From contig OY986966.1 in assembly GCA_963920575.1 (NCBI GenBank), forward strand, positions 6,329,236 to 6,393,235: a DNA stretch of 64,000 nucleotides, in the 5' to 3' direction. The stretch's first letter is position 1, and each line of letters opens with the position of its first letter. The position numbers and the translations under genes are program-made. This stretch comes from Narthecium ossifragum (Eukaryota > Streptophyta > Magnoliopsida > Dioscoreales > Nartheciaceae). The notes beneath the pieces are model-generated. The model searched no databases. It had not been told where the DNA came from and worked only from the letters and a program-made list of their open reading frames with translations. Shown in pieces: positions 1 to 64,000 of this stretch.

Positions 1-840
1 TGCGTTTACATAAAAGGTGATGAGAAGGAATATATAATCCTATGCCTTTATGTAGATGACATGATCATTATTGGTAGCAATGATAACATCATTAAAACTA
101 CTAAGAGCATGTTGTCACGAAATTTTGATATGAAGGATTTGGGTATCGCTGATGTGATACTTGATATGAAAATTACCAAGACATCTGATGGCTACACTTT
201 ATCTCAAGATCATTATATTAAGCAAATTCTTAATATATTTGATAAAGGTAGTTATGCTGTAGCCAGGACACAGATAGATGTTAACTCACATCTAAAGAAA
301 CATCATGGCGAAGGTGTACAACAATTGGAATATTCCAGGGTCATAGGCAGTTTAATGTATATCATGAACTGTACACGACCGGATATTGCCAACTCAATAA
401 ATAAGCTGAGTAGATACACAAGCAATCCTAGTACGGATCACTGGAAGGCATTGATCAGAGTCCTTAGATATTTAAGGTACACAACAAATTATGGATTGCA
501 GTATACGAGGTATCCAACTGTGCTTGAAGGATATTCAGATGCAGAATGGCTGCGTAACTTCCTAGAAGATATTCCTATGTGGCCTAAACCTGTGCCTCCT
601 ATTAGCATTCACTGCGATAGTCAATCAGCAATAGGCAGAGCACAAAGCCATATGTATAATGGAAAGTCTAGGCATATACGTCGACGACACAATTCAGTAA
701 GGAATTTATTGTCGACAGGTGTAATTTCCATCGATTTTGTGAGATCGAAGGAAAATGTTGCAGATCCACTAACCAAAGGCCTAACTAGAGACCTAGTGGA
801 TATATCATCGAGGGGAATGGGGTTGAAGCCCTTGAAATGA
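1..840 (+). pseudogene. Ty1/copia pol fragment: end of reverse transcriptase and internally deleted RNase H
   Basis: The frame is open from the first base and ends at a stop at 838-840. It begins in the reverse transcriptase active site (LYVDDM, about 49-63) and runs through the palm/thumb region ([13 protein letters not shown], about 350-385) into RNase H. The RNase H part starts normally (EGYSDAEW) but jumps at once to LRNFLED, then to the DSQSAI block and the terminal VADPLTKGL motif. The central part of RNase H is therefore missing although the frame is kept. The two sides of the jump both resemble a (D/E)A(E/N)W motif, which suggests deletion between short matching sequences. The upstream gag, protease and integrase lie outside the window. 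Copia membership is certain; loss of RNase H activity is inferred. Confidence 0.93.
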
Positions 841-1406
841 CTATCTTTCTCAATGGCAACCCAACCTAGCTGATCTGGCAGACCCAGATTCTAGGTTCAA
901 TGGGACAACCGAATTGTGGGGGGCAGTCGCTAGATCACTATTACCCATTCCTATGATGACTGAGTGATAAACTGGCAAAGTGCAAAGGTTAAGCTTATGC
1001 TTTTAATGATCTACAAAGAATTGGGGTATGACAAGATGCTCCTAATAAGAGATCACCTATGTCGAGTGAGAAGGGGCCGCTTCTATAAGAATGATGTAAA
1101 AGGGCTAATTCTCTAAAGCACTCGAAGAATGTTACCAGGCATGTCCAGGGCCGAAATGGACACAACAAAAGAGCTTTCAATGGTATAAGAAAGGAGCTGG
1201 GTGAGCACTATTGTCTTAGTGTACATGAAAGCTGAACAGTTCAAGACATCGCGTTCACTGTTTAGCAAGTACATTCGATAGTGTTTCACTAAGGAAGGTT
1301 CAAAGCTAAAAGCTACCTCTCCTGAAGCAGCAATGTTATGTGGTACTCTCAAATGCATTAGGGATCATTTAGCATTTTGATCAGCCATTTGATTCATATG
1401 GGGGAT
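841..1406 (+). other. Copia 3' untranslated region ending in a polypurine tract
   Basis: This stretch between the pol stop and the LTR has no credible ORF. It ends in a purine-rich run (about 1397-1405, ATGGGGGA) directly before the LTR start TGTTGGA, the usual place of the plus-strand primer in copia elements. Confidence 0.75.
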
Positions 1407-2467
1407 TGTTGGATTTGAGGCCCAATGAGTTGGGCTAAACATGGGTTGAATCAAATGGGCCTTGGAAAGCCCATTAATAAAATAGCCAAAAAAAGGTGGA
1501 GAGCCCATGTGTGTAGAATAGTTTAGTCCCATATTGGAAGTGGAAGAAAACTTTCACTTGTTTATATAGAGCTTTGAGCCTTTAGGCTTTGAACACATGT
1601 GAGGACTAAAGGTGGAACACCCACACGCGCGCACCGCCGCCGCCGCCCGCCGGTCGTGCGCCGTGTGTGTCCTTTTTGCTACACACAAGAGCTGGTCGAG
1701 TCAGCTCGGATTCACTGAACCTTTTCTAATTTCGAAACGGTTTAGATGAGTTAATTGGATCTGACTCTTGGGCTACCCATAGTTAATGGGCTGAGTCAGT
1801 TACCAATTGGAATTGATCTGGTCCAACCCTTGGGCTTCTGTGCAGAATTGATTGAGTTAATTACGACTCTTGGGCTTCTGTGCAATTGATTGAGTCAGTT
1901 TCAATTCCTGGAGAATTGATTCAAATCTGACTCTTGGCTGGTCAGTTTCCAGATGACGTGGCAGTCTCCTATTGGCTGGTTTTTTTGCTGACAAGGCAGG
2001 CTTTTCATCTCCCCTATATGGCTGATCAGCTTCCTCCCTTAGCCTATAAATAGGACCCTTCCCAACCCTTTAGTGGTTAAGTTTTTCATGCATCCATTTG
2101 CACACCACTTCACTAGAGGGTCCTGAAGAGAGTACCGTACCAGCGAAGGTTCGACGGGCGATCGGAGGCCGGCTTCCTTCCATTCGCGCAGAAGATCGTT
2201 GTACCCTGGGAGTTCCTTGCCTGAAGATCCAGAAGCACCGGTGGGTGGGCAATACGAACTTAAGGGCACAGTGTGATACACTGGCCTCGATCAACCTTCG
2301 GATCTACATCGGCGTTTCTTCCTCTTAATCGGCGTTCCTCTCTCTCCTTGGAGTTCTTTCATTATATCTTGTAAGTGTTTAAGAATACGGTTTTATTTCT
2401 TGTCATTGTAAAGGATTCTTGCTACCTTAGTAAAAGCAAGATCCTAATCTCCTTATTATTTCCAACA
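1407..2467 (+). mobile_element. 3' LTR of the copia element (1061 bp)
   Basis: The LTR starts TGTTGGA (1407-1413) right after the polypurine tract and ends TCCAACA (2461-2467), a perfect 7-bp terminal inverted repeat. It contains a TATA box at 2045-2052. It interrupts a chromovirus LTR: the bases that follow (TGACGTGTGTTTCCCC) continue the sequence found uninterrupted at about 37105. The other LTR and the matching target duplication lie left of the window. Confidence 0.88.
2045..2052 (+). promoter_or_regulatory. TATA box in the copia LTR
   Basis: TATAAATA in a CCTATAAATAGGA context, about 640 bp into the LTR, the expected type of site for the LTR promoter. Confidence 0.6.
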
Positions 2468-2920
2468 TGACGTGTGTTTCCCCTAAAGATGAGTTGGAAC
2501 ATAGGACCTAACTGTTGTCTTTCCTTTTGAGTGTCGTAGCATAGAAACCTGTTGAGCTTATTGGTCACTCCTATCCGGGCTGCGTTTTGCAGGTGCAGGC
2601 GTCAGCTCTTCTTCTGTAGCATCCATTAGACATGTACTTGGTGGCGCGTCGACTTCTCGAGGAGCTTGAGGACTTGGGGTTCAGTTACTTTTTGTTGGGA
2701 TGATAAATGTATAATTTCTCTGTGTAAGAACTTTTGATATAGTTATAATATGATGTTTTGGAGTTAGTCTTGTATCATAATCTTGAATCATATTAGAGAT
2801 ATTAATTTTGACCCCAGTTTAATTATTAATTATTATATTTAAATGTGTCATATATGGATTGAATAAAATAGACACCCTCACGTCCCGTTTTGCGTGAATT
2901 TTCTGGGTCGGGGTGTGACA
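2468..2920 (+). mobile_element. 3' part of a Tekay-type chromovirus LTR, split by the copia insertion
   Basis: The sequence is closely similar to 37105-37557, the end of the chromovirus 3' LTR. It includes the block CTCACTCCTA...GCAGGTGCAGGCG and the terminus GGGTCGGGGTGTGACA. The flank beyond 2920 also matches the flank of the 37557 LTR, so this is the duplicated copy of the same insertion rather than an independent one. Confidence 0.85.
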
Positions 2921-3554
2921 TGGAGTGGATTGAGTGTTCAGAGATGATGGTGATAGGGTAATAGAGGACGATGGAGATGTGCAGGGGGTGAGTAATGGTG
3001 GTGGGGCTTAAGGTGGAGGGAAGAAAATGATGGATTTGAGGTAGCGCTCGGAGGTACGATGAGATGGCCAATGGAGGAGCACGTCCGGGGTAAATGGTGG
3101 GGGAACATGGGAGGTGGATTGGGTGCTCGGAGATGATGGGTTGAGGTGGTGTTTGGAGGTGAGGATTTGAGAAGGAGCTTAAGTGGAGGGAAGAAGATGA
3201 TGGATTTGAAGTGATGATTGGAGGTACGATGAGAAAGCCAGAGCGGAGCTCGCCCGAATATGCGGCGGCTGGCCGGCGAAGGGTGGGTGGCTGCTATGAA
3301 GTCACCCCCTCTCTCTCTCTCTTCTTTTTCTCTGGTTCTCTCTCACCCTTTTTTCTCTCAGTGAATCACTAATTGATCAAAAAAAGTCAAAATTTGGTTA
3401 AAAAAGTCAAAATTATAAATTGTCGATATCTCATGAAATGGTATGAGGTTTAAACGACGCTGTTTCACTAATTGACGAAGTGAACCTAGTAGGTGCAAAC
3501 GGCTAGGAACATCCATCCCATCGAACCTGGTCTGGGTGGGGGGAGTTCAGTTAT
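2921..3554. other. GSTL-A upstream region, no gene seen
   Basis: The first part is G-rich and repetitive, with short motifs such as GATGATGG and GGAGGGAAG recurring. The second part has a CT-rich run near 3305-3360. The stretch around 3185-3200 is the uninterrupted version of the site where the 37850-49384 copia element sits in block B. Confidence 0.6.
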
Positions 3555-3622
3555 CGTCACCGCTGACGATAGCTGACGCCGGCCAGTGCCACCTTTCAAA
3601 ATAGTTATCGTCACCGCTGACG
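3555..3622 (+). promoter_or_regulatory. as-1-like cluster of five TGACG/CGTCA boxes upstream of GSTL-A
   Basis: TGACG occurs at 3564, 3574 and 3618, and its complement CGTCA at 3555 and 3609, all within 70 bp and about 90-150 bp before the ATG. The first two TGACG boxes are 10 bp apart. TGACG pairs (as-1/ocs elements) bound by TGA-class bZIP factors are the known route of xenobiotic and salicylate induction of many plant GST genes. The same five boxes are kept in copy B. Confidence 0.6.
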
Positions 3623-3707
3623 CCGACCAGTGTCACCTTGACTATAAGGCGACCACCACCGCACGGCGATACTGGTAGCTCTGCGCCACCGGAGAACGAG
3701 ATCGATC

Positions 3708-6251
3708 ATGGCTTCTGCTCCTGCGTAAGCCCTCCAAACCATAGGAATTCTTATGCTTATGCTCGTTGTTGTAGTGATTTTTCTTGGCTTAAATGTTGTT
3801 GATTTGATTTGGTGTAGAAGTATCAAGGAACCCCTCCCACCTGTTCTTGATTCGACTTCCAACCCACCTCCCCTGTTCGATGGAACCACCAGGTAAATCG
3901 GCCTTTCCCCTTCTCAAAATCTCGTCTTTTTCATCCTTTCGTTCAGGTCCAGGGCTCGTATGCTTTGTGGATTGATTGCTTATTGTGCTTTGAATCCTTC
4001 TGGGCTGTAGGTTGTACATCTCTTACATTTGCCCTTATGCTCAGCGCACCTGGATTGCTAGGAACTATAAGGTAACTTTACGTAGATTTGAATTTGCTCC
4101 TCTGATGTTGCTTCTAGTTGAGGCATTTCGATGGTTTAAGATTAATTAAGTTCTTGGTGGTGCTTTTGGGTAATAGGGTTTGCAGGAAAAGATAAAGCTT
4201 GTCCCTATTGATCTGCAAAACAGGCCGGATTGGTACAAGGAGAAGGTTTACCCCGGGAATAAGGTATATCCATCTCATGCCCTTTCTCTATCTTTTAGTT
4301 GCAGGTGATCCTTGCGTTTATATGTTATAACCAGTGGCAACCATAATAAAATTCATATCTCATACGTACATCTTTACGGTTTGTGGAGCTTATTAATTTG
4401 ATGAGCATCGCGGTGTACAGGTACCTTCCTTGGAGCATAATAATGAGGTCAGGGGAGAGAGCTTGGATCTTGTTAAATACATTGACCAGAATTTTGAAGG
4501 CCCTGCATTGACTCCTGCTGTAAGTGAAGAGAATATATCATCTTGGCTAAAAAGTTCCTTTTATTCGACTATCTAACATGTATGCTGAAAATTTTAGGAT
4601 CCTGCAAAGCAACAATTTGCAGAGGAGTTGCTGTCTTACTCTGATACATTCAACAAAGTCATTTTCTCTGCATTGCCTGCTAAGGGTGATGTGGGTGCAG
4701 ACGTTGGTAAGTAAGGGAAAGTTGTTGACATGTGTCGGTATTCTTGCACTTGGTTAAGTGAATATGGTATTTTGGTTATTTTGCATCAGGTGCTGCCTTT
4801 GACAAATTAGAAGATGCTCTGTCAAAGTATGATGATGGACCATTTTTTCTTGGCCAGTTTAGTTTGGTAAGTACATATTTGTATTTGCTAAAAATTGCTG
4901 AGGTTTTTATCGATTTGTGACTTTTTTTAATTGTTAGAATGAACTGCAACTTTTAGGTTACCCTGTTTCCTTATGTGAAGCTGTATGACAACCCTGCTCA
5001 GTCGTAGTCTTCTAGTAATCACCTCTGCTTCTATCAGTGTTCTGTTTGATTTAACCATGTTGATCTTTGCGGTGCTTTACTTTAATCTATAACTTCCTTT
5101 ATAAAATATCTTTTGGCTTAGAAAGGCACCTTACTCCCTCATTCGGCTCCTATCAGTTTTCTGCTCTGGTCTTTTAGCTTAGATACTTTCATGTCATGCG
5201 CGAGCATTTTTATATCTGTAACAAACTTCTGAACTTTACTTGCTTAGTTGCTTATAATCAGTTTCCAGAACTTATTATTACAACCTTATTGTTCTATGTT
5301 CTGCATGATTAAAATTTTTTGCCCACCTTTTAATTCGGTTGTTTGCTGTATCCTTCTGGTCATGTTTATAGCCTGGCTGGATTCTCCAATCTGGTGACTT
5401 GCATACATGCATGATGCATGTTGATAGTAAGGTCATTCTTTGTTGCTTTAGAAGGCTTGAATCTTGGAAGTGCATGTGCTGAAATTCAGATGTTAATTGC
5501 TGTTACCATTTTTTTTGTGTATCTTTCAGATGTTAATAGCTTATGCTAACGCTTTAATGATGACTTTCAGACCTTATCAAGTTTAGGCAGCTTAATATCT
5601 CCATATTGAATTCTTTTGCTTCTTTCTTTTGGTTTAACATGTTCTTGATGACACTAAAATGTAGGTGGATATAGCATACGCTCCATTTATTGAAAGGTTT
5701 CAGACTGCCTTCTCTGAAATTAAAAAATATGACATCACTGCAGGCAGGCCGAAGCTTGCATCATGGATTGAGGTATCATCATTATTGTTCTTGCTAGTTA
5801 GATGTTTTGCTTATAACCTCCGTATGTTATGCTTTGGCCTTGATTGACATGCAAATGATTGTGTGAACATGGTGATCTATCTGCTCCGTATGTGTTCATG
5901 ATTTGAATCTTCACAGGATTAAATTTGATGCTTTTCAAGACGAATTAATGGTGATCATAGAATAAGTGACTCAGTAGAAACTTCTTTTGTGATTATGGAT
6001 TGATGTATTCTTGCTATGGTAATAAGGTCTATATACTCTGTTTTTAGGAGTTGAACAAGATAGATGCATACAAGCAAACTATATGGGATCCTCAGGAGCT
6101 ACTAGCTATCACCAAGAAGTGGCTAGGGGTATTTCTTCTCCAGTAGCTTCATTTTTTCATTTCATGAACTTCAGTAGAAAAAGAAATATATTGGCACTCA
6201 TTGTATCTGACATTTCTCATGTTCTCCCAATTTTTTTTCCAGATTGAATGA
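3708..6251 (+). CDS. GSTL: Lambda-class glutathione transferase (In2-1-like), copy A, 10 exons
   Basis: Coding exons: 3708-3724, 3818-3892, 4011-4071, 4177-4263, 4421-4519, 4598-4706, 4790-4866, 5665-5772, 6048-6128 and 6243-6251. All introns are GT-AG and together the exons encode about 240 residues, the normal length for the class. The N-terminal thioredoxin-fold domain carries YICPYAQR with Cys38 in the catalytic position; a cysteine in place of serine is the mark of Lambda GSTs, which act as glutathione-dependent oxidoreductases (deglutathionylation), probably in the cytosol since no transit peptide is evident. VPSLEHN and GESLDLVKYI match the glutathione-binding region, and the helical C-terminal domain follows (DDGPFFLGQFSLVDIAYAPF). 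No stop or frame break was found. Against copy B it has V-I-F-S for V-A-Y-S in exon 6, and W for R/K-type residues in exon 9 (QTIWDP, KKWLG), suggesting relaxed constraint. Upstream are TGACG boxes. Confidence 0.92.
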
Positions 6252-6513
6252 AGGGTTTTTGTGCCTATTCGCAAGTTAGTTTGTAAGCTCTGGCTCGTGT
6301 ATGTTCTCTCAGAACTCTTTCGCATATGCATGCACAAGTTTTTGTTAGGTTGATATGTTCATGTTTTGTGAGCATGCAAAATGTTTTGCTAATACACAGG
6401 TTCTAGGACTTGCAGTTTGACTCGAAGATGTTGGCTGGTCTCAACATCTGGCTCATGGAAGTTCTTTGCAATCATATGGAGCTCATTGAATAAGACCTTT
6501 AATGCTTGTAGTC

Positions 6514-6519
6514 AATAAA
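6514..6519 (+). terminator. Probable polyadenylation signal of GSTL-A
   Basis: AATAAA about 260 bp after the stop codon, in the context GTCAATAAAATATG. It is conserved in copy B at 52947-52952. Confidence 0.45.
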
Positions 6520-7492
6520 ATATGTGATGGTATTGGATGCCAGAACATGGTATTTGTGGTTTTAGGGCTCTTGTTCACATGGTGTCCATAGTAAACTGCA
6601 TTTAGTAAATGCTGCTTATGTACTGAAACGTACTGTAATCAAAATCATGATGTCCTGATGGCTTCTTGTGTTTGATACCTCAATGCAGAGCTATGTGAGG
6701 TTTTGCATTAAAATCTCCAGTATGGTATCTTGATTTGTTTTGCTTGGGCAAAATTGTCTGATTGGTGAAGAGGCACAGGGGAAACTTATGCTTCTTGGTA
6801 CAAGTATCAGTGCATAAAGCGCTGGTTGGATCCCCAGGTAATATGAAAAGCGTGTATTTATTAGTATTTACATGTGTTTGGTTAGAAACCAACAAAGCTT
6901 CAGTTTGGTCATTATCTATCTTCGACTGTATCTTTCCAAAACCGAACTCCATCCAAATCTTGCCCTCATATCTGAGCTAAATACCTGGTATGTAATATAT
7001 TAGCTTCTTTGGTTAACCATTATGTTGGATATAGCCTATCTCGCCAAACCCTTTAGCTCTAATGTTCAGCATGTTCTTGATGCTACATTCAGCTCTGGGC
7101 TCTTCATTTGGCTGCTACTTCACTGCTTAAGACTATTGGTCCACCATAAACGTCGCTAGGTATCTTATTGCTGAGTGTGATGTCCTCTCACAAGTTTATT
7201 TTTTCTTCGATTGTACATCTTCTCAGAATTGCTTCAAGTTACCACTTCTGCAGGATGTTACCATAATCTTTTTGGAAAATAGGTGGCCATGATCTTATTC
7301 AGAATCACAGAGTGGGCCAGCATTGTGCTTCAGCACCAGATGTGCTTAACATGACCTTTGTTCCCATTGTTTCCCTTCTGGACGGACTGCTTCTGGTTAA
7401 TAATTTAGCTTGCAGTTGCTCTATATTCGAGTGTAAGAGATAAGTCATTGCTTAATATAGTTTTGTCATTATCTTTTGAATGCTTGGCTTTC
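6520..7492. other. GSTL-A downstream region, no gene seen
   Basis: Nearly identical to the region after copy B. Short ORFs here are not maintained as coding. It probably includes decayed remains of a tandem GSTL unit, because a relic GSTL exon follows. Confidence 0.5.
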
Positions 7493-8020
7493 TTTTATGC
7501 GTATGCGAAGTTGTCTTCGTATAGTCGTACGCTTTTGTCTCCTTTGATCACTCCTCTGGTATGACTGGTCTTGGGGTAGTTTGCATTGATGATGAAGACC
7601 TTGTTTGCTGGTCTGAGAGCAGTAGCTGCAGAAGCAGTTCCGTCCTTGCTGGGGAGCTGAGCGCTATCCTTGCCGCTATAACTCGCGCCGCACAACAAGG
7701 GCTCAGACATTTACATGTTGAGAGTGACTCTACAGGCTGTGAACATGATAGAGGGAGGCATGCCTTTGGTTGAAGACTATAGGAAGCTGGTCCAAGAGGT
7801 ATGGTGGATGTGCCGCATGGTGGCCGGTTCCGAGTCTTCTATATCCCACGCGAAGAGAATATCCACGCTGACTGGCTAGCTCGCGAGGCACTCAGATTAT
7901 GGTTCGCTTTTGGCAATGTCGGAGAGCCCGAGGGGTATGTCCCGGGCCCTCTAGCTATTTCTGGTTTGTAAACACCGCTCTTAGCCATTGGGCTCAATTA
8001 ATCAAAAAAAAAAAAAAAAA
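7493..8020 (+). mobile_element. 5'-truncated LINE fragment: RNase H domain and poly(A) tail
   Basis: The sequence is absent from block B. In broken frames it encodes an RNase H-like domain of plant L1-type LINEs: GMTGLGVVCIDDEDLV, then LAGELSAILAAI, then HVESDS, and in another frame VFYIPREENIHADWLARE. It ends in a run of about 17 A (8004-8020). At least one frameshift near 7733 and in-frame stops break it. Compared with block B, a segment of about 39 bp was lost at the insertion site and no target duplication is visible. Confidence 0.85.
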
Positions 8021-8078
8021 TTGAAGAAGCTCTTTCAAAATTTGACGAGTGCCTTTTTTCCTTGGCCAATGTAGCCTG
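8021..8078 (+). pseudogene. Relic of a third GSTL exon (block A)
   Basis: The sequence TTGAAGAAGCTCTTTCAAAA and what follows matches GSTL exon 7 (FDKLEDALSKYDDGPFFLGQFSL), and it still ends at a GTAAGG donor at 8079. Its 5' part was replaced by the LINE. The fuller version is at 53931-54023. Confidence 0.7.
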
Positions 8079-8530
8079 GTAAGGACTAAAGTTATTTCAC
8101 AAAGAGAGATTAAGCGAAAGAAAACCACTTAGCTAAACCTCTGTAACTTGGTATATAGAAGGGCCAAAGTAGCCAGCCACAAAAAGATGACGACATGGAC
8201 ATGTACAGAGAAGGGCCACAACATGAAGAGCTACAAGGACATATATTTACAGAGAGGACAACCTGGTGTATACACTCAACATGGACCTGTAAAGAGAGAG
8301 GACTTAGTAACCCTATGTATACATTCATGAACAGCCACCAGAACGCCTAATAACTTAATTGGGTACTGTGCGAAGTATTTGATATTCGAGGAAGAAATAC
8401 CATTTAGGTAATATTTTCGAAGGAGGTGTAAATGGATCGGCGGGTTCACCAATCATTGATGGCTCTAGAACCGCTAAGCCCTGCGTTATATGCAATAGTA
8501 CTAGGAATTATTACCGGTAAAATATGTAAA

Positions 8531-8940
8531 AGATCGTTGGGTCATGCGAGCTCTCCATAATAATTAGGGTAATTCTAATTAATACACCATAGTTTTTTAT
8601 AAGTAAACCATCTTTCTAAGTACATCCCCATTGAATTTTAAAAATACTATGTTTTTACTGTGTAAATCATAACTTTTTTTTTCAGAATATTCCTAATTTG
8701 GATTGGGGTCAGAGCAATAGCTAATCCCCGCTGTCCTTATCAATCAACTTAACAAGAACGGTGAGGATGTAATGGGTAGATAGGTGGGTATTGAAACGAA
8801 TCGGATCTGCGGGTCGCGGATTCGATTTCAATTTTGAAACCCTCGATGGCCTTTAACCCATCTCGCCGACATCAACAATTCTCTCTCTCGTTCTCTCTCT
8901 CACTCCCCTCTCTCCCCGATCGCTGCCGGATAGAGGTCAA
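8531..8940. other. Intergenic, AT-rich then CT-rich
   Basis: No coding signal is visible. A CT-rich run at about 8880-8920 resembles a 5' leader for the fragment that follows. Confidence 0.5.
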
Positions 8941-9352
8941 ATGAAAGGGTCGGGGGGGGTCTGCGCCGCATCCTCCACCGCCCAAGCACCCGCGGCCTCC
9001 CCCTTCCCCTCCACCCACGCCACCTCATCTCTCCCCCCACCCCCCCCCCCCCCCCCCCCCTCGCGGATCTCCTCCACACCGCCTGTCGTGGCCAGCTCAC
9101 CTCCTTCTGCTGCTCCGGCTTCCACCCCTCGCGCGTCCACCGTTCCCACCCCCGTTAAGGCCACCTCGGCCGTGCAACCGACCAAGGCATGGGCTACCGC
9201 GCCACCAATGCCCGTACCAGTGAGCTCGCCCCCGACCTCCGTACCCACATTGTCTCCCACCGAGCTGCCCCCGGTCTCTTCCCCGCCCACGCCTCCCCTC
9301 CTGCCGGCACCGGCCGCTTCGCCACCCATGCCCAGTGAAGGCATCAGCGCAC
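8941..9352 (+). other. Proline/serine-rich low-complexity ORF, doubtful gene
   Basis: A 139-codon ORF rich in P, S, A and T, with a run of about 20 C at 9041-9060. The composition opens several overlapping ORFs on both strands, so the frame is weak evidence. It ends in a different frame from the epimerase fragment that follows. I recognise no domain. It could be a degenerate leader region of the fragment. Confidence 0.3.
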
Positions 9353-9430
9353 ATGGATAAGTTCTCGTAGAGCGATTTGATTGTTTCGCCTTCCATTATG
9401 CCTGCCAACTTCGCCAAGCTTGGGGAGCAG
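9338..9430 (+). pseudogene. RPE: Ribulose-phosphate 3-epimerase, first coding segment only
   Basis: The reading KASAHMDKFS-stop-SDLIVSPSIMPANFAKLGEQ matches the start of the mature plastid Calvin-cycle enzyme, which interconverts ribulose-5-phosphate and xylulose-5-phosphate. The known family continues after LGEQ with VKAVELAG. Here a GTATGG donor follows at 9431 and no later exon was found in the next kilobases. A TAG stop at 9368-9370 breaks the frame where the family has lysine. This is therefore a captured or decayed fragment. Identification rests on about 20 well-matched residues. Confidence 0.7.
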
Positions 9431-9667
9431 GTATGGCTGTGCTTTTTTTGTTTGGATGGGTATTTGGTGGTTGTGGCTTTGTTGGTGGCGATTGGATTAT
9501 GGCGCTGGGGTGTTCAGTGATTTCACAGAGGTTGTTTGGTTAAGATGACTTGTGATTCACAGCTGATGTACTAAATATGAAAAGAGGCATTTGTAATTTA
9601 TTTGCCAACATGATGCGTCTGGATTCACTCTCTTGGTCATTACAGGTTCTGTTAAGTTAATGAACAA

Positions 9668-9964
9668 ATTTTCAGATGGGCCAATGAGGGCTTAATTGTA
9701 AAGAGGCTTGATTCTGTGGAAGGCAAAATACTTACAACAATGACCAATATTGAAGAAAAGGCTGAATTCAACCTTGAAATAGTGGAGCTGGCTTTTAGTA
9801 TAAAGACTGTCATTGCTCAACTGGATTGTTTTGGCAAGACTTTTGTGAAGATCCGAAGAGCTATTCTTGTTTTATTTATTATGTACTTAGTGTTCAAATT
9901 TGTACGTAGTATAACTAGTGAAGATCTCAAGGCTTTTGTGAAGATCTCAATTGAATGTTGGTAA
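9668..9964 (+). other. ORF fragment with possible coiled coil and membrane segment
   Basis: The frame WANEGLIVKRLDSVEGKI continues to a hydrophobic stretch AILVLFIMYLVFKFV and a stop at 9962-9964. A helical segment followed by a C-terminal membrane anchor resembles the tail of plant GRF-zinc-finger-type transposon-associated proteins, but no zinc finger is present, so this is only a suggestion. An acceptor-like TTTTCAG lies at about 9670. Confidence 0.3.
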
Positions 9965-10013
9965 TCGTTGAACTGGATTGTATTTTGTACAAAAACTGTG
10001 AATGAAATAGATT

Positions 10014-10215
10014 GTAATTTGAATGTATCAACTACTAATGTCAGTGTCGCTGTTCAACTTGTATTGTGGATGGCATGGATTGGATTGTATTGTGAATGAC
10101 ATGAATTGTATTTTGAATGTATCAGCTACTAATGTCAGTGTTGCTATTCAACTCGTATCGTGGATTGTATTGTAAATGATATGGATTGGATTGTATTGTG
10201 AATGTGAATCAGATT
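10014..10215. repeat. Imperfect tandem repeat, period about 93 bp
   Basis: GAATGTATCA(A/G)CTACTAATG starts at 10021 and again at 10114. Each copy is followed by similar GGATTG/TATTGTG-rich sequence. Confidence 0.6.
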
Positions 10216-11089
10216 TCACCTTCAGAAGAATGTTGTAATGCAATGTGTTACAATTCACATTCAAAACTTGTTTTATTGGATAATTCACATTGGAGGAAAA
10301 AGTTGATTATATTCACATTTGAGATAAAAGCTGATTCTATTACAAGACATCACTAGCTTAGCTCATGAATGACAAAAGATAATGCTGAGCTTTCACATGA
10401 CATAAAAGCTTATTGTATTACAAATATTTGAGGGCACTAACATGTTATATCAAGACTCTTACAGGAGATTATGAACTTAGCTCAACACTAATCTACTACT
10501 GAGCTTCAACTTGAAAGCTTTAATTCTAATCTTCGTTCAATGCAGGTTCTGTACTACAAATTATGAATGAAGGACTGTAGAATTACATCTGAGCAGCATG
10601 AGCCATTGTGGCACCACCTAGATCAAGTAAAAAGTCAGAAATTTGTCAAATTACAAAAAGTAGAGAGCGAAATCAGATATTTTCTTCATACAAAACCCTT
10701 ATTTTAGGATTTCCTTGACGTCGTCAGTTGATGGGGTGTTTTTCCTACTAGACAGTCAAGTAAATATGGCCAACAACCTTCTTTCTAAAAAAGATCAAAA
10801 CATCCAAGTAAAAGATTGGCCTAGACAACTATTAACTATAAAAAGTTACAAACTAAAGATCTCAACATCCATCAAGCACTCATTACCTGTGATTGGTTCT
10901 TCAAGTACTACACAGTGAATTATCTCCCAAAATTAGCCTCATGTATAGGCATCATATAGAAATGATTTTCCAAAAATGATATATTAGCATGCACATTGAA
11001 TGCATTCAAGCAAAAAGAAGCTCCATATACCCAATTTGGCAGCAAAAGCGCAAAATGCTCAAAATTGTGCAATATATATGAAGTCAAGG
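10216..11089. other. AT-rich spacer, no gene seen
   Basis: Only short non-conserved ORFs occur. No element ends were recognised. Confidence 0.5.
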
Positions 11090-11292
11090 TAAATAAGTAA
11101 TCTACTATACAGGAAAACACATGCAAACCAAGTATATACATATGAAAGCAACGTGAAACTCACTATATAGTCATATAAAATGGCCAAAGGGGGATGGTGG
11201 GTAGGTAAATAAGTAGTATACTATACATGAAAACACATGCAAACCAAGTATATACACATGAAAGCAACGTGAAACTCACTATATAGTCATGA
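11090..11292. repeat. Tandem duplication of about 85 bp at the end of the FAR1-like exon
   Basis: AACCAAGTATATAC...GAAACTCACTATATAGTCAT occurs at about 11128-11175 and 11242-11290. The surrounding GTAAATAAGTA also repeats. One copy contains the splice donor of the FAR1-like exon; the other has the donor but no exon. Confidence 0.75.
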
Positions 11293-11639
11293 TTATGGTC
11301 CTCCACAAAACCTTTTATAAAGTATTTCCCACTCTCCCGTATGAGAGAACAAGTCAGGCGTACTTGACAATCTATCCTTGTTCCCCATTGAGTGCGAGTC
11401 TTTTCTGTAGCTTTTTCATATCGATGACCTTCTTTAGCACATACAAACCCAACCGATGCCACTAATCTATCTTTCTTACTTATATTTGTAAAATGCTTTC
11501 TAACACCAAACCCAACTTGCCTTCCATATTTTTTCCAAAAACTCCATGCCTCCTCTAATGTGTTGAATATCATACCGATTCGGGGTTTGCCATCTACGCC
11601 ATCATCCATATGCTTCATATCAGAATTAAAATAGAACAC
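11280..11639 (-). pseudogene. FAR1/FRS-type DNA-binding domain exon
   Basis: The minus-strand frame reads GKPRIGMIFNTLEEAWSFWKKY, then VGFGVRK, then VGFVCAKEGHRY, then CQVRLTCSL, and ends FVEDHNHDY. This is the C2H2-type FAR1 DNA-binding domain of FHY3/FAR1-related proteins, which derive from MULE transposases. The exon ends at a GTGAGT donor (11274-11279 on the complement). The transposase core (MULE domain) and SWIM finger of full FAR1 proteins were not found to the left. It may be a short FRS-factor-like gene or, more likely here, a gene fragment. Confidence 0.75.
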
Positions 11640-12296
11640 ATTAGAATAAAGGTAAAATTAAAAACCAGGACTAATGACCAATTTTTTCATTCATTTTCAT
11701 AGAAAGGACAAAGTATTATGTTGTAGAACAAAGACAAAGCATTCCTTTCATGGCTCAAGCATTCATGCTGTTAATTTTAATTACTTTGATGACATTATGA
11801 CATGAGCAACAATACTCTGTCCAACATAAAAGACATCATTCAAGTAATCCCTCCAATATAGGCTCATGCCATTAATTCTATTACTTTGATGAAATTGTCA
11901 AATGAGCACTCACATTAATGTCAAGCATACCAAACATATGCAGAAGCTTTATATATTTCTATATTATTGTATGTTTCATTTGCATTGGGAAAAACCCTCT
12001 TCTTCTGAAATCCACAAGACACCATTAAATTATCTTATTGAATCTCTCATTGTTATTCTCTAACTCTAGTTATGCACGATCATAGATTAGGATGAAACCC
12101 TCATACTTGGAATAATAAACATAACATAAATTCACATTAAATAAGCCTGAAGAAGATAGAAGTATTACAGGAGTGGGATTCTTGGTGTTGGAAGAGCCTT
12201 TAAGTTGGTAAACAGGCAATGAGAAAGCCATTTTGGAGTGAGGCATTGACGCAGAGATTCTAGCGTCGACAACTGGTGGGAGGGCCGGCTCCATCA
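11640..12296. other. Spacer between the FAR1-like exon and the chromovirus
   Basis: A minus-strand ORF at 12070-12297 begins with ATG and could be a 5' exon of the FAR1-like unit, but I recognise no domain in it. Confidence 0.35.
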
Positions 12297-12556
12297 TGGT
12301 AGGAGATGAGAGCAGGCTATTGGTCCCAGGGATAGGATTAAGCTTGCGGTTAAAATTTTGAGTGTGGTTGGGATAGTTCTAGGGTTAGAACATCCTTGCA
12401 TGCTTGATTGCGCTCGTCTATGACATGTTTTACGCTTTATTGATTGATGCTTGTTTTGGTCTTTGACGAGCAGATTCTCGTGTCTCCGGTACTTGTGCAG
12501 ATGGCGGGGCAGCTTGACGGTTCTCTCGCAGGGGGCCAAGGCGCGTCGCGCGATGA

Positions 12557-13223
12557 GTGCACCGTCCGGTGGGCCGCAGAGGCCGAGAGTCGTCGACACC
12601 AGGCACCTATACTGGCACCAGAGGGAGTTTCAGTAGGCGGCAACGAAGTGGAGGAAGCTTCCTCCCATGGCGGGGAAGTTCTTTCCTCGTTGCTGGGCGG
12701 ACCTTAGCGTCGGAGATTCTCGAGTTTTGTCGGCTGGACCCGCCTAGGTTCAGCGGTCGGAGCGGGGATCCGGCAGCGGCGAACGAGTGGCTAGAGGAGG
12801 TCACTCGTGTGCTTGATCTCTTGTTTAGTGAGGATGACCCCCTTGGGGTCAAACTTACAGCGTTCCAGCTCAACAGGGATGCTTTAGATGGGGACGCTTT
12901 AGACTGGTGGCGCACCGCCCAGGCTACCAGGGTAGGAGGAGAGCAGATGTCGTGGTCAGGGTTTTGTGCCTCTTTTCTCGACACGTACTTTCCCTACAGT
13001 ACGCGGGTGGGCATGACCAAGGAGTACCTTTCCCTTTCTCAGGGTACTCTTTCTGTTCAGCAGTTTGCCACCAGGTTCACCCACCTGTCCTGCTACGCTG
13101 AACCAGTGGTAGCCGACCCTTCCGCCAGAGCCCATCAGTTTGAGAGGAAACTCCGAGCAGAGATCTAGAGGTTGATCGCCGTACAGCAGGCGACCACGTA
13201 CTTGGTGCTGTTGGGTGCTGCAC
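12557..13223 (+). pseudogene. Chromovirus gag, capsid part
   Basis: The frame carries the retrotransposon gag domain: RLDPPRFSGRSGDPAAANEW, then DWWRTAQA, then FLDTYFPYSTR and GTLSVQQFATRFTHLS. It breaks at a TAG stop at 13166-13168 (after KLRAEI) and continues in frame up to the solo LTR. The true start lies upstream (about 12480-12500, LVQMAGQLDG) in another frame, so a frameshift lies near 12700. It resumes after the solo LTR at 15839. Confidence 0.9.
13219..13223. repeat. Target-site duplication TGCAC (left)
   Basis: TGCAC at 13219-13223 is repeated at 15839-15843 and exactly brackets the solo LTR. Confidence 0.9.
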
Positions 13224-15838
13224 TGTGAGGACTCGTACCTCCAACCTGGTCCGATCGCGTTAGGTCGAGGGCCTGGGTTTGTGGTTTGGCCCGGTTGGCC
13301 TTGGTATGCGATCGGTTGATCGCATCGCTGCTTTTGACCCCAGTGGCATTTTGGTAAATATGCTCCCTGGTGGTCAGTTTCACACCCGCGTTGCACACAT
13401 GGCCTTTGATTGATGTATGTGTTTGATTAGAACCTTTAGGGTGCGTCCGATCGGAGGATCGGAGCTCGATCGGGAGAGATCGAATCGGACGACTGTGATG
13501 GATTCCAGTTTTCTATTTAAGCCTTCCTTCTCTCTTTCTTTCTTTCTTTTCTTCTCCTGCGTTCTCTTTCTTCTTCTCTCTCTCCTTCGGCTGGATGCTA
13601 GGGCATTCGGAGGCGTGGCTTCGAGGAGCGGATTCCGGCGATCAGAGTTGGGGGATGCGTGGAGGAGCCGCCCTTTCCTTCAAGTAGGTGTTTCTACCTC
13701 GATCTTTGGATCGGGTTCTCCTAGGATAGGTTTAATGCCTTTTCTCTATAGAAATACATGTTAGAATGTTGTGTAGCTTGTAGCACTTGTGATGTGGCTT
13801 GTTTCTTGTATTCCTACCCCGCGACTTCGGCATTTTAACGGCTGGTTTTCCGTATTCTCGTCGTTTATCGGTTTTTGGTCTTTTTAACCTAAGTTGGAGA
13901 TTTAACCGTCAAAAATGGGATTTCTTTATATCATTGGTTTCCCCATCATCTTTTATGCATGCTTGCAAAGTTTCATCTATTTCCAACTTGAATTGATCCT
14001 TGAAATCCAAGAAATTGGATTTCCGGCACTATTCTGATGAACTGTGCCTAAGGCTCGACGGTCGATCGGGGCATCAACCGTCGAGTATTGTTTTACTCTT
14101 TCTGGGCCTGGCGGTCGACCGTCGGATCGACCGTCGGGCTCTGTCGCGATTTTGGACTCCCACGGTCGATGGATCGATCGACCGCGGGATCTTCTTCTTT
14201 CCGCCATTTACCTGACGGTCGACCGTCGGATCGACCGTCGCATCGACCGTTAGGTGCTGTTTGGTTTTGGGCTCCCCAGGGTCGATGAGTGGATCGACCG
14301 TCGCCCTTTGGTTTTCTTCGTGATGGCCTCACGGTCGACCGTGGCATCGACCGTGACATCGACCGTGGCCTCACGGTCGATCGGCGGATCGACCGTCGCA
14401 TCGACCGTGGGCCCTTAAACAGTGTTTTCTGGTCTTTCTCAAATGGCTTTCAATCGTGATTGATCTTTAAACATATTGGAAAGTTTTTAAATGGATTTTG
14501 TAGTGTTTCAAGGGATTTCTATCGAGTTTGAGGATCGATTCGAGTATTTCCCGTGTTAGGCAAATCTATGGTTTTGATCGCATTTAATACATGTTTGATA
14601 GTAGTTAAATGCTTCTTTGATTGTCTAACCATTAGTTAGCCATGAGTGCTAGCTAATGAGGAATTGTGAAACCTTAGACTCTTGCCGGCGGTTGCCGAGG
14701 GCTATGGTATAAGTGTGGCCAGTTACCTACGGGGTAACTGTGGAACCTTAGTCTGTCAGGTGCAAGAGAGCACTGAAGGCTATTGTATATATGTATTCAT
14801 GCTTTGCTCAGATGTTTGTTGGTCAGCATAGATATTCTATATTTGAGGCCTTTGCTATGCTTACCCTTTGGCTAGCTGTAGGCTATGCCTAGCCCTGTAT
14901 GATTAGTGACATCTTGTTGCATGCTTATATCTTGTTATCTGTGCCTGAGCATTGCATGCATCTTGATTGCATTAGAGGCATTTGAGGTTAGGCGGGCGAT
15001 GGGTTGATCGCCGATCCGAGGCTCTCGGGTAGCTCGGATCTAGCCATTAGGACCGCGACTGGGTAGTCAGGATTAGGGTGTGATTGTGTAATCAGAATCT
15101 CATGTTATTGAGGATGCACGCTAGTTGACTCTGATTAGTGTTTGAGGTTTAGAGGTCGTGTTGGTCTCCCAAGGCCAAGTGCTAAGGATGGTTGCCGGTG
15201 CCCCTGACATGGTCCCCAGGCAGTGGCTTCCTGCTGGGTAAGGGTGATCCTACTGGTTCTGTTTCTCTGTTTCCTCCCAGCGTGTTTGGAGAATGTGTCC
15301 CAGCGTGGTCGGTTAAGAAGAGTAGGAGCCTTGGGGTAGTCGGCAGGGGTTGTGGAGCCCCGTGGCATTTCTTAGACTTGTGCGGGGAGACAACACTGTT
15401 GTTGTTTTCCTCCCTTCAGTGTGCCGTAGAGTACAACCCTACTGAGCTTATCGCTCACTCCTACCCGTGCTGCGTTTGCAGGTGCAGGCGCCAGTTCTTC
15501 TTCAGTAGAGCCGGCGGATCAGCTTTGGTGGCGCGACTATATCCAGAGGTGCTTGAGGTTGCTGGAGGATAATTTGTTGTACTTTGGCAGTTTCGTAAAT
15601 TATGTACATTTTGAGAGCTTTTGAGATCATTGTATAGTATTCTTTCATTGGAAGATTTGTATCAAATATTGAATAGTACAACTGATGTTATGTAAATTGA
15701 ATTTATGTTCCACCTCTGGATAACATTTTGTTTAAGTTTTCTTTAAATTCCGCATTGTATCGCGCCAGCTGGAAAAGAATAGTGTAGGTTTCCCCTCACG
15801 CCTTGGCTCGGATGGGTTTTCTGGGTCGGGGTGTGACA
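13224..15838 (+). mobile_element. Solo Tekay-type chromovirus LTR (2615 bp) in gag
   Basis: Starts TGTGAGGACTCG and ends GGGTCGGGGTGTGACA, with 5-bp TSD TGCAC on both sides and no internal region. Solo LTRs arise by recombination between the two LTRs of one element. It carries an array of GATCGACCGTCG-type repeats (14044-14410) and the conserved CTCACTCCTACCC...GCAGGTGCAGGCG block (about 15450-15490). Confidence 0.93.
14044..14410. repeat. Array of GATCGACCGTCG-type repeats inside the solo LTR
   Basis: Many copies of GACGGTCGACCG and GATCGACCGTCG occur singly or as 12-bp tandem runs (for example about 14215-14250) separated by unlike sequence. GGTCGACC is palindromic. The array lies in the transcribed part of the LTR if the promoter is near 13511. 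Confidence 0.85.
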
Positions 15839-16394
15839 TGCACTGGCAGTGGAGGTTCATTGCCCGAGGGCAATTCAGCTGGCACTAGCGACGGGTGGGG
15901 GAGGCAGAGGGCAACCTCAGAGGAGCCAGAGCAGAGGAGGCTCGTGGAGGAAGGCCCCGTACCAGCAGCCTTATCCACCTTACCCTCAGTAGCAGCAGCC
16001 CATGCAGGGAGGTCAGCTTACTGTTACAGCTGTGCATCAGGGACAAGCACCTGCGAGAGGAGGCCAGGGCCAGCAGTTTGAGCCCATCGTGTGCTTCGAG
16101 TGCGGCCAGCCAAGGCACATGCGTTGGTTCTGTTTGTCGTTAGGAGCGCATCCCAATCGAGGAGGAGGTTGGCAGGGACAAGCAGCCGGCGAGGTAGAGG
16201 TCACGGCAGAGGTCGAGGCGATCCCAGAGGAGGTGGAGTCTACGCACTTCCAGACCACGAGTACCCCGATAGAGTCCAGCTACCCTTCCAGCCTTACCAC
16301 TAGCCACCTTACCTGCAGGCGGTACCAGCCCCACAGACCCCAGTCGACCCCCCAGTTCTCAGAGGTACCTTCCAGCTTTTCAGTTCATTCGTAG
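15839..16394 (+). pseudogene. Chromovirus gag, nucleocapsid part
   Basis: Continues gag after the solo LTR. The zinc knuckle IVCFECGQPRHMRWFC (about 16086-16135) has the CX2CX4HX4C spacing. A TAG at 16392-16394 precedes the protease segment. Confidence 0.85.
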
Positions 16395-17926
16395 ATGTAC
16401 TGATAGATTATGGAGCGTCGCATTCCTTTGTTGCTAGCAAGTGTGTGACATCGCTAGGGTTAGAGACAGAGCCACTTGGGGTTGCACAACACATTGACAC
16501 ACCTGTTGGCGGAGGTGCTCGTGTTGAGTAGATTTATCGATCTTGCGAGTTGGAGGTTGGAGGCCTCCGTGTTCTTCTAGATCTTCGGGTGCTAGACATG
16601 GTCGGGTTTGACGTGATACTCGGTATGGACTGGCTGACATCATACTGAGCAGTCATCTACTGTGGTGGTCGTCAGGTGACTGCTTGGACACCGGATGACG
16701 TGTGGTTTGCTTTGTTGGGGGATCGCCAGTCGGCAGATTCCCTTGCTTGTAGTTGTTCTTCCAGACGTGAGGGCCAGCTATCAGCTTTACTGGCGCACCT
16801 TTTCTTGTTCACTGTAGAGGGCAGTCGAGAGAGCAGTTTACCACGGGTAGTTTGCGAGTTTGTTGACATGTCCCCAAATGAGTTGCCAGGTCTTCCACCT
16901 TACAGGGTCGTCGACTTCGAGATCGACCTCGTACCGGGTACCGGGCCGATTTCGTTATCAGCGTTCAGGATGGCACCGACAGAGTAGAGAGAATTCAGGA
17001 CACAGCTGGATGAGCTAGTGGGGCGAGGCTTCATTCGCCCCAGCACGTCACCTTGGGGAGCTCCGGTATTATTTACAAAGAAGGACGGCACACTTCGTCT
17101 TTACAATGACTACAAGAAGCTGAATAGCGTGACAGTGAAGAACAGGTATCCGATGCCTAGGATCAATGACTTGTTCGACCAGCTCCGAGGTTCGTCGGTC
17201 TTTTCGAAGATCGATCTCCGTATAGGCTACCACCAGCTGAGGATCCAGGATTGCGACATCCCGAAGACAGCTTTTCGTATGAGGTACGGGTTGTATGAGT
17301 TCACAGTGATGCCGTTCGGCCTGACGAACACACCAGCAACCTTCATGGACCTGATCTAGAGGGTCTTCCGACCTTATCTAGATCCGTTTATGGTGGTTTT
17401 CGTCGATGACATCCTGATCTACTCATGCACTGAGGAGGATCATGTGCAACATCTGAGGACAGTGTTGCAGTTATTGAGGGAGCATCGGCTGTACGCCAAG
17501 GCTTCCAAGTGCGAGTTCTGACTCCCAGAAGTGAAGTTTCTGGGGCATGTGGTGTCAGCGGCGGCATCTCAGTTGATCCAATCAAGGTCGAGGCAGTGCT
17601 ACAGTGGCATAGGTTGAAGACAGTGTTCGAGGTTCGCAACTTCCTTGGCTTGGCGAGATACTATCGGAGGTTCGTCAGAGACTTCTTCAGAGTTGCTGGG
17701 TCGTTGACCAGATTGAGTCAGAAAGGGGTTCCGTTCGTTTGGGACGATGCTTGCGAGCAGGCTTTCATAGAGTTGAGGGCGAGAGTGACGAGTGCACCGA
17801 TTTTGATCGTTCCAGAGAGAGGTGTCGGCTACAGTGTGTACTGTGACGCCAGTGGTGAGGGTCTAGGCTGCGTGCTAATGCAGGAGGGCCATGTGGTGGC
17901 CTACGGTTCCAAACAGTTGAAGACCC
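16395..17926 (+). pseudogene. Chromovirus pol: protease, reverse transcriptase, start of RNase H
   Basis: Protease: VLIDYGASHSF (about 16397-16430) with Y where S or T usually follows the catalytic D. Reverse transcriptase: [12 protein letters not shown], then [18 protein letters not shown] and FVDDILIYS (17399-17425). RNase H begins YSVYCDASGEGLG (17828 on) and is cut at KQLKT by the Athila insertion. In-frame stops occur at several points (for example 16985, 17357 and 17519) and the frame shifts before 17509. Normal order and motifs place it in the chromovirus lineage. Confidence 0.92.
17922..17926. repeat. Target-site duplication GACCC (left) of the Athila element
   Basis: GACCC at 17922-17926 is repeated at 31652-31656. 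The host RNase H frame continues across the two copies (KQLKT to [11 protein letters not shown]). Confidence 0.93.
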
Positions 17927-19002
17927 TGACTCACCTTGAAATGTGTCGTTAATTATATCAAAGGCGGACAAAACAAATTTACCGAACTACTACTTAACTA
18001 CAACGTAGTTAATGGGAGTACGGGTCGAGTCCTCGGAAAATTGGATGGTCGACTTAATGGATGCAATATAATCTCTACAATAGTTGAAAACAATTTGATT
18101 GATTTTAAAGTTGTTTAAACTAAAGTATTCTAGAAGCAATTAACGCTAAGAAATTTATCAAGGAAGATGTCCTAGGGAATTCTAATCCGAATTAGGTCTA
18201 AATATTTTCTCTATGAATAAAAATGAATAACATTTAAATGAGATAGTCGAAATTAGGGATCAACGAGCGTAGGATTAGTATCGCTCGTCGCTAATGAGAC
18301 GTCGGGTTAGGATCATCTCATCGTGTGAATTACAAGGTGAAAATCCATGATCGTGGCTTTAATTCGATCATAGCTCAACAAATGCCGACTTAAGGTCCTA
18401 TTGTTGGCAAGGAATCAAGGCTTTGTATGACTAAGGTCTTGGATTGAGGTGGATTTAATACCTCAATCCAATCCTCCATCTAAGTCAAGAATGGAAAGTA
18501 GGATAGCTTTGACTTGAGGTGGTTCTAGCACATCAACATCCTATCCTAAGGTCAAGAGTTAGCCATGGTTCTAACATGACCTACTCTTTGAGGAATTTCA
18601 TCAAATACCTAGCATGCATCTAATACTCGAGCAATTAAATGCAAATATAGATACTCAAACCATTCAAGAGTAGACTTTATTGAAGAAATAAGGAATTGAA
18701 TCCGAATTCATACAAAGATTCCATCTCACAAACGTTATTACATCAAAGATTACAAGAGAAATCTAAAAGTAACACCTAAGACATCATAGAATTCCCAAGG
18801 ATGAGGATTTTAGTTACTCATCTTGGTTGGACGATTCATAGGAAGAGAGGTTTCATCCATCTTCTTCATTGATCTCCACCTTTTGAGCCCTAAATCCTTG
18901 GGAATTGGAGGAGAAAACTCAAGAATATAGAGGGGGAACGAAGGCTAGAAAAGAGAGGGAACCAGAGAGAAAAGAAGATCCTCCAATTAGAGCCAAAACC
19001 CC

Positions 19003-19010
19003 TATTTATA
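19003..19010 (-). promoter_or_regulatory. TATA box of the Athila 3' LTR
   Basis: TATAAATA on the minus strand in a CTATAAATAGGG context, 64 bp downstream of the first palindrome of the array. The same site in the other LTR is 31084-31091. Confidence 0.7.
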
Positions 19011-19073
19011 GACCCCAAGTCGTGGATCCTCGGATTAGATCCGAGCCGTCCATTTATAACCGTCATCGATCTT

Positions 19074-19402
19074 GGATCGATCCGAAGTAAGATTGGATCG
19101 ATCCAAGATGAGCAAAAGATCATACCTTTCTGTGGAAAGGAAATATGGATCGATCCCATTTAAATGTGGATCGATCCAATTTGTACCCAAGAATAAGTGC
19201 TCTTGAGAAGAGAAATATGGATCGATCCCATGACGTTTTGGATCGATCCATTTTGTACCGATCTCTCTTGGAAGAGATATTTGGATCGATCCATTAAGAA
19301 ACTGGATCGATCCAACATTGGATAAGAAATATGGTCTTCTGGAAAAAGATCGGGATCGATCCAAAATGTCCTTGGATCGATCCAAATTGTCCGGATCGAT
19401 CC
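19074..19402. repeat. Paired GGATCGATCC palindrome array in the Athila LTR
   Basis: Eleven sites start at 19074, 19095, 19147, 19168, 19219, 19240, 19283, 19304, 19353, 19374 and 19393. They form five pairs, each exactly 21 bp apart, plus one extra site 19 bp after the last pair. The 11-nt spacers within pairs differ in sequence (GAAGTAAGATT, CATTTAAATGT, CATGACGTTTT, ATTAAGAAACT, AAAATGTCCTT), so only their length is conserved. The array lies in U3 immediately upstream of the TATA box. Confidence 0.97.
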
Positions 19403-19580
19403 GAATTAAGCTGAATCTGTATAATTGATATCTTTTGGTTCGAAATCAATGCAACTCTCTTCGTAAGCTCTTGTACCTGAAACCATAAGAAAATATATTA
19501 AAAATGCATTGCTTGAGAGCTAACAAAGCCCAGTTGAATGGGTGAATTATGTATATTTTGTGACTTATCACACCCCCCAA

Positions 19581-21695
19581 CTTGAACTTTGCTAGTCCTC
19601 GAGCAAAGCAAAAAGACAAATATAATCTAACTAGCCACTTTCATAGGACTGACGATTGCACTTATCATGTGCAACAAGCCGTTAAACCCCTAGGTTTACC
19701 CTAGAGGACGAGTGTTGTCTCGTGAGGGTTTACAGTGATGATACCCACAAACATCCTATTTACAATTGAAATGCTAAGAAACCATACATCAATTCATATG
19801 TGATTTAGATTTACTCCACTGTCAAATAATAGAATCATGTGCACAATGATACCCTTCACATCACATAAGTATAAGAAATATGCTAATCAAGATATGGTTA
19901 TCACCCTTCAAAAACTTTAAAACACTTAATACAATTATAGTATAGTCAAGGAATCCAAATGTAGGATGTTACCGCACAAATATTTGGGATTTTCAAAATC
20001 AACCAAGTAAGGCCCAATCTGATTCAGTCATCTCAAGTATTTCACATGTTCGCTGAAATATAATATGGTTGCTCTTTATACTTTTCTCAATTAGTGTGCG
20101 ACCGTGCAATGTCATAATCCCTTAAGTTTTCTTTTGGGCCCTTGTAACGAGCTTTGGGTCAATGGCTCCCAAACCAGTTGGCTTTAGGGCATTGGGTGAT
20201 AAAGCACCCCTCGGACTTAATTGCTCAAACCCAAAAGGCTACGAATTATAACTAGTCATCACACATATTCTCTTTTTTTTTTCTTTTATATATTTTTTTT
20301 TCATTGGTATGTGACCGTGCAATGTCATAATCCCTTAAGCTTTCTTCTAGGCCCTTGTAACAAACTTTGGATTAATGGCTCCCAAACCAATTGGCTTTAG
20401 GGCATTAGGTGATAAAGCACCCCTCGGACTTAATTGCTCGAACCTAGAAGGCTACGGATTATAACTAGTCACCACACATGTATTTTTTTCATTCCTAAGC
20501 CGTTTGACGCGAACAATACACGTTGTTACGCACATTGCCCGGTTACTAAGCTTTCGGATTTCCCTACACGAGCATTGCCATTTTTGATTAAGCAAAACGT
20601 GTTTCCTACCTTCGACTTCTTAGTCCTTCAAGGTACCAAACTCAAATTGACTAATCAACCCCTCATAAGTGTGCGAATATACAATGATAATGAATTACTC
20701 AACCAACTTTAATATGTATCAAACGGGTTAAAGTAGATGAACAATAATATCCAAATCATGATTAGCAAATCCTTATAACTATGTGAAGTTTCGAATATAT
20801 CATACCACAATCATCCATAAAGGATAATTGAGTTGAATGTTTCACATAATCATTAATGCAAGTATCTCTCATTTCAAGTGTAAATAAAATTAAAATAAAA
20901 AAAAATGGTTATCATGCATGTAATGCATACCCCCCAACTTAAACGGGATTGTCCTCAAGCACGATTGAAGGGTAAGGGAAAGAGATAACCTGGATTGTTG
21001 TTTGAGAAACGTATAGGGTGTTCAATCTTGCAAGGAAAATGGACATATGTGAGGTATACGAATTAATGAAGAACATGACAGAATTGAGTTTAGTCAAAAG
21101 TAAATGTGAAATTTAGAATGTTAGAGAAGTGTAGTGGATGCCTTGCTTAGTCCAATGGCCTGAAAATACAACGAAGATATGCCACGTACAGTCAAATGGA
21201 AATAGAGAGAAAATTGAGATATGTTTAATAAAAATTGGACAGCACCTCCTTTGTAAATAGATGATAGCATAAATGCGTACAGCCTGTGAGAATACTGTAC
21301 ATAAAAGAAGTACACCCTCTAGCATAAAAATACAAAGAGTAGACCATTCATTTCACTTACCAAAAATACAGTTTACATCCGAATACAAAAATGAACACCA
21401 ACCCATAACCTTCCAACTATCCACAATACACCAATCAAAATAACAACCATCACAAGGTCCAAATTATCATTAACACAATACAACCATTAGAATAACAACC
21501 AGCAAGTGAAAAGATCAAGCCATCCATCAGACTATGTATCATATAAGCAAAAAGAAGTCTCCTTTACAACCAACCATGGCATCATGAACTTAAAAATGTC
21601 ACCATGCCCAAGCATTAACAACACCCCAAAAAAAAAAAAAAAAATTACAATTCCAGTGAATGTCATTATCATCAATAAAGCTACAACCACAGCAA
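19581..21695. other. Athila 3' untranslated region
   Basis: Apart from the direct repeat at 20097-20485, no coding sequence was recognised between the polypurine tract and the env-like ORF. ORFs in this stretch are short and lack domains. Confidence 0.6.
20097..20485. repeat. Direct repeat of about 170 bp, offset about 212 bp
   Basis: GTGTGCGACCGTGCAATGTC...TAACTAGTCATCACACAT is repeated from about 20310 with roughly 90% identity. The two copies are separated by a T-rich stretch. It lies in the untranslated 3' region of the Athila element. Confidence 0.85.
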
Positions 21696-23030
21696 CTATC
21701 CACTCGTGGTCTCCTCCGGCTGATCCGACTGCCCGGCTGCTGGGATGGAGGTGTCCATAACTGGCTGATCCGCTGGTAGAGTGCTGACATCTTCCGTCTG
21801 CGTGGAGGTCGAAACAGTAGCTGCCGTAGGGCCATCAGGACATATTTTTGCTAAATATGCCAAGACTTGTCGCAAGTCCTGGCGAATTTCCTGATGAGAT
21901 GACGTGACGTCCACCCTGAGGTTGTGCAAAGAATGTTCAACTTCCTCCAATCGTGTGTTCATAGAGAGGCGAAAATCCTCCAATTCGGAAATTGAATCAT
22001 CCTCCGAAGGGGATGATGGGACCTGTGGATTAGGCTCAGGTGCTGAAGGTGGAGGAGGAACAACTGGTGGAACAACCGGTGGAACAGGCTGCCTACTAGC
22101 TAGAATGGAGGCAATTTCCTGTTGAGCTTTAGCCATTTTAGAAATGATCTTACTCCAAGTACTTTGGCCAAAGAAGGAAGAGGATGGGGCCTCCATACTA
22201 GGTTCATCAGCAGGAAACCAAGATTGACGCGCAAGGAAAGCAGAGATGAGACAAGGATGTGGAAATGGCTTTGTCTTATTCTTGTTATCAGCATTTTTAT
22301 GAAAATATTCCATGTCATTGAGAATTAGGGATGGAAAAGGAATGGAAAAATTATGAAGGAGACACCACAAAACCCATAACCAATCACCTATGCGGCATTG
22401 AGGGTGGGCTATCTGAAAAACATTCCGACGTAGAACATCATCGATGAACCACAATTGTTCATCTAGTTCACGTCGGAAAATCTCGCCAGTGTAAGCTCAG
22501 CCTGGGACGATTTCAGACGCAACCCATTTTCGAACGGTGGCATCATAACGGGTAGCAGAGGATGCGATAGGAATATTTAAAATTTTACTGATGGTTTTAG
22601 CTATGAAAACTACAGGATGACCCAAAATTTTAGATGTAAACCCTGGGCAATTCGTATTCTTAGATGACTCTGGTGGAATAATTTCCAGATTTTGATAGAA
22701 AAGCCGGATTAACCTAGGATAAATGATTCTACTTGGTGAGCAAAGCCCTAAAGCTCGGTGTTGCTCCAAAAAACGAATCGAAGCTACTGATTGTGCATGA
22801 TTGCGGAAGAACGGGATGTCAAATTGGAATTCAAATTCAAAGTCACGGTTTTTCCAAAGTTCAAGAACAACATCACCAGTGGTATCTGGCTCTGAAACTC
22901 GACTGCGCTTGCTTGGTGATTGAGGAGGTGGTGAAGCGGAGGCGGACGGTTTTGCCGATGAAGAAGCACCCGGAGCACCCCGTTTCTTCTCCGGTGTCTT
23001 CTTGGTTGCAAGCTGCTTCTTTGGCCTCAT
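21696..23030 (-). pseudogene. Athila env-like / extra ORF downstream of integrase
   Basis: The frame starts at ATG 23030 (MRPKKQLATKK, basic and serine-rich) and is interrupted once by TGA at 22497-22499. It then continues in the same frame to 21696, about 440 codons in all. The first half carries LIRLFYQNLEII and ILGHPVVFIAKTISKILNIP, resembling the plant-transposon-protein domain found in the ORF after integrase of Athila elements. The second half has proline-rich PPVVPPVVPPPP and a heptad-like segment (LRVDVTSSHQEIRQDLRQVL), probably a coiled coil. I see no convincing signal peptide or membrane anchor, so an envelope role is unsupported. A palindrome array and CT-rich leader precede the ATG. 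Confidence 0.75.
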
Positions 23031-23206
23031 GGAAGCTAGGATGACAGGTGGATGTGTGGTGGAGAATCACTGGTAGCTATGAACGTCGGTAATCGCCGGA
23101 GATGTGAGAGAGAAGAAGAGAGATGGGAGAGCGTCGGAGGAGGGAATGGGCGAGAACTGCCCTAACTGACGCACCAAAGCCTTTAAGTGTGTTTTTATTG
23201 GAGTTT

Positions 23207-23639
23207 GGATCGATCCAATTAGGACTTGGATCGATCCCAAACACGTGTCATGATCGCAGATGGTGACTTGAGTGACGTGGCAAGTATCTGGATCGATCCC
23301 AATTAGACAAGGATCGATCCAAATGGTGACAGAACGGCCCTTTTTGGAGGTCATGTTGGATCGATCCAAACAAGGGTTTGTATCGATCCGAAGACACGAT
23401 TCCGGATAGATCCAGGATAATTTGGATCGATCCAAATTAAATGTGGATCGATCCAACCAGTGACAGAACGGACCTTTTTGGAGGTCATGTTGGATCGATC
23501 CAAACAAGGGTTTGTATCGATCCGAACACACGGTTCCGGATCGATCCAGGACAATTTGGATCGATCCAAATTGTCCCACCAAGTATTGTGCTTACTGAAA
23601 GAAAAGTGTGGATCGATCCTAATTAATGTGGATCGATCC
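23207..23639. repeat. Second palindrome array, inside the Athila element upstream of the env-like ORF
   Basis: Fifteen GGATCGATCC-type sites start at 23207, 23228, 23290, 23311, 23358, 23380, 23404, 23424, 23445, 23492, 23514, 23538, 23558, 23610 and 23630. Neighbours within pairs are 20-22 bp apart. A few are degenerate (GTATCGATCC, GGATAGATCC). About 135 bp appears as a local duplication (about 23335-23460 and 23465-23585). The array lies about 180 bp upstream of the ORF start on the minus strand. Confidence 0.93.
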
Positions 23640-24041
23640 ACCCTGGAGCGTGAATTTTAAAGCATCCGAAAAATTGTATAAAAATACAAGATTTCACTCC
23701 AAGATGAATTCTAACTTCTATTTCACCTCAATCTCAATCATTCATGAAAAATAGAGTAGCACAATCACAAATACACTCATGAATGCCATGACTCAAGATC
23801 AAACATACACAATTTTTCACTCAAACAACCATGAACACTCCCAAAATCAAAAATAAAAACTACATACACTAAACAATAGAAATACAGATAACAGAAATAC
23901 ACTAAAGTCAATCATGCATTGAACAAAACACGGAAAAGATCATACATGCATACATTCTCAAGAAGAAAAACACTCCAAATCAAGCATTCATACTAAAAAT
24001 CATTCATACAGACAATCTACAACCGAACTAATACTCAAAAA
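23640..24041. other. AT-rich spacer between integrase and the internal palindrome array
   Basis: No ORF and no repeat structure was recognised. Confidence 0.5.
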
Positions 24042-27000
24042 TCAATTTTGACACTCTTGGGGTACTTCCAACATCATTGTAGCTTCTACAGGAAGCTCCA
24101 TAACGGCATCATCAATATAGGGCTTCAATCGTTGGCCATTTACCATGAACCTATGCTCAGATTTTGGATGTTGAATTTCTATAGCTCCATGGGGAAAAAT
24201 TTTAGTAATCACAAATGGTCCAGTCCATCTTGATTTCAGTTTGCCCGGAAAAAGCCGAATGCGTGCATTAAAGAGCCACACTTTTTGTCCAACTGTGAAT
24301 GTTTTTCGTTTAATAAATTTATCATGCAACTCTTTGGTGTGAGCTTTATAAATCATGGAGTTTTCATATGCTTCATTTCGAAGTTCCTCCAATTCATTTA
24401 TTTGAAGTTTCCTATGGCTTGATGTATCATTTGGTTCATAATTAAGTTGTTTAATAGCCCAATAGGCCCGATGTTGAATTTCCACCGGTAGACGGCATGG
24501 TTTGCCAAAGACCAATCGGAATGGTGACATCCCAATTGGTGTCTTATAGGCGGTTCTATACGCCCATAATGCATCATTGAGCTTTAACGCCTAATCTTTC
24601 CGGTCAATTCTAACAATTTTCTCTAAAATACGCTTAATTTGCCGATTTGAAACTTCCACCTGGCCACTTGTTTGAGGGTGATAAGGAGTGGCTACTTTGT
24701 GTGTAATGCCGTATTTCTTAAGCAAGGCATTAAAATGATGATTTGTAAACTGAGATCCCCCATCACTTATGATCACTCTAGGAAATCCAAAACATGTAAA
24801 AATATTAGCTTGAACAAATTTCAACACAACTTTGTGATCATTAGTCTTAGTGGGTAATGCTTCAACCCATTTAGACACATAATCAACTCCTACTAAGATA
24901 TAGGAATACCCATTCGAAGGAGGAAATGGTCCCATGAAGTCTATCCCCCAAACATAAAAAATTTCACATACTAGAATAGGATGTTGGGGCATTTCATCTT
25001 TTTTAGAAATTGTGCCAACTTGTTGGCATCTAAGACAAGATTTAGCAAAATTATGAGAATCTTTAAAAATCGTTGGCCAATAAAAACCACATTCAAAGAT
25101 TTTTGCCGCGGTCTTTCGTCCCGAAAAGTGCCCTCCACACGGGTGGGAATGGCAAAATGTGAGAATAGACGCGATTTCCGATTCCGGAACGCATTTTCTT
25201 AGCATTTGATCGGGGCAACGTTTGAATAGATAAGGATCATGCCAAAAATAGGAGCTGATGTGAGAAAAGAACTTGGTTCGGTCACCCTTAGACCAAGAGG
25301 TTGGAATTTGGCCGGTGACTAAATAGTTGACAATATGAGCAAACCATGGATTGCATGCTTGACTAATTGCTAAAAGAAATTCATCGGGAAATCCATCATG
25401 AACTGGTGTCGAATCAAGAATAACATCGGATGGAAGCCGAGAGAGATGATCGGCAACAACATGAGACGATCCCTTCTTATCTCTTAATTCAAAATCAAAT
25501 TCTTGAAGAAGTAAAACCCAACGAATTAGTCTAGGCTTTGAATCTTTTTTGGTCACTAAATATCTCAAGGCAGCATGATCGGTGAAAATGATGACTTTTG
25601 ATCCAAGAAGATACGATCGGAATTTTTCAAGTGCAAAAACCACCGCTAAAAGTTCTTTTTCAGTTGTGGTGTAATTAAGTTAGGCATCAATCAAAGTTTT
25701 ACTTGCATAACAAATCACACAGGGAAGTTTGTCAACCCGTTGTCCCAACACGGCACCCAAAGCAAAATCGGATGCATCACACATTAATTCGAATGGAAGT
25801 GAATAGTCCGGTGGATGAACAATAGGAGCCGAGGAAAGAGCATCACGAAGAATGGTAAAGGCTTGAAGACATGAGTCATCAAAAATAAACGGTGCCTCCT
25901 TTGCAAGCAAGGTACATAAAGGCCGTGAGATTTTACTAAAATCTTTGATAAAACGTCGGTAAAAACCCGCATGGCCTAAAAAAGAACGAATTTATCGAAC
26001 CGACGAAGGAGGTGGAAGTTTTGAAATGATTTCAAGTTTAGCTTTATCGACTTCAATTCCTCTTTTAGAAATCACATGTCCCAAGACAATACCCTCTTGG
26101 ACCATAAAGTGGCTTTTCTCCCAACTTAAAACTAAGTTGGTCTCTTCACATCTTTTTAAAACTTTTTTAAGATTTGTCAAGCAAAATTCAAATGTTTGTC
26201 CAAAAACGGAGAAGTCATCCATGAAAATTTCTAAAAAATGATCAATCATATCTCCAAAGATTGAAATCATACATCTTTGAAAGGTTGGCAGTCTTCGATA
26301 TGAAAAAGTGCCGAAAGGACATGTAAATGTAGTTTTCTCTTGATCTGTAGGATCAATGGCTATTTGATTGTAAACCGAATATCCATCAAAAAAACAATAG
26401 TAACTTTGCCCGGCTAATCTTTTCAAGATTTGATCAATGAATGGTAGTGGAAAATGATCTTTTCTCGTAAAAGAGTTTAATTTTCCATAATCAATACATA
26501 CTCGCCAACCCGTGGTTTGACGAGTAGTGATGCTTTCTCCTTTTTCATTTTTAATTACAGTTATGCCCGATTTCTTTGGCACCATTTGAGTAGGGCTTAC
26601 CCATTTTGAATCCGAAATTAGGTAAATAATCCCCGCATCCAAGAGTTTAACCACTTCTTTTAATACCACTTCTTTCATATTAGGGTTCAACCTTCTTTGA
26701 AATTCCCTTACCGTTTTATCTTCATCCTCAAGATTGATGCGATGCATGCATATGGTAGGATCAATGCCTCTAAGATCGGCAATCGACCACCCAATGGCTT
26801 TTTTATGCATGTCAAGGATTTTAAGTAATTCCACCTCTTGTGAACTTGACAAAGATGAAGAAATGATTACCGGTAAGGTTGAGTTGGACCCAAGGAAAGC
26901 ATATTTGAGGTTTGAAGGAAGAGGCTTCAACTCAAGGTTTGGAGGTTGTACTAGTGAAGGAAGCGACGGAGAAGATGATGTAATAGGCAACGGTTCAAGA

Positions 27001-28445
27001 TATGGTTTTCTTATTGACATCTCACAAATCTCATCACATAAATCCACATTCAAAGCCATTGATGTATTAGCACACAACATAGAGTCATACATTTCTTCAC
27101 ACATGTCATACACATTTTCATCAATCAATGTTGTGGTCATAATATCTTCCACCTCTTCATCCATATAATCAACACAATCAACCAATAAACAATCATTGTC
27201 ACACGATGGAAACTTAGAAGCATGAAAGATATTTAATCTCATTTCCAGATTACCAAAGGTGACGGTCATCACCCCATTCCTACAATTAATCAATGCATTG
27301 GCCGTAGCTAAGAATGGGCGACCTAAAATGATTGGTACATTTTTCTTAAGTTTCATTCCGGGTTCCATATCAAGAAAAACAAAATCCACCGGAAAAACCG
27401 CTTGCTCCACCTTAACCAATACATCTTCAACTATGCCCATAGGTTTTTTAATTGACCTATCGGCAAGTTGGAGTGTCATTGCCGTAGGTTGAAGTTCTCC
27501 AATCCCATATTCACAATATAGAGAATAGGGTAAAAGATTTACACTTGCTCCTAGATCAAGCAATGCATTTTCAATCAATTTATCCCCTATAATGCATGAA
27601 ATGGTTGGTGTTCCGGGGTCCTTGAGTTTAGGAGGTGTATCAAATTTAAGAATTGAACTTACTTGCTCGGTTAAAAGAATTTTTTTAGACACATGAGACC
27701 GAGTTTGGCGTTTATGTGTGCAAAGTTCTTTAATAAATTTAGCGTATGATGGTATTTGTTTAATAGCATCAATTAAAGGAAGATTAATTTGAACCTTCTT
27801 AAAAATTTCCATCATGTCCTTTAGCTTTTGACTCTTGAAAGGAGGTGATGAAGGATTGATTAAAGCCGATGGAAATGGAGCTTTTGGAATGTAATTTTTA
27901 ATAGATGGTTCATTTTCCATTAGTGGTGAATCAATAGGCTTTGATGACAACTCATGACTCGATGATGGCTTATGAGATGCATGAGATGTATTAGACTCAT
28001 GAACAATATGTGACGATGGAGATGCATGTTCATGTTCTACTTCTTTAGGCATTTCGACATTGTTATAAGTCTTTCCACTTCTTAGAGAGGTTACTGCTTG
28101 TACCTCTTCATGGGTCGATTCAACACAATGTTGGCCTTTAGGGTTCATAATAGGTTGACTTGGAAGTCTACCTTCTTCCCTTCTTGCTAAAGAGTTAGCA
28201 ATTTGACCCATTTGCATTTCAAGTTTAGAAATAGATTGAGAATGAGAATGCAACAATTGGGTACTTGATTCAAAAGAATCCAATGCTTTAAGAAGTTTTT
28301 CTTCAAGAGAAACATTTTTAGGTGCTTGTGTAGCTTGTGGAGGTGCTTGATATGTAGGTGATCGTGGTTGGTAATGTGATGATGGTTGATAGGATGGTTG
28401 ACCATAATTTGGTGCATGAGTTGGAGGAAAATGTGGTTGAGGTGG
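24042..28445 (-). pseudogene. Athila pol: protease, reverse transcriptase, RNase H, integrase
   Basis: One continuous frame broken by stops at 25992-25994, 25680-25682 and 24591-24593, ending at 24042. Protease: ALLDLGASVNLLP (about 27545-27585), the D-L-G form typical of Athila. Reverse transcriptase: GWRVCIDYGKLN, then FPLPFIDQIL, and FMDDFSVFG (about 26200-26230). Between SYRRLP and TFQRCM the usual block with GLCNAP is missing, an 8-residue in-frame deletion that should abolish activity. RNase [13 protein letters not shown] and VVADHLSRL. Integrase: zinc-binding HPCGGHFSG...CLRCQQ, core WGIDFMGPF and ISDGGSQF, and a C-terminal [19 protein letters not shown] segment. There is no chromodomain, as expected for Athila. 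Confidence 0.95.
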
Positions 28446-29760
28446 TTACGATTGATAAGGACCTTGATGTTGAGGTGGAGGAAAATGTGGTTTTTGAGGG
28501 TAATTTGAATTATTATTATTTATTGGTGGAGGTCTTGGATTATATGGTGGCATTGGTTGTCCGGGATTCCTCCATGAGAAATTAGGATGATCTCTAAGTC
28601 CGGGATTATAAGTGTTGGAGTATGGATTATAATTGGGCTTAGATTGTCCATATATTGCATTAATATGTTCTTGGACAAGTTCGGGGTAATCATGAGCTAA
28701 GTGACAATCGGTCACATTATGCCCCGGTGTAGAACAAAGAAAACATAACTCCCCCGAAGGTGGAGAAGGAGAAAAATTCGGCAAAGAAGGGGAAGGAGTA
28801 GTTGGCAAGTAATTTGGTGATGAAGAGCTATTAGGAATTTGATTCAAAGAATAAGCAAGGACTTGATCAAATTTCTTATTTAATGCATCAATTTGTTGTG
28901 CTACTCGTGTAGCATCAGATAATTCTAGGACTCCCCTAGGATGAGATTGTTCTTTAGAATTATTTTCTATGACATTTCTAGATGTAAATGCATGATTTTG
29001 TGAATTTATAGCAAGTTTACCAAATAATACCCAAGAATCCTCATAAGGATTTGTCATGAATACCCCCACCACAAGCCGTATCAACATCTTGTTGGTGGCG
29101 TAATTTAAGGACATTATAAAAATAGTCTACAAGAGACCATTTTGAAATTTGGTGATGAGGACACTTCCTTAGAAGTTCTCTAAACCGATCCCAAGCATCA
29201 TGGAATGGTTCATCATCTAATTGACGAAATGTAGCTATTTGAGTTCTCATGGCATGGGTCTTGGCTATAAGGTAAAATTTCTCTAGGAAAGCACTTTGTA
29301 ATTGCTCCCATGTAGTAATTGTTTGAGGTTCTAAAGATCCAAGCCAATACTTGGCTTTACCTTTCAAAGTAAATGGAAACAATTTTAATTTCATAGCATC
29401 CTCGGGTAAATTGGGAATTTTAACCGTAAAACTCTTTTCAAAGAATTCTTCGAGATGAGTGTATGGGTCTTCATTAAGTAAGCCATGAAAATTTGGAAGA
29501 TATTGAAGAAATTGGGGTTTGAACTCATAATGGGCAGCATGTATAATAGGTTGTTGTATGCCCGACATAGGAGCAAAATTAGAAGGAACATAATAGTCCT
29601 TCATACTCCTACGATCTCTATTAATGGGATCTTGGTTGACACTATCCCCGTTAGGATGATGTCCGTTTTCCAAAGCTATAGACTTTTGTGTGCGCAAAGA
29701 TGTTCTAGAATCTAAGTATGCTTGCAAAGTAATATCTAATTCAGGATCACTTTCATTCAT
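28446..29760 (-). pseudogene. Athila gag
   Basis: Starts MNESDPELDI at 29760. The capsid domain reads YEFKPQFLQYLPNFHGL, then DPYTHLEEFFE, KYWLGSLEP and FLEKFYLIAKT. The frame shifts near a run of five C at 29063-29067 (complement), after which the second ORF continues with EDSWVLFGKLAINSQNH. A zinc knuckle CFLCSTPGHNVTDC (CX2CX4HX4C, about 28703-28744) follows, then a proline/asparagine-rich linker. A stop at 28446-28448 separates it from pol, with the same frame open beyond it. Confidence 0.93.
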
Positions 29761-29985
29761 TCACAAAGAAACCACCCAAAGTTAGAGATACTTTACAGTG
29801 GGCTGGTCCAAGAACTCTTTGGTCTTGATCCGTAGATGATTTGCTTCGCCGTTCGGAAGTTTCACCTACCAATACAAAGAAAAAGCTATGTAAGAAAAAT
29901 TCTTTTTGTTATTTTGTAATATGAGAAATCAAAAACAAACTAATTGTAAAGAGTTATATCGATTGAGTAATTCAACTAATCTAAT

Positions 29986-30007
29986 TCCCCGGCAACGGCG
30001 TCATTTT
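29986..30007 (-). promoter_or_regulatory. Athila primer-binding site
   Basis: In element orientation, the bases directly after the 5' LTR read AATGACGCCGTTGCCGGGGA. This resembles the TGGCGCCGTTGCCGGGGA-type primer site usual for Athila elements. It fixes the element's orientation. Confidence 0.85.
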
Positions 30008-31651
30008 TGACTCACCTTGAAATGTGTCGTTAATTATATCAAAGGCGGACAAAACAAATTTACCGAACTACTACTTAACTACAACGTAGTTAATGGGAGT
30101 ACGGGTCGAGTCCTCGGAGAATTGGATGGTCGAATTATTGGATGCAATATAATCTCTACAATAGTTGGAAACAATTTGATTGATTTTAAAGTTGTTTAAA
30201 CTAAAGTATTCTAGAAGCACTTAACGCTAAGAAATTTATCAAGGAAGAAGTCCTAGGGAATTCTAATCCGAATTAGGTCTAAATATTTTCTCTATGAATC
30301 AAGATGAATAACATTTAAATGAGATAGTCGAAATTAGGGATCAACGAGCGTAGGATTAGTATCGCTCGTCGCAAATGAGACGTCGGGTTAGGATCATCTC
30401 ATCGTGTGAATTACAAGGTGAAAATCCATGATCGAGGCTTTAATTCGATCATAGCTCAACAAATGCCGACTTAAGGTCCTATTGTTGGCAAGGAATCAAG
30501 GCTTTGTATGACTAAGGTCTTGGATTGAGGTGGATTTAATACCTCAATCCAATCCTCCATCTAAGTCAAGAATGGAAAGTAGGATAGCTTTGGCTTGAGG
30601 TGGTTCTAGCACATCAACATCCTATCCTAAGGTCAAGAGTTAGCCATGGTTCTAACATGACCTACTCTTTGAGGAATTTCATCAAATACCTAGCATGCAT
30701 CTAATACTCGAGCAATTAAATGCAAATATAGATACTCAAACCATTCAAGAGTAGACTTTATTGAAGAAATAAGGAATTGAATCCGAATTCATACAAAGAT
30801 TCCATCTCACAAACGTTATTACATCAAAGATTACAAGAGAAATCTAAAAGTAACACCTAAGACATCATAGAATTCCCAAGGATGAGGATTTTAGTTACTC
30901 ATCTTGGTTGGACGATTCATAGGAAGAGAGGTTTCATCCATCTTCTTCATTGATCTCCACCTTTTGAGCCCTAAATCCTTGGGAATTGGAGGAGAAAACT
31001 CAAGAATATAGAGGGGGAACGAAGGCTAGAAAAGAGAGGGAACCAGAGAGAAAAGAAGATCCTCCAATTAGAGCCAAAACCCCTATTTATAGACCCCAAG
31101 TCGTGGATCCTCGGATTAGATCCGAGCCGTCCATTTATAACCGTCATCGATCTTGGATCGATCCGAAGTAAGATTGGATCGATCCAAGATGAGCAAAAGA
31201 TCATACCTTTCTGTGGAAAGGAAATATGGATCGATCCCATTTAAATGTGGATCGATCCAATTTGTACCCAAGAATAAGTGCTCTTGAGAAGAGAAATATG
31301 GATCGATCCCATGACGTTTTGGATCGATCCATTTTGTACCGATCTCTCTTGGAAGAGATATTTGGATCGATCCATTAAGAAACCGGATCGATCCAACATT
31401 GGATAAGAAATATGGTCTTCTGGAAAAAGATCGGGATCGATCCAAAATGTCATTGGATCGATCCAAATTGTCCGGATCGATCCGAATTAAGCTGAATCTG
31501 TATAATTGATATCTTTTGGTTCGAAATCAATGCAACTCTCTTCGTAAGCTCTTGTACCTGAAACCATAAGAAAATATATTAAAAATGCATTGCTTGAGAG
31601 CTAACAAAGCCCAGTTGAATGGGTGAATTATGTATATTTTGTGACTTATCA
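30008..31651 (-). mobile_element. Athila 5' LTR
   Basis: Same length and termini as the copy at 17927-19570, with TATA box 31084-31091 and an equivalent palindrome array at 31155-31483. The differences seen are isolated substitutions, with no indel changing its length. Confidence 0.95.
31155..31483. repeat. Paired GGATCGATCC palindrome array in the Athila 5' LTR
   Basis: The same 11 palindromes at the same relative positions as the 3' LTR (offset 12081). The substitutions I noted in the array region fall beside the palindromes (for example ACTGG to ACCGG, TCCTTGG to TCATTGG), and all 11 cores are intact. Confidence 0.95.
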
Positions 31652-32632
31652 GACCCACGAGCGTACTTACCCCATCTATGATTTAGAGCTGGCAGCAGTT
31701 GTCTTTGCTCTAAAGACATTGCGGCACTACCTCTACGGTGAGCGGTTCCTGGTATACTCAGATCACAAGAGCTTGAGGCACGTTTTCACCTAGCGTGACC
31801 TCAACCTCAGACAGCGGTGGTGGATGGAGCTATTAGATGACTATGACTTCCAGTTGCATTACCATACTGGTAAGGCAAATGTCGTAGCGGACGCTCTGAG
31901 TCGACAGGCCAGAGACAGCATAGCGACTTTGGCAGCGTTGTCGGCTCGACAGTGGCAGATGATGGAGACGATTGGTCAGTTCAAGTTCAACTTCGACGAA
32001 CAGGCATCAGGCGGTTTCCTTTATGTTGTTCGCAACATTCCAATTCTAGTGACGAGGGTCGTAGAGGCACAGAGCAGAGATCCTGAGCTCGTGGAGATCC
32101 GTGCGGCGGTCGGCACCAAGTACGCGATCAAGGGCTGGACAGTTTTAGCAGATGACAGTCTACACTTCAGAGGCAATGTTGCGGTTCCAGCGGACCCAGT
32201 GCTGAGAGAGGACATCCTCCGTGAGTTCCATCACTCTACCTTCGCAGTTCATCATGGCAGCACAAAGATGTACCACGATCTTCGTCAATAGTTCTGGTTG
32301 TGCAGGATGAAAAGGAGTGTTGCTGAGTTCGTCTCCAGATGCCTCCCCTGTTAGAAGGTGACGACAGAGCACCGACGGACGCCGGGTCTACTACAACCAC
32401 TTTCAGTCCCAGAGTGGAAGTGGGAGGACATAGCAATGGACTTCGTCACCGAGCTACCCAGGACATCGAGGGGGAATGCTGCGATTTGGGTCATCGTTGA
32501 TCGGTTGACCAAGTCAGCTCACTTTCTCCCCATGCGGACCACAGAGTTAGTGTGGGGGCTGAGCCAGAGGTACATCGACGAGGTAGTCAGACTACACGGC
32601 ATCCCAGTATCGATAGTATCAGATAGAGACCC
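31652..32632 (+). pseudogene. Chromovirus pol, end of RNase H and N-terminal integrase
   Basis: Resumes the host frame after the Athila element: [36 protein letters not shown], then the integrase zinc-binding region (HHSTFAVHHGSTKMY) and core ([32 protein letters not shown]). Stops occur at 31792, 32289 and 32351. It is interrupted at SDRDP by the solo LTR. Confidence 0.92.
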
Positions 32633-34127
32633 TGATGATGATGCATAATGTTATATTTTTATCCCTTAATACTTAGTCTCCTGTGCTTATTTGGTACCTA
32701 AATACACTCATTATTCTTATATTTTGATTTAGGATGCAATTGAAGTCCTTAAGTTCGAAAAGAAGCTGAAAAGAGTATATGGATCAACTTTAAAGATTAA
32801 ACTGTACCTTCTCATGAAGAACCAGATGATGTTTCATATATGGTTGGAAAGCTCTTGAAGTCTAGTTTTTGGAGAATTTTACAGTTCATGATTCCGAGTT
32901 TCCTAGAGGAAGTTACGGCAATTTTAATACCGATGGCGCAGTCTGGATGGTAGAACAGTAAATACTCTGGAACTTCCGATCGATCCGTCTCCCTAGTGGG
33001 ATCGATCCGTCTATGCAGAAACCTGACAGAACGCATACTTTTCAGCTGTACACAGTCCAATCGATCCTACTATCCATCCTACTTAGAAGATCGATCCGAC
33101 TTGGGCGTAGCCAGAAATTGAAGATTCCGATGAGAGGGATCGATCCAACACCCATAGAGGGATCGATCCTACTTTCCCAATGAAGAAATTCAACGGTTCA
33201 GATCAAATCCGAGGATGGGAAACTTATGGGCTATAAATAGGGTTCTTTTTAGGGATTAAGGGGGGCGAATTCTAGAGATTTTTGGCTGCTCCTTTCTATT
33301 TCTTTGATATTTCTAGGGTTCTTCTTTCTTCTTTAAAGGATTGGATTGTTCTTGATGGCCTTGCGTGGCTAAACCTTGATCCTTGGTCGAGGAAACTGAA
33401 ACCTTGGAATCAATGAAACTGTGAGATCTAATCTATTTTTATTGTTCAGTTTATACTTGAGTATTGAATGTTCTTCTGTAATTAAATATTCATGATTGTC
33501 TTGTATAATTGCTAGGAGGCCTACTAGTTTATTATTCATGGCGATCTACTGCTAGGTTGGATATCAAATCCGTAATTGTTTGATCCCTCTAATCTGCGAA
33601 GCAACTGAGATCTATTAATTTACTGCGTTTCAGAGATTAATAGATCTTAGGAAGAATATTCGACTAGATTAAATGCAATCACTTGTGCTTGTGTTGTTTA
33701 GCTTCATCGATCTCCCTATTCTTAAGGCTGCTACTAGATTAAATCGACAGCGTGTGTCTTAGGTTGTTTAGTAGTTAGGGTTGATTGGATCGCTTGTTTC
33801 TAATTAACTATGATCCAGGAGAGATTCGAATTTAATTCGAACGGTGAATATTCATGGTATGAATTGATTGATACTTGCATCAATGATCAGTTGTTGGATT
33901 CCGATGGTGGATGTTGACTCAGACCAAGGTTTGTTCTATTGATTTAATTCAATTCTTCACTTTAGATTATTTCTTTACTGTTTTTCTCACGTTTAAAACC
34001 CCCCATCTTTGTTCACTAAGCACAAAACTAGGCTAAACACTCTTCGTGGGATCGACTCGTACTCGCACTACTACATTTATCTTAAGGTGTATTGGTTTTA
34101 TTTTTGAGTGCCTGCAACAGCACATCA
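32633..34127 (+). mobile_element. Solo Athila-type LTR (1495 bp) in chromovirus integrase
   Basis: Starts TGATGATGATGC and ends AACAGCACATCA, bracketed by GACCC at 32628-32632 and 34128-34132. A TATA box lies at 33232-33239. Three pairs of ATCGATCC palindromes lie upstream of it. The 3' end has the GTGGGATCGACTCGTACTCG segment typical of Athila LTRs. There is no internal region. Confidence 0.92.
32977..33169. repeat. Palindrome pairs upstream of TATA in the solo LTR
   Basis: Sites start at 32977 and 32999 (22 bp), 33058 and 33088 (30 bp), and 33137 and 33160 (23 bp). Cores are (N)GATCGATCC with mutated left arms in some. The TATA box follows 63 bp after the last site. Confidence 0.88.
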
Positions 34128-34979
34128 GACCCCAGATTCATCGGCAGATTCTGGAGCATCTTCCAGGATTCCTTGGGGATAGCACTAACGTTCAGCACAA
34201 CGTTTCATCCTCAAAAGGATGGGCAGTCAGAGCAGACGATTCAGATCTTGGAGGAAATGCTCAGAGCATGTGTGCTAGATGCTGGGGGTACTTGGGAGCA
34301 GCATGTGACACTGGGTGAGTTTGCATACAACAACAGCTTCCAGGTCAGTTTGGATTTTGCACCCTTTGAGGCGTTGTACGACAGACCGTGTCGCTCACCG
34401 GTGTGCTGGACAAAGGTTGGCGAGGCGTCACTTACCGGTCCATACATCATTAGGTAGTCTACAGAGCGGTTGGCTCATATCAGGCAGAGGCTTCTGACGA
34501 CGCAGAGCAGACATGAGAGTTACGCAGACCAACGACGACGACCTTTAGAGTTCGCAGTGGGCGATCGAGTGTTGCTGAAGGTTTCTCCGCGCAGGGGATC
34601 CGTCAGATTCGGCAGCAAGGGCAAGTTAGCACCGAGGTTCACGAGCCCTTTCGAGATCGTCATACATCTTGGAGAGTTCGCCTACCAGTTAGATCGACCT
34701 CCGCACATGGCATCAATTCACCCCACTTTCCACGTGTCGATGCCGAGGAAGTATGTTCCAGACCAGTCTCACGTGATCAGACTCGACGACGTTGTAATTG
34801 AGGAGGATGCCACATATACAGAGCAACCAGTGCAGATCGTAGATAGGAGGGATCAGGTGCTAAGGGGCAAGACGATTCCGTTGGTGTTAGTTCGATGGGT
34901 ACACCGAGGAGTTGAGGACCAGACTTGGGAGCGAGAGGATCGCATGCGTCGAGAGTACCCCAGACTGTTCCTTTCAACA
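34128..34979 (+). pseudogene. Chromovirus integrase C-terminal half with chromodomain
   Basis: Continues the core (FIGRFWSIFQDSLG, FHPQKDGQSEQT, GEFAYNNSFQ, ALYDRPCRSPVCW). A stop occurs at 34456. It then continues with VGDRVLLKVSPRRG, HPTFHVSMPRKYV and a chromodomain YTEQPVQIVDRRDQVL ... VRWVHRGVEDQTWERED (about 34815-34960). Chromodomains target integration to marked chromatin in this lineage. Confidence 0.92.
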
Positions 34980-35111
34980 TGTAGAAATCTATTTGTGGAC
35001 GTTGGTGCCCCTAGCTTTGGCTTGTTTGTGCAGGTAGGCCGAGTTTGTTCTTCCTTTCCTAGCCCTATCCTTATTGAATTTCGGGACCAAATTCTTTTAA
35101 AGATGTTAGGT

Positions 35112-37557
35112 TGTGAGAACTCGTTCCTCTAACCTGGCTCGACCGTGTAGGTCGGGGCTGTGCCCTGTTGGCTTGTTTCCGCGTTGAACGCGATCTGGTT
35201 GATCGCATTGTTGCTTCTAGACCCCAAGGGTGATTTGGTAAATTACACATTGATGGTTGGCTTCACACTTGCGTAATGCACACACAGCTCTATGTTTTAT
35301 TTATGTGCTTGTTAGAACCTTATGCGGGCTTGGGATCAAAGGATCCAAGCTCAGGCGTGTGAAAGCTAGTCTTTAGCACAGTTGGCGGCCCGGGAGCGAT
35401 CGATCGGACCTATGTCGGTTGTCTAGATAAGGAATTGGCTGACATGTCCGGATAAGGACGCGAACTGACCTAGCCTGGCCTAGTCCGACTGATCGGTCTT
35501 AGGAGCGATCGATCGGACTCAAGCCTATAAGTAACCCGAGACCCCTATGTTTTTCCGGTTTTCCTCTCCTCTCCTCTTACCTTAGAAATTCTCATTCGGA
35601 GCTTGATCCAGCGGCTTGGGAGGCTTTCCAGGAGCTAGGGAAGAAGACCTACACCCTCCTTGGACGGTTTGATTGAGAATCAAACGTGGATTTTGCATAG
35701 TTTGGTAGGTTTCATCTTTAACCCTTAGATAGGTGTTCTTCATGGTTTTGTTTGATTGTTCTTCAATTAAACTATGCTAGCTGATGCTTGGTTGCTTGAT
35801 TATCACCTGATTAGAGTTTGCTAGGATTTGGGCTTGATTTTATATGGATTTGAGCAAGTTTTCCATATGTTATTTTCAGATTTCCTGGTTTAATTAGAAC
35901 AGTGGTGTTCTAACATGCTTTCCGAGCTATACATACATGATCTGAGTTGGTGTGCTGAATGAAAGTTGTTGATTTGTGCGTTAGCTTTCATTTTCAACTG
36001 GTGTCATGATTTTTGGATATATGTACAGTTTCTGGTGAATTAAATAGTTTGTCTGTGCTGAAACAGGACAGCCATCTTAATTAGTGTAATTAAGTGGTTT
36101 TTCTTTGTTAAATGGGTTTGATTTTTTAAGAAGATGATCTTAGTGATATTTAGGTGTGATATGAAAAGTTTTATTTAAATAAAATTTATTTTAAAAAGGA
36201 TGTTTATTGGGTTTATCATATCTGAGATTTAACCGAAATTATAGGTTTTCTTCATTTTCCTTTTATCCGATCGACCCGAATTTTGGGTACGTGATTCAAG
36301 GTATGTCGTTAAGTGGGCACATCAAGTTTCATGTCAATCAGACGGCTAATTTGAAAGATTGAAATTTTTTGAGGTTTGCTGTAGAATCGGTTTGATTTCA
36401 ATAACTTGATTATTTTAATCTTATCTTAGATATAATATTATTATCTATTTAAGCCTGTGCATGGCTTGTGGTTGAATCACGGGAGTCATGCCTCCCCTAG
36501 GATGTGTAGAATAAATGGGCCCTAAGTTCGCCCTAAGCTTTGAATATAATATTATTATACTATTGTTTGGCTAGTTGGTTGGGGCTGCTTCCCGCTGTAG
36601 GCCTGAGTGCCTACTTTATCTGATTATCCTAGACCAATGCTATGCTTACCCTTGGCGAGCTATGTGTTGTGCCTGGTCCTCTATAATGCTTGTCATATTG
36701 TTGCATGCCTGAACTATTGTCCATGTGTATGATCATACATAAATTGTGTGCAATAGATGCATTCCTAGGCTAAGCGTGGGCGATGGGTTAATCGTCGATC
36801 CGGGGGCTCGGGCAGCTCAGATCTAGGTTTAGGACCGAGGCTGGGTAGTAAGGTTTAGGATTGAATTTGTTATAATAATCTGTTGAATTGAGGAGACTAT
36901 CTAGTCGGCTGCAGATTATGTTTGATCGAGGTTTAGAGGTCATTCTGGGTTTCAGGCTCAATCTCTGTTCGTTGTTAGGGGAGGTTACGTAGTGCACCAG
37001 GTTCTACCCCTGTTGGTTCAGCGTTGAGGAGCTTGGTTGGGAGGGACGACTGTTGACTGTATCAGATGTCATAAGGGTGCGTACCCTGGGGTAGATGGTG
37101 TACGTGACGTGTGTTTCCCCTAGAGATGGGTTGGAACCTAGGACCTAACTGTTGCCTTTCCTTGTGAGTGTCATAACATAGAAACATGTTGAGCTTATTG
37201 TTCACTCCTACCCGGGCTGCGTTTTGCAGGTGCAGGCGTCAGCTCTTCTTCTGTAGCATCCACTGGACATGTACTTGGTGGCGCGTCGACTTCTCGAGGA
37301 GCTTGAGGACTTGGGGTCCAGTTACTTCTTTTTGGGATGATAAATGTATAATTTCTCTATGTAAGAACTTTTGAGATAGTTATAATATGATGTTTTGGAG
37401 TTAGTATTGTATCAGAATCTTGAATCATATTAGAGATATTAATTTTGACCCCAGTTTAATTATTAGTTATTATATTTAAATGCGTCACAAATGGATTGAA
37501 TAGAATAGGAACTCTCACGTCCCGTTCTAGATGGATTTTCTGGATCAGGGTGTGATA
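35112..37557 (+). mobile_element. 3' LTR of the chromovirus (2446 bp)
   Basis: Preceded by a GGGACCAAATTCTTTTAAAG-type polypurine region. Starts TGTGAGAACTCG and ends GGATCAGGGTGTGATA. GCGATCGATCGGAC boxes near 35395 and 35505 precede a TATA-like TATAAGTA at 35526-35533. The terminal 450 bp plus the flank beyond are duplicated at 2468 onward. Confidence 0.9.
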
Positions 37558-37849
37558 GGGGGCATGGGAGATGGATTGGGTGTTTAGAGATGATGGTGAT
37601 AAGGTAACAGAGGACGATGGAGAGTTGCAGGAGGTGAGTAATGGTGGTGGGGCTTAAGGTGGAGGGAAGAAAATGATGGGTTTGAGGTAGTGCTTGGAGG
37701 TACGATGAGATGGCCCCAATGGAGTACGGCCGGGGTAAATGGTGGGGGAACATGGGAGGTGGATTGGGTGGTTGGAGATGATGGGTTGAGGTGGTGTTTG
37801 GAGGTGAGGATTTGAGAAGGAGCTTAAGGTGGAGGGAAGTATTAATATG
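37105..37849 (+). repeat. Segmental duplication, block B, left part
   Basis: Matches 2468 to about 3193 (LTR end plus G-rich flank). It is interrupted at 37849/49385 by the copia element and resumes at 49385. Confidence 0.88.
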
Positions 37850-38272
37850 AAATAATAAATCATGATGATGACGAATCTTTAACTTTCGTGTGATTTCATC
37901 CATACACGATCAAACGGAAGCATAATAATAACATAAATAACATACCTGGATTCATGAGATCAACCTTTCTTTTATCTTCACCTTCTCACGTGAAAACTAG
38001 TTTCTCTCTCTTAAGCCCTTCTTTCTTCAATAACACAGATAATGGGATTATGTATAACTGTTATATATATAGGATAGAGAGAGGACTGATTTCCCCTATC
38101 TTCACGTTACGTGCACTTCCCATCAAAGTCAACACAGTTAAGAGATAATGATTCTCACTTATCCGTTTAATAGAGGAGTGACTGGATAAGAACCTTATCA
38201 CTTTAGATTTCAAAATAGTCATTATACTCATTATCAAGCAAATCATGTGGGTCATTAATGATATTTCTAACA
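37850..38272 (-). mobile_element. Copia 3' LTR (about 423 bp)
   Basis: In element orientation it starts TGTTAGAAATATC after a polypurine tract (GTGGATCAAGTGGGAGAA, 38273-38290 complement) and ends near CATATTAATA. It contains a single copy of the 149-bp unit that is triplicated in the other LTR. Confidence 0.85.
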
Positions 38273-38564
38273 TTCTCCCACTTGATCCACATGACAATAG
38301 TACTAACTGAAATTGATAAGATAAACATTAAGTGTGCATTAGGTAAAATACCCCACTATACTATTAGTATGGTTATCATGATATCACAATTAAATAATCT
38401 CCTAATACGAGTCATGGTGGTAGATATCATAAATCGAAATTTTCCCTTCCACGTACTACAATATTAAAAAACCATTTAACTATAATCCTAAAGAGAATCA
38501 TACATAAGGTCCAACATAATGTCTTTGTCAGAGACCATTCCTGTCAACATAATTCATTTTCATA

Positions 38565-38754
38565 ACATACATGTATATAATGGATGACAGGAAAGAAATA
38601 ATATCAGAAACTTATGTTTGTAATGAGATCTCAGAATGTCAAAGAGCATAGATGATAGGACATACATGTATATAATGGATGACAGGAAAGAAATAATATC
38701 AGAAACTTATGTTTGTAATGATATCTCAGAATGTGAAAGAGCATAAATGATAGG
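38565..38754. repeat. Tandem duplication, period 95 bp, abutting a solo LTR end
   Basis: ACATACATGTATATAATGG...GCATA(G/A)ATGATAGGA occurs at 38565-38659 and 38660-38754. The second copy runs 7 bp into the solo LTR that starts at 38748, so the duplication seems to have included the LTR tip. Confidence 0.75.
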
Positions 38755-40274
38755 ACTTGAAAAGTATCGTGGCTTAACGAGTCTAACCAAAATTACTATA
38801 ATTTCTGGTGCTCTACTTTAACTACTAAGGAAGTAGTAGATAGCAGAGAGTCCGAGTCATATCCACAGGGACTATGGTGATTGAAATTGAACGGTTAGCA
38901 AATCTCCGACCAATGAGTTGGGAAAAGATTACGGTTTGATATTAAACTAAATTTATACTAATGGGTTTATAAATACGAGAGAAGAGACCACAAGATTCTT
39001 AATCAATAACCAAGGTTCTACCAGATCTTCCTATGATCAGGGCACGTCAAGCACGATGAATGGCTTGCCTAAAAGTTGATAAGTGAATGGCTAGTTCTCC
39101 TTACCACTCAACAAGTTTTGGTTAGGATTTCTTGTTGGCAAAAACAATTACTTAAAGAGTCAGCGACCGAATGATTACTTACGTTCACTGCTAATGAACC
39201 CTCTTATCAAGATGAATTCATTGCAAGTAAAAGTATGGATATGGATTTAGGTGTAAGAACAAGATGGGTTAGCATCTTGATGGCCAAATCTACAAAGATA
39301 GGATGTACGAAGGATTAGAGATAGAATGTAGTAGGACTAGCACTACTATAGTGGTTCTAGCACTATACAATCTCTAACCATGAAGAAGATTTCATCTGAG
39401 ATACCATGGGACTAGCATGGTCCTCTTATTTAGATGAATCCAATCCAAGCTCTAGCATACACAAGCTCCGGAATCAAGTGCAAACGAGAACAATCCATAC
39501 ATCCAGCAATAAATCGACACCAAGGTATAAAAGAAATAGAAATCAATCCATATAAGCCAATCAATAATGTAAACAAGCCCTAGATCTAAAAAATCCCTAA
39601 TAGAAACCCTAGTTACATCATAAGAATCCCATGGCTAGGGTTTTAGCTACTCATCTTTAGGGGTCGATCCATAGATGAAAGTCGATGAACTCCTTCCGCC
39701 ATGGATCTCCTCCAAAGAATCTTCAAAGAAAAGTTCCAAAGAAGGACAGGAAAACTCCCCTAAAAAAGGTCCAGAAAAAACCCCCCAAAATCCCTAAAAA
39801 CTGACTATTTATAGCCTAGGAAAACATTCTCCCACGGATTAGATCTGAGCCGTTGATCTTCTTTTCTGGCCGCAAAGGATCGATCCTTCCAAGGAGTAGG
39901 ATCGATCCTACTATCTTCAATTACTGGTGACGCCCCGTGAAGGATCGATCCTACTAATCGAGTAGGATCGATCTTTCTATTGTTGTCTTGCTACGTCTCG
40001 TGGAGGATCGATCCGTCCTTTGAAGGAAGATCGATCCCTTTATGTTTGTTCTTTGCCCAATTGCTGGTCGAGTAGGATCGATCCCTTCAATAGAGGAAGA
40101 TCGATCCTTCATGTTTGAATTGCCCGAATATGCTTCTTTTAGCTACAAAGTTAATCTAACTCATAATAGGATCTGTTATACCTAAAATGGGATAAAAGTA
40201 GTCAGTGAAGCATTGCTCAGAGACCAACAAATCCAAATAAGATGGGTGTTTTGTGCACTTTTCAAGTCTTATCA
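38748..40274 (-). mobile_element. Solo Athila-type LTR (1527 bp) in the copia 3' region
   Basis: Bracketed by ATAAA at 38743-38747 and 40275-40279. In minus orientation it starts TGATAAGACTTGAAAAGT and ends ACTTTTCAAGTCCTATCA, a terminal inverted repeat matching at 17 of 18 bases, unusually long for an LTR. Four palindrome pairs lie upstream of a TATA box (39806-39813 complement). The start matches the LTR beginning at 63764. Confidence 0.88.
39877..40107. repeat. Palindrome pairs upstream of TATA in the solo LTR
   Basis: Sites start at 39877/39899, 39942/39965, 40005/40028 and 40075/40098, so pairs are 22, 23, 23 and 23 bp apart. Cores are GGATCGATCC or AGATCGATCC. On the minus strand the array is followed by TATAAATA at 39813-39806. 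Confidence 0.95.
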
Positions 40275-40300
40275 ATAAACATAAAGAATCCTCAAATAAG

Positions 40301-40941
40301 TTATAATTTACAGCCAAGGCCCATTCTGCTAACATGTTCTATAAAATTCTTTGGCGGTAACCCTTTAGTTAGAGGATCTGCAATCATGAGCTCAGTACTT
40401 ATGTCCTCTATAGACACGTTTTGTTTCTGAACTTCTTTCTTAATGGCAAAATGTTTGAGCTCCATATGCTTAGCGCCATTGAAATATTTGTCGTTTTTGG
40501 AGAAGAAGACTGCTGCGGTATTATCGCAATAAATTCTCAGCGGCTTGGCTATAGTGTCGACAATTCCAAGTCCTGAGATAAAGTTCCGCAACCATAATCC
40601 ATGAACTGTGGCTTCAAAGCACGCCACAAATTCAGCTTCTATAGTGGATGCTGCAACCACGGACCTCTTGGCGCTTTTCCATGATATTGCCCCTTCAGCT
40701 AATAGGAACAAATATCCAAAGGTTGACTTTCCACTATCATCGCAACCATCAAAGTCTGAGTCGGAGTAGCCAATCACCTCTAATTGATCAGTCCTCTTAA
40801 ATGTGAGCATGTGGTGTTTTGTTCCCTTCAAGTACCTTAACACTTTCTTTGCAGCTTTCCAATGTTCTATTCTAGGATTACTTTGGTATCTCTCTAACAA
40901 GCCAACTACAAAGCTTATGTCTGGTCTGATACAAGTCTGCG
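40301..40941 (-). pseudogene. Copia RNase H
   Basis: The frame reads CIRPDISFVVGLLERYQSNP, VIGYSDSDFDGC, STFGYLFLLAEGAISWKSAK, CDNTAAVFF, and ends VSRMGLGCKL at 40301, with [10 protein letters not shown] before it. It joins to the reverse transcriptase part across the solo LTR 40942-43888. Confidence 0.93.
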
Positions 40942-43888
40942 TGTGAGGACCCATTTGTCCAACCCGGTCCGACCGCGGTAAGTCGAGGGTCTGGTTTTGT
41001 GGTTTGGTTGTTTTGGCTCGGTTGGTCTTACTTTGCGATTGGTTGATCGCATCGCTACTTTTGGACCCCAAGGATAATTTCATAAATTGCGACTTGGTTG
41101 TCGATTTCACACCCGCGTAGTGCATATCCAGCCTTGATTGATGTATGCGATTGAATAGATCCAGTAGGAGCGTTTGTGATCGTCAGATCCGGACGAGGTT
41201 ACGACGAGATTGCAATTTGAGGTCAAATCGGATTCAGTCCGATTAGTTGACTTGGCTAGACTAGCTCAGCCACTTAAGTGGCTTAGCTCTCTCTCTCTCT
41301 CTCTCTCTCTCTCCAATTTTTCCTTTTCTCTCTCCCCCTCTCTCTTTCTTTTCTTTTTCTTTTCTTTCCTTTCCTCTTCCTTCCCTGCCTTCCCCATGCC
41401 CGATCCCTCTTCTCCTCCCTTCCCTTTCTCTCTCCCGCGGCAACCCCTCTTCCGTCCTCGGCGACCTAGAGGCGGCGGCGAGGGCCCCCTCCTCCTTCTC
41501 CTTCCTTCCCTTTCTCTCTCCCGCGGCAGCCCCTCTTCCTTCTCCGACAATGGCTGCGGTTGTGGGAGGACTCCAGCGAGCTGGAGACGGCGACGGCAAC
41601 GGAGGACGGCGGATCACAACGGATTTAGCGTTTAAGGTCGGGTTTCTACCTTAACTTTGGGTTAAACTTAAGTTAGGGTTTGGTTGTTTGATTTGTTGTT
41701 TTCTTTGTGCTAATTAGTCCATCTAAGCATGCTAAATTATTGATTGAAGTCTCTGAAGATTTGATTGAGATTTATTTGGGTTTTATGCATTGTTTTTCCC
41801 GGAATTACCCTAATCTCTGTTTTTAGCTGAACTGGTGTGTTCGAGCTGGACTTCTGCACCATATGTGCATGATCTCGATCAACTTCCAAGCTGAAAGTTG
41901 TAGATTATTGAGTTCTCTTTCGATTTTCGCTTGTTTCGTGATTTTTGGATTTATATACGAATTTTGGTGAATTTTCTACAGAACTGCTGCGAAACTGAAA
42001 TTAAGAAATTAGTTAGCTAATTTAATGGAATTTTGACCTTTGTTTAACCTGATCCTTGTGTAACTTATCCCCAAGGTTAATTAGGATTGTTTTAGGAGTT
42101 TTGGCTTTGATTGAAGAGGTTTTTGAGGTATTTACGCCTCTTTTCGCATTTTTGGCCGAAAACCGAAAGCCAAAATACGTGGTTTTCATCTATTTCCGCT
42201 TATCCGTTTGAATCGAATTTTGGGTAGATGTTTTGGAAGCTAGTAATGAAGATGCATGTCAAGTTTGATATTAATCGGACGGACATACTGAAACCTAGAG
42301 TATACCATTACCTTGTCGATCATATATAATCAAAGTATGATTAGTCAATTGTAACCTGTTTAATCTATCTTTTACCTGAATTGATGTTCTTAGCAGTATT
42401 CGGTAGATACAAGATGATTTGATAAGTTTTGGGAGATTAATCCCTTGACTTCGACAAGTTTGTTTTAAGTTATTAATCTTCTAGCTTAATTAGCATTTGA
42501 TTATGGGGTATGTTTAGTATCCATGTATTGTATACTCTAAGCCCTATGTGTAGCTCATGGTTGAACCAAGGGAGTCATGCCCCTTGGGATGTTTAGATAA
42601 TTAATTGGGCCGAGGGTGTGCCATAGTTAATGTGTTTTGTAACTGTTGTGTATTGTTTGGCCGGGGTTGTATCCCGTTGTAGAAATTACGGTTGACGACT
42701 GTGGACGTCGTTGTAATGTCGGGTTTTGATATGTTGGGTGTTTGTTATAATTGCTTTGCTAGATAGATCTTTACTACTTTAGACCCATTGCTATGTTTAT
42801 CCTTTAGCAAGCTGTAGGCTACGCCTAGCCCTGTATGTTGTGATGTCATACTGTTGCATGCTTATATTTTTGTATCTCTGTGTCTGAGCATTGCATGCAT
42901 CTTGATTGCATTAGAAGCGTTAAGGCTAGGTGATAGGCGATGGATTCGATCGCCGATCTGGGGGTCTTGGGTAGCCCGGATCTAGCCCTAGGGCCAGGGT
43001 TTGGTTAGTTGAGGACTAGGGTGAGATTGTGTGGTTATGATCTTGTGTTAATCGAGGTTGCAACCTAGATATAATCATTTGAATTAAGATATTGACGAAT
43101 AGAGGTCGTATTGTCTCTCTGTCCCAAGGGCTTAAGTGTGGGTGTCGATGTCCATGACGTACGTCCCCGTACAAGGGGTGGTGTATGGTGAGTGTAGCGG
43201 CGATGCACCGACCCAGGGTCTGGGCTCGTGTTGGCCGTCCTCCTTGTTTCGCCGCTTGGGTGAGGGTGACCCTATTTAGGGGCCCATTCTGGATCGATGA
43301 GGTGTGATGCCTCCAGTGGCACTTTAGACTTGGGATGAAGGACAATACTGTTGTGGTTTCCCCTTCCTTGAGTGTGACGTAGTGTAGAACCTTATTGGGC
43401 ATTGTTGCTCACCCTACCTGGGCTGCATCGGCGATGCAGGTCGATGCAATTCCTTCTTTCAGATGTTCTTCTAGAAGATGGCGCGATATTTCGAGGTGAT
43501 CGAGGACTTGAGCTTCAAGGAGTTCTTCGACAGCTAATTTACAGTTGTAACCAATGATAAACAAATTGATGTACAAATTAATGAATAATCTGATGTATCC
43601 AAGAACAAAATTATATGATTATTAATTCAGTTGTATTTGAGAAATGTTGTAATATTGTTTAATGTAGATGTTGAGGAATGTGACGATGTTAAAATTGTAA
43701 AATTGTAAAATGTACATGTTTCTTGTGCTATAATTATAAAGGGAATTCTGCCGAAATTTTTTATGCACTTGAGGACCAAATTGTTTAAATTCGTAGCAGT
43801 TATATACTTGTGCGTCAATTGATGATGTAAACAGGTTTAGGTGGCTCACGCCTCGATCTGGATGGGTTTTCTGGGTCGGGGCGTGACA
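40942..43888 (+). mobile_element. Solo Tekay-type chromovirus LTR (2947 bp) in copia pol
   Basis: Starts TGTGAGGACCC and ends GGGTCGGGGCGTGACA. The flanking 5-mers are CTGCG (40937-40941) and CTGCA (43889-43893), a TSD with one later change. A CT repeat (41281-41312) and CT/CCTC-rich tract (to about 41550) open several spurious ORFs. The conserved CTCACC...GCAGGT block is at about 43405-43440. Confidence 0.9.
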
Positions 43889-44900
43889 CTGCACATACAT
43901 TAAGCTCCCAACAACGGATGCATATGGAATTCCATCCATCTGTTTGCATTCCAATTCATTCTGTGGACATTGTATTAAGCTTAATTTATCCCCTTTCTGG
44001 ACAGGAGCAACACTAGCTGCGCAATTAACCATATTAAATCTCTCTAGAACTTTCTTGATATATGCTTTCTGATACAATCCTAACAAGCCACGTGATCGAT
44101 CTCGGAATATTTCAATTGCTATCACATAGATTGCCTCACCCATATCTTTCATTTCAAAGTTCTTAGAAAGAAATTTCTTGGTTTCATGCAACATACCAAG
44201 ATCACTACTTGTAAGTAATATATCGTCAACATATAGAATTAAGAAAATAAACTTACTCCCTCTGACCTTTAGATATATACACCGATCAACAGTGTTTTCC
44301 TTAAATCCAAAGGTCGTAATGGTATCATTGAATTTCAAATACCATTGTCTGGAATCCTGTTTAAGCCCATATATTGACTTCTTTAATTTGCATACCATAT
44401 GCTCCTTTCCCTTAATTAAGAAACCCTCAGGCTGATCCATATAGACTTCTTCATCTAAACTCCCATTCAGGAAAGCAGTTTTCACGTCCATTTGGTGTAA
44501 CTCTAAATCAAAATGAGCCATCAAAGCCATTATAATTATAAACGAGTCCTTCTTGGATACAGGAGAGAAGGTCTCTTTGTAATCAATGCCTCCTTTCTGA
44601 GTAAATCATTTGGCTACAAGTCTGGCTTTATGTTGTTCTATGTTGCCCTTGGAGTCACGCTTGGTCTTAAAAACCCACTTACAGTCAACTGGCTCGAAAC
44701 CTTCAGGCAACTCAACGAGATCTCAGACATTATTTGTTTCCATGGATTTCAACTCATCATTCATGGCATTGACCCACTATATCAGAATCTTCGCTTTCTA
44801 TGGCTTGTGAAACTGAAACCGGATCCTTACTTATCCCTATATCATATTCTTGTAGATATACTACATAATCATCCGAAATAGCAGATCTCCTTTCTCTTTG
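43889..44900 (-). pseudogene. Copia reverse transcriptase
   Basis: The frame reads DVKTAFLNGSLDEEVYMDQP, MVCKLKKSIYGLKQDSRQWY, FLILYVDDILL (about 44216-44250), and SVVGSLMYVQ at the solo LTR. The N-terminal part is broken by a stop (LVAK-stop-FTQKGG, near 44607) and frame changes up to about 44900. These are the normal copia motifs between integrase and RNase H. Confidence 0.92.
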
Positions 44901-44919
44901 AGATCTTCTTACTGCTATT

Positions 44920-45705
44920 TTATTGATGTTGTTCTACAATGGGATTATTGATGATAATCTCATTATGGAGTGCTTGATCATTAGGTTGTTGTTCAATGTT
45001 GTTAGGCTGTTCAACAACTGGAAGATCAACAACTTTATTAGAAGTTAAAGGTATCGGGACATGTACCCTAACTTCTTGAATAACCACGTTACGTGATTTA
45101 TCACTCCCACTGATTTCACCATTCTCAAGGAATCTGGCATTTCCGGTTTCTACAATTCTCGTACTATAGTTAGGACAATCAAACCTATACCCCTTGGATT
45201 TCTCTGGATAACCAATGAAGTATCCACTTATTGTTCTAGAATTCAAGCTTTTTTCATGTGGATTATAAATTCTAGCCTCCGCTGGACAACCCAAAACATG
45301 TAGGTACCTTAAACTCGGTTTCCTTCCAGTCCACAGTTCAAAAGGAGTCTTTTGAACCGCCTTACTAGGAACCCAATTAATCAAATAGACAGCGGTTTTT
45401 AGAGCTTCCATCCACAATAAAATGGGTACCGAGGAGTTGCCTAACATACTCCTTACCATATCCATGATAGTACGATTGCGCCTTTCAGCTACCCCATTCT
45501 GCTGTGGCGTACCTGCCATTGTATACTGTGCACAAATGCCATGCTCTTCAAGGAGTTTAGCAAACGATCCAGGACATTGTCCTATTCCGTCATACCTTCC
45601 ATAATACTCACCACCCTTATCAGACCTGATGATTTTCACCTTTTTGTCTAATTGCCTTTCAACCTCAGTAATATACACTTTTAAAGCATATACTGCTTGA
45701 GAGTA
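44920..45705 (-). pseudogene. Copia integrase, core and C-terminal part
   Basis: Reads VKIIRSDKGGEYYGRYDG, CAQYTMAGTPQQNGVAERRN, LGNSSVPILLWMEAL and GYFIGYPEKSKGYRFDCPN. Two of the three DDE residues are visible (D of SDKGGEYYG and E of GVAERRN). The N-terminal zinc-binding part and the first catalytic D are missing because the frame joins Tat-derived sequence at about 45690-45705. A stop at 44920 separates it from reverse transcriptase. Confidence 0.92.
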
Positions 45706-46209
45706 ATGGAAAGAGTGCTGCAAGGAAAAACAAAATTATTGTGCTCTGTCGACCAGAAAAGAAACGCCGAGAGAAGCAAATTGGGTTCTTGAGCAGGAAC
45801 CCTAGTGCTCAAGTCTAAGAAATCTAAAATGCCAGCATCAAAAAAGATCTTCTTTGACTCAAGATGATTAACCATTCTACTATGCCACTCGATGAACTTG
45901 TCATCGGTCAAAGGCCATGGCGTAATAGGATTTTTGGAAGAAAGGGTTGAAAGATTAAGTTCTTGAGATAAGGGAAGATCGCCGAAAAGCGGAAGGCTAT
46001 GAACGATAACATGAAGATCAGGGGAAAGAGAAAGTAAAAGATCGGAAATAAAGCAAGGACCCAAAGAAAAGAACTTGGAAGAAGAATCTCCCATTTTGAC
46101 CAGATATGTCCCTCTTGCTTCATCTGATCTCAAAATCTCATTGAACTCCGCGAAGGCCTTGCAAGCTTCCTTGTACACAACCTCACTGGCTTTGAGCTCA
46201 CGACCCATG
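45692..46209 (-). pseudogene. Truncated plant-mobile-domain ORF, antisense in a Tat-type element
   Basis: Starts at ATG 46209 (MGRELKASEVVYKEA). It carries FIEWHSRMVNHLESKKIFFD, a linker, and ALFWSTEH-like text (LLLSAFLFWSTEHNNFVFPC), which matches the N-terminal part of the plant mobile domain (PMD, aminotransferase-like). The ORF fuses out of frame to copia integrase, so the rest of the domain is lost. It is antisense to the LTR at 46593-47801. Antisense extra ORFs between pol and the 3' LTR are known in Tat-lineage elements such as Grande, so this is best read as such an ORF and not a host gene. The domain assignment rests on one motif. Confidence 0.6.
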
Positions 46210-46579
46210 GCGGAAAACGAAAAAAACCTTGACGGAGAAGAAGAAGGAGTCTCTGATGTTTCAGAAGTCACAGGAAGAAGAAGAAAGCCTAAGCGCCGCG
46301 ACTGTGAGAGAAGAAAGAAAGCTAAAGGCCTAACTGAAGAAGGAAGAACCAATAGCATTCTTTCTCGCCAATGACGTATGGCTAAAAGGGTATGCATGTC
46401 AGATAAGGACGGCGCATTAAATGTGGAATATCAAAATATATGGATAGAGAAGGAGAACGGAACGGCGATTCTGTTTCCTAGAGAATGATCATGATTAGCC
46501 TTTAGTGGTTAACAAGCAAGCTGTCAAATCACGTCAGATGTAGTCATCTCGTCATAAATTCAAACTCCTCGATTACCGC

Positions 46580-46592
46580 ATGGGGGGCTAAA
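46580..46592 (+). promoter_or_regulatory. Polypurine tract of the Tat-type element
   Basis: CATGGGGGGCTAAA lies immediately before the LTR start TGTTAGCC; a long G run is usual for Tat-lineage elements. Confidence 0.7.
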
Positions 46593-47801
46593 TGTTAGCC
46601 AATATAATGGCTAACCAATCAATGATTAACATGTCAACATAATAAATATGACCGACAGACTTTCAAACCCAATTGGGTGATATCGCTCAAAGATAAGATC
46701 ATCGCTCAAAGAATGAAATCATCGATTAAGATCATCGCCCAAAGAGAAAAATCATCAATCAACAATGATGATTGTTTCTATATAAAGAAACCATCAGTCA
46801 AGAGCGATAACGATCTAAAAACGATGATATTATTAACTAAGAACGATGATCTTCTTTACACGAGAAGGTAATCGGCCAAAGACTTAGTTCATTCAAAGAC
46901 AGCAAGTTATCAACTTTGGACGATGAAGACATGGATGAGAAGAAAACACCAACCAAGAAAGACAACATTACAACATATACAAGCTCACCGACCCGACGCA
47001 ACCGTAATCGGCCAGAAGCTCATCGACCAGACGCAATCGTCATTGGCCAGAGCATGGAATGAAGATACGAGGAAATATCGGAGAACATGGGACACGCGGC
47101 TCATCCAGAGTGAAAGATGGAAGACGATGGAGAACGTGCTGGACGAAGCAGTTGAACTCTCTAGTATAAATACATTTATCTTTCATTGTGTAATCTCTCT
47201 CGCAAACTAAACACAGAGTCTGCGCGCCTGGATTTCATTACTGTTCTTTCAAGATATTTATTGTTCATGTAAGTTGATTTAATTCAATAGAATGGCATCG
47301 TTTCTTTGGTACTTAGTTAATCTTTTCTACTTAATGTAGTTTAGATTACTGTTTTAGATGGCTAATTTAGGTTTAGATAGTTATGCTTTTTTCTTCATTT
47401 CTTAGAGTTCTTTAATGCATTTCTTTAGATTAATTTAATATTAGAAGCTTTTATTTCCTGGATTAGATTAAGTTAATGAATAGATTTAAATATGTTTTCT
47501 CTAGATTTAGTAACTTAGGATGATCTTTAACGCTTTCTTTAGTTAATTTCACAATATTAGATAATTTATGCTTTCAATAAGTTAATTTAGACTATTTTAA
47601 GTTAATCTAGATAATTAGTTGTTAATTAGATTATTAAATTAGGTCTAATCTAGACTTCCATTCAACTTGACACCTCTATTCGAACGTAGTTTGAAGGAGT
47701 AGAACTCAACTACAATCATCTGATTCTTAAGTGTGGAGTAGATTTTAATCTTGACTTAGTTGACTATTTGACCGGTCAACGGTTAGATTTCTATTCTAAC
47801 A
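46593..47801 (+). mobile_element. 3' LTR of a Tat-type Ty3/gypsy element (1209 bp)
   Basis: Starts TGTTAGCC and ends TTCTAACA. A TATA box lies at 47165-47172 (GTATAAATAC), followed by a CTCTCTCGC leader and ACACAGAGTCTGCGCGCC. The U3 region has recurrent ATCATCGCTCAAAGA-like motifs (about 46680-46760) and duplicated CGACC(C/A)GACGCAA motifs (about 46985-47035). It has no GATCGATC array. Its 5' half and the rest of the element are missing. Confidence 0.75.
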
Positions 47802-48661
47802 AAGACCGAAACAGATGAAGCCAATGAATGAAGCGAAACAGGAAGAGACACTACAAATCAACATAAATGCTCACAATATAAATGCTTTGAGATATAAAAG
47901 AAAATACAGTAATATAGTAATAACGCATTCAACCTTTGGGTTAGAACATTAGCGATATGCTAAAAATCCACATAATGGCAATTCAATATATACCCAACAA
48001 CAATTGATATATGGAACATAAATCAATAGGTACGTTACCTTTGGGCAATCATTCCTATCTCAAACACAATTAATATATCAAACATGTTGTTTGTTTTAAT
48101 AAACACTATAATGCTGGTGCACCTTTGGGCCAATCCATAATATTCTAATGCTTTAGAAAAATAACTCATAAAGTTATAAATCCATAAATTCAATATCTAT
48201 TACTCTATTAGCTAGGCCACTTTGGTGACAACTAAGCTGATCATAATAAAGATATTGATTGAAAACTCCCATCCATAAGCAACGATTCGAGGAAGAATCA
48301 AGAAATAAAATCACGTACAACATATTCTTTTGCATAATGAGATATACAGTAAGCACCAGAAAAAGTTGTTTCACTTGAATAATCCCACCATTAAACCAAA
48401 CACTTTACTCAGAAAAGACACAATAGGTATAATATTGATCTTCATAAGAAAAGCTTGCAGCTGGACCAATACCGAAATAACTAGGTATGGACCTGACTGC
48501 TATCCTAACCCCATGCATCAATTCCTATGTATTTTAAAATCCATGATGAATCCATTCCATCCAGTGAATCAAATCCAAATGTAGACTATAAAGTAGGCAG
48601 TGGTATGGACAAAAACCACTCATGAAAGTTTCAACCGGGCTCAGACGCCGCACATTAATAT
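47802..48661. other. Copia 5' leader region, no ORF seen
   Basis: AT-rich sequence between the Tat LTR and the copia 5' LTR. No gag motif was recognised. The bases next to the LTR (complement TATTAATGTGCGGCGTCTGA) are where the primer site should be, but they do not match the common tRNA-Met type. Confidence 0.45.
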
Positions 48662-49106
48662 GAAATAATAAATCATGATGACAACGGATCTTTAACTTTC
48701 AAGTGATTTCATCCATACATACACAATCAAACGCAAGCAAAAATAATAACATAAATAACATACCTGAATCCATGAGATCAACCTTTCTATTTTCACCTTC
48801 TCACGTGATATGGATTAATAAATCATGATGATGACGGATCTTTAACTTTCATGTGATTTCATCCATACATAATCATGCGGAAGCATAAATAATAACATAA
48901 ATAACATACCTTGATCCATAAGATCAACCTTTCTTCTATCTTCACCTTCTCACGTGATATGGAATAATAAATCATGATAATGACTGATCTTTAACTTTCA
49001 TGTGATTTTATCCATACACAATCAAGCCGAAGCATAAATAATAACATAAATAACATATCAGGATCCATGAGATCAACCTTTCTTCTATTTTCACCTTCTC
49101 ACGTGA
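48662..49106. repeat. Three tandem units of 147-149 bp in the copia 5' LTR
   Basis: Each unit runs from TAATAAATCATGAT to CACCTTCTCACGTGA. The 3' LTR has one unit. The units differ at several positions. Confidence 0.93.
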
Positions 49107-49384
49107 AACCAGTTCCTCTCTCTTAAGCCCTTCTTTCTTCAATAACACAGATAATGAGATTCTGTATAACTGTTATATATATAGGCTAGAGAGAGGAATG
49201 ATTTCCCCTATCTTCACGTTACGTGCAGTTCCCATCAAAGTCAGCACAATTAGGAGATAATGATTCTCATTTATCCGTTTAATAGAGGAGTGACTAAATA
49301 AGAATTTTATCACTTTAGATTTCAAAATAATCATTATACTAATTATCAAGTAAATCATGAGGGTCATTAATGATATTTCTAATA
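48662..49384 (-). mobile_element. Copia 5' LTR with an internal triplication
   Basis: Homologous to 37850-38272 but longer because of three tandem units (48662-48808, 48809-48957, 48958-49106). The outer end reads TATTAGAAATATC instead of TGTTAG, a mutated terminus. Confidence 0.85.
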
Positions 49385-49920
49385 GGAAAAAATGATGAAT
49401 TTGATGAGGTAATCGGAGGTAGGATGAGATGGCCAGAGCAGAGCTCGCCCGAATATGCGGCGGCTGGCCGGCGAAGGGTAGGTGGCTGCTTGCTGTGAAG
49501 TCACCCTCTCTCTCTCTCACTATTAGCTCTCTCTGCCTCTCTTTTTTTCCTCCAGTTCTCTCTCACCCTTTTTTCTCATTAATTGATCAAACATGTCAAA
49601 ATTAGATTTAAAAAGTCAAAATTATAACTTGTCGGTAGCACATGAAATGGTATGAGGTCTTGTATTAAACGAGGCTGTTTCAAAGCTTAAAAGGTATATT
49701 AAAGCGAATTAAATTGATGGAGATATTATAATATAAATTTATCAAACTCGAAGTTATCGGAATGCAATTTACCTATCTTTTATTCTCGGCAAGAACCTTC
49801 CAAAATTGATTCCCGAATCCGGCTCCCCTTCCGTCATATGACGAAGTGAACCTAGTCGGTGCAAACGGCTAGGAACATCCATCCCATCGAACCTCGTCTG
49901 AGCGGGGGGAGTTCAGTTAT

Positions 49921-49988
49921 CGTCACCGCTGACGATAGCTGACGCCTGCCAGTGCCACCTTTCAAAATAGTTATCGTCACCGCTGACG
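49921..49988 (+). promoter_or_regulatory. as-1-like TGACG/CGTCA cluster upstream of GSTL-B
   Basis: CGTCA at 49921 and 49975; TGACG at 49930, 49940 and 49984. Same boxes and nearly the same spacing as copy A, about 90-155 bp upstream of the ATG. Confidence 0.6.
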
Positions 49989-50075
49989 CCGGCCGGTGTC
50001 ACCTTTCACTATAAGGCGACAACCACCGCACGGCGATACTGGTAGCTCTGCGCCACCGGAGAACGGAGATCGATC

Positions 50076-52684
50076 ATGGCTTCTGCTCCTGCGTAAGCCC
50101 TCCAAACCCTAGAAATTCTTATGCTTATGCTCGTTGTTGGAGTGGTTTTTCTTGGCTTAAATGTTGTTGATTTGATTTGGTGTAGAAGTATCAAGGAGCC
50201 CCTCCCACCTGTTCTTGATTCGACTTCCAACCCACCTCCCCTGTTCGATGGAACCACCAGGTAAATCGGAATTTCCCCTTCTCCAAATCTCGTCTTTTTC
50301 ATGCTTTCAGGTCCAGGGCTCGTATGCTTTGTGGATTGATTACTTATTGTGCTTTGAATCCTTCTGGGCTGTAGGTTGTACATCTCTTACATTTGCCCTT
50401 ATGCTCAGCGCACCTGGATTGCTAGGAACTATAAGGTAACTTTACGTAGATTTGAATTTGCTCCTCTGATGTTGCTTCTAGTCGAGGCAATTCGATATTT
50501 AAGATTAATTAAGTTCTTGGTGGTGCTTTTGGGTAATAGGGTTTGCAGGAAAAGATAAAGCTTGTCCCTATTGATCTGCAAAACAGGCCGGATTGGTACA
50601 AGGAGAAGGTTTACCCCGGGAATAAGGTATATCCATCTCATGCCCTTTCTCTATCTTTTAGTTGCAGGTGATCCTTGTGTTTATATGTTATAACCAGTGG
50701 CAACTATCCTTTTTGAAGTGTATTATGAGATTTTTTATTATTGATACAAAAGTTAAATTATTTTCTCACGTTGAACCATAATAAAATTCATATCTCATAC
50801 GTACATCTTTACGGTTTGTGGAGCTTATTAATTTGATGAGCATCGCGGTGTACAGGTACCTTCCTTGGAGCATAATAATGAGGTCAGGGGAGAGAGCTTG
50901 GATCTTGTTAAATACATTGACCAGAATTTTGAAGGCCCTGCATTGACTCCTGCTGTAAGTGAAGAGAATATATCATCTTGGCTAAAAAGTTCCTTTTATT
51001 CGAGTATCTAACATGTATGCTGAAAATTTTAGGATCCTGAAAAGCAACAATTTGCAGAGGAGTTGCTGTCTTACTCTGATACTTTCAACAAAGTCGCTTA
51101 CTCTGCATTGCCTGCTAAGGGTGATGTGAGTGCAGACGTTGGTAAGTAAGGGAAAGTTGTTGACATGTGTCGGTATTCTTGCACTTGGTTAAGTGAATAT
51201 GGTATTTTGGTTATTTTGCATCAGGTGCTGCCTTTGACAAATTAGAAGATGCTCTGTCAAAGTATGATGATGGACCATTTTTTCTTGGCCAGTTTAGTTT
51301 GGTAAGTACATATTTGTATTTGCTAAAAAATGCTGAGGTTTTTATCGATTTGTGACTTTTTTTAATTGTTAGAATGAACTGCAACTTTTAGGTTACCCAG
51401 TTTCCTTATGTGAAGCTGTATGACAACCCTGCTCAGTCGTAGTCTTCTAGTAATCACCTCTGCTTCTATCAGTGTTCTGTTTTATTTAACCATGTTGATC
51501 TTTGCGGTGCTTTACTTTAATCTATAACTTCCTTTATAAAATATCTTTTGGCTTAGAAAGGCACCTTACTCCCTCATTCGGTTCCTATCAGTTTTCAGCT
51601 CTGGTCTTTTAGCTTAGATACTTTCATTTCATGTGCGAGCTTTTTTATATCTGTAACAAACTTTTGAACTGTACTTGCTTAGTTGCTTTTAATCAGTTTC
51701 CAGAACTTATTATTACAACCTTATTGTTCTATGTTCTGCATGATTAAAATTTTTTGCCCACCTTTTAATTCGGTTGTTTACTGTATCCTTCTGGTCATGT
51801 TTATAGCCTGGCTGGATTCTCCAATCTGGTGACTTGCATACTTCCATGATACATGTTGATAGTAAGGTCATTCTTTGTTGCTTTAGAAAGCTTGAATCTT
51901 GGAAGTGCATGTGCTGAAATTCAGATGTTAATCGCTGTTACCATTTTTTTGTGTATCTTTCAGATGTTAATAGCTCATGCTAACACTTTAATGATGACTT
52001 TCAGACCTTATCAAGTTTAGGCAGCTTAATATCTCCATATTGAATTCTTTCGCTTCTTTCTTTTGGTTTAACATGTTCTTGATGACACTAAAATGTAGGT
52101 GGATATAGCATACGCTCCATTTATTGAAAGGTTTCAGACTGCCTTATCTGAAATTAAAAAATATGACATCACTGCAGGCAGGCCGAAGCTTGCATCATGG
52201 ATTGAGGTATCATCATTATTGTTCTTGCTAGTTAGATGTTTTGCTTATAACCTCCGTATGTTAGGCTTTGGCCTTGATTGACATGCAAATGATTGTGTGA
52301 ACATGGTGATCTATCTGCTCCGTATGTGTTCATGATTTGAATCTTCACAGGATTAAATTTGATGCTTTTCAAGACGAATTAATGGTGATCATAGAATAAG
52401 TGACTCAGTAGAAGCTTCTTTTGCGATTATCGATTGATGTATTCTTGCTATGGTAATAAAGTCTATATACTCTGTTTTTAGGAGTTGAACAAGATAGATG
52501 CCTACAAGCAAACTGTAAGGGATCCTCAGGAGCTACTAGCTATCACCAAGAAGCGGCTAGGGGTATTTCTTCTCCAGCAGCTTCATTTTTTCATTTCATG
52601 AACTTCAGTAGAAAAACAAATATATTGGCACTCATTGTATCTGACATTTCTCGTGTTCTCCCAATTTTTTTCCAGATTGAATGA
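50076..52684 (+). CDS. GSTL: Lambda-class glutathione transferase (In2-1-like), copy B, 10 exons
   Basis: Coding exons: 50076-50092, 50186-50260, 50375-50435, 50540-50626, 50856-50954, 51033-51141, 51225-51301, 52099-52206, 52482-52562 and 52676-52684, all joined by GT-AG introns and encoding about 240 residues. Catalytic Cys38 lies in YICPYAQRTW; the glutathione-binding VPSLEH and GESLDLVKYID region and the all-helical C-terminal domain are intact. Role as for the class: glutathione-dependent thiol transfer or deglutathionylation of small molecules, probably cytosolic. It keeps residues closer to what I expect of the family than copy A does (DPEKQQ, KVAYSALPA, KQTVRDP, KKRLG), so copy B looks the better constrained paralogue. 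The upstream TGACG cluster suggests induction by xenobiotics or salicylate, as known for GST genes. Confidence 0.93.
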
Positions 52685-52946
52685 AGGGTTTTTGTGCCTA
52701 TTCGCAAGTTAGTTTGTAAGCTCTGGCTCGTGTATGTTCTCTCAGAACTCTTTCGCATATGCATGCACAAGTTTTTGTTAGGTTGATATGTTCATGTTTT
52801 GTGAGCATGCAAAATGTTTTTCTAATACACAGGTTCTAGGACTTGCAGTTTGACTCGAAGATGTTGGCTGGTCTCAACATCTGGCTCATGGAAGTTCTTT
52901 GCAATCATATGGAGCTCATTGAATAAGACCTTTAATGCTTGTAGTC

Positions 52947-52952
52947 AATAAA
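52947..52952 (+). terminator. Probable polyadenylation signal of GSTL-B
   Basis: AATAAA about 265 bp after the stop codon, conserved with copy A. Confidence 0.45.
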
Positions 52953-53930
52953 ATATGGGATGGTATTGGATGCCAGAACATGGTATTTGTGGTTTTAGGG
53001 CTCTTGGTCACATGGTGTCCATAGTAAACTGCATTTAGTTAATGCTGCTTATGTACTGAAACGTACTGTAATCAAAATCACGATGTCCTGATGGCTTCTT
53101 GTGTTTGATACCTCAATGCAGAGCTATGTGAGGTTTTGCATTAAAATCTCCAGTATGGTATCTTGATTTGTTTTGCTTGGGCAAAATCGTCTGATTGGTG
53201 AAGAGGCACAGGGGAAACTTATGCTTCTTGGTACAAGTATCAGTGCATAAAGCGCTGGTTGGATCCCCAGGTAATATGAAAAGCGTGTATTTATTAGTAT
53301 TTACATGTGTTTGGTTAGAAACCAACAAAGCTTCAGTTTGGTCATTATCTATCTTCGACTGCATCTTTCCAAAACCGAACTCCATCCAAATCTTGCCCTC
53401 ATATCTGAGCTAAATACCTGGTGTGTAATATATTAGCTTCTTTGGTTAACCATTATGTTGGATATAGCCTATCTCGCCAAACCCTTTAGCTCATAATGTT
53501 CAGCATGTTCTTGATGCTACATTCAGCTCTGGGCTGTTCATTTGGCTGCTACTTCACTGCTTAAGACTATTGGTCCACCATAAACGTCGCTAGGTATCTT
53601 ATTGCTGAGTGTGATGTCCTCTCACAAGTTTATTTTTTCTTCTATTGTACATCTTCTCAGAATTGCTTCAAGTTACCACTTCTGCAGGATGTTACCATAA
53701 TCTTTTTGGAAAATAGGTGGCCATGATCTTATTCAGAATCACAGAGTGGGCCAGCATTGTGCTTCAGCACCAGATGTGCTTAACATGACCTTTGTTCCCA
53801 TTGTTTCCCTTCTGGACGGACTGCTTCTGGTTAATAATTTAGCTTGCAGTTGCTCTATATTCGAGTGTAAGAGATAAGTCATTGCTTAATATAGTTTTGT
53901 CATTATCTTTTGAATGCTTTGCTTTCCTAG
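52953..53930. other. GSTL-B downstream region, no gene seen
   Basis: Collinear with 6520-7492. Short ORFs here show no domain. Confidence 0.5.
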
Positions 53931-54023
53931 ATGATTATTTTGGTCCTGATGCTGCATTTGACAAATTGAAGAAGCTCTTTCAAAATTTGACGAGTGTCTT
54001 TTTTCCTTGGCCAATGTAGCCTG
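53931..54023 (+). pseudogene. Relic of a third GSTL exon (block B)
   Basis: Preceded by an acceptor-like CTTTCCTAG. The segment GATGCTGCATTTGACAAATT...CCTTGGCCAATGTAGCCTG matches GSTL exon 7 (GAAFDKLEDALSKYDDGPFF), with frameshifting differences and a stop, and ends at a GTAAGG donor. It implies that a tandem GSTL unit once lay downstream before the segmental duplication. Confidence 0.75.
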
Positions 54024-54434
54024 GTAAGGACTAAAGTTATTTCACATAGAGAGATTAAGGGAAAGAAAACCACTTAGCTAAACCTCTGTAACTTGGTATA
54101 TAGAAGGGCCAAAGTAGCCAGCCACAAAAAGATGACAACATGGACATGTACAGAGAAGGCCACAACATGAAGAGCTACAAGGACATATATGTACAGAGAG
54201 AACAACCTGGTGTATACGCTCAACATGGACCAGTAAAGAGAGGACTTATAGTAACCTTATGTATACACACATGAACAGCCACCATTAAAAGAACGTCTAA
54301 TAACTTATTGGGTACTGTGCGAAGTATTTGATATACGAGAAAGAAATACCATTTGGGTAATATTTTCGAACGAGGTGTAAATGGATCCGCGGGTTCACCA
54401 ATCATTGATGGCTCTAGAACCGCTAAGCCCTGCG

Positions 54435-54662
54435 TTACATGCTACATGCAATAGTACCTGGAATTATTACCGGGAAAATATATAACTTTATGTGATGCCC
54501 TCGAAGCCACATTCGCATTGCAGTACCAGGTATTGTAGTTTGATCCATCAAGAATAATCGAGATGGGTTGAATGACATCTTTGGTCTGAGACAACATATT
54601 GGCCATTGTGCAACTAAGCGGACCAGGATCCAAAGCGAAATCCGGAGGAGACAGAGCTCCAC
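54435..54662 (-). pseudogene. Copia gag N-terminal fragment
   Basis: The frame QPISIILDGSNYNTWY followed, after a frameshift, by ALRGHHIKLYIF-like text (MWLRGHHIKLYIF) matches the start of copia gag, where LDG-NY-W and LRGH-L are typical. It breaks off at the end of the duplicated block. Confidence 0.65.
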
Positions 54663-55470
54663 ACGGAGTGCAGGAGACTAGATCAACTTGGGATGGTCGG
54701 AGAAGAGCACCTCGCAGTCAAGGAAGAGAGCACCGTGGGAGAAGACCGGAGCAGGAGAGGAGTAGAGCTCGCCGTCAACGTCTATAACAAGAGAAACCCG
54801 GATCGGAGAAGACCTCGATCTCACAATCTGGCTTGGAAGAGTTGCCGGAGAAGAGCATGTTGATCTAGGCTAGAGAGGACTTGCCGCTGAAGGAGAGAAG
54901 CGCTTCGTCGCCGGAGAAGAAAGAGACGAGGCCTCACCGAAGTCCTCGACTTGCTGCGGAAGAAGATTGAGGTTGCCGGAGAAGAGCTCGTCGTGGCCTG
55001 CCACCAAAGAAGAGATGCGCGTCGCCGAAGAGCACCTCGCGGCCTAATGAAAGAGCCCTCGAAGAAGAAGAAGAGCCACCGCTGTCCAAAGAAAAGATCC
55101 TCCGTCGCCGTGCCGAAGAAGAGAGTCGCCACTCAAAGAAAAGATCGTCCGTCGCTGCGCCGAAGAAGAGAGCCGCCCCTTGAAGAGAAGACCTCCGTCG
55201 CCGCGTCGAAGAGGAGAGCCGCCGCCAGGATCCACGACTCTTGTAGGAAAGGGGCTCGTCGATCTAGGCCTGGGATGCCGGAGATGGGGACGCGCTGGTC
55301 GTGCAATCCGGAGTGGGTCACTTGGAGATGAGATCGCGATCGATCTATCAAATAAACGGTGTGATCTTCGATCCGACGAATGCAATCCGATCTTGGAGAT
55401 TAGACGCACAGGACACGATCGGAAGCATCGGAAGGAAACTTTAGGCTACTAGATGAGACAGAACAATCTG
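54663..55470. other. Copia leader region with GCCGCCGGAGAAGAG-like repeats
   Basis: Between the gag start and the primer site. Rich in GAAGAAGAG and GCCGCCG-type motifs, which open several basic or acidic ORFs on both strands. No domain was recognised and these are probably not genes. Confidence 0.45.
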
Positions 55471-55483
55471 GCTCTTGATACCA
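55471..55483 (-). promoter_or_regulatory. Copia primer-binding site (tRNA-Met type)
   Basis: The complement reads TGGTATCAAGAGC, close to the usual TGGTATCAGAGC, directly next to the LTR. Confidence 0.8.
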
Positions 55484-55795
55484 TGTTGAGATAAGAGAAG
55501 AACAGTATATGTGAAATAGAAATTGTAGTTCTGCCTCATCTTATAATATACAGAACAATCTCGGTCTATGTATGGCAATACAAGTGTGAGGACCTGTCCC
55601 TCTACCCCTGTGGTTCGCTGTGGACCGCAAGGGCAATTTGGTAAATTGCACCTTGTCAGTTTGTTTCACACCCGCGTGTGCACACACTGACCATGTTTGT
55701 GTTAGTGTTTGATTAGAATGGTTAGGTGGATCCGGGATCGAAAGATCCGGGCTTGGGCTTGTGTTTTAGCCCAAGTTTAGCTTTCTGCACCTAAG

Positions 55796-55877
55796 GGATC
55801 GATCTTTCCTTGCTAGAAGATCGATCTTTTAATGCCAGAAAGTCAAGGCGCGATCGTCATGAAGGAAAGATCGATCA
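55796..55877. repeat. Palindromes upstream of TATA in the chromovirus LTR
   Basis: GATCGATC sites start near 55796 and 55818 (22 bp apart), with a third near 55868, 23 bp before the TATA box. Confidence 0.9.
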
Positions 55878-56246
55878 TTCATAGGTCGGTTCGTTTGTCT
55901 ATAAAACGGATGTAACCTTCTTCCTTCAATCCTTTTGAAATCCGCCGTTCTTGAGCTCAGATCCGGCTGGATTTTGAAGTGATTGAGGACGATCCAAGGC
56001 TTAGCAGCTGGGATTGAAGCAGCTCTTGCCTAGGTAGGGATTCCTACCTACTTTGTTTTCCGGTTTTGTGAGTTTGAGTTGATTGTGATTTGTTTTGCTT
56101 AGATCTTGCTGCATGTTTGTTAGTTTGTAGAATGCTTACCGGTTTTGGACTCGTTGTCCTTCGTACTACCAGATCCTAATGTTTTGTGGGATTTGCTAGA
56201 GTTTTCCGACGGTATTTATCGCCGGAGGTTCATCGGAGAACCCAAC

Positions 56247-56480
56247 AAGATCGATCCTTCATTGTTAGTCATGCTGAGCTCGAGCATGATCGATCATCTG
56301 GTGAAGATGATCGATCCTTGTTCCAGGGTAGCATGGATGCCTTTTGTTGCGAGGATGATCAATCTTCCTGGGAGGAAGGATCGATCTTCCTGGGAGGAAG
56401 GATCGATCTTCCTTGGCACGACAAGGAGGGTGCCCTCTGTCGCGAGGATGATCGATCTTCCTGGGAGGAAGGATCGATCT
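56247..56480. repeat. Downstream palindrome array in the chromovirus LTR
   Basis: GATCGATC-type sites near 56248, 56287/56308 (21 bp), 56356/56378/56400 (22 and 22 bp) and 56449/56471 (22 bp). Part of it is a tandem repeat of CTTCCTGGGAGGAAGGATCG. It lies after the TATA box, so it would be transcribed. Confidence 0.9.
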
Positions 56481-57770
56481 TCTTTGGTTCGACAGGAAGA
56501 GGGCTCTCTGGCCCTACTGCTTTCCCTAGCCTTGCATACTGGCGTGCACCGAGGGCCTTTATCTGTGTGGTTTGCCTTTGGTTGTTTGCGGGGCTGCTTC
56601 CCGATACAGGTTGCTGGTGAACTGGCTGGCAGTTGGTGGTGTACCACTGCAGCAGTTCCAGACCTTAAATATAAGTTCACCACCCGAGGGCCGGCAGAGT
56701 GCCGAAACCAAACCTTGTTATGCTATCATCGCATATTGTTGCATGCTTAACTCTTGTTTATGCGTATGTTCGTAGCATACATCCTTGTTGTGCATTAGTT
56801 GCATAAGGTTAGGGTGTGGGCGATCTGTGGGTCGCCGTCCCGAGGCTTGGAAGCTCGGATTTAGTCCTAGGACCGGGGTCGGGTAGTTTGGACCAGGTTT
56901 GAATTGTGGTGTACAATCGAATTCGATGATAGGTCTAGAAGACTAGTACACCTGTGGATTGATGATTGTAGAGGTTGTGTCAATCTCTAGTCGAGTTCTG
57001 AGGTATAGCCGGTGTCCAGCTATGACGACTCTTGAGTAGAGGGAGTGCCTACTCAGCGGTGTCATTTCCCGCCAGCAGTGCCGGCTTCCTGCTTGTGAGT
57101 CAGCAGTGTCAGTTCTTGCTTACTGAGCATGACCCATCATGTGACCAGTTCTTCTGAAAGATCATGATCGTGGACTTCAGGGACGCAGTGGAGTATGGGG
57201 CCCCCTTGTACACCTAGACTTTACTAGAGGGCGACACTGTTGTGTTTCCCTCTTCCATCTGTGTGTCGTAGTGTAATTTCTCTGTTGAGCTTAGTTGCTC
57301 ACTCCTACCCGGGCTTCGTTTTGTAGGTGCAGGCGTTAGCTCCTCTTCGGTGGCCCCTACCGGGCAGTTGGTTGGCAGTGCGGCGGCGCCAGGCGGAGTC
57401 TGAGGAGTGGTGATCCTTTATTGCTTTAAACCCTTTGTTAGTTAGTCTCCTACGGGAGTGTTTATATGTTGTATTTGAATCTTCCCCTCTTCGAGGATAT
57501 GTATATTAAGTTTGGGTTTTGTAATCTTTGGTTCGAGGCTCTTTTAATTATAGTCTTTTAAATTGAGGGTGTTTTTGATGAATTGTTAGGGAGACCAATA
57601 GGTTAGAGGGAACCCTCACCAAATTTTTCACGTTTCATTAGGTTTCGGTTCGTGTCGCCCGGCCCGGTTGGACTTTCGCGGGTCGGGGCCCGACAACAAG
57701 AATGGTAATACAAAGTATGATAGAGCATATATGGAATGAGAATAATAAATATTCTCAATATATTCTAACA

Positions 57771-60700
57771 AGAGTATCCATCCAATCCATCCGAACGCTG
57801 TGAGAAATTGACCTCCATGTTGGCATCGGAGAATCCATCTCGACACCATGAGAAATCAGACTCCATTTCAGTGTCGGAGATGATGAGAGAGAGCCAGAGA
57901 GCCACCGATGATTACCTTGGCGGGCACATTTTTCATTTGGCACGAAAAAGTTCATTAGCAAGTTATATCGCGCTGGAAGAGAAAGCTATCGAGGGTTCAA
58001 AACTTAAATCGGATCCGCAACCCAATACCCACCTATTGCAACCACCCCCCGCCATACACCCAATCCTCCTAATTTACCCTCAGCATCCTCTACCTCCCAA
58101 CCCGGTCGTCTGAGGATAGTCCTTGACGCGAAACATCTTCTGATGTTTCCTTCGAACGTGAGGGAGTCATCGCCGTGGTTGATCTCCCTCACCACAAATT
58201 GAGCCCTGTAATGCTCGGGTCCGAAAGTCACCTAGAATGCCGGGTCGATGATGATATTGATGGGCATTGTCGTAGCCGAGGATCTCGAGAACCGAGTGTG
58301 ACACCTCCGACGACAGCATCAGATTATACATCCCCATGGTATCATCGGCTCCGATCTCTTGGTCCCAGAAGACCAAGAGCTCCCTGAGAATGTTCATTGG
58401 GGGAAACAATCCATGGTTGTGCCTGCTGGACTTGAAGGTGACTTCGCCCTCAATCACCTCTCTGAGATTGGTTGACCCCGCATCAGGCGTTTCAGTGTTA
58501 TGTAACATGGATGGCCACCTCGATAAACCTTGAGTGGTATATATGTAAGCTCAAAAATTATAGTGGTATATATATATACTAGTGAATGCCCGTGCCTACG
58601 ACACGGATATTTGGGGTTCTTTCAAAAAAATTCAGCATATTCTCCCCTATACCGAGGGCTAAATGAGACAATTTTACAACATTCCTCAAATACAAAAATT
58701 AAATCACAGTATAAAATGGGTGAAATTATCCCCTGGACAAACCTTGTCCCCACAAACCACATAAACACAGACCTTAACCTAAATTAAGTATACAATATTC
58801 CAGATACGTAACATGTCCCAATAGCCAAGCTTTAGACTCATACATTCTGACTCCAAACACTTAGCATTTGCTATCCCAATGTGAATTTTTGAGCTACTTT
58901 AAGCATACAATTAAATACGACATACATGACATGTCCAAAGAATTTAAGACTCAAGTTCTGATTTTAAACCTCAGCAAGTAACATATATAAGACCAACTAT
59001 AAACTATTGTGATATTTGATATCCAACTATGCATTTATAGATAAGCATCATAAGACACCCAAATAGAAGAAAAAAGTACATAGAGAGGAGCGAGAATCTA
59101 CAATCAACTGTGAACAGCCATGAAGATTTAAATCTACAACACCAATCAACTATGGACAAGGCATCAAGGGAAAGGTAATGGCCTCGCCGCACACAGTTGC
59201 CGACCTCGAATGGTGAGATATCTTATGCCTCCAAGTTCATATCGTTGATTCCAATCCAAAACAGGCTCGAGGATAAGCCCCACAATCACTGGTTTAAAAA
59301 TAAATGAGTAAAACTGGAAAAGGAGCAAGCGAAGTGGAAAACATCTAATTAGAATGAGTATTCGAGTGATGTACCTCTCAGCTGCTCGCACAGCAACTCT
59401 ACTCCGCGATGCTGCGAACCTTGTTCGATTGTTGCGTCTCCTTACCATCATGCGATTTTGGAACCAAAAATCAACAAACCAAAAGAAAGAGATGAAATCT
59501 TTCACGTCTCCTTTACGAAATCAAACAATGAATAAACAAATCCAAATAAGGTTTGCTAAGGTAAATCGATTCATTATGTACCTGACCACCTAACATCTTT
59601 CCAATAACTCCCAAAGCCTATTGGGTTTCTTTGTTTTTCTTGTAAAGGTGAAACCTAAACATCATGGAAAAAGACATTAAATACTCAAAAGGAAACAATT
59701 ATGCTCAAATTGCAGCATGGCATAGAGTGCTATTTCCAAAAAGCAATAACAAATAATGAGCATGTATTAACTTCTTTGTCTAATAAACAATGCATCTTTA
59801 CGATGTATTCTTTAAAAACCATCCATGTCTAATAAACAATTACTGCATCATTCCCATCCATGTTTTTTTCTTTAGAAACCCATCCAAGGTAACCTATAGT
59901 CATGGTGTTCTTTAAAAAACCGTCAATGTCTCATAAGCATTGAAACACACGCAGCCAATGTGACATCCACGCAATTTTTTTGGACAGTTCTTTAGCTCAA
60001 TCAAATAGATATCAAAATAATAGCATGGATACAATTTAATTAAAGTTCAAGAAAGAAATAAAACAATCATGTAGTCACATGCACCACCAAATAATGTATT
60101 TCTTTTACTCCTAAATAATCCTTCATCAAGAGGAAACCCATAGCAAGTGTTAATTGCAAAAGACATAGCAAGTGCTAATTCCCATCCTCTAGTCACATGC
60201 ACCACCAAATAAAACAATCCTCTAGTCACATACCACTTCAATGAAGTAGGAAGTCAATTGCAAAAGAAATCTTTGCATGTGTCCAGTTACCCTTTAGCAA
60301 GTGTTAAATTGATTGATTCAGCTAATATGTCATATCAAAGAAAAAAAGCCATGCAAATCAAATTAAGACTTGTAAAAGAAATACAAATTCAGAAACCTGT
60401 AATCCAATAACTAAGTTTCCACTAACACCTTACTTAATTAATAAAAATTCAGAAGGCCGACCAAAAGAATCATAACACCTTACTTAATAGATAAAAAAAG
60501 GAATAGAGCAACTTGTTACCTGTGTGATGCTGACATCCATTCTTGGAATTAGATCATTACCAAAATCCCAGCTTTATGATCAGGATAACATAGCAACTTC
60601 ATTTATGCTTTCCACTAAACAAACATGAACCAAAAAGCTACATTATGATCGAATACTGCTGGATGAAAAAAATAAATCAAGAAGCCAAGAAAGTAGAACC

Positions 60701-61100
60701 CAATTGATAGGAAGATCCTGTCATCTAGAGTTGAAATTAGATCATTACCAGAAATGGAGCTGTAGCGGGAGTAATACTACTTACCTCACGGCGAGGAGGA
60801 GGAAGCGAGCAGAGATTGGAGATCTCTTGGGAGGATGCCGTTCCAAATGAAGATCCAGCCCTCAACTGACCGCCAACACCCTCGATCGCTCTGACGCTGT
60901 CGCCAAAGTCGCGCCTTTGAGTCCCTCGACCGCCTCTTCCAGGTACGCTACTCACTGAATCCGATGACGACACGCTGGAACGCGCGACCGGAGCTGGCGG
61001 AGTGCTATGCAGTGAAGAGAGACAGAGAGGTTGTTTGAGAGAGGGGACGGAGGGAGAAAAGGGAGAAGAGGATCAGGGAGGGGAAGTGGGTTAACCGCAT
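57771..61100. other. Mostly unassigned host sequence
   Basis: ORFs on both strands (for example 58167-58508 minus, 59164-59505 minus, 60737-60973 minus) show no domain I recognise. 60110-60230 has a short internal repeat (CACATGCACCACCAAATAA). Some of the minus-strand ORFs have splice-like ends, so exons of an unknown gene cannot be excluded. Confidence 0.4.
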
Positions 61101-61212
61101 ACTAACCAATGCTTCGGCGTTCGCAGAAGCCTCTCGACGGCGGGTTGGGCATGGCCGACGGCGTGGCCGACAGCGTGGAGCGATGTTGACGGCCTGGGGA
61201 GTGAGAGAGGGC

Positions 61213-61456
61213 GATCTTGACCTGCCACTGTCGGTTGTACACTGTGGAGAGCTCCAGCTTGAGCTCGCTGGCGAGGGACTCCTGGAAGGCGAGGAGGATC
61301 TGGGAGCTGAGGTAGAGGGGGAGGAGGGTGTCGAGGATCTGGACGGGGTCCTGCTCGAACTGGAGGATCGAGGAGAAGGCCGGGGTCGGGGTGTGCATGG
61401 CCTCCCTCTCCACCGTCAGCTTGCCCTCCTTGGTTGTTAGCCGGAACAGCTCGACC
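61213..61456 (-). pseudogene. ATPC: Chloroplast ATP synthase gamma subunit fragment (nuclear ATPC)
   Basis: The minus-strand frame reads VELFRLTTKEGKLTVERE, then FSSILQFEQDPVQILDTLLP, LYLSSQILLAFQESLASEL, and jumps to STVYNRQWQVKI. This is the C-terminal half of the plastid F1 gamma chain, the rotor shaft that couples proton flow to ATP synthesis. The family has AARM(S/T)AM-type sequence between SLASEL and VYNRQ; here about 18-20 residues are missing without loss of frame. Upstream exons and the transit peptide are absent: GC-rich low-complexity repeats begin at about 61457. So this is a non-functional fragment. Confidence 0.8.
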
Positions 61457-61669
61457 CTCGGCGTGGGGAGAGGGTCGATGGCGGGCGACGGGCGTCAGGG
61501 CGCAGGGGCGTAGGGCACGGGGCGCGGGCGCGGGGCACGGGCGCGGGGCATTGGGAGTGGGGCGTTGGGAGTCGGGAGTGAGGTGTGGGCGTTGGGAGTC
61601 GAGAGTGAGCGTGAGGCGTGGGGCGTTGGGAGTCGGGCGTCGCCGGCTGGGGAGAGGAGAGGGGATGGG
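61457..61669. repeat. G-rich low-complexity repeats
   Basis: GGCGTTGGGAGTCGGGAGTG-like and GGGGCGCGGGC-like units of variable length are repeated. Several spurious ORFs arise from them. Confidence 0.7.
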
Positions 61670-63559
61670 TGAGGGGAACAAAGAGGGAGAGCCCAACCGG
61701 GCCGAGCGAGACGCGAACCGAAACCTACCGAAACGCGAAAAACAAAGCTGGCGAGGGTTCCCTCTAACCTATTGGTCTCCCTAACAATTCTCCAAAAGCA
61801 CCCTCAATTAAAAGATATTAATTTAACAACATCGAACCACAGATTTATGAACCCAAAAAGATTTTAATATACATATCCTTGGAGATGGGAAGATCCAAAT
61901 ACAACATTACTCCCGTAGGAGACTAACTAACAAAGGGTTTAAAAGCAGTAAAGATCGCCACCTCTCAAGTCCACCAGGCGCCGCCGCACCGCCGACCAAC
62001 TGCCCGGTAGGGGCCACAGAAGAAGAACTGACGCCTGCACCTGCAAAACGCAGCCCTGGTAGGTGTGAGCACTAAGCTCAGTAGGGTTCTACACTACGTC
62101 ACACATAAGGAAGAGGGAAACACAATAGTGTCGCCCTCAAGTAGGACATGGGTGTATACAGGGGTCCCATAACCCCACCGCGTGTCCCTGAGGCCCAGGA
62201 GCAGCACTCAATAGCAGNNNNNNNNNNNNNNNNNNNNNNNNNNNNNNNNNNNNNNNNNNNNNNNNNNNNNNNNNNNNNNNNNNNNNNNNNNNNNNNNNNN
62301 NNNNNNNNNNNNNNNNNNNNNNNNNNNNNNNNNNNNNNNNNNNNNNNNNNNNNNNNNNNNNNNNNNNNNNNNNNNNNNNNNNNNNNNNNNNNNNNNNNNN
62401 NNNNNNNNNNNNNNNNNCATATCCAAAATCCATAAACATCCAACGGTTGGATTAACAAGAAAACACTAATCAAAACCGCTAATCAAAACTAACTTACCAA
62501 CTCTTGCTGCAACTCAGCCCCTCTGTACGAAAATCATAAAAATTCATAGGAAAATCGGAAAATTATGAAAGCAGTTGGGTTTGAGAGTAGATTCAAAGAT
62601 CTACAACTCTTATGTTCATCACAACCCAAGATAAGGCACGTACCGGTCGGAAACCTCGCCGCAAGCCGGAAGTTCTTCAAGAACAGCAGAAACCGGAAAA
62701 TCCGAGATTAAACATGCATAAATCCAACTAAAATCTCAACCAAAGATCATGAAACTTATATCAGAAATTCTACTAAGCAAGAAAAAGCCAACAACACAAA
62801 GATCAACAAGATTCAACGGCTAGATAAAGAGAAACCCATTAAACAACATCAGTAGGTAGAACACCTACCAAACAGCGCGTTCCTCGTCTGATCCCTCGCA
62901 AACCAGTCACCAACAAGGCTCCAAACCACTTCAAGGATCTTCCTCTCGTCGCCACGGATCCAACAAGCTTTCAAGCTCCTAAAATGGTGGCCAGAGGAGG
63001 GAGAACGGTGAAGAAGTTTCAGCCGGAAACAGAGGAAGAAAGCAGAGCCGCGGGAGGAAGAAGAAAGAAGGAGAAGAGAGGAGGAAGAAGAGGAAGAAGA
63101 GGAAGAAGAGAAGGAAAAAGGGGAAGGGGAAAGCCGGGGGAACCGGGGGAAAGGGGGAGGGGAGGGAAAGTCCTCCCCTTCTGACAAGAGAGAGTGACGG
63201 CTGGCGGCCGTCCTCGCGAAGGAGAAAAAGCCACCGACTCGCTCACGAGTCCGATCGATCGCTTCTAGGAGCGATCGATCGCTCAAGGGCCGTAAGCTGC
63301 CCAAAAGCAAGCCTCCGCGCGCCCGAGCTGGGATCTTCCGATCCCGGGTCCACCTAACCATTCTAATCAAGCACTAACACAAACAAGGTCAGTGTGTGCA
63401 CACGCGGGTGTGAAGCAAACCAACAAAGCGCAATTTACCAAATTACCCTTGCGGTCCAAGAAATAATACGATCCACCGGATCGCGCGCTCGACGCGAAAC
63501 CAACAAACGAGCCACTGGCCCGACCCAGCGACCCAGGAGTAGAGGGATGGGTCCTCACA
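61670..63559 (-). mobile_element. Solo Tekay-type chromovirus LTR, minus strand, with an assembly gap
   Basis: The complement starts TGTGAGGACCCATCCC (63559). Its other end resembles the 57560-57695 LTR end but lacks the expected TGTCGGGCCC tip. The ends can be set so that ATGGG (61665-61669 and 63560-63564) is the target duplication. A longer 14-bp match (ATGGGTGAGGGGAA) flanks it. GATCGATC at 63253 and 63273 (20 bp apart) is present. Confidence 0.75.
62218..62417. other. Assembly gap, 200 N
   Basis: A run of exactly 200 N, likely a placeholder length, inside the solo LTR. Confidence 0.99.
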
Positions 63560-63564
63560 ATGGG

Positions 63565-63698
63565 TGAGGGGAAAGAGAGGGAGAGGGGACGGGGACAGGG
63601 CGTGGGGATGGGTAGAGGGAGAGGGGACGGGGTAGAGGGAGAGGGGGATGGGTAGAGGGAGAGGGGACGGGGGAGAGGGATGGGACGTGAGTCCCATC

Positions 63699-63734
<36 letters not shown>

Positions 63735-63735
63735 A
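63565..63735. repeat. G-rich minisatellite followed by a CT microsatellite
   Basis: GGGTAGAGGGAGAGGGGACG-like units at about 63600-63690, then CT dinucleotides at about 63700-63735. Confidence 0.85.
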
Positions 63736-63763
63736 TGAATTTGAATTTTGAGAGGGTGGAGGG

Positions 63764-64000
63764 TGATAAGACTTGAAAAGTGCACAAATCACCCTTTTAA
63801 CGAGGTCTTGTTAGTCTCCGAACAATGCTATTTTAATAATCTATGATGTGTTTTAGGTATAAGAGCCTTCAATGAAGATTAGATCATGTTTGGTGCTAAA
63901 ACGAACAAATAACGAACCTGCGAAGTCAAAGGAGCAAAGGTGGGCCATGTTTAAAGATTAAATTGTACCTTCTGATGAAGAACCAGATGATGTGCCATAT
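63764..64000 (+). mobile_element. Start of an Athila-type LTR, cut by the window end
   Basis: TGATAAGACTTGAAAAGTGC matches the start of the 38748-40274 LTR (complement). The later part (GAAGAACCAGATGATGTG...) matches about 32815-32840 of the 32633 LTR. No TATA box is reached before the end. Confidence 0.75.

Follow-up and report, generated by a model that had tools for sequence, protein, structure and literature searches.

We analyzed a 64,000-nucleotide window of the Narthecium ossifragum genome and identified a complete Athila-type Ty3 element on the minus strand, with LTRs that were 99.2% alike and the TSD GACCC on both sides. This element carries the palindrome array studied here, and its main features are as follows:

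17927-19570, minus strand: 3' LTR of the Athila-type element, 1644 bp, 13 differences from 30008-31651, TSD GACCC
21699-23030, minus strand: ORF in the env position, with its first Met at 23030 and a single stop at 22497-22499
23207-23639, unstranded: internal array, 12 exact GATCGATC sites (15 with at most one mismatch), 177 bp before the env-position ORF
24045-28445, minus strand: pol, three ORFs with protease (weak), RT, RNaseH and integrase, in Ty3 order
28449-29760, minus strand: gag, two overlapping ORFs with Retrotrans_gag and a weak zinc knuckle
30008-31651, minus strand: 5' LTR of the same element, with the same array at 31155-31483 and a TATA box at 31083-31092

The domain order gag, protease (weak), RT, RNaseH, integrase placed the element in Ty3. 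The layout was as in Athila, with gag followed by protease-RT-RNaseH-integrase and an ORF between pol and the 3' LTR; the protease match was below the Pfam cut-off. In Athila elements, a primer site matching tRNA-Asp adjoins the 5' LTR. At the candidate primer site we found TGACGCCGTTGCCGGGGA 4 bp from the 5' LTR, and the exact start TGGCGCCGTTG had no match in the window. Athila is the best name for the element, judged from its layout and this candidate primer-site motif. The ORF in the env position gave two PF20167 matches below the Pfam cut-off and no DNA-binding domain at E 0.01 in Pfam; since these matches were weak and a simple hydropathy scan detected no clear membrane segment, we did not call it env. 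The Athila-type element sits inside another Ty3 element, with an RNaseH fragment to the left and an integrase fragment to the right. We called the interrupted element a chromovirus on the basis of a chromodomain match that was weak, at E 0.004, and fell below the Pfam cut-off. A search for relatives of the RNaseH-integrase piece yielded five stretches that fit the peptide patterns and no relatives by tblastn. Other repeats were also noted: a direct duplication of 185 bp at 90% (20082-20266 and 20296-20479) inside the element near the 3' LTR, direct copies of ~5 kb at 3473-8529 and 49839-54485 with pieces 92-98% alike, and three repeats of a 149-bp unit at 48658-49106.

The array in the 3' LTR and its surroundings were resolved into three features:

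19002-19011, minus strand: TATA box CTATAAATAG, 62 bp from the last palindrome
19028-19049, minus strand: conserved block between array and TATA box, sense ACGGCTCGGATCTAATCCGAGG, largely preserved among three diverged Athila-type LTRs
19074-19402, unstranded: U3 array, all 11 GGATCGATCC sites perfect, ten of them in five 21-bp pairs and the eleventh 19 bp from the tenth

The first-pass annotation had described eleven perfect palindromes in U3 near the TATA box, five pairs of them exactly 21 bp apart, with 11-nt spacers that share no sequence. All 11 GGATCGATCC sites were present, starting at 19074, 19095, 19147, 19168, 19219, 19240, 19283, 19304, 19353, 19374 and 19393. The gaps were, in order, 21, 52, 21, 51, 21, 43, 21, 49, 21 and 19 bp, which confirmed the five pairs and placed the eleventh site 19 bp from the tenth. 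The 11-nt spacers were near random, with a mean pairwise identity of 0.35 against 0.31 expected. Since the TATA box occupies 19011-19002 on the minus strand, the array is situated upstream, and its position in U3 beside the TATA box was thus borne out as well. The array occupies LTR positions 170-496 of 1644, so that 11 sites are found per LTR and 12 more inside the element; by direct composition it had a CpG o/e of 1.32 and a GC content of 41%. With at most one mismatch allowed, GGATCGATCC had 59 matches in the window against a shuffle mean of 1.82. When 11 sites were placed randomly in the same stretch, any one gap length occurred five times or more in 34 of 200000 trials, under a null that ignores descent.

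It had also been proposed that tandem copying was excluded, and this did not hold, since we observed both diverged units of ~70 bp and a 134-bp duplication. BLAST aligned 19073-19250 with 19146-19314 at 75%, palindromes included, and some of the longer spacers of the U3 array had pieces in common (e.g. TTTGTACC and GAAATAT), indicating that a pair unit of ~70 bp was multiplied. The five 21-bp spacings are therefore not independent, because the pair units are diverged ~70-bp tandem copies. The 134-bp duplication, at 91%, is younger and was found in the internal array. Tandem duplication in an LTR region that changes fast could have produced the array neutrally, its palindromes looking kept since the copies are young: the units of ~70 and 134 bp are visible, copying yields equal spacings, and the available part of PMC10342631 describes from Arabidopsis short interrupted repeats whose spacers are diverse, and similar sequences from ATHILA2 and ATHILA6A. 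On the other hand, the spacers of the U3 array have drifted to near-random identity while all 11 palindromes are perfect, and the palindromes were kept both across diverged LTRs and after the 134-bp duplication, where only 1 of the 14 differences fell within the 60 of 153 positions that are palindromic (one-sided p 0.009). The window also contained 67 exact GATCGATC sites as compared to three single CpG-decay forms (1 GATTGATC and 2 GATCAATC). We regard the neutral origin as very unlikely. The comparison of the 5' and 3' LTRs was uninformative, with 0 of 13 differences in palindromes where 0.87 was expected.

The palindromes recur in other LTRs of the window, and the following features were identified:

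14050-14415, plus strand: variant array following both a chromovirus-type LTR start and the TATA box there, with three copies of CGGTCGACCG and TCGA in 12-bp steps
32633-34127, plus strand: solo LTR A, Athila-type, TSD GACCC, 5 exact sites as pairs of 22 and 23 bp and one single
35112-35540, plus strand: chromovirus-type LTR start, CGATCGATCG at 35397 and 35506, 109 bp apart, TATA box 8 bp after the last
38748-40274, minus strand: solo LTR B, Athila-type, TSD ATAAA, 8 exact sites as pairs of 22, 23, 23 and 23 bp
55585-56500, plus strand: chromovirus-type LTR start, 3 exact GATCGATC before the TATA box (one pair, 22 bp) and 7 after
63245-63559, minus strand: chromovirus-type LTR start, two CGATCGATCG 20 bp apart, no TATA box matched

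By place, GATCGATC occurred 11 times in each Athila LTR, 12 times in the internal array, 5 times in solo LTR A and 8 times in solo LTR B. The chromovirus-type LTR regions contributed 10 sites at 55.6 kb, 2 at 35.1 kb, 2 at 63.6 kb and 1 at 13.2 kb, and five sites were scattered. The Athila LTR and the solo LTRs were 62-69% alike in aligned pieces; the solo LTRs are thus distantly related to the Athila LTR, and the window holds two lineages rather than many independent ones. Three of the five chromovirus-type LTRs had GATCGATC near their start, and their pairs were spaced at 20-23 bp save in one LTR (109 bp). The chromovirus-type LTR at 40.9 kb had no GATCGATC site, and the one at 13.2 kb had none before its TATA box, its single site lying after. 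The geometry of the variant array was unlike the 21-bp pairs. The TSD GACCC was common to the Athila element (17922-17926 and 31652-31656) and solo LTR A (32628-32632 and 34128-34132); the two lie close together, apparently in one chromovirus, and the shared TSD may reflect chance or a target preference.

An alignment of the three diverged Athila-type LTRs revealed that both TATA-proximal palindromes were kept in all ten columns, together with the block ACGG-TC-GATC-AATCCG-GG and CTATAAATAG. The spacers between these palindromes measured 11, 13 and 12 nt and had few letters in common, and the distance from the last site to the TATA box was 62, 61 and 62 bp in the Athila LTR, solo LTR A and solo LTR B, respectively. 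Judged from sequence comparison, this TATA-proximal footprint is the strongest evidence that the array may have a regulatory role, and the presence of the palindromes in distantly related LTRs nearby points to a regulatory switch. In the Athila LTR, another TATA-like stretch (TTATAAATGG) lies closer to the array; it was absent from the other two LTRs in the alignment. We also noted an inverted repeat, CTCGGAT-CTA-ATCCGAG, within 19028-19049, and much of its block was kept in the two other LTRs.

The wider motif comparison bears on a different possibility, in which an element-encoded protein would bind the clusters and lift silencing as VANC of VANDAL does, with motif and protein co-evolving so that the motif differs between related LTRs. 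The clusters are non-coding, one of them lies just ahead of a separate ORF, and related chromovirus-type LTRs do differ in motif letters. These points resemble what the available part of PMC5735166 describes for VANC targets, short non-coding motifs that have grown as tandem repeats and differ between related VANDAL elements, with VANC6 motifs found also in the unrelated AT9TSD1. That system differs from ours in being a DNA transposon with an element-encoded binder, and palindromes are nowhere mentioned in PMC5735166. Moreover, the ORF by the internal array offered only the weak PF20167 matches and no DNA-binding domain at E 0.01, and the same core occurs in two Ty3 lineages, which makes a VANC-like protein quite improbable in our view.

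To describe the spacing we used exact sites with the 5' LTR copy dropped. Among 42 gaps of at most 120 bp, 22 were of 19-23 bp and 20 were of at least 39 bp, while none of the 42 was of 1-18 or 24-38 bp. The counts at 19, 20, 21, 22 and 23 bp were 1, 3, 9, 5 and 4, and five of the nine at 21 bp were the reported pairs. Once one-mismatch sites were added, gaps of 4, 11, 12, 16, 24 and 30 bp also occurred. Per base, variation was lower in short spacers than in long ones (F 4.3 with p 0.0014 for 22 short spacers and 15 long ones, left of 18 after dropping the three longest; F 16.4 with all 18), although such p values are too strong and overstate independence, because pairs belonging to one array share descent. 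A fixed distance of 21 bp, as stated in the first-pass annotation, was not supported: the homologous TATA-proximal pairs were at 21, 22 and 23 bp, the short gaps between exact sites ranged over 19-23 bp, and the variant array at 14 kb had 12-bp steps. Exactly 21 bp is a property of the reported array, and the wider rule is about two helical turns. The suggested selection on geometry was therefore upheld in so far as the palindromes and the short spacing are more constrained than the spacer letters, and failed for the exact 21 bp. In viral_contigs we found no exact 21-bp GGATCGATCC pair. The prokaryote control gave 66 records with a GGATCGATCC pair (spacer 8-14), with up to six overlapping pairs in one record. 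By first pair, 22 of the 66 prokaryote records were at 21-bp spacing, more than an even spread over the seven spacings would give (p 0.0001, kinship ignored).

The letters flanking the palindromes were T..A in Athila; both solo LTR B and the 55.6 kb LTR had A..T. The flanks were symmetric despite these differences between arrays, the observed value at flank position 2 being reached in 0 of 2000 by a cross-array null; in solo LTR A position 2 was not symmetric (0.20). Left-right flank covariation was not detected within any of five arrays (p 0.25 to 0.94). Both Athila arrays folded far better as RNA than shuffles (z -11.2 and -10.9), as a palindrome cluster would. Six of 21 pairs folded better than with shuffled spacers at p < 0.05, and the pairs at 39943 and 56288, which exceeded all 300 shuffles, are left unexplained by a shared symmetric site. 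When the five-letter flanks of the 21 pairs were compared with flanks re-paired within arrays, complementarity was 53 versus 54.8 for the inner flanks (p 0.75) and 59 versus 56.6 for the outer flanks (p 0.30). Most of the folding excess can follow from the shared symmetric site, because the flanks were no more complementary than re-paired ones. A pair-specific hairpin reading was rejected on the same observation, so that the hairpin alternative raised earlier retains the better folding of six pairs and loses pair-specific complementarity. Secondary structure could still account for the array more broadly, through stems with 11-13 nt loops in U3 at the RNA 3' end, or through cruciforms, that would act in RNA dimerisation, packaging or as small-RNA templates; Sirevirus palindromes are small-RNA hotspots according to the available parts of PMC10760457 and PMC5311732. 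Good folding is expected of any palindrome cluster, however, and the kept distance to the TATA box fits DNA better. We consider a structural role unlikely.

The array is real, ordered and probably functional, with an architecture of a known kind. Our preferred reading, to which we assign a probability of about 0.62, is that it constitutes a promoter-proximal regulatory module of the Athila-type LTR, made of symmetric sites that are mostly paired about two helical turns apart and serving factor-driven transcription. The single sites would be bound by a symmetric DNA-binding factor, probably a homodimer and most likely host-encoded; the pairs may be bound cooperatively, and binding would drive transcription from the LTR. 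The internal array would serve the ORF in the env position in the same manner. Pair units were tandemly duplicated, after which the palindromes were presumably kept while the spacer sequence drifted, and the module would work like the palindromic repeated motifs of Sireviruses. Counting against this promoter module, the 55.6 kb LTR has 7 of its 10 sites after the TATA box, the LTRs at 40.9 and 13.2 kb lack sites altogether or before the TATA box, respectively, one-mismatch sites add gaps outside the 19-23 bp band, and solo LTR A breaks the flank symmetry.

Box I of tobacco Tnt1 is a symmetric activator box in U3. Its symmetry is cited in the available text of PMC2829016, and it can be likened to the array by symmetry and U3 place alone. 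Among the literature matches listed for GGATCGATCC, no title concerned plant LTRs. In the literature on Athila and palindromes, repeated motifs were found in PMC2829016 and PMC10342631 only, and not in the available parts of PMC11963269, PMC3414828 and PMC5738225. The accessible part of PMC10342631 describes SIRC of Arabidopsis as direct repeats, 10-29 bp long and sometimes palindromic, that are separated by unlike spacers; SIRC-like sequences occur in ATHILA2 and ATHILA6A. SIRC differ from our array in having 2-8 repeats and, as far as that part extends, no TATA link or pair spacing, and ~57% of the cassettes are without a palindrome. The LTRs of Del chromoviruses are similar in having a CpG-rich upstream part of variable length (a variable 5' CpG island), but differ in that PMC4029996 nowhere mentions palindromes and its available part has no such motif.

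The first-pass statement that no plant LTR enhancer of this form had been described was contradicted by the repeated motifs (RM) of Sireviruses, as set out in the available text of PMC2829016. There, 13 Sireviruses (Ty1/copia) are reported to contain 8 to 32 palindromic RM each, most of which lie in the upper LTR half, ahead of the TATA box. The clusters of RM mark out a predicted CpG island, which the TATA box follows by 37 bp on average, and RM copies are alike while their flanks diverge. In nine env-bearing elements, almost all linker RM copies lie upstream of env. The RM core is CGG-CCG, with Tnd-1 as an exception; no common site for a single factor was found among the RM, and this 2010 survey considered them Sirevirus-specific, as against classic Ty1/copia elements. 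Our element is similar to these in carrying at least 8 palindromes, mostly in the upper LTR half (here 11 per LTR and 12 inside), and in having the cluster shortly upstream of the TATA box (here 62 bp). To the RM before env may correspond an array 177 bp before an env-position ORF that has only weak PF20167 matches. In Table 3 of the same survey, the Vitis RM CGGTCGACCG is the palindrome of our 14 kb array, letter for letter, and the Tnd-1 RM ACAATCGATTGT shares the ATCGAT core. Unlike Sireviruses, which are Ty1/copia, our element is Ty3, with integrase after RT and RNaseH; its core is GATCGATC and not CGG-CCG, and pairing at ~21 bp has no mention in the available text of PMC2829016. In the literature searched, which included few subscription papers, no paper described the paired, TATA-proximal form for Ty3. 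That Ty3 Athila-type LTRs share this layout, and chromovirus-type LTRs a looser one, suggests convergence on one host factor or chromatin rule. We tentatively propose, as a rather doubtful extension, that palindrome clusters before the TATA box and the env-position ORF form a promoter grammar shared by plant LTRs, at which Ty1/copia Sireviruses and the Athila and chromovirus elements of Ty3 arrived separately, and in which one class of host factor would recognize dimer sites spaced by two helical turns. A concrete bait for a factor that may switch on several retrotransposon families would be a pair of palindromes at 21 bp. By analogy, we read the Athila-type module as the same kind of promoter module as the Sirevirus RM, in another superfamily.
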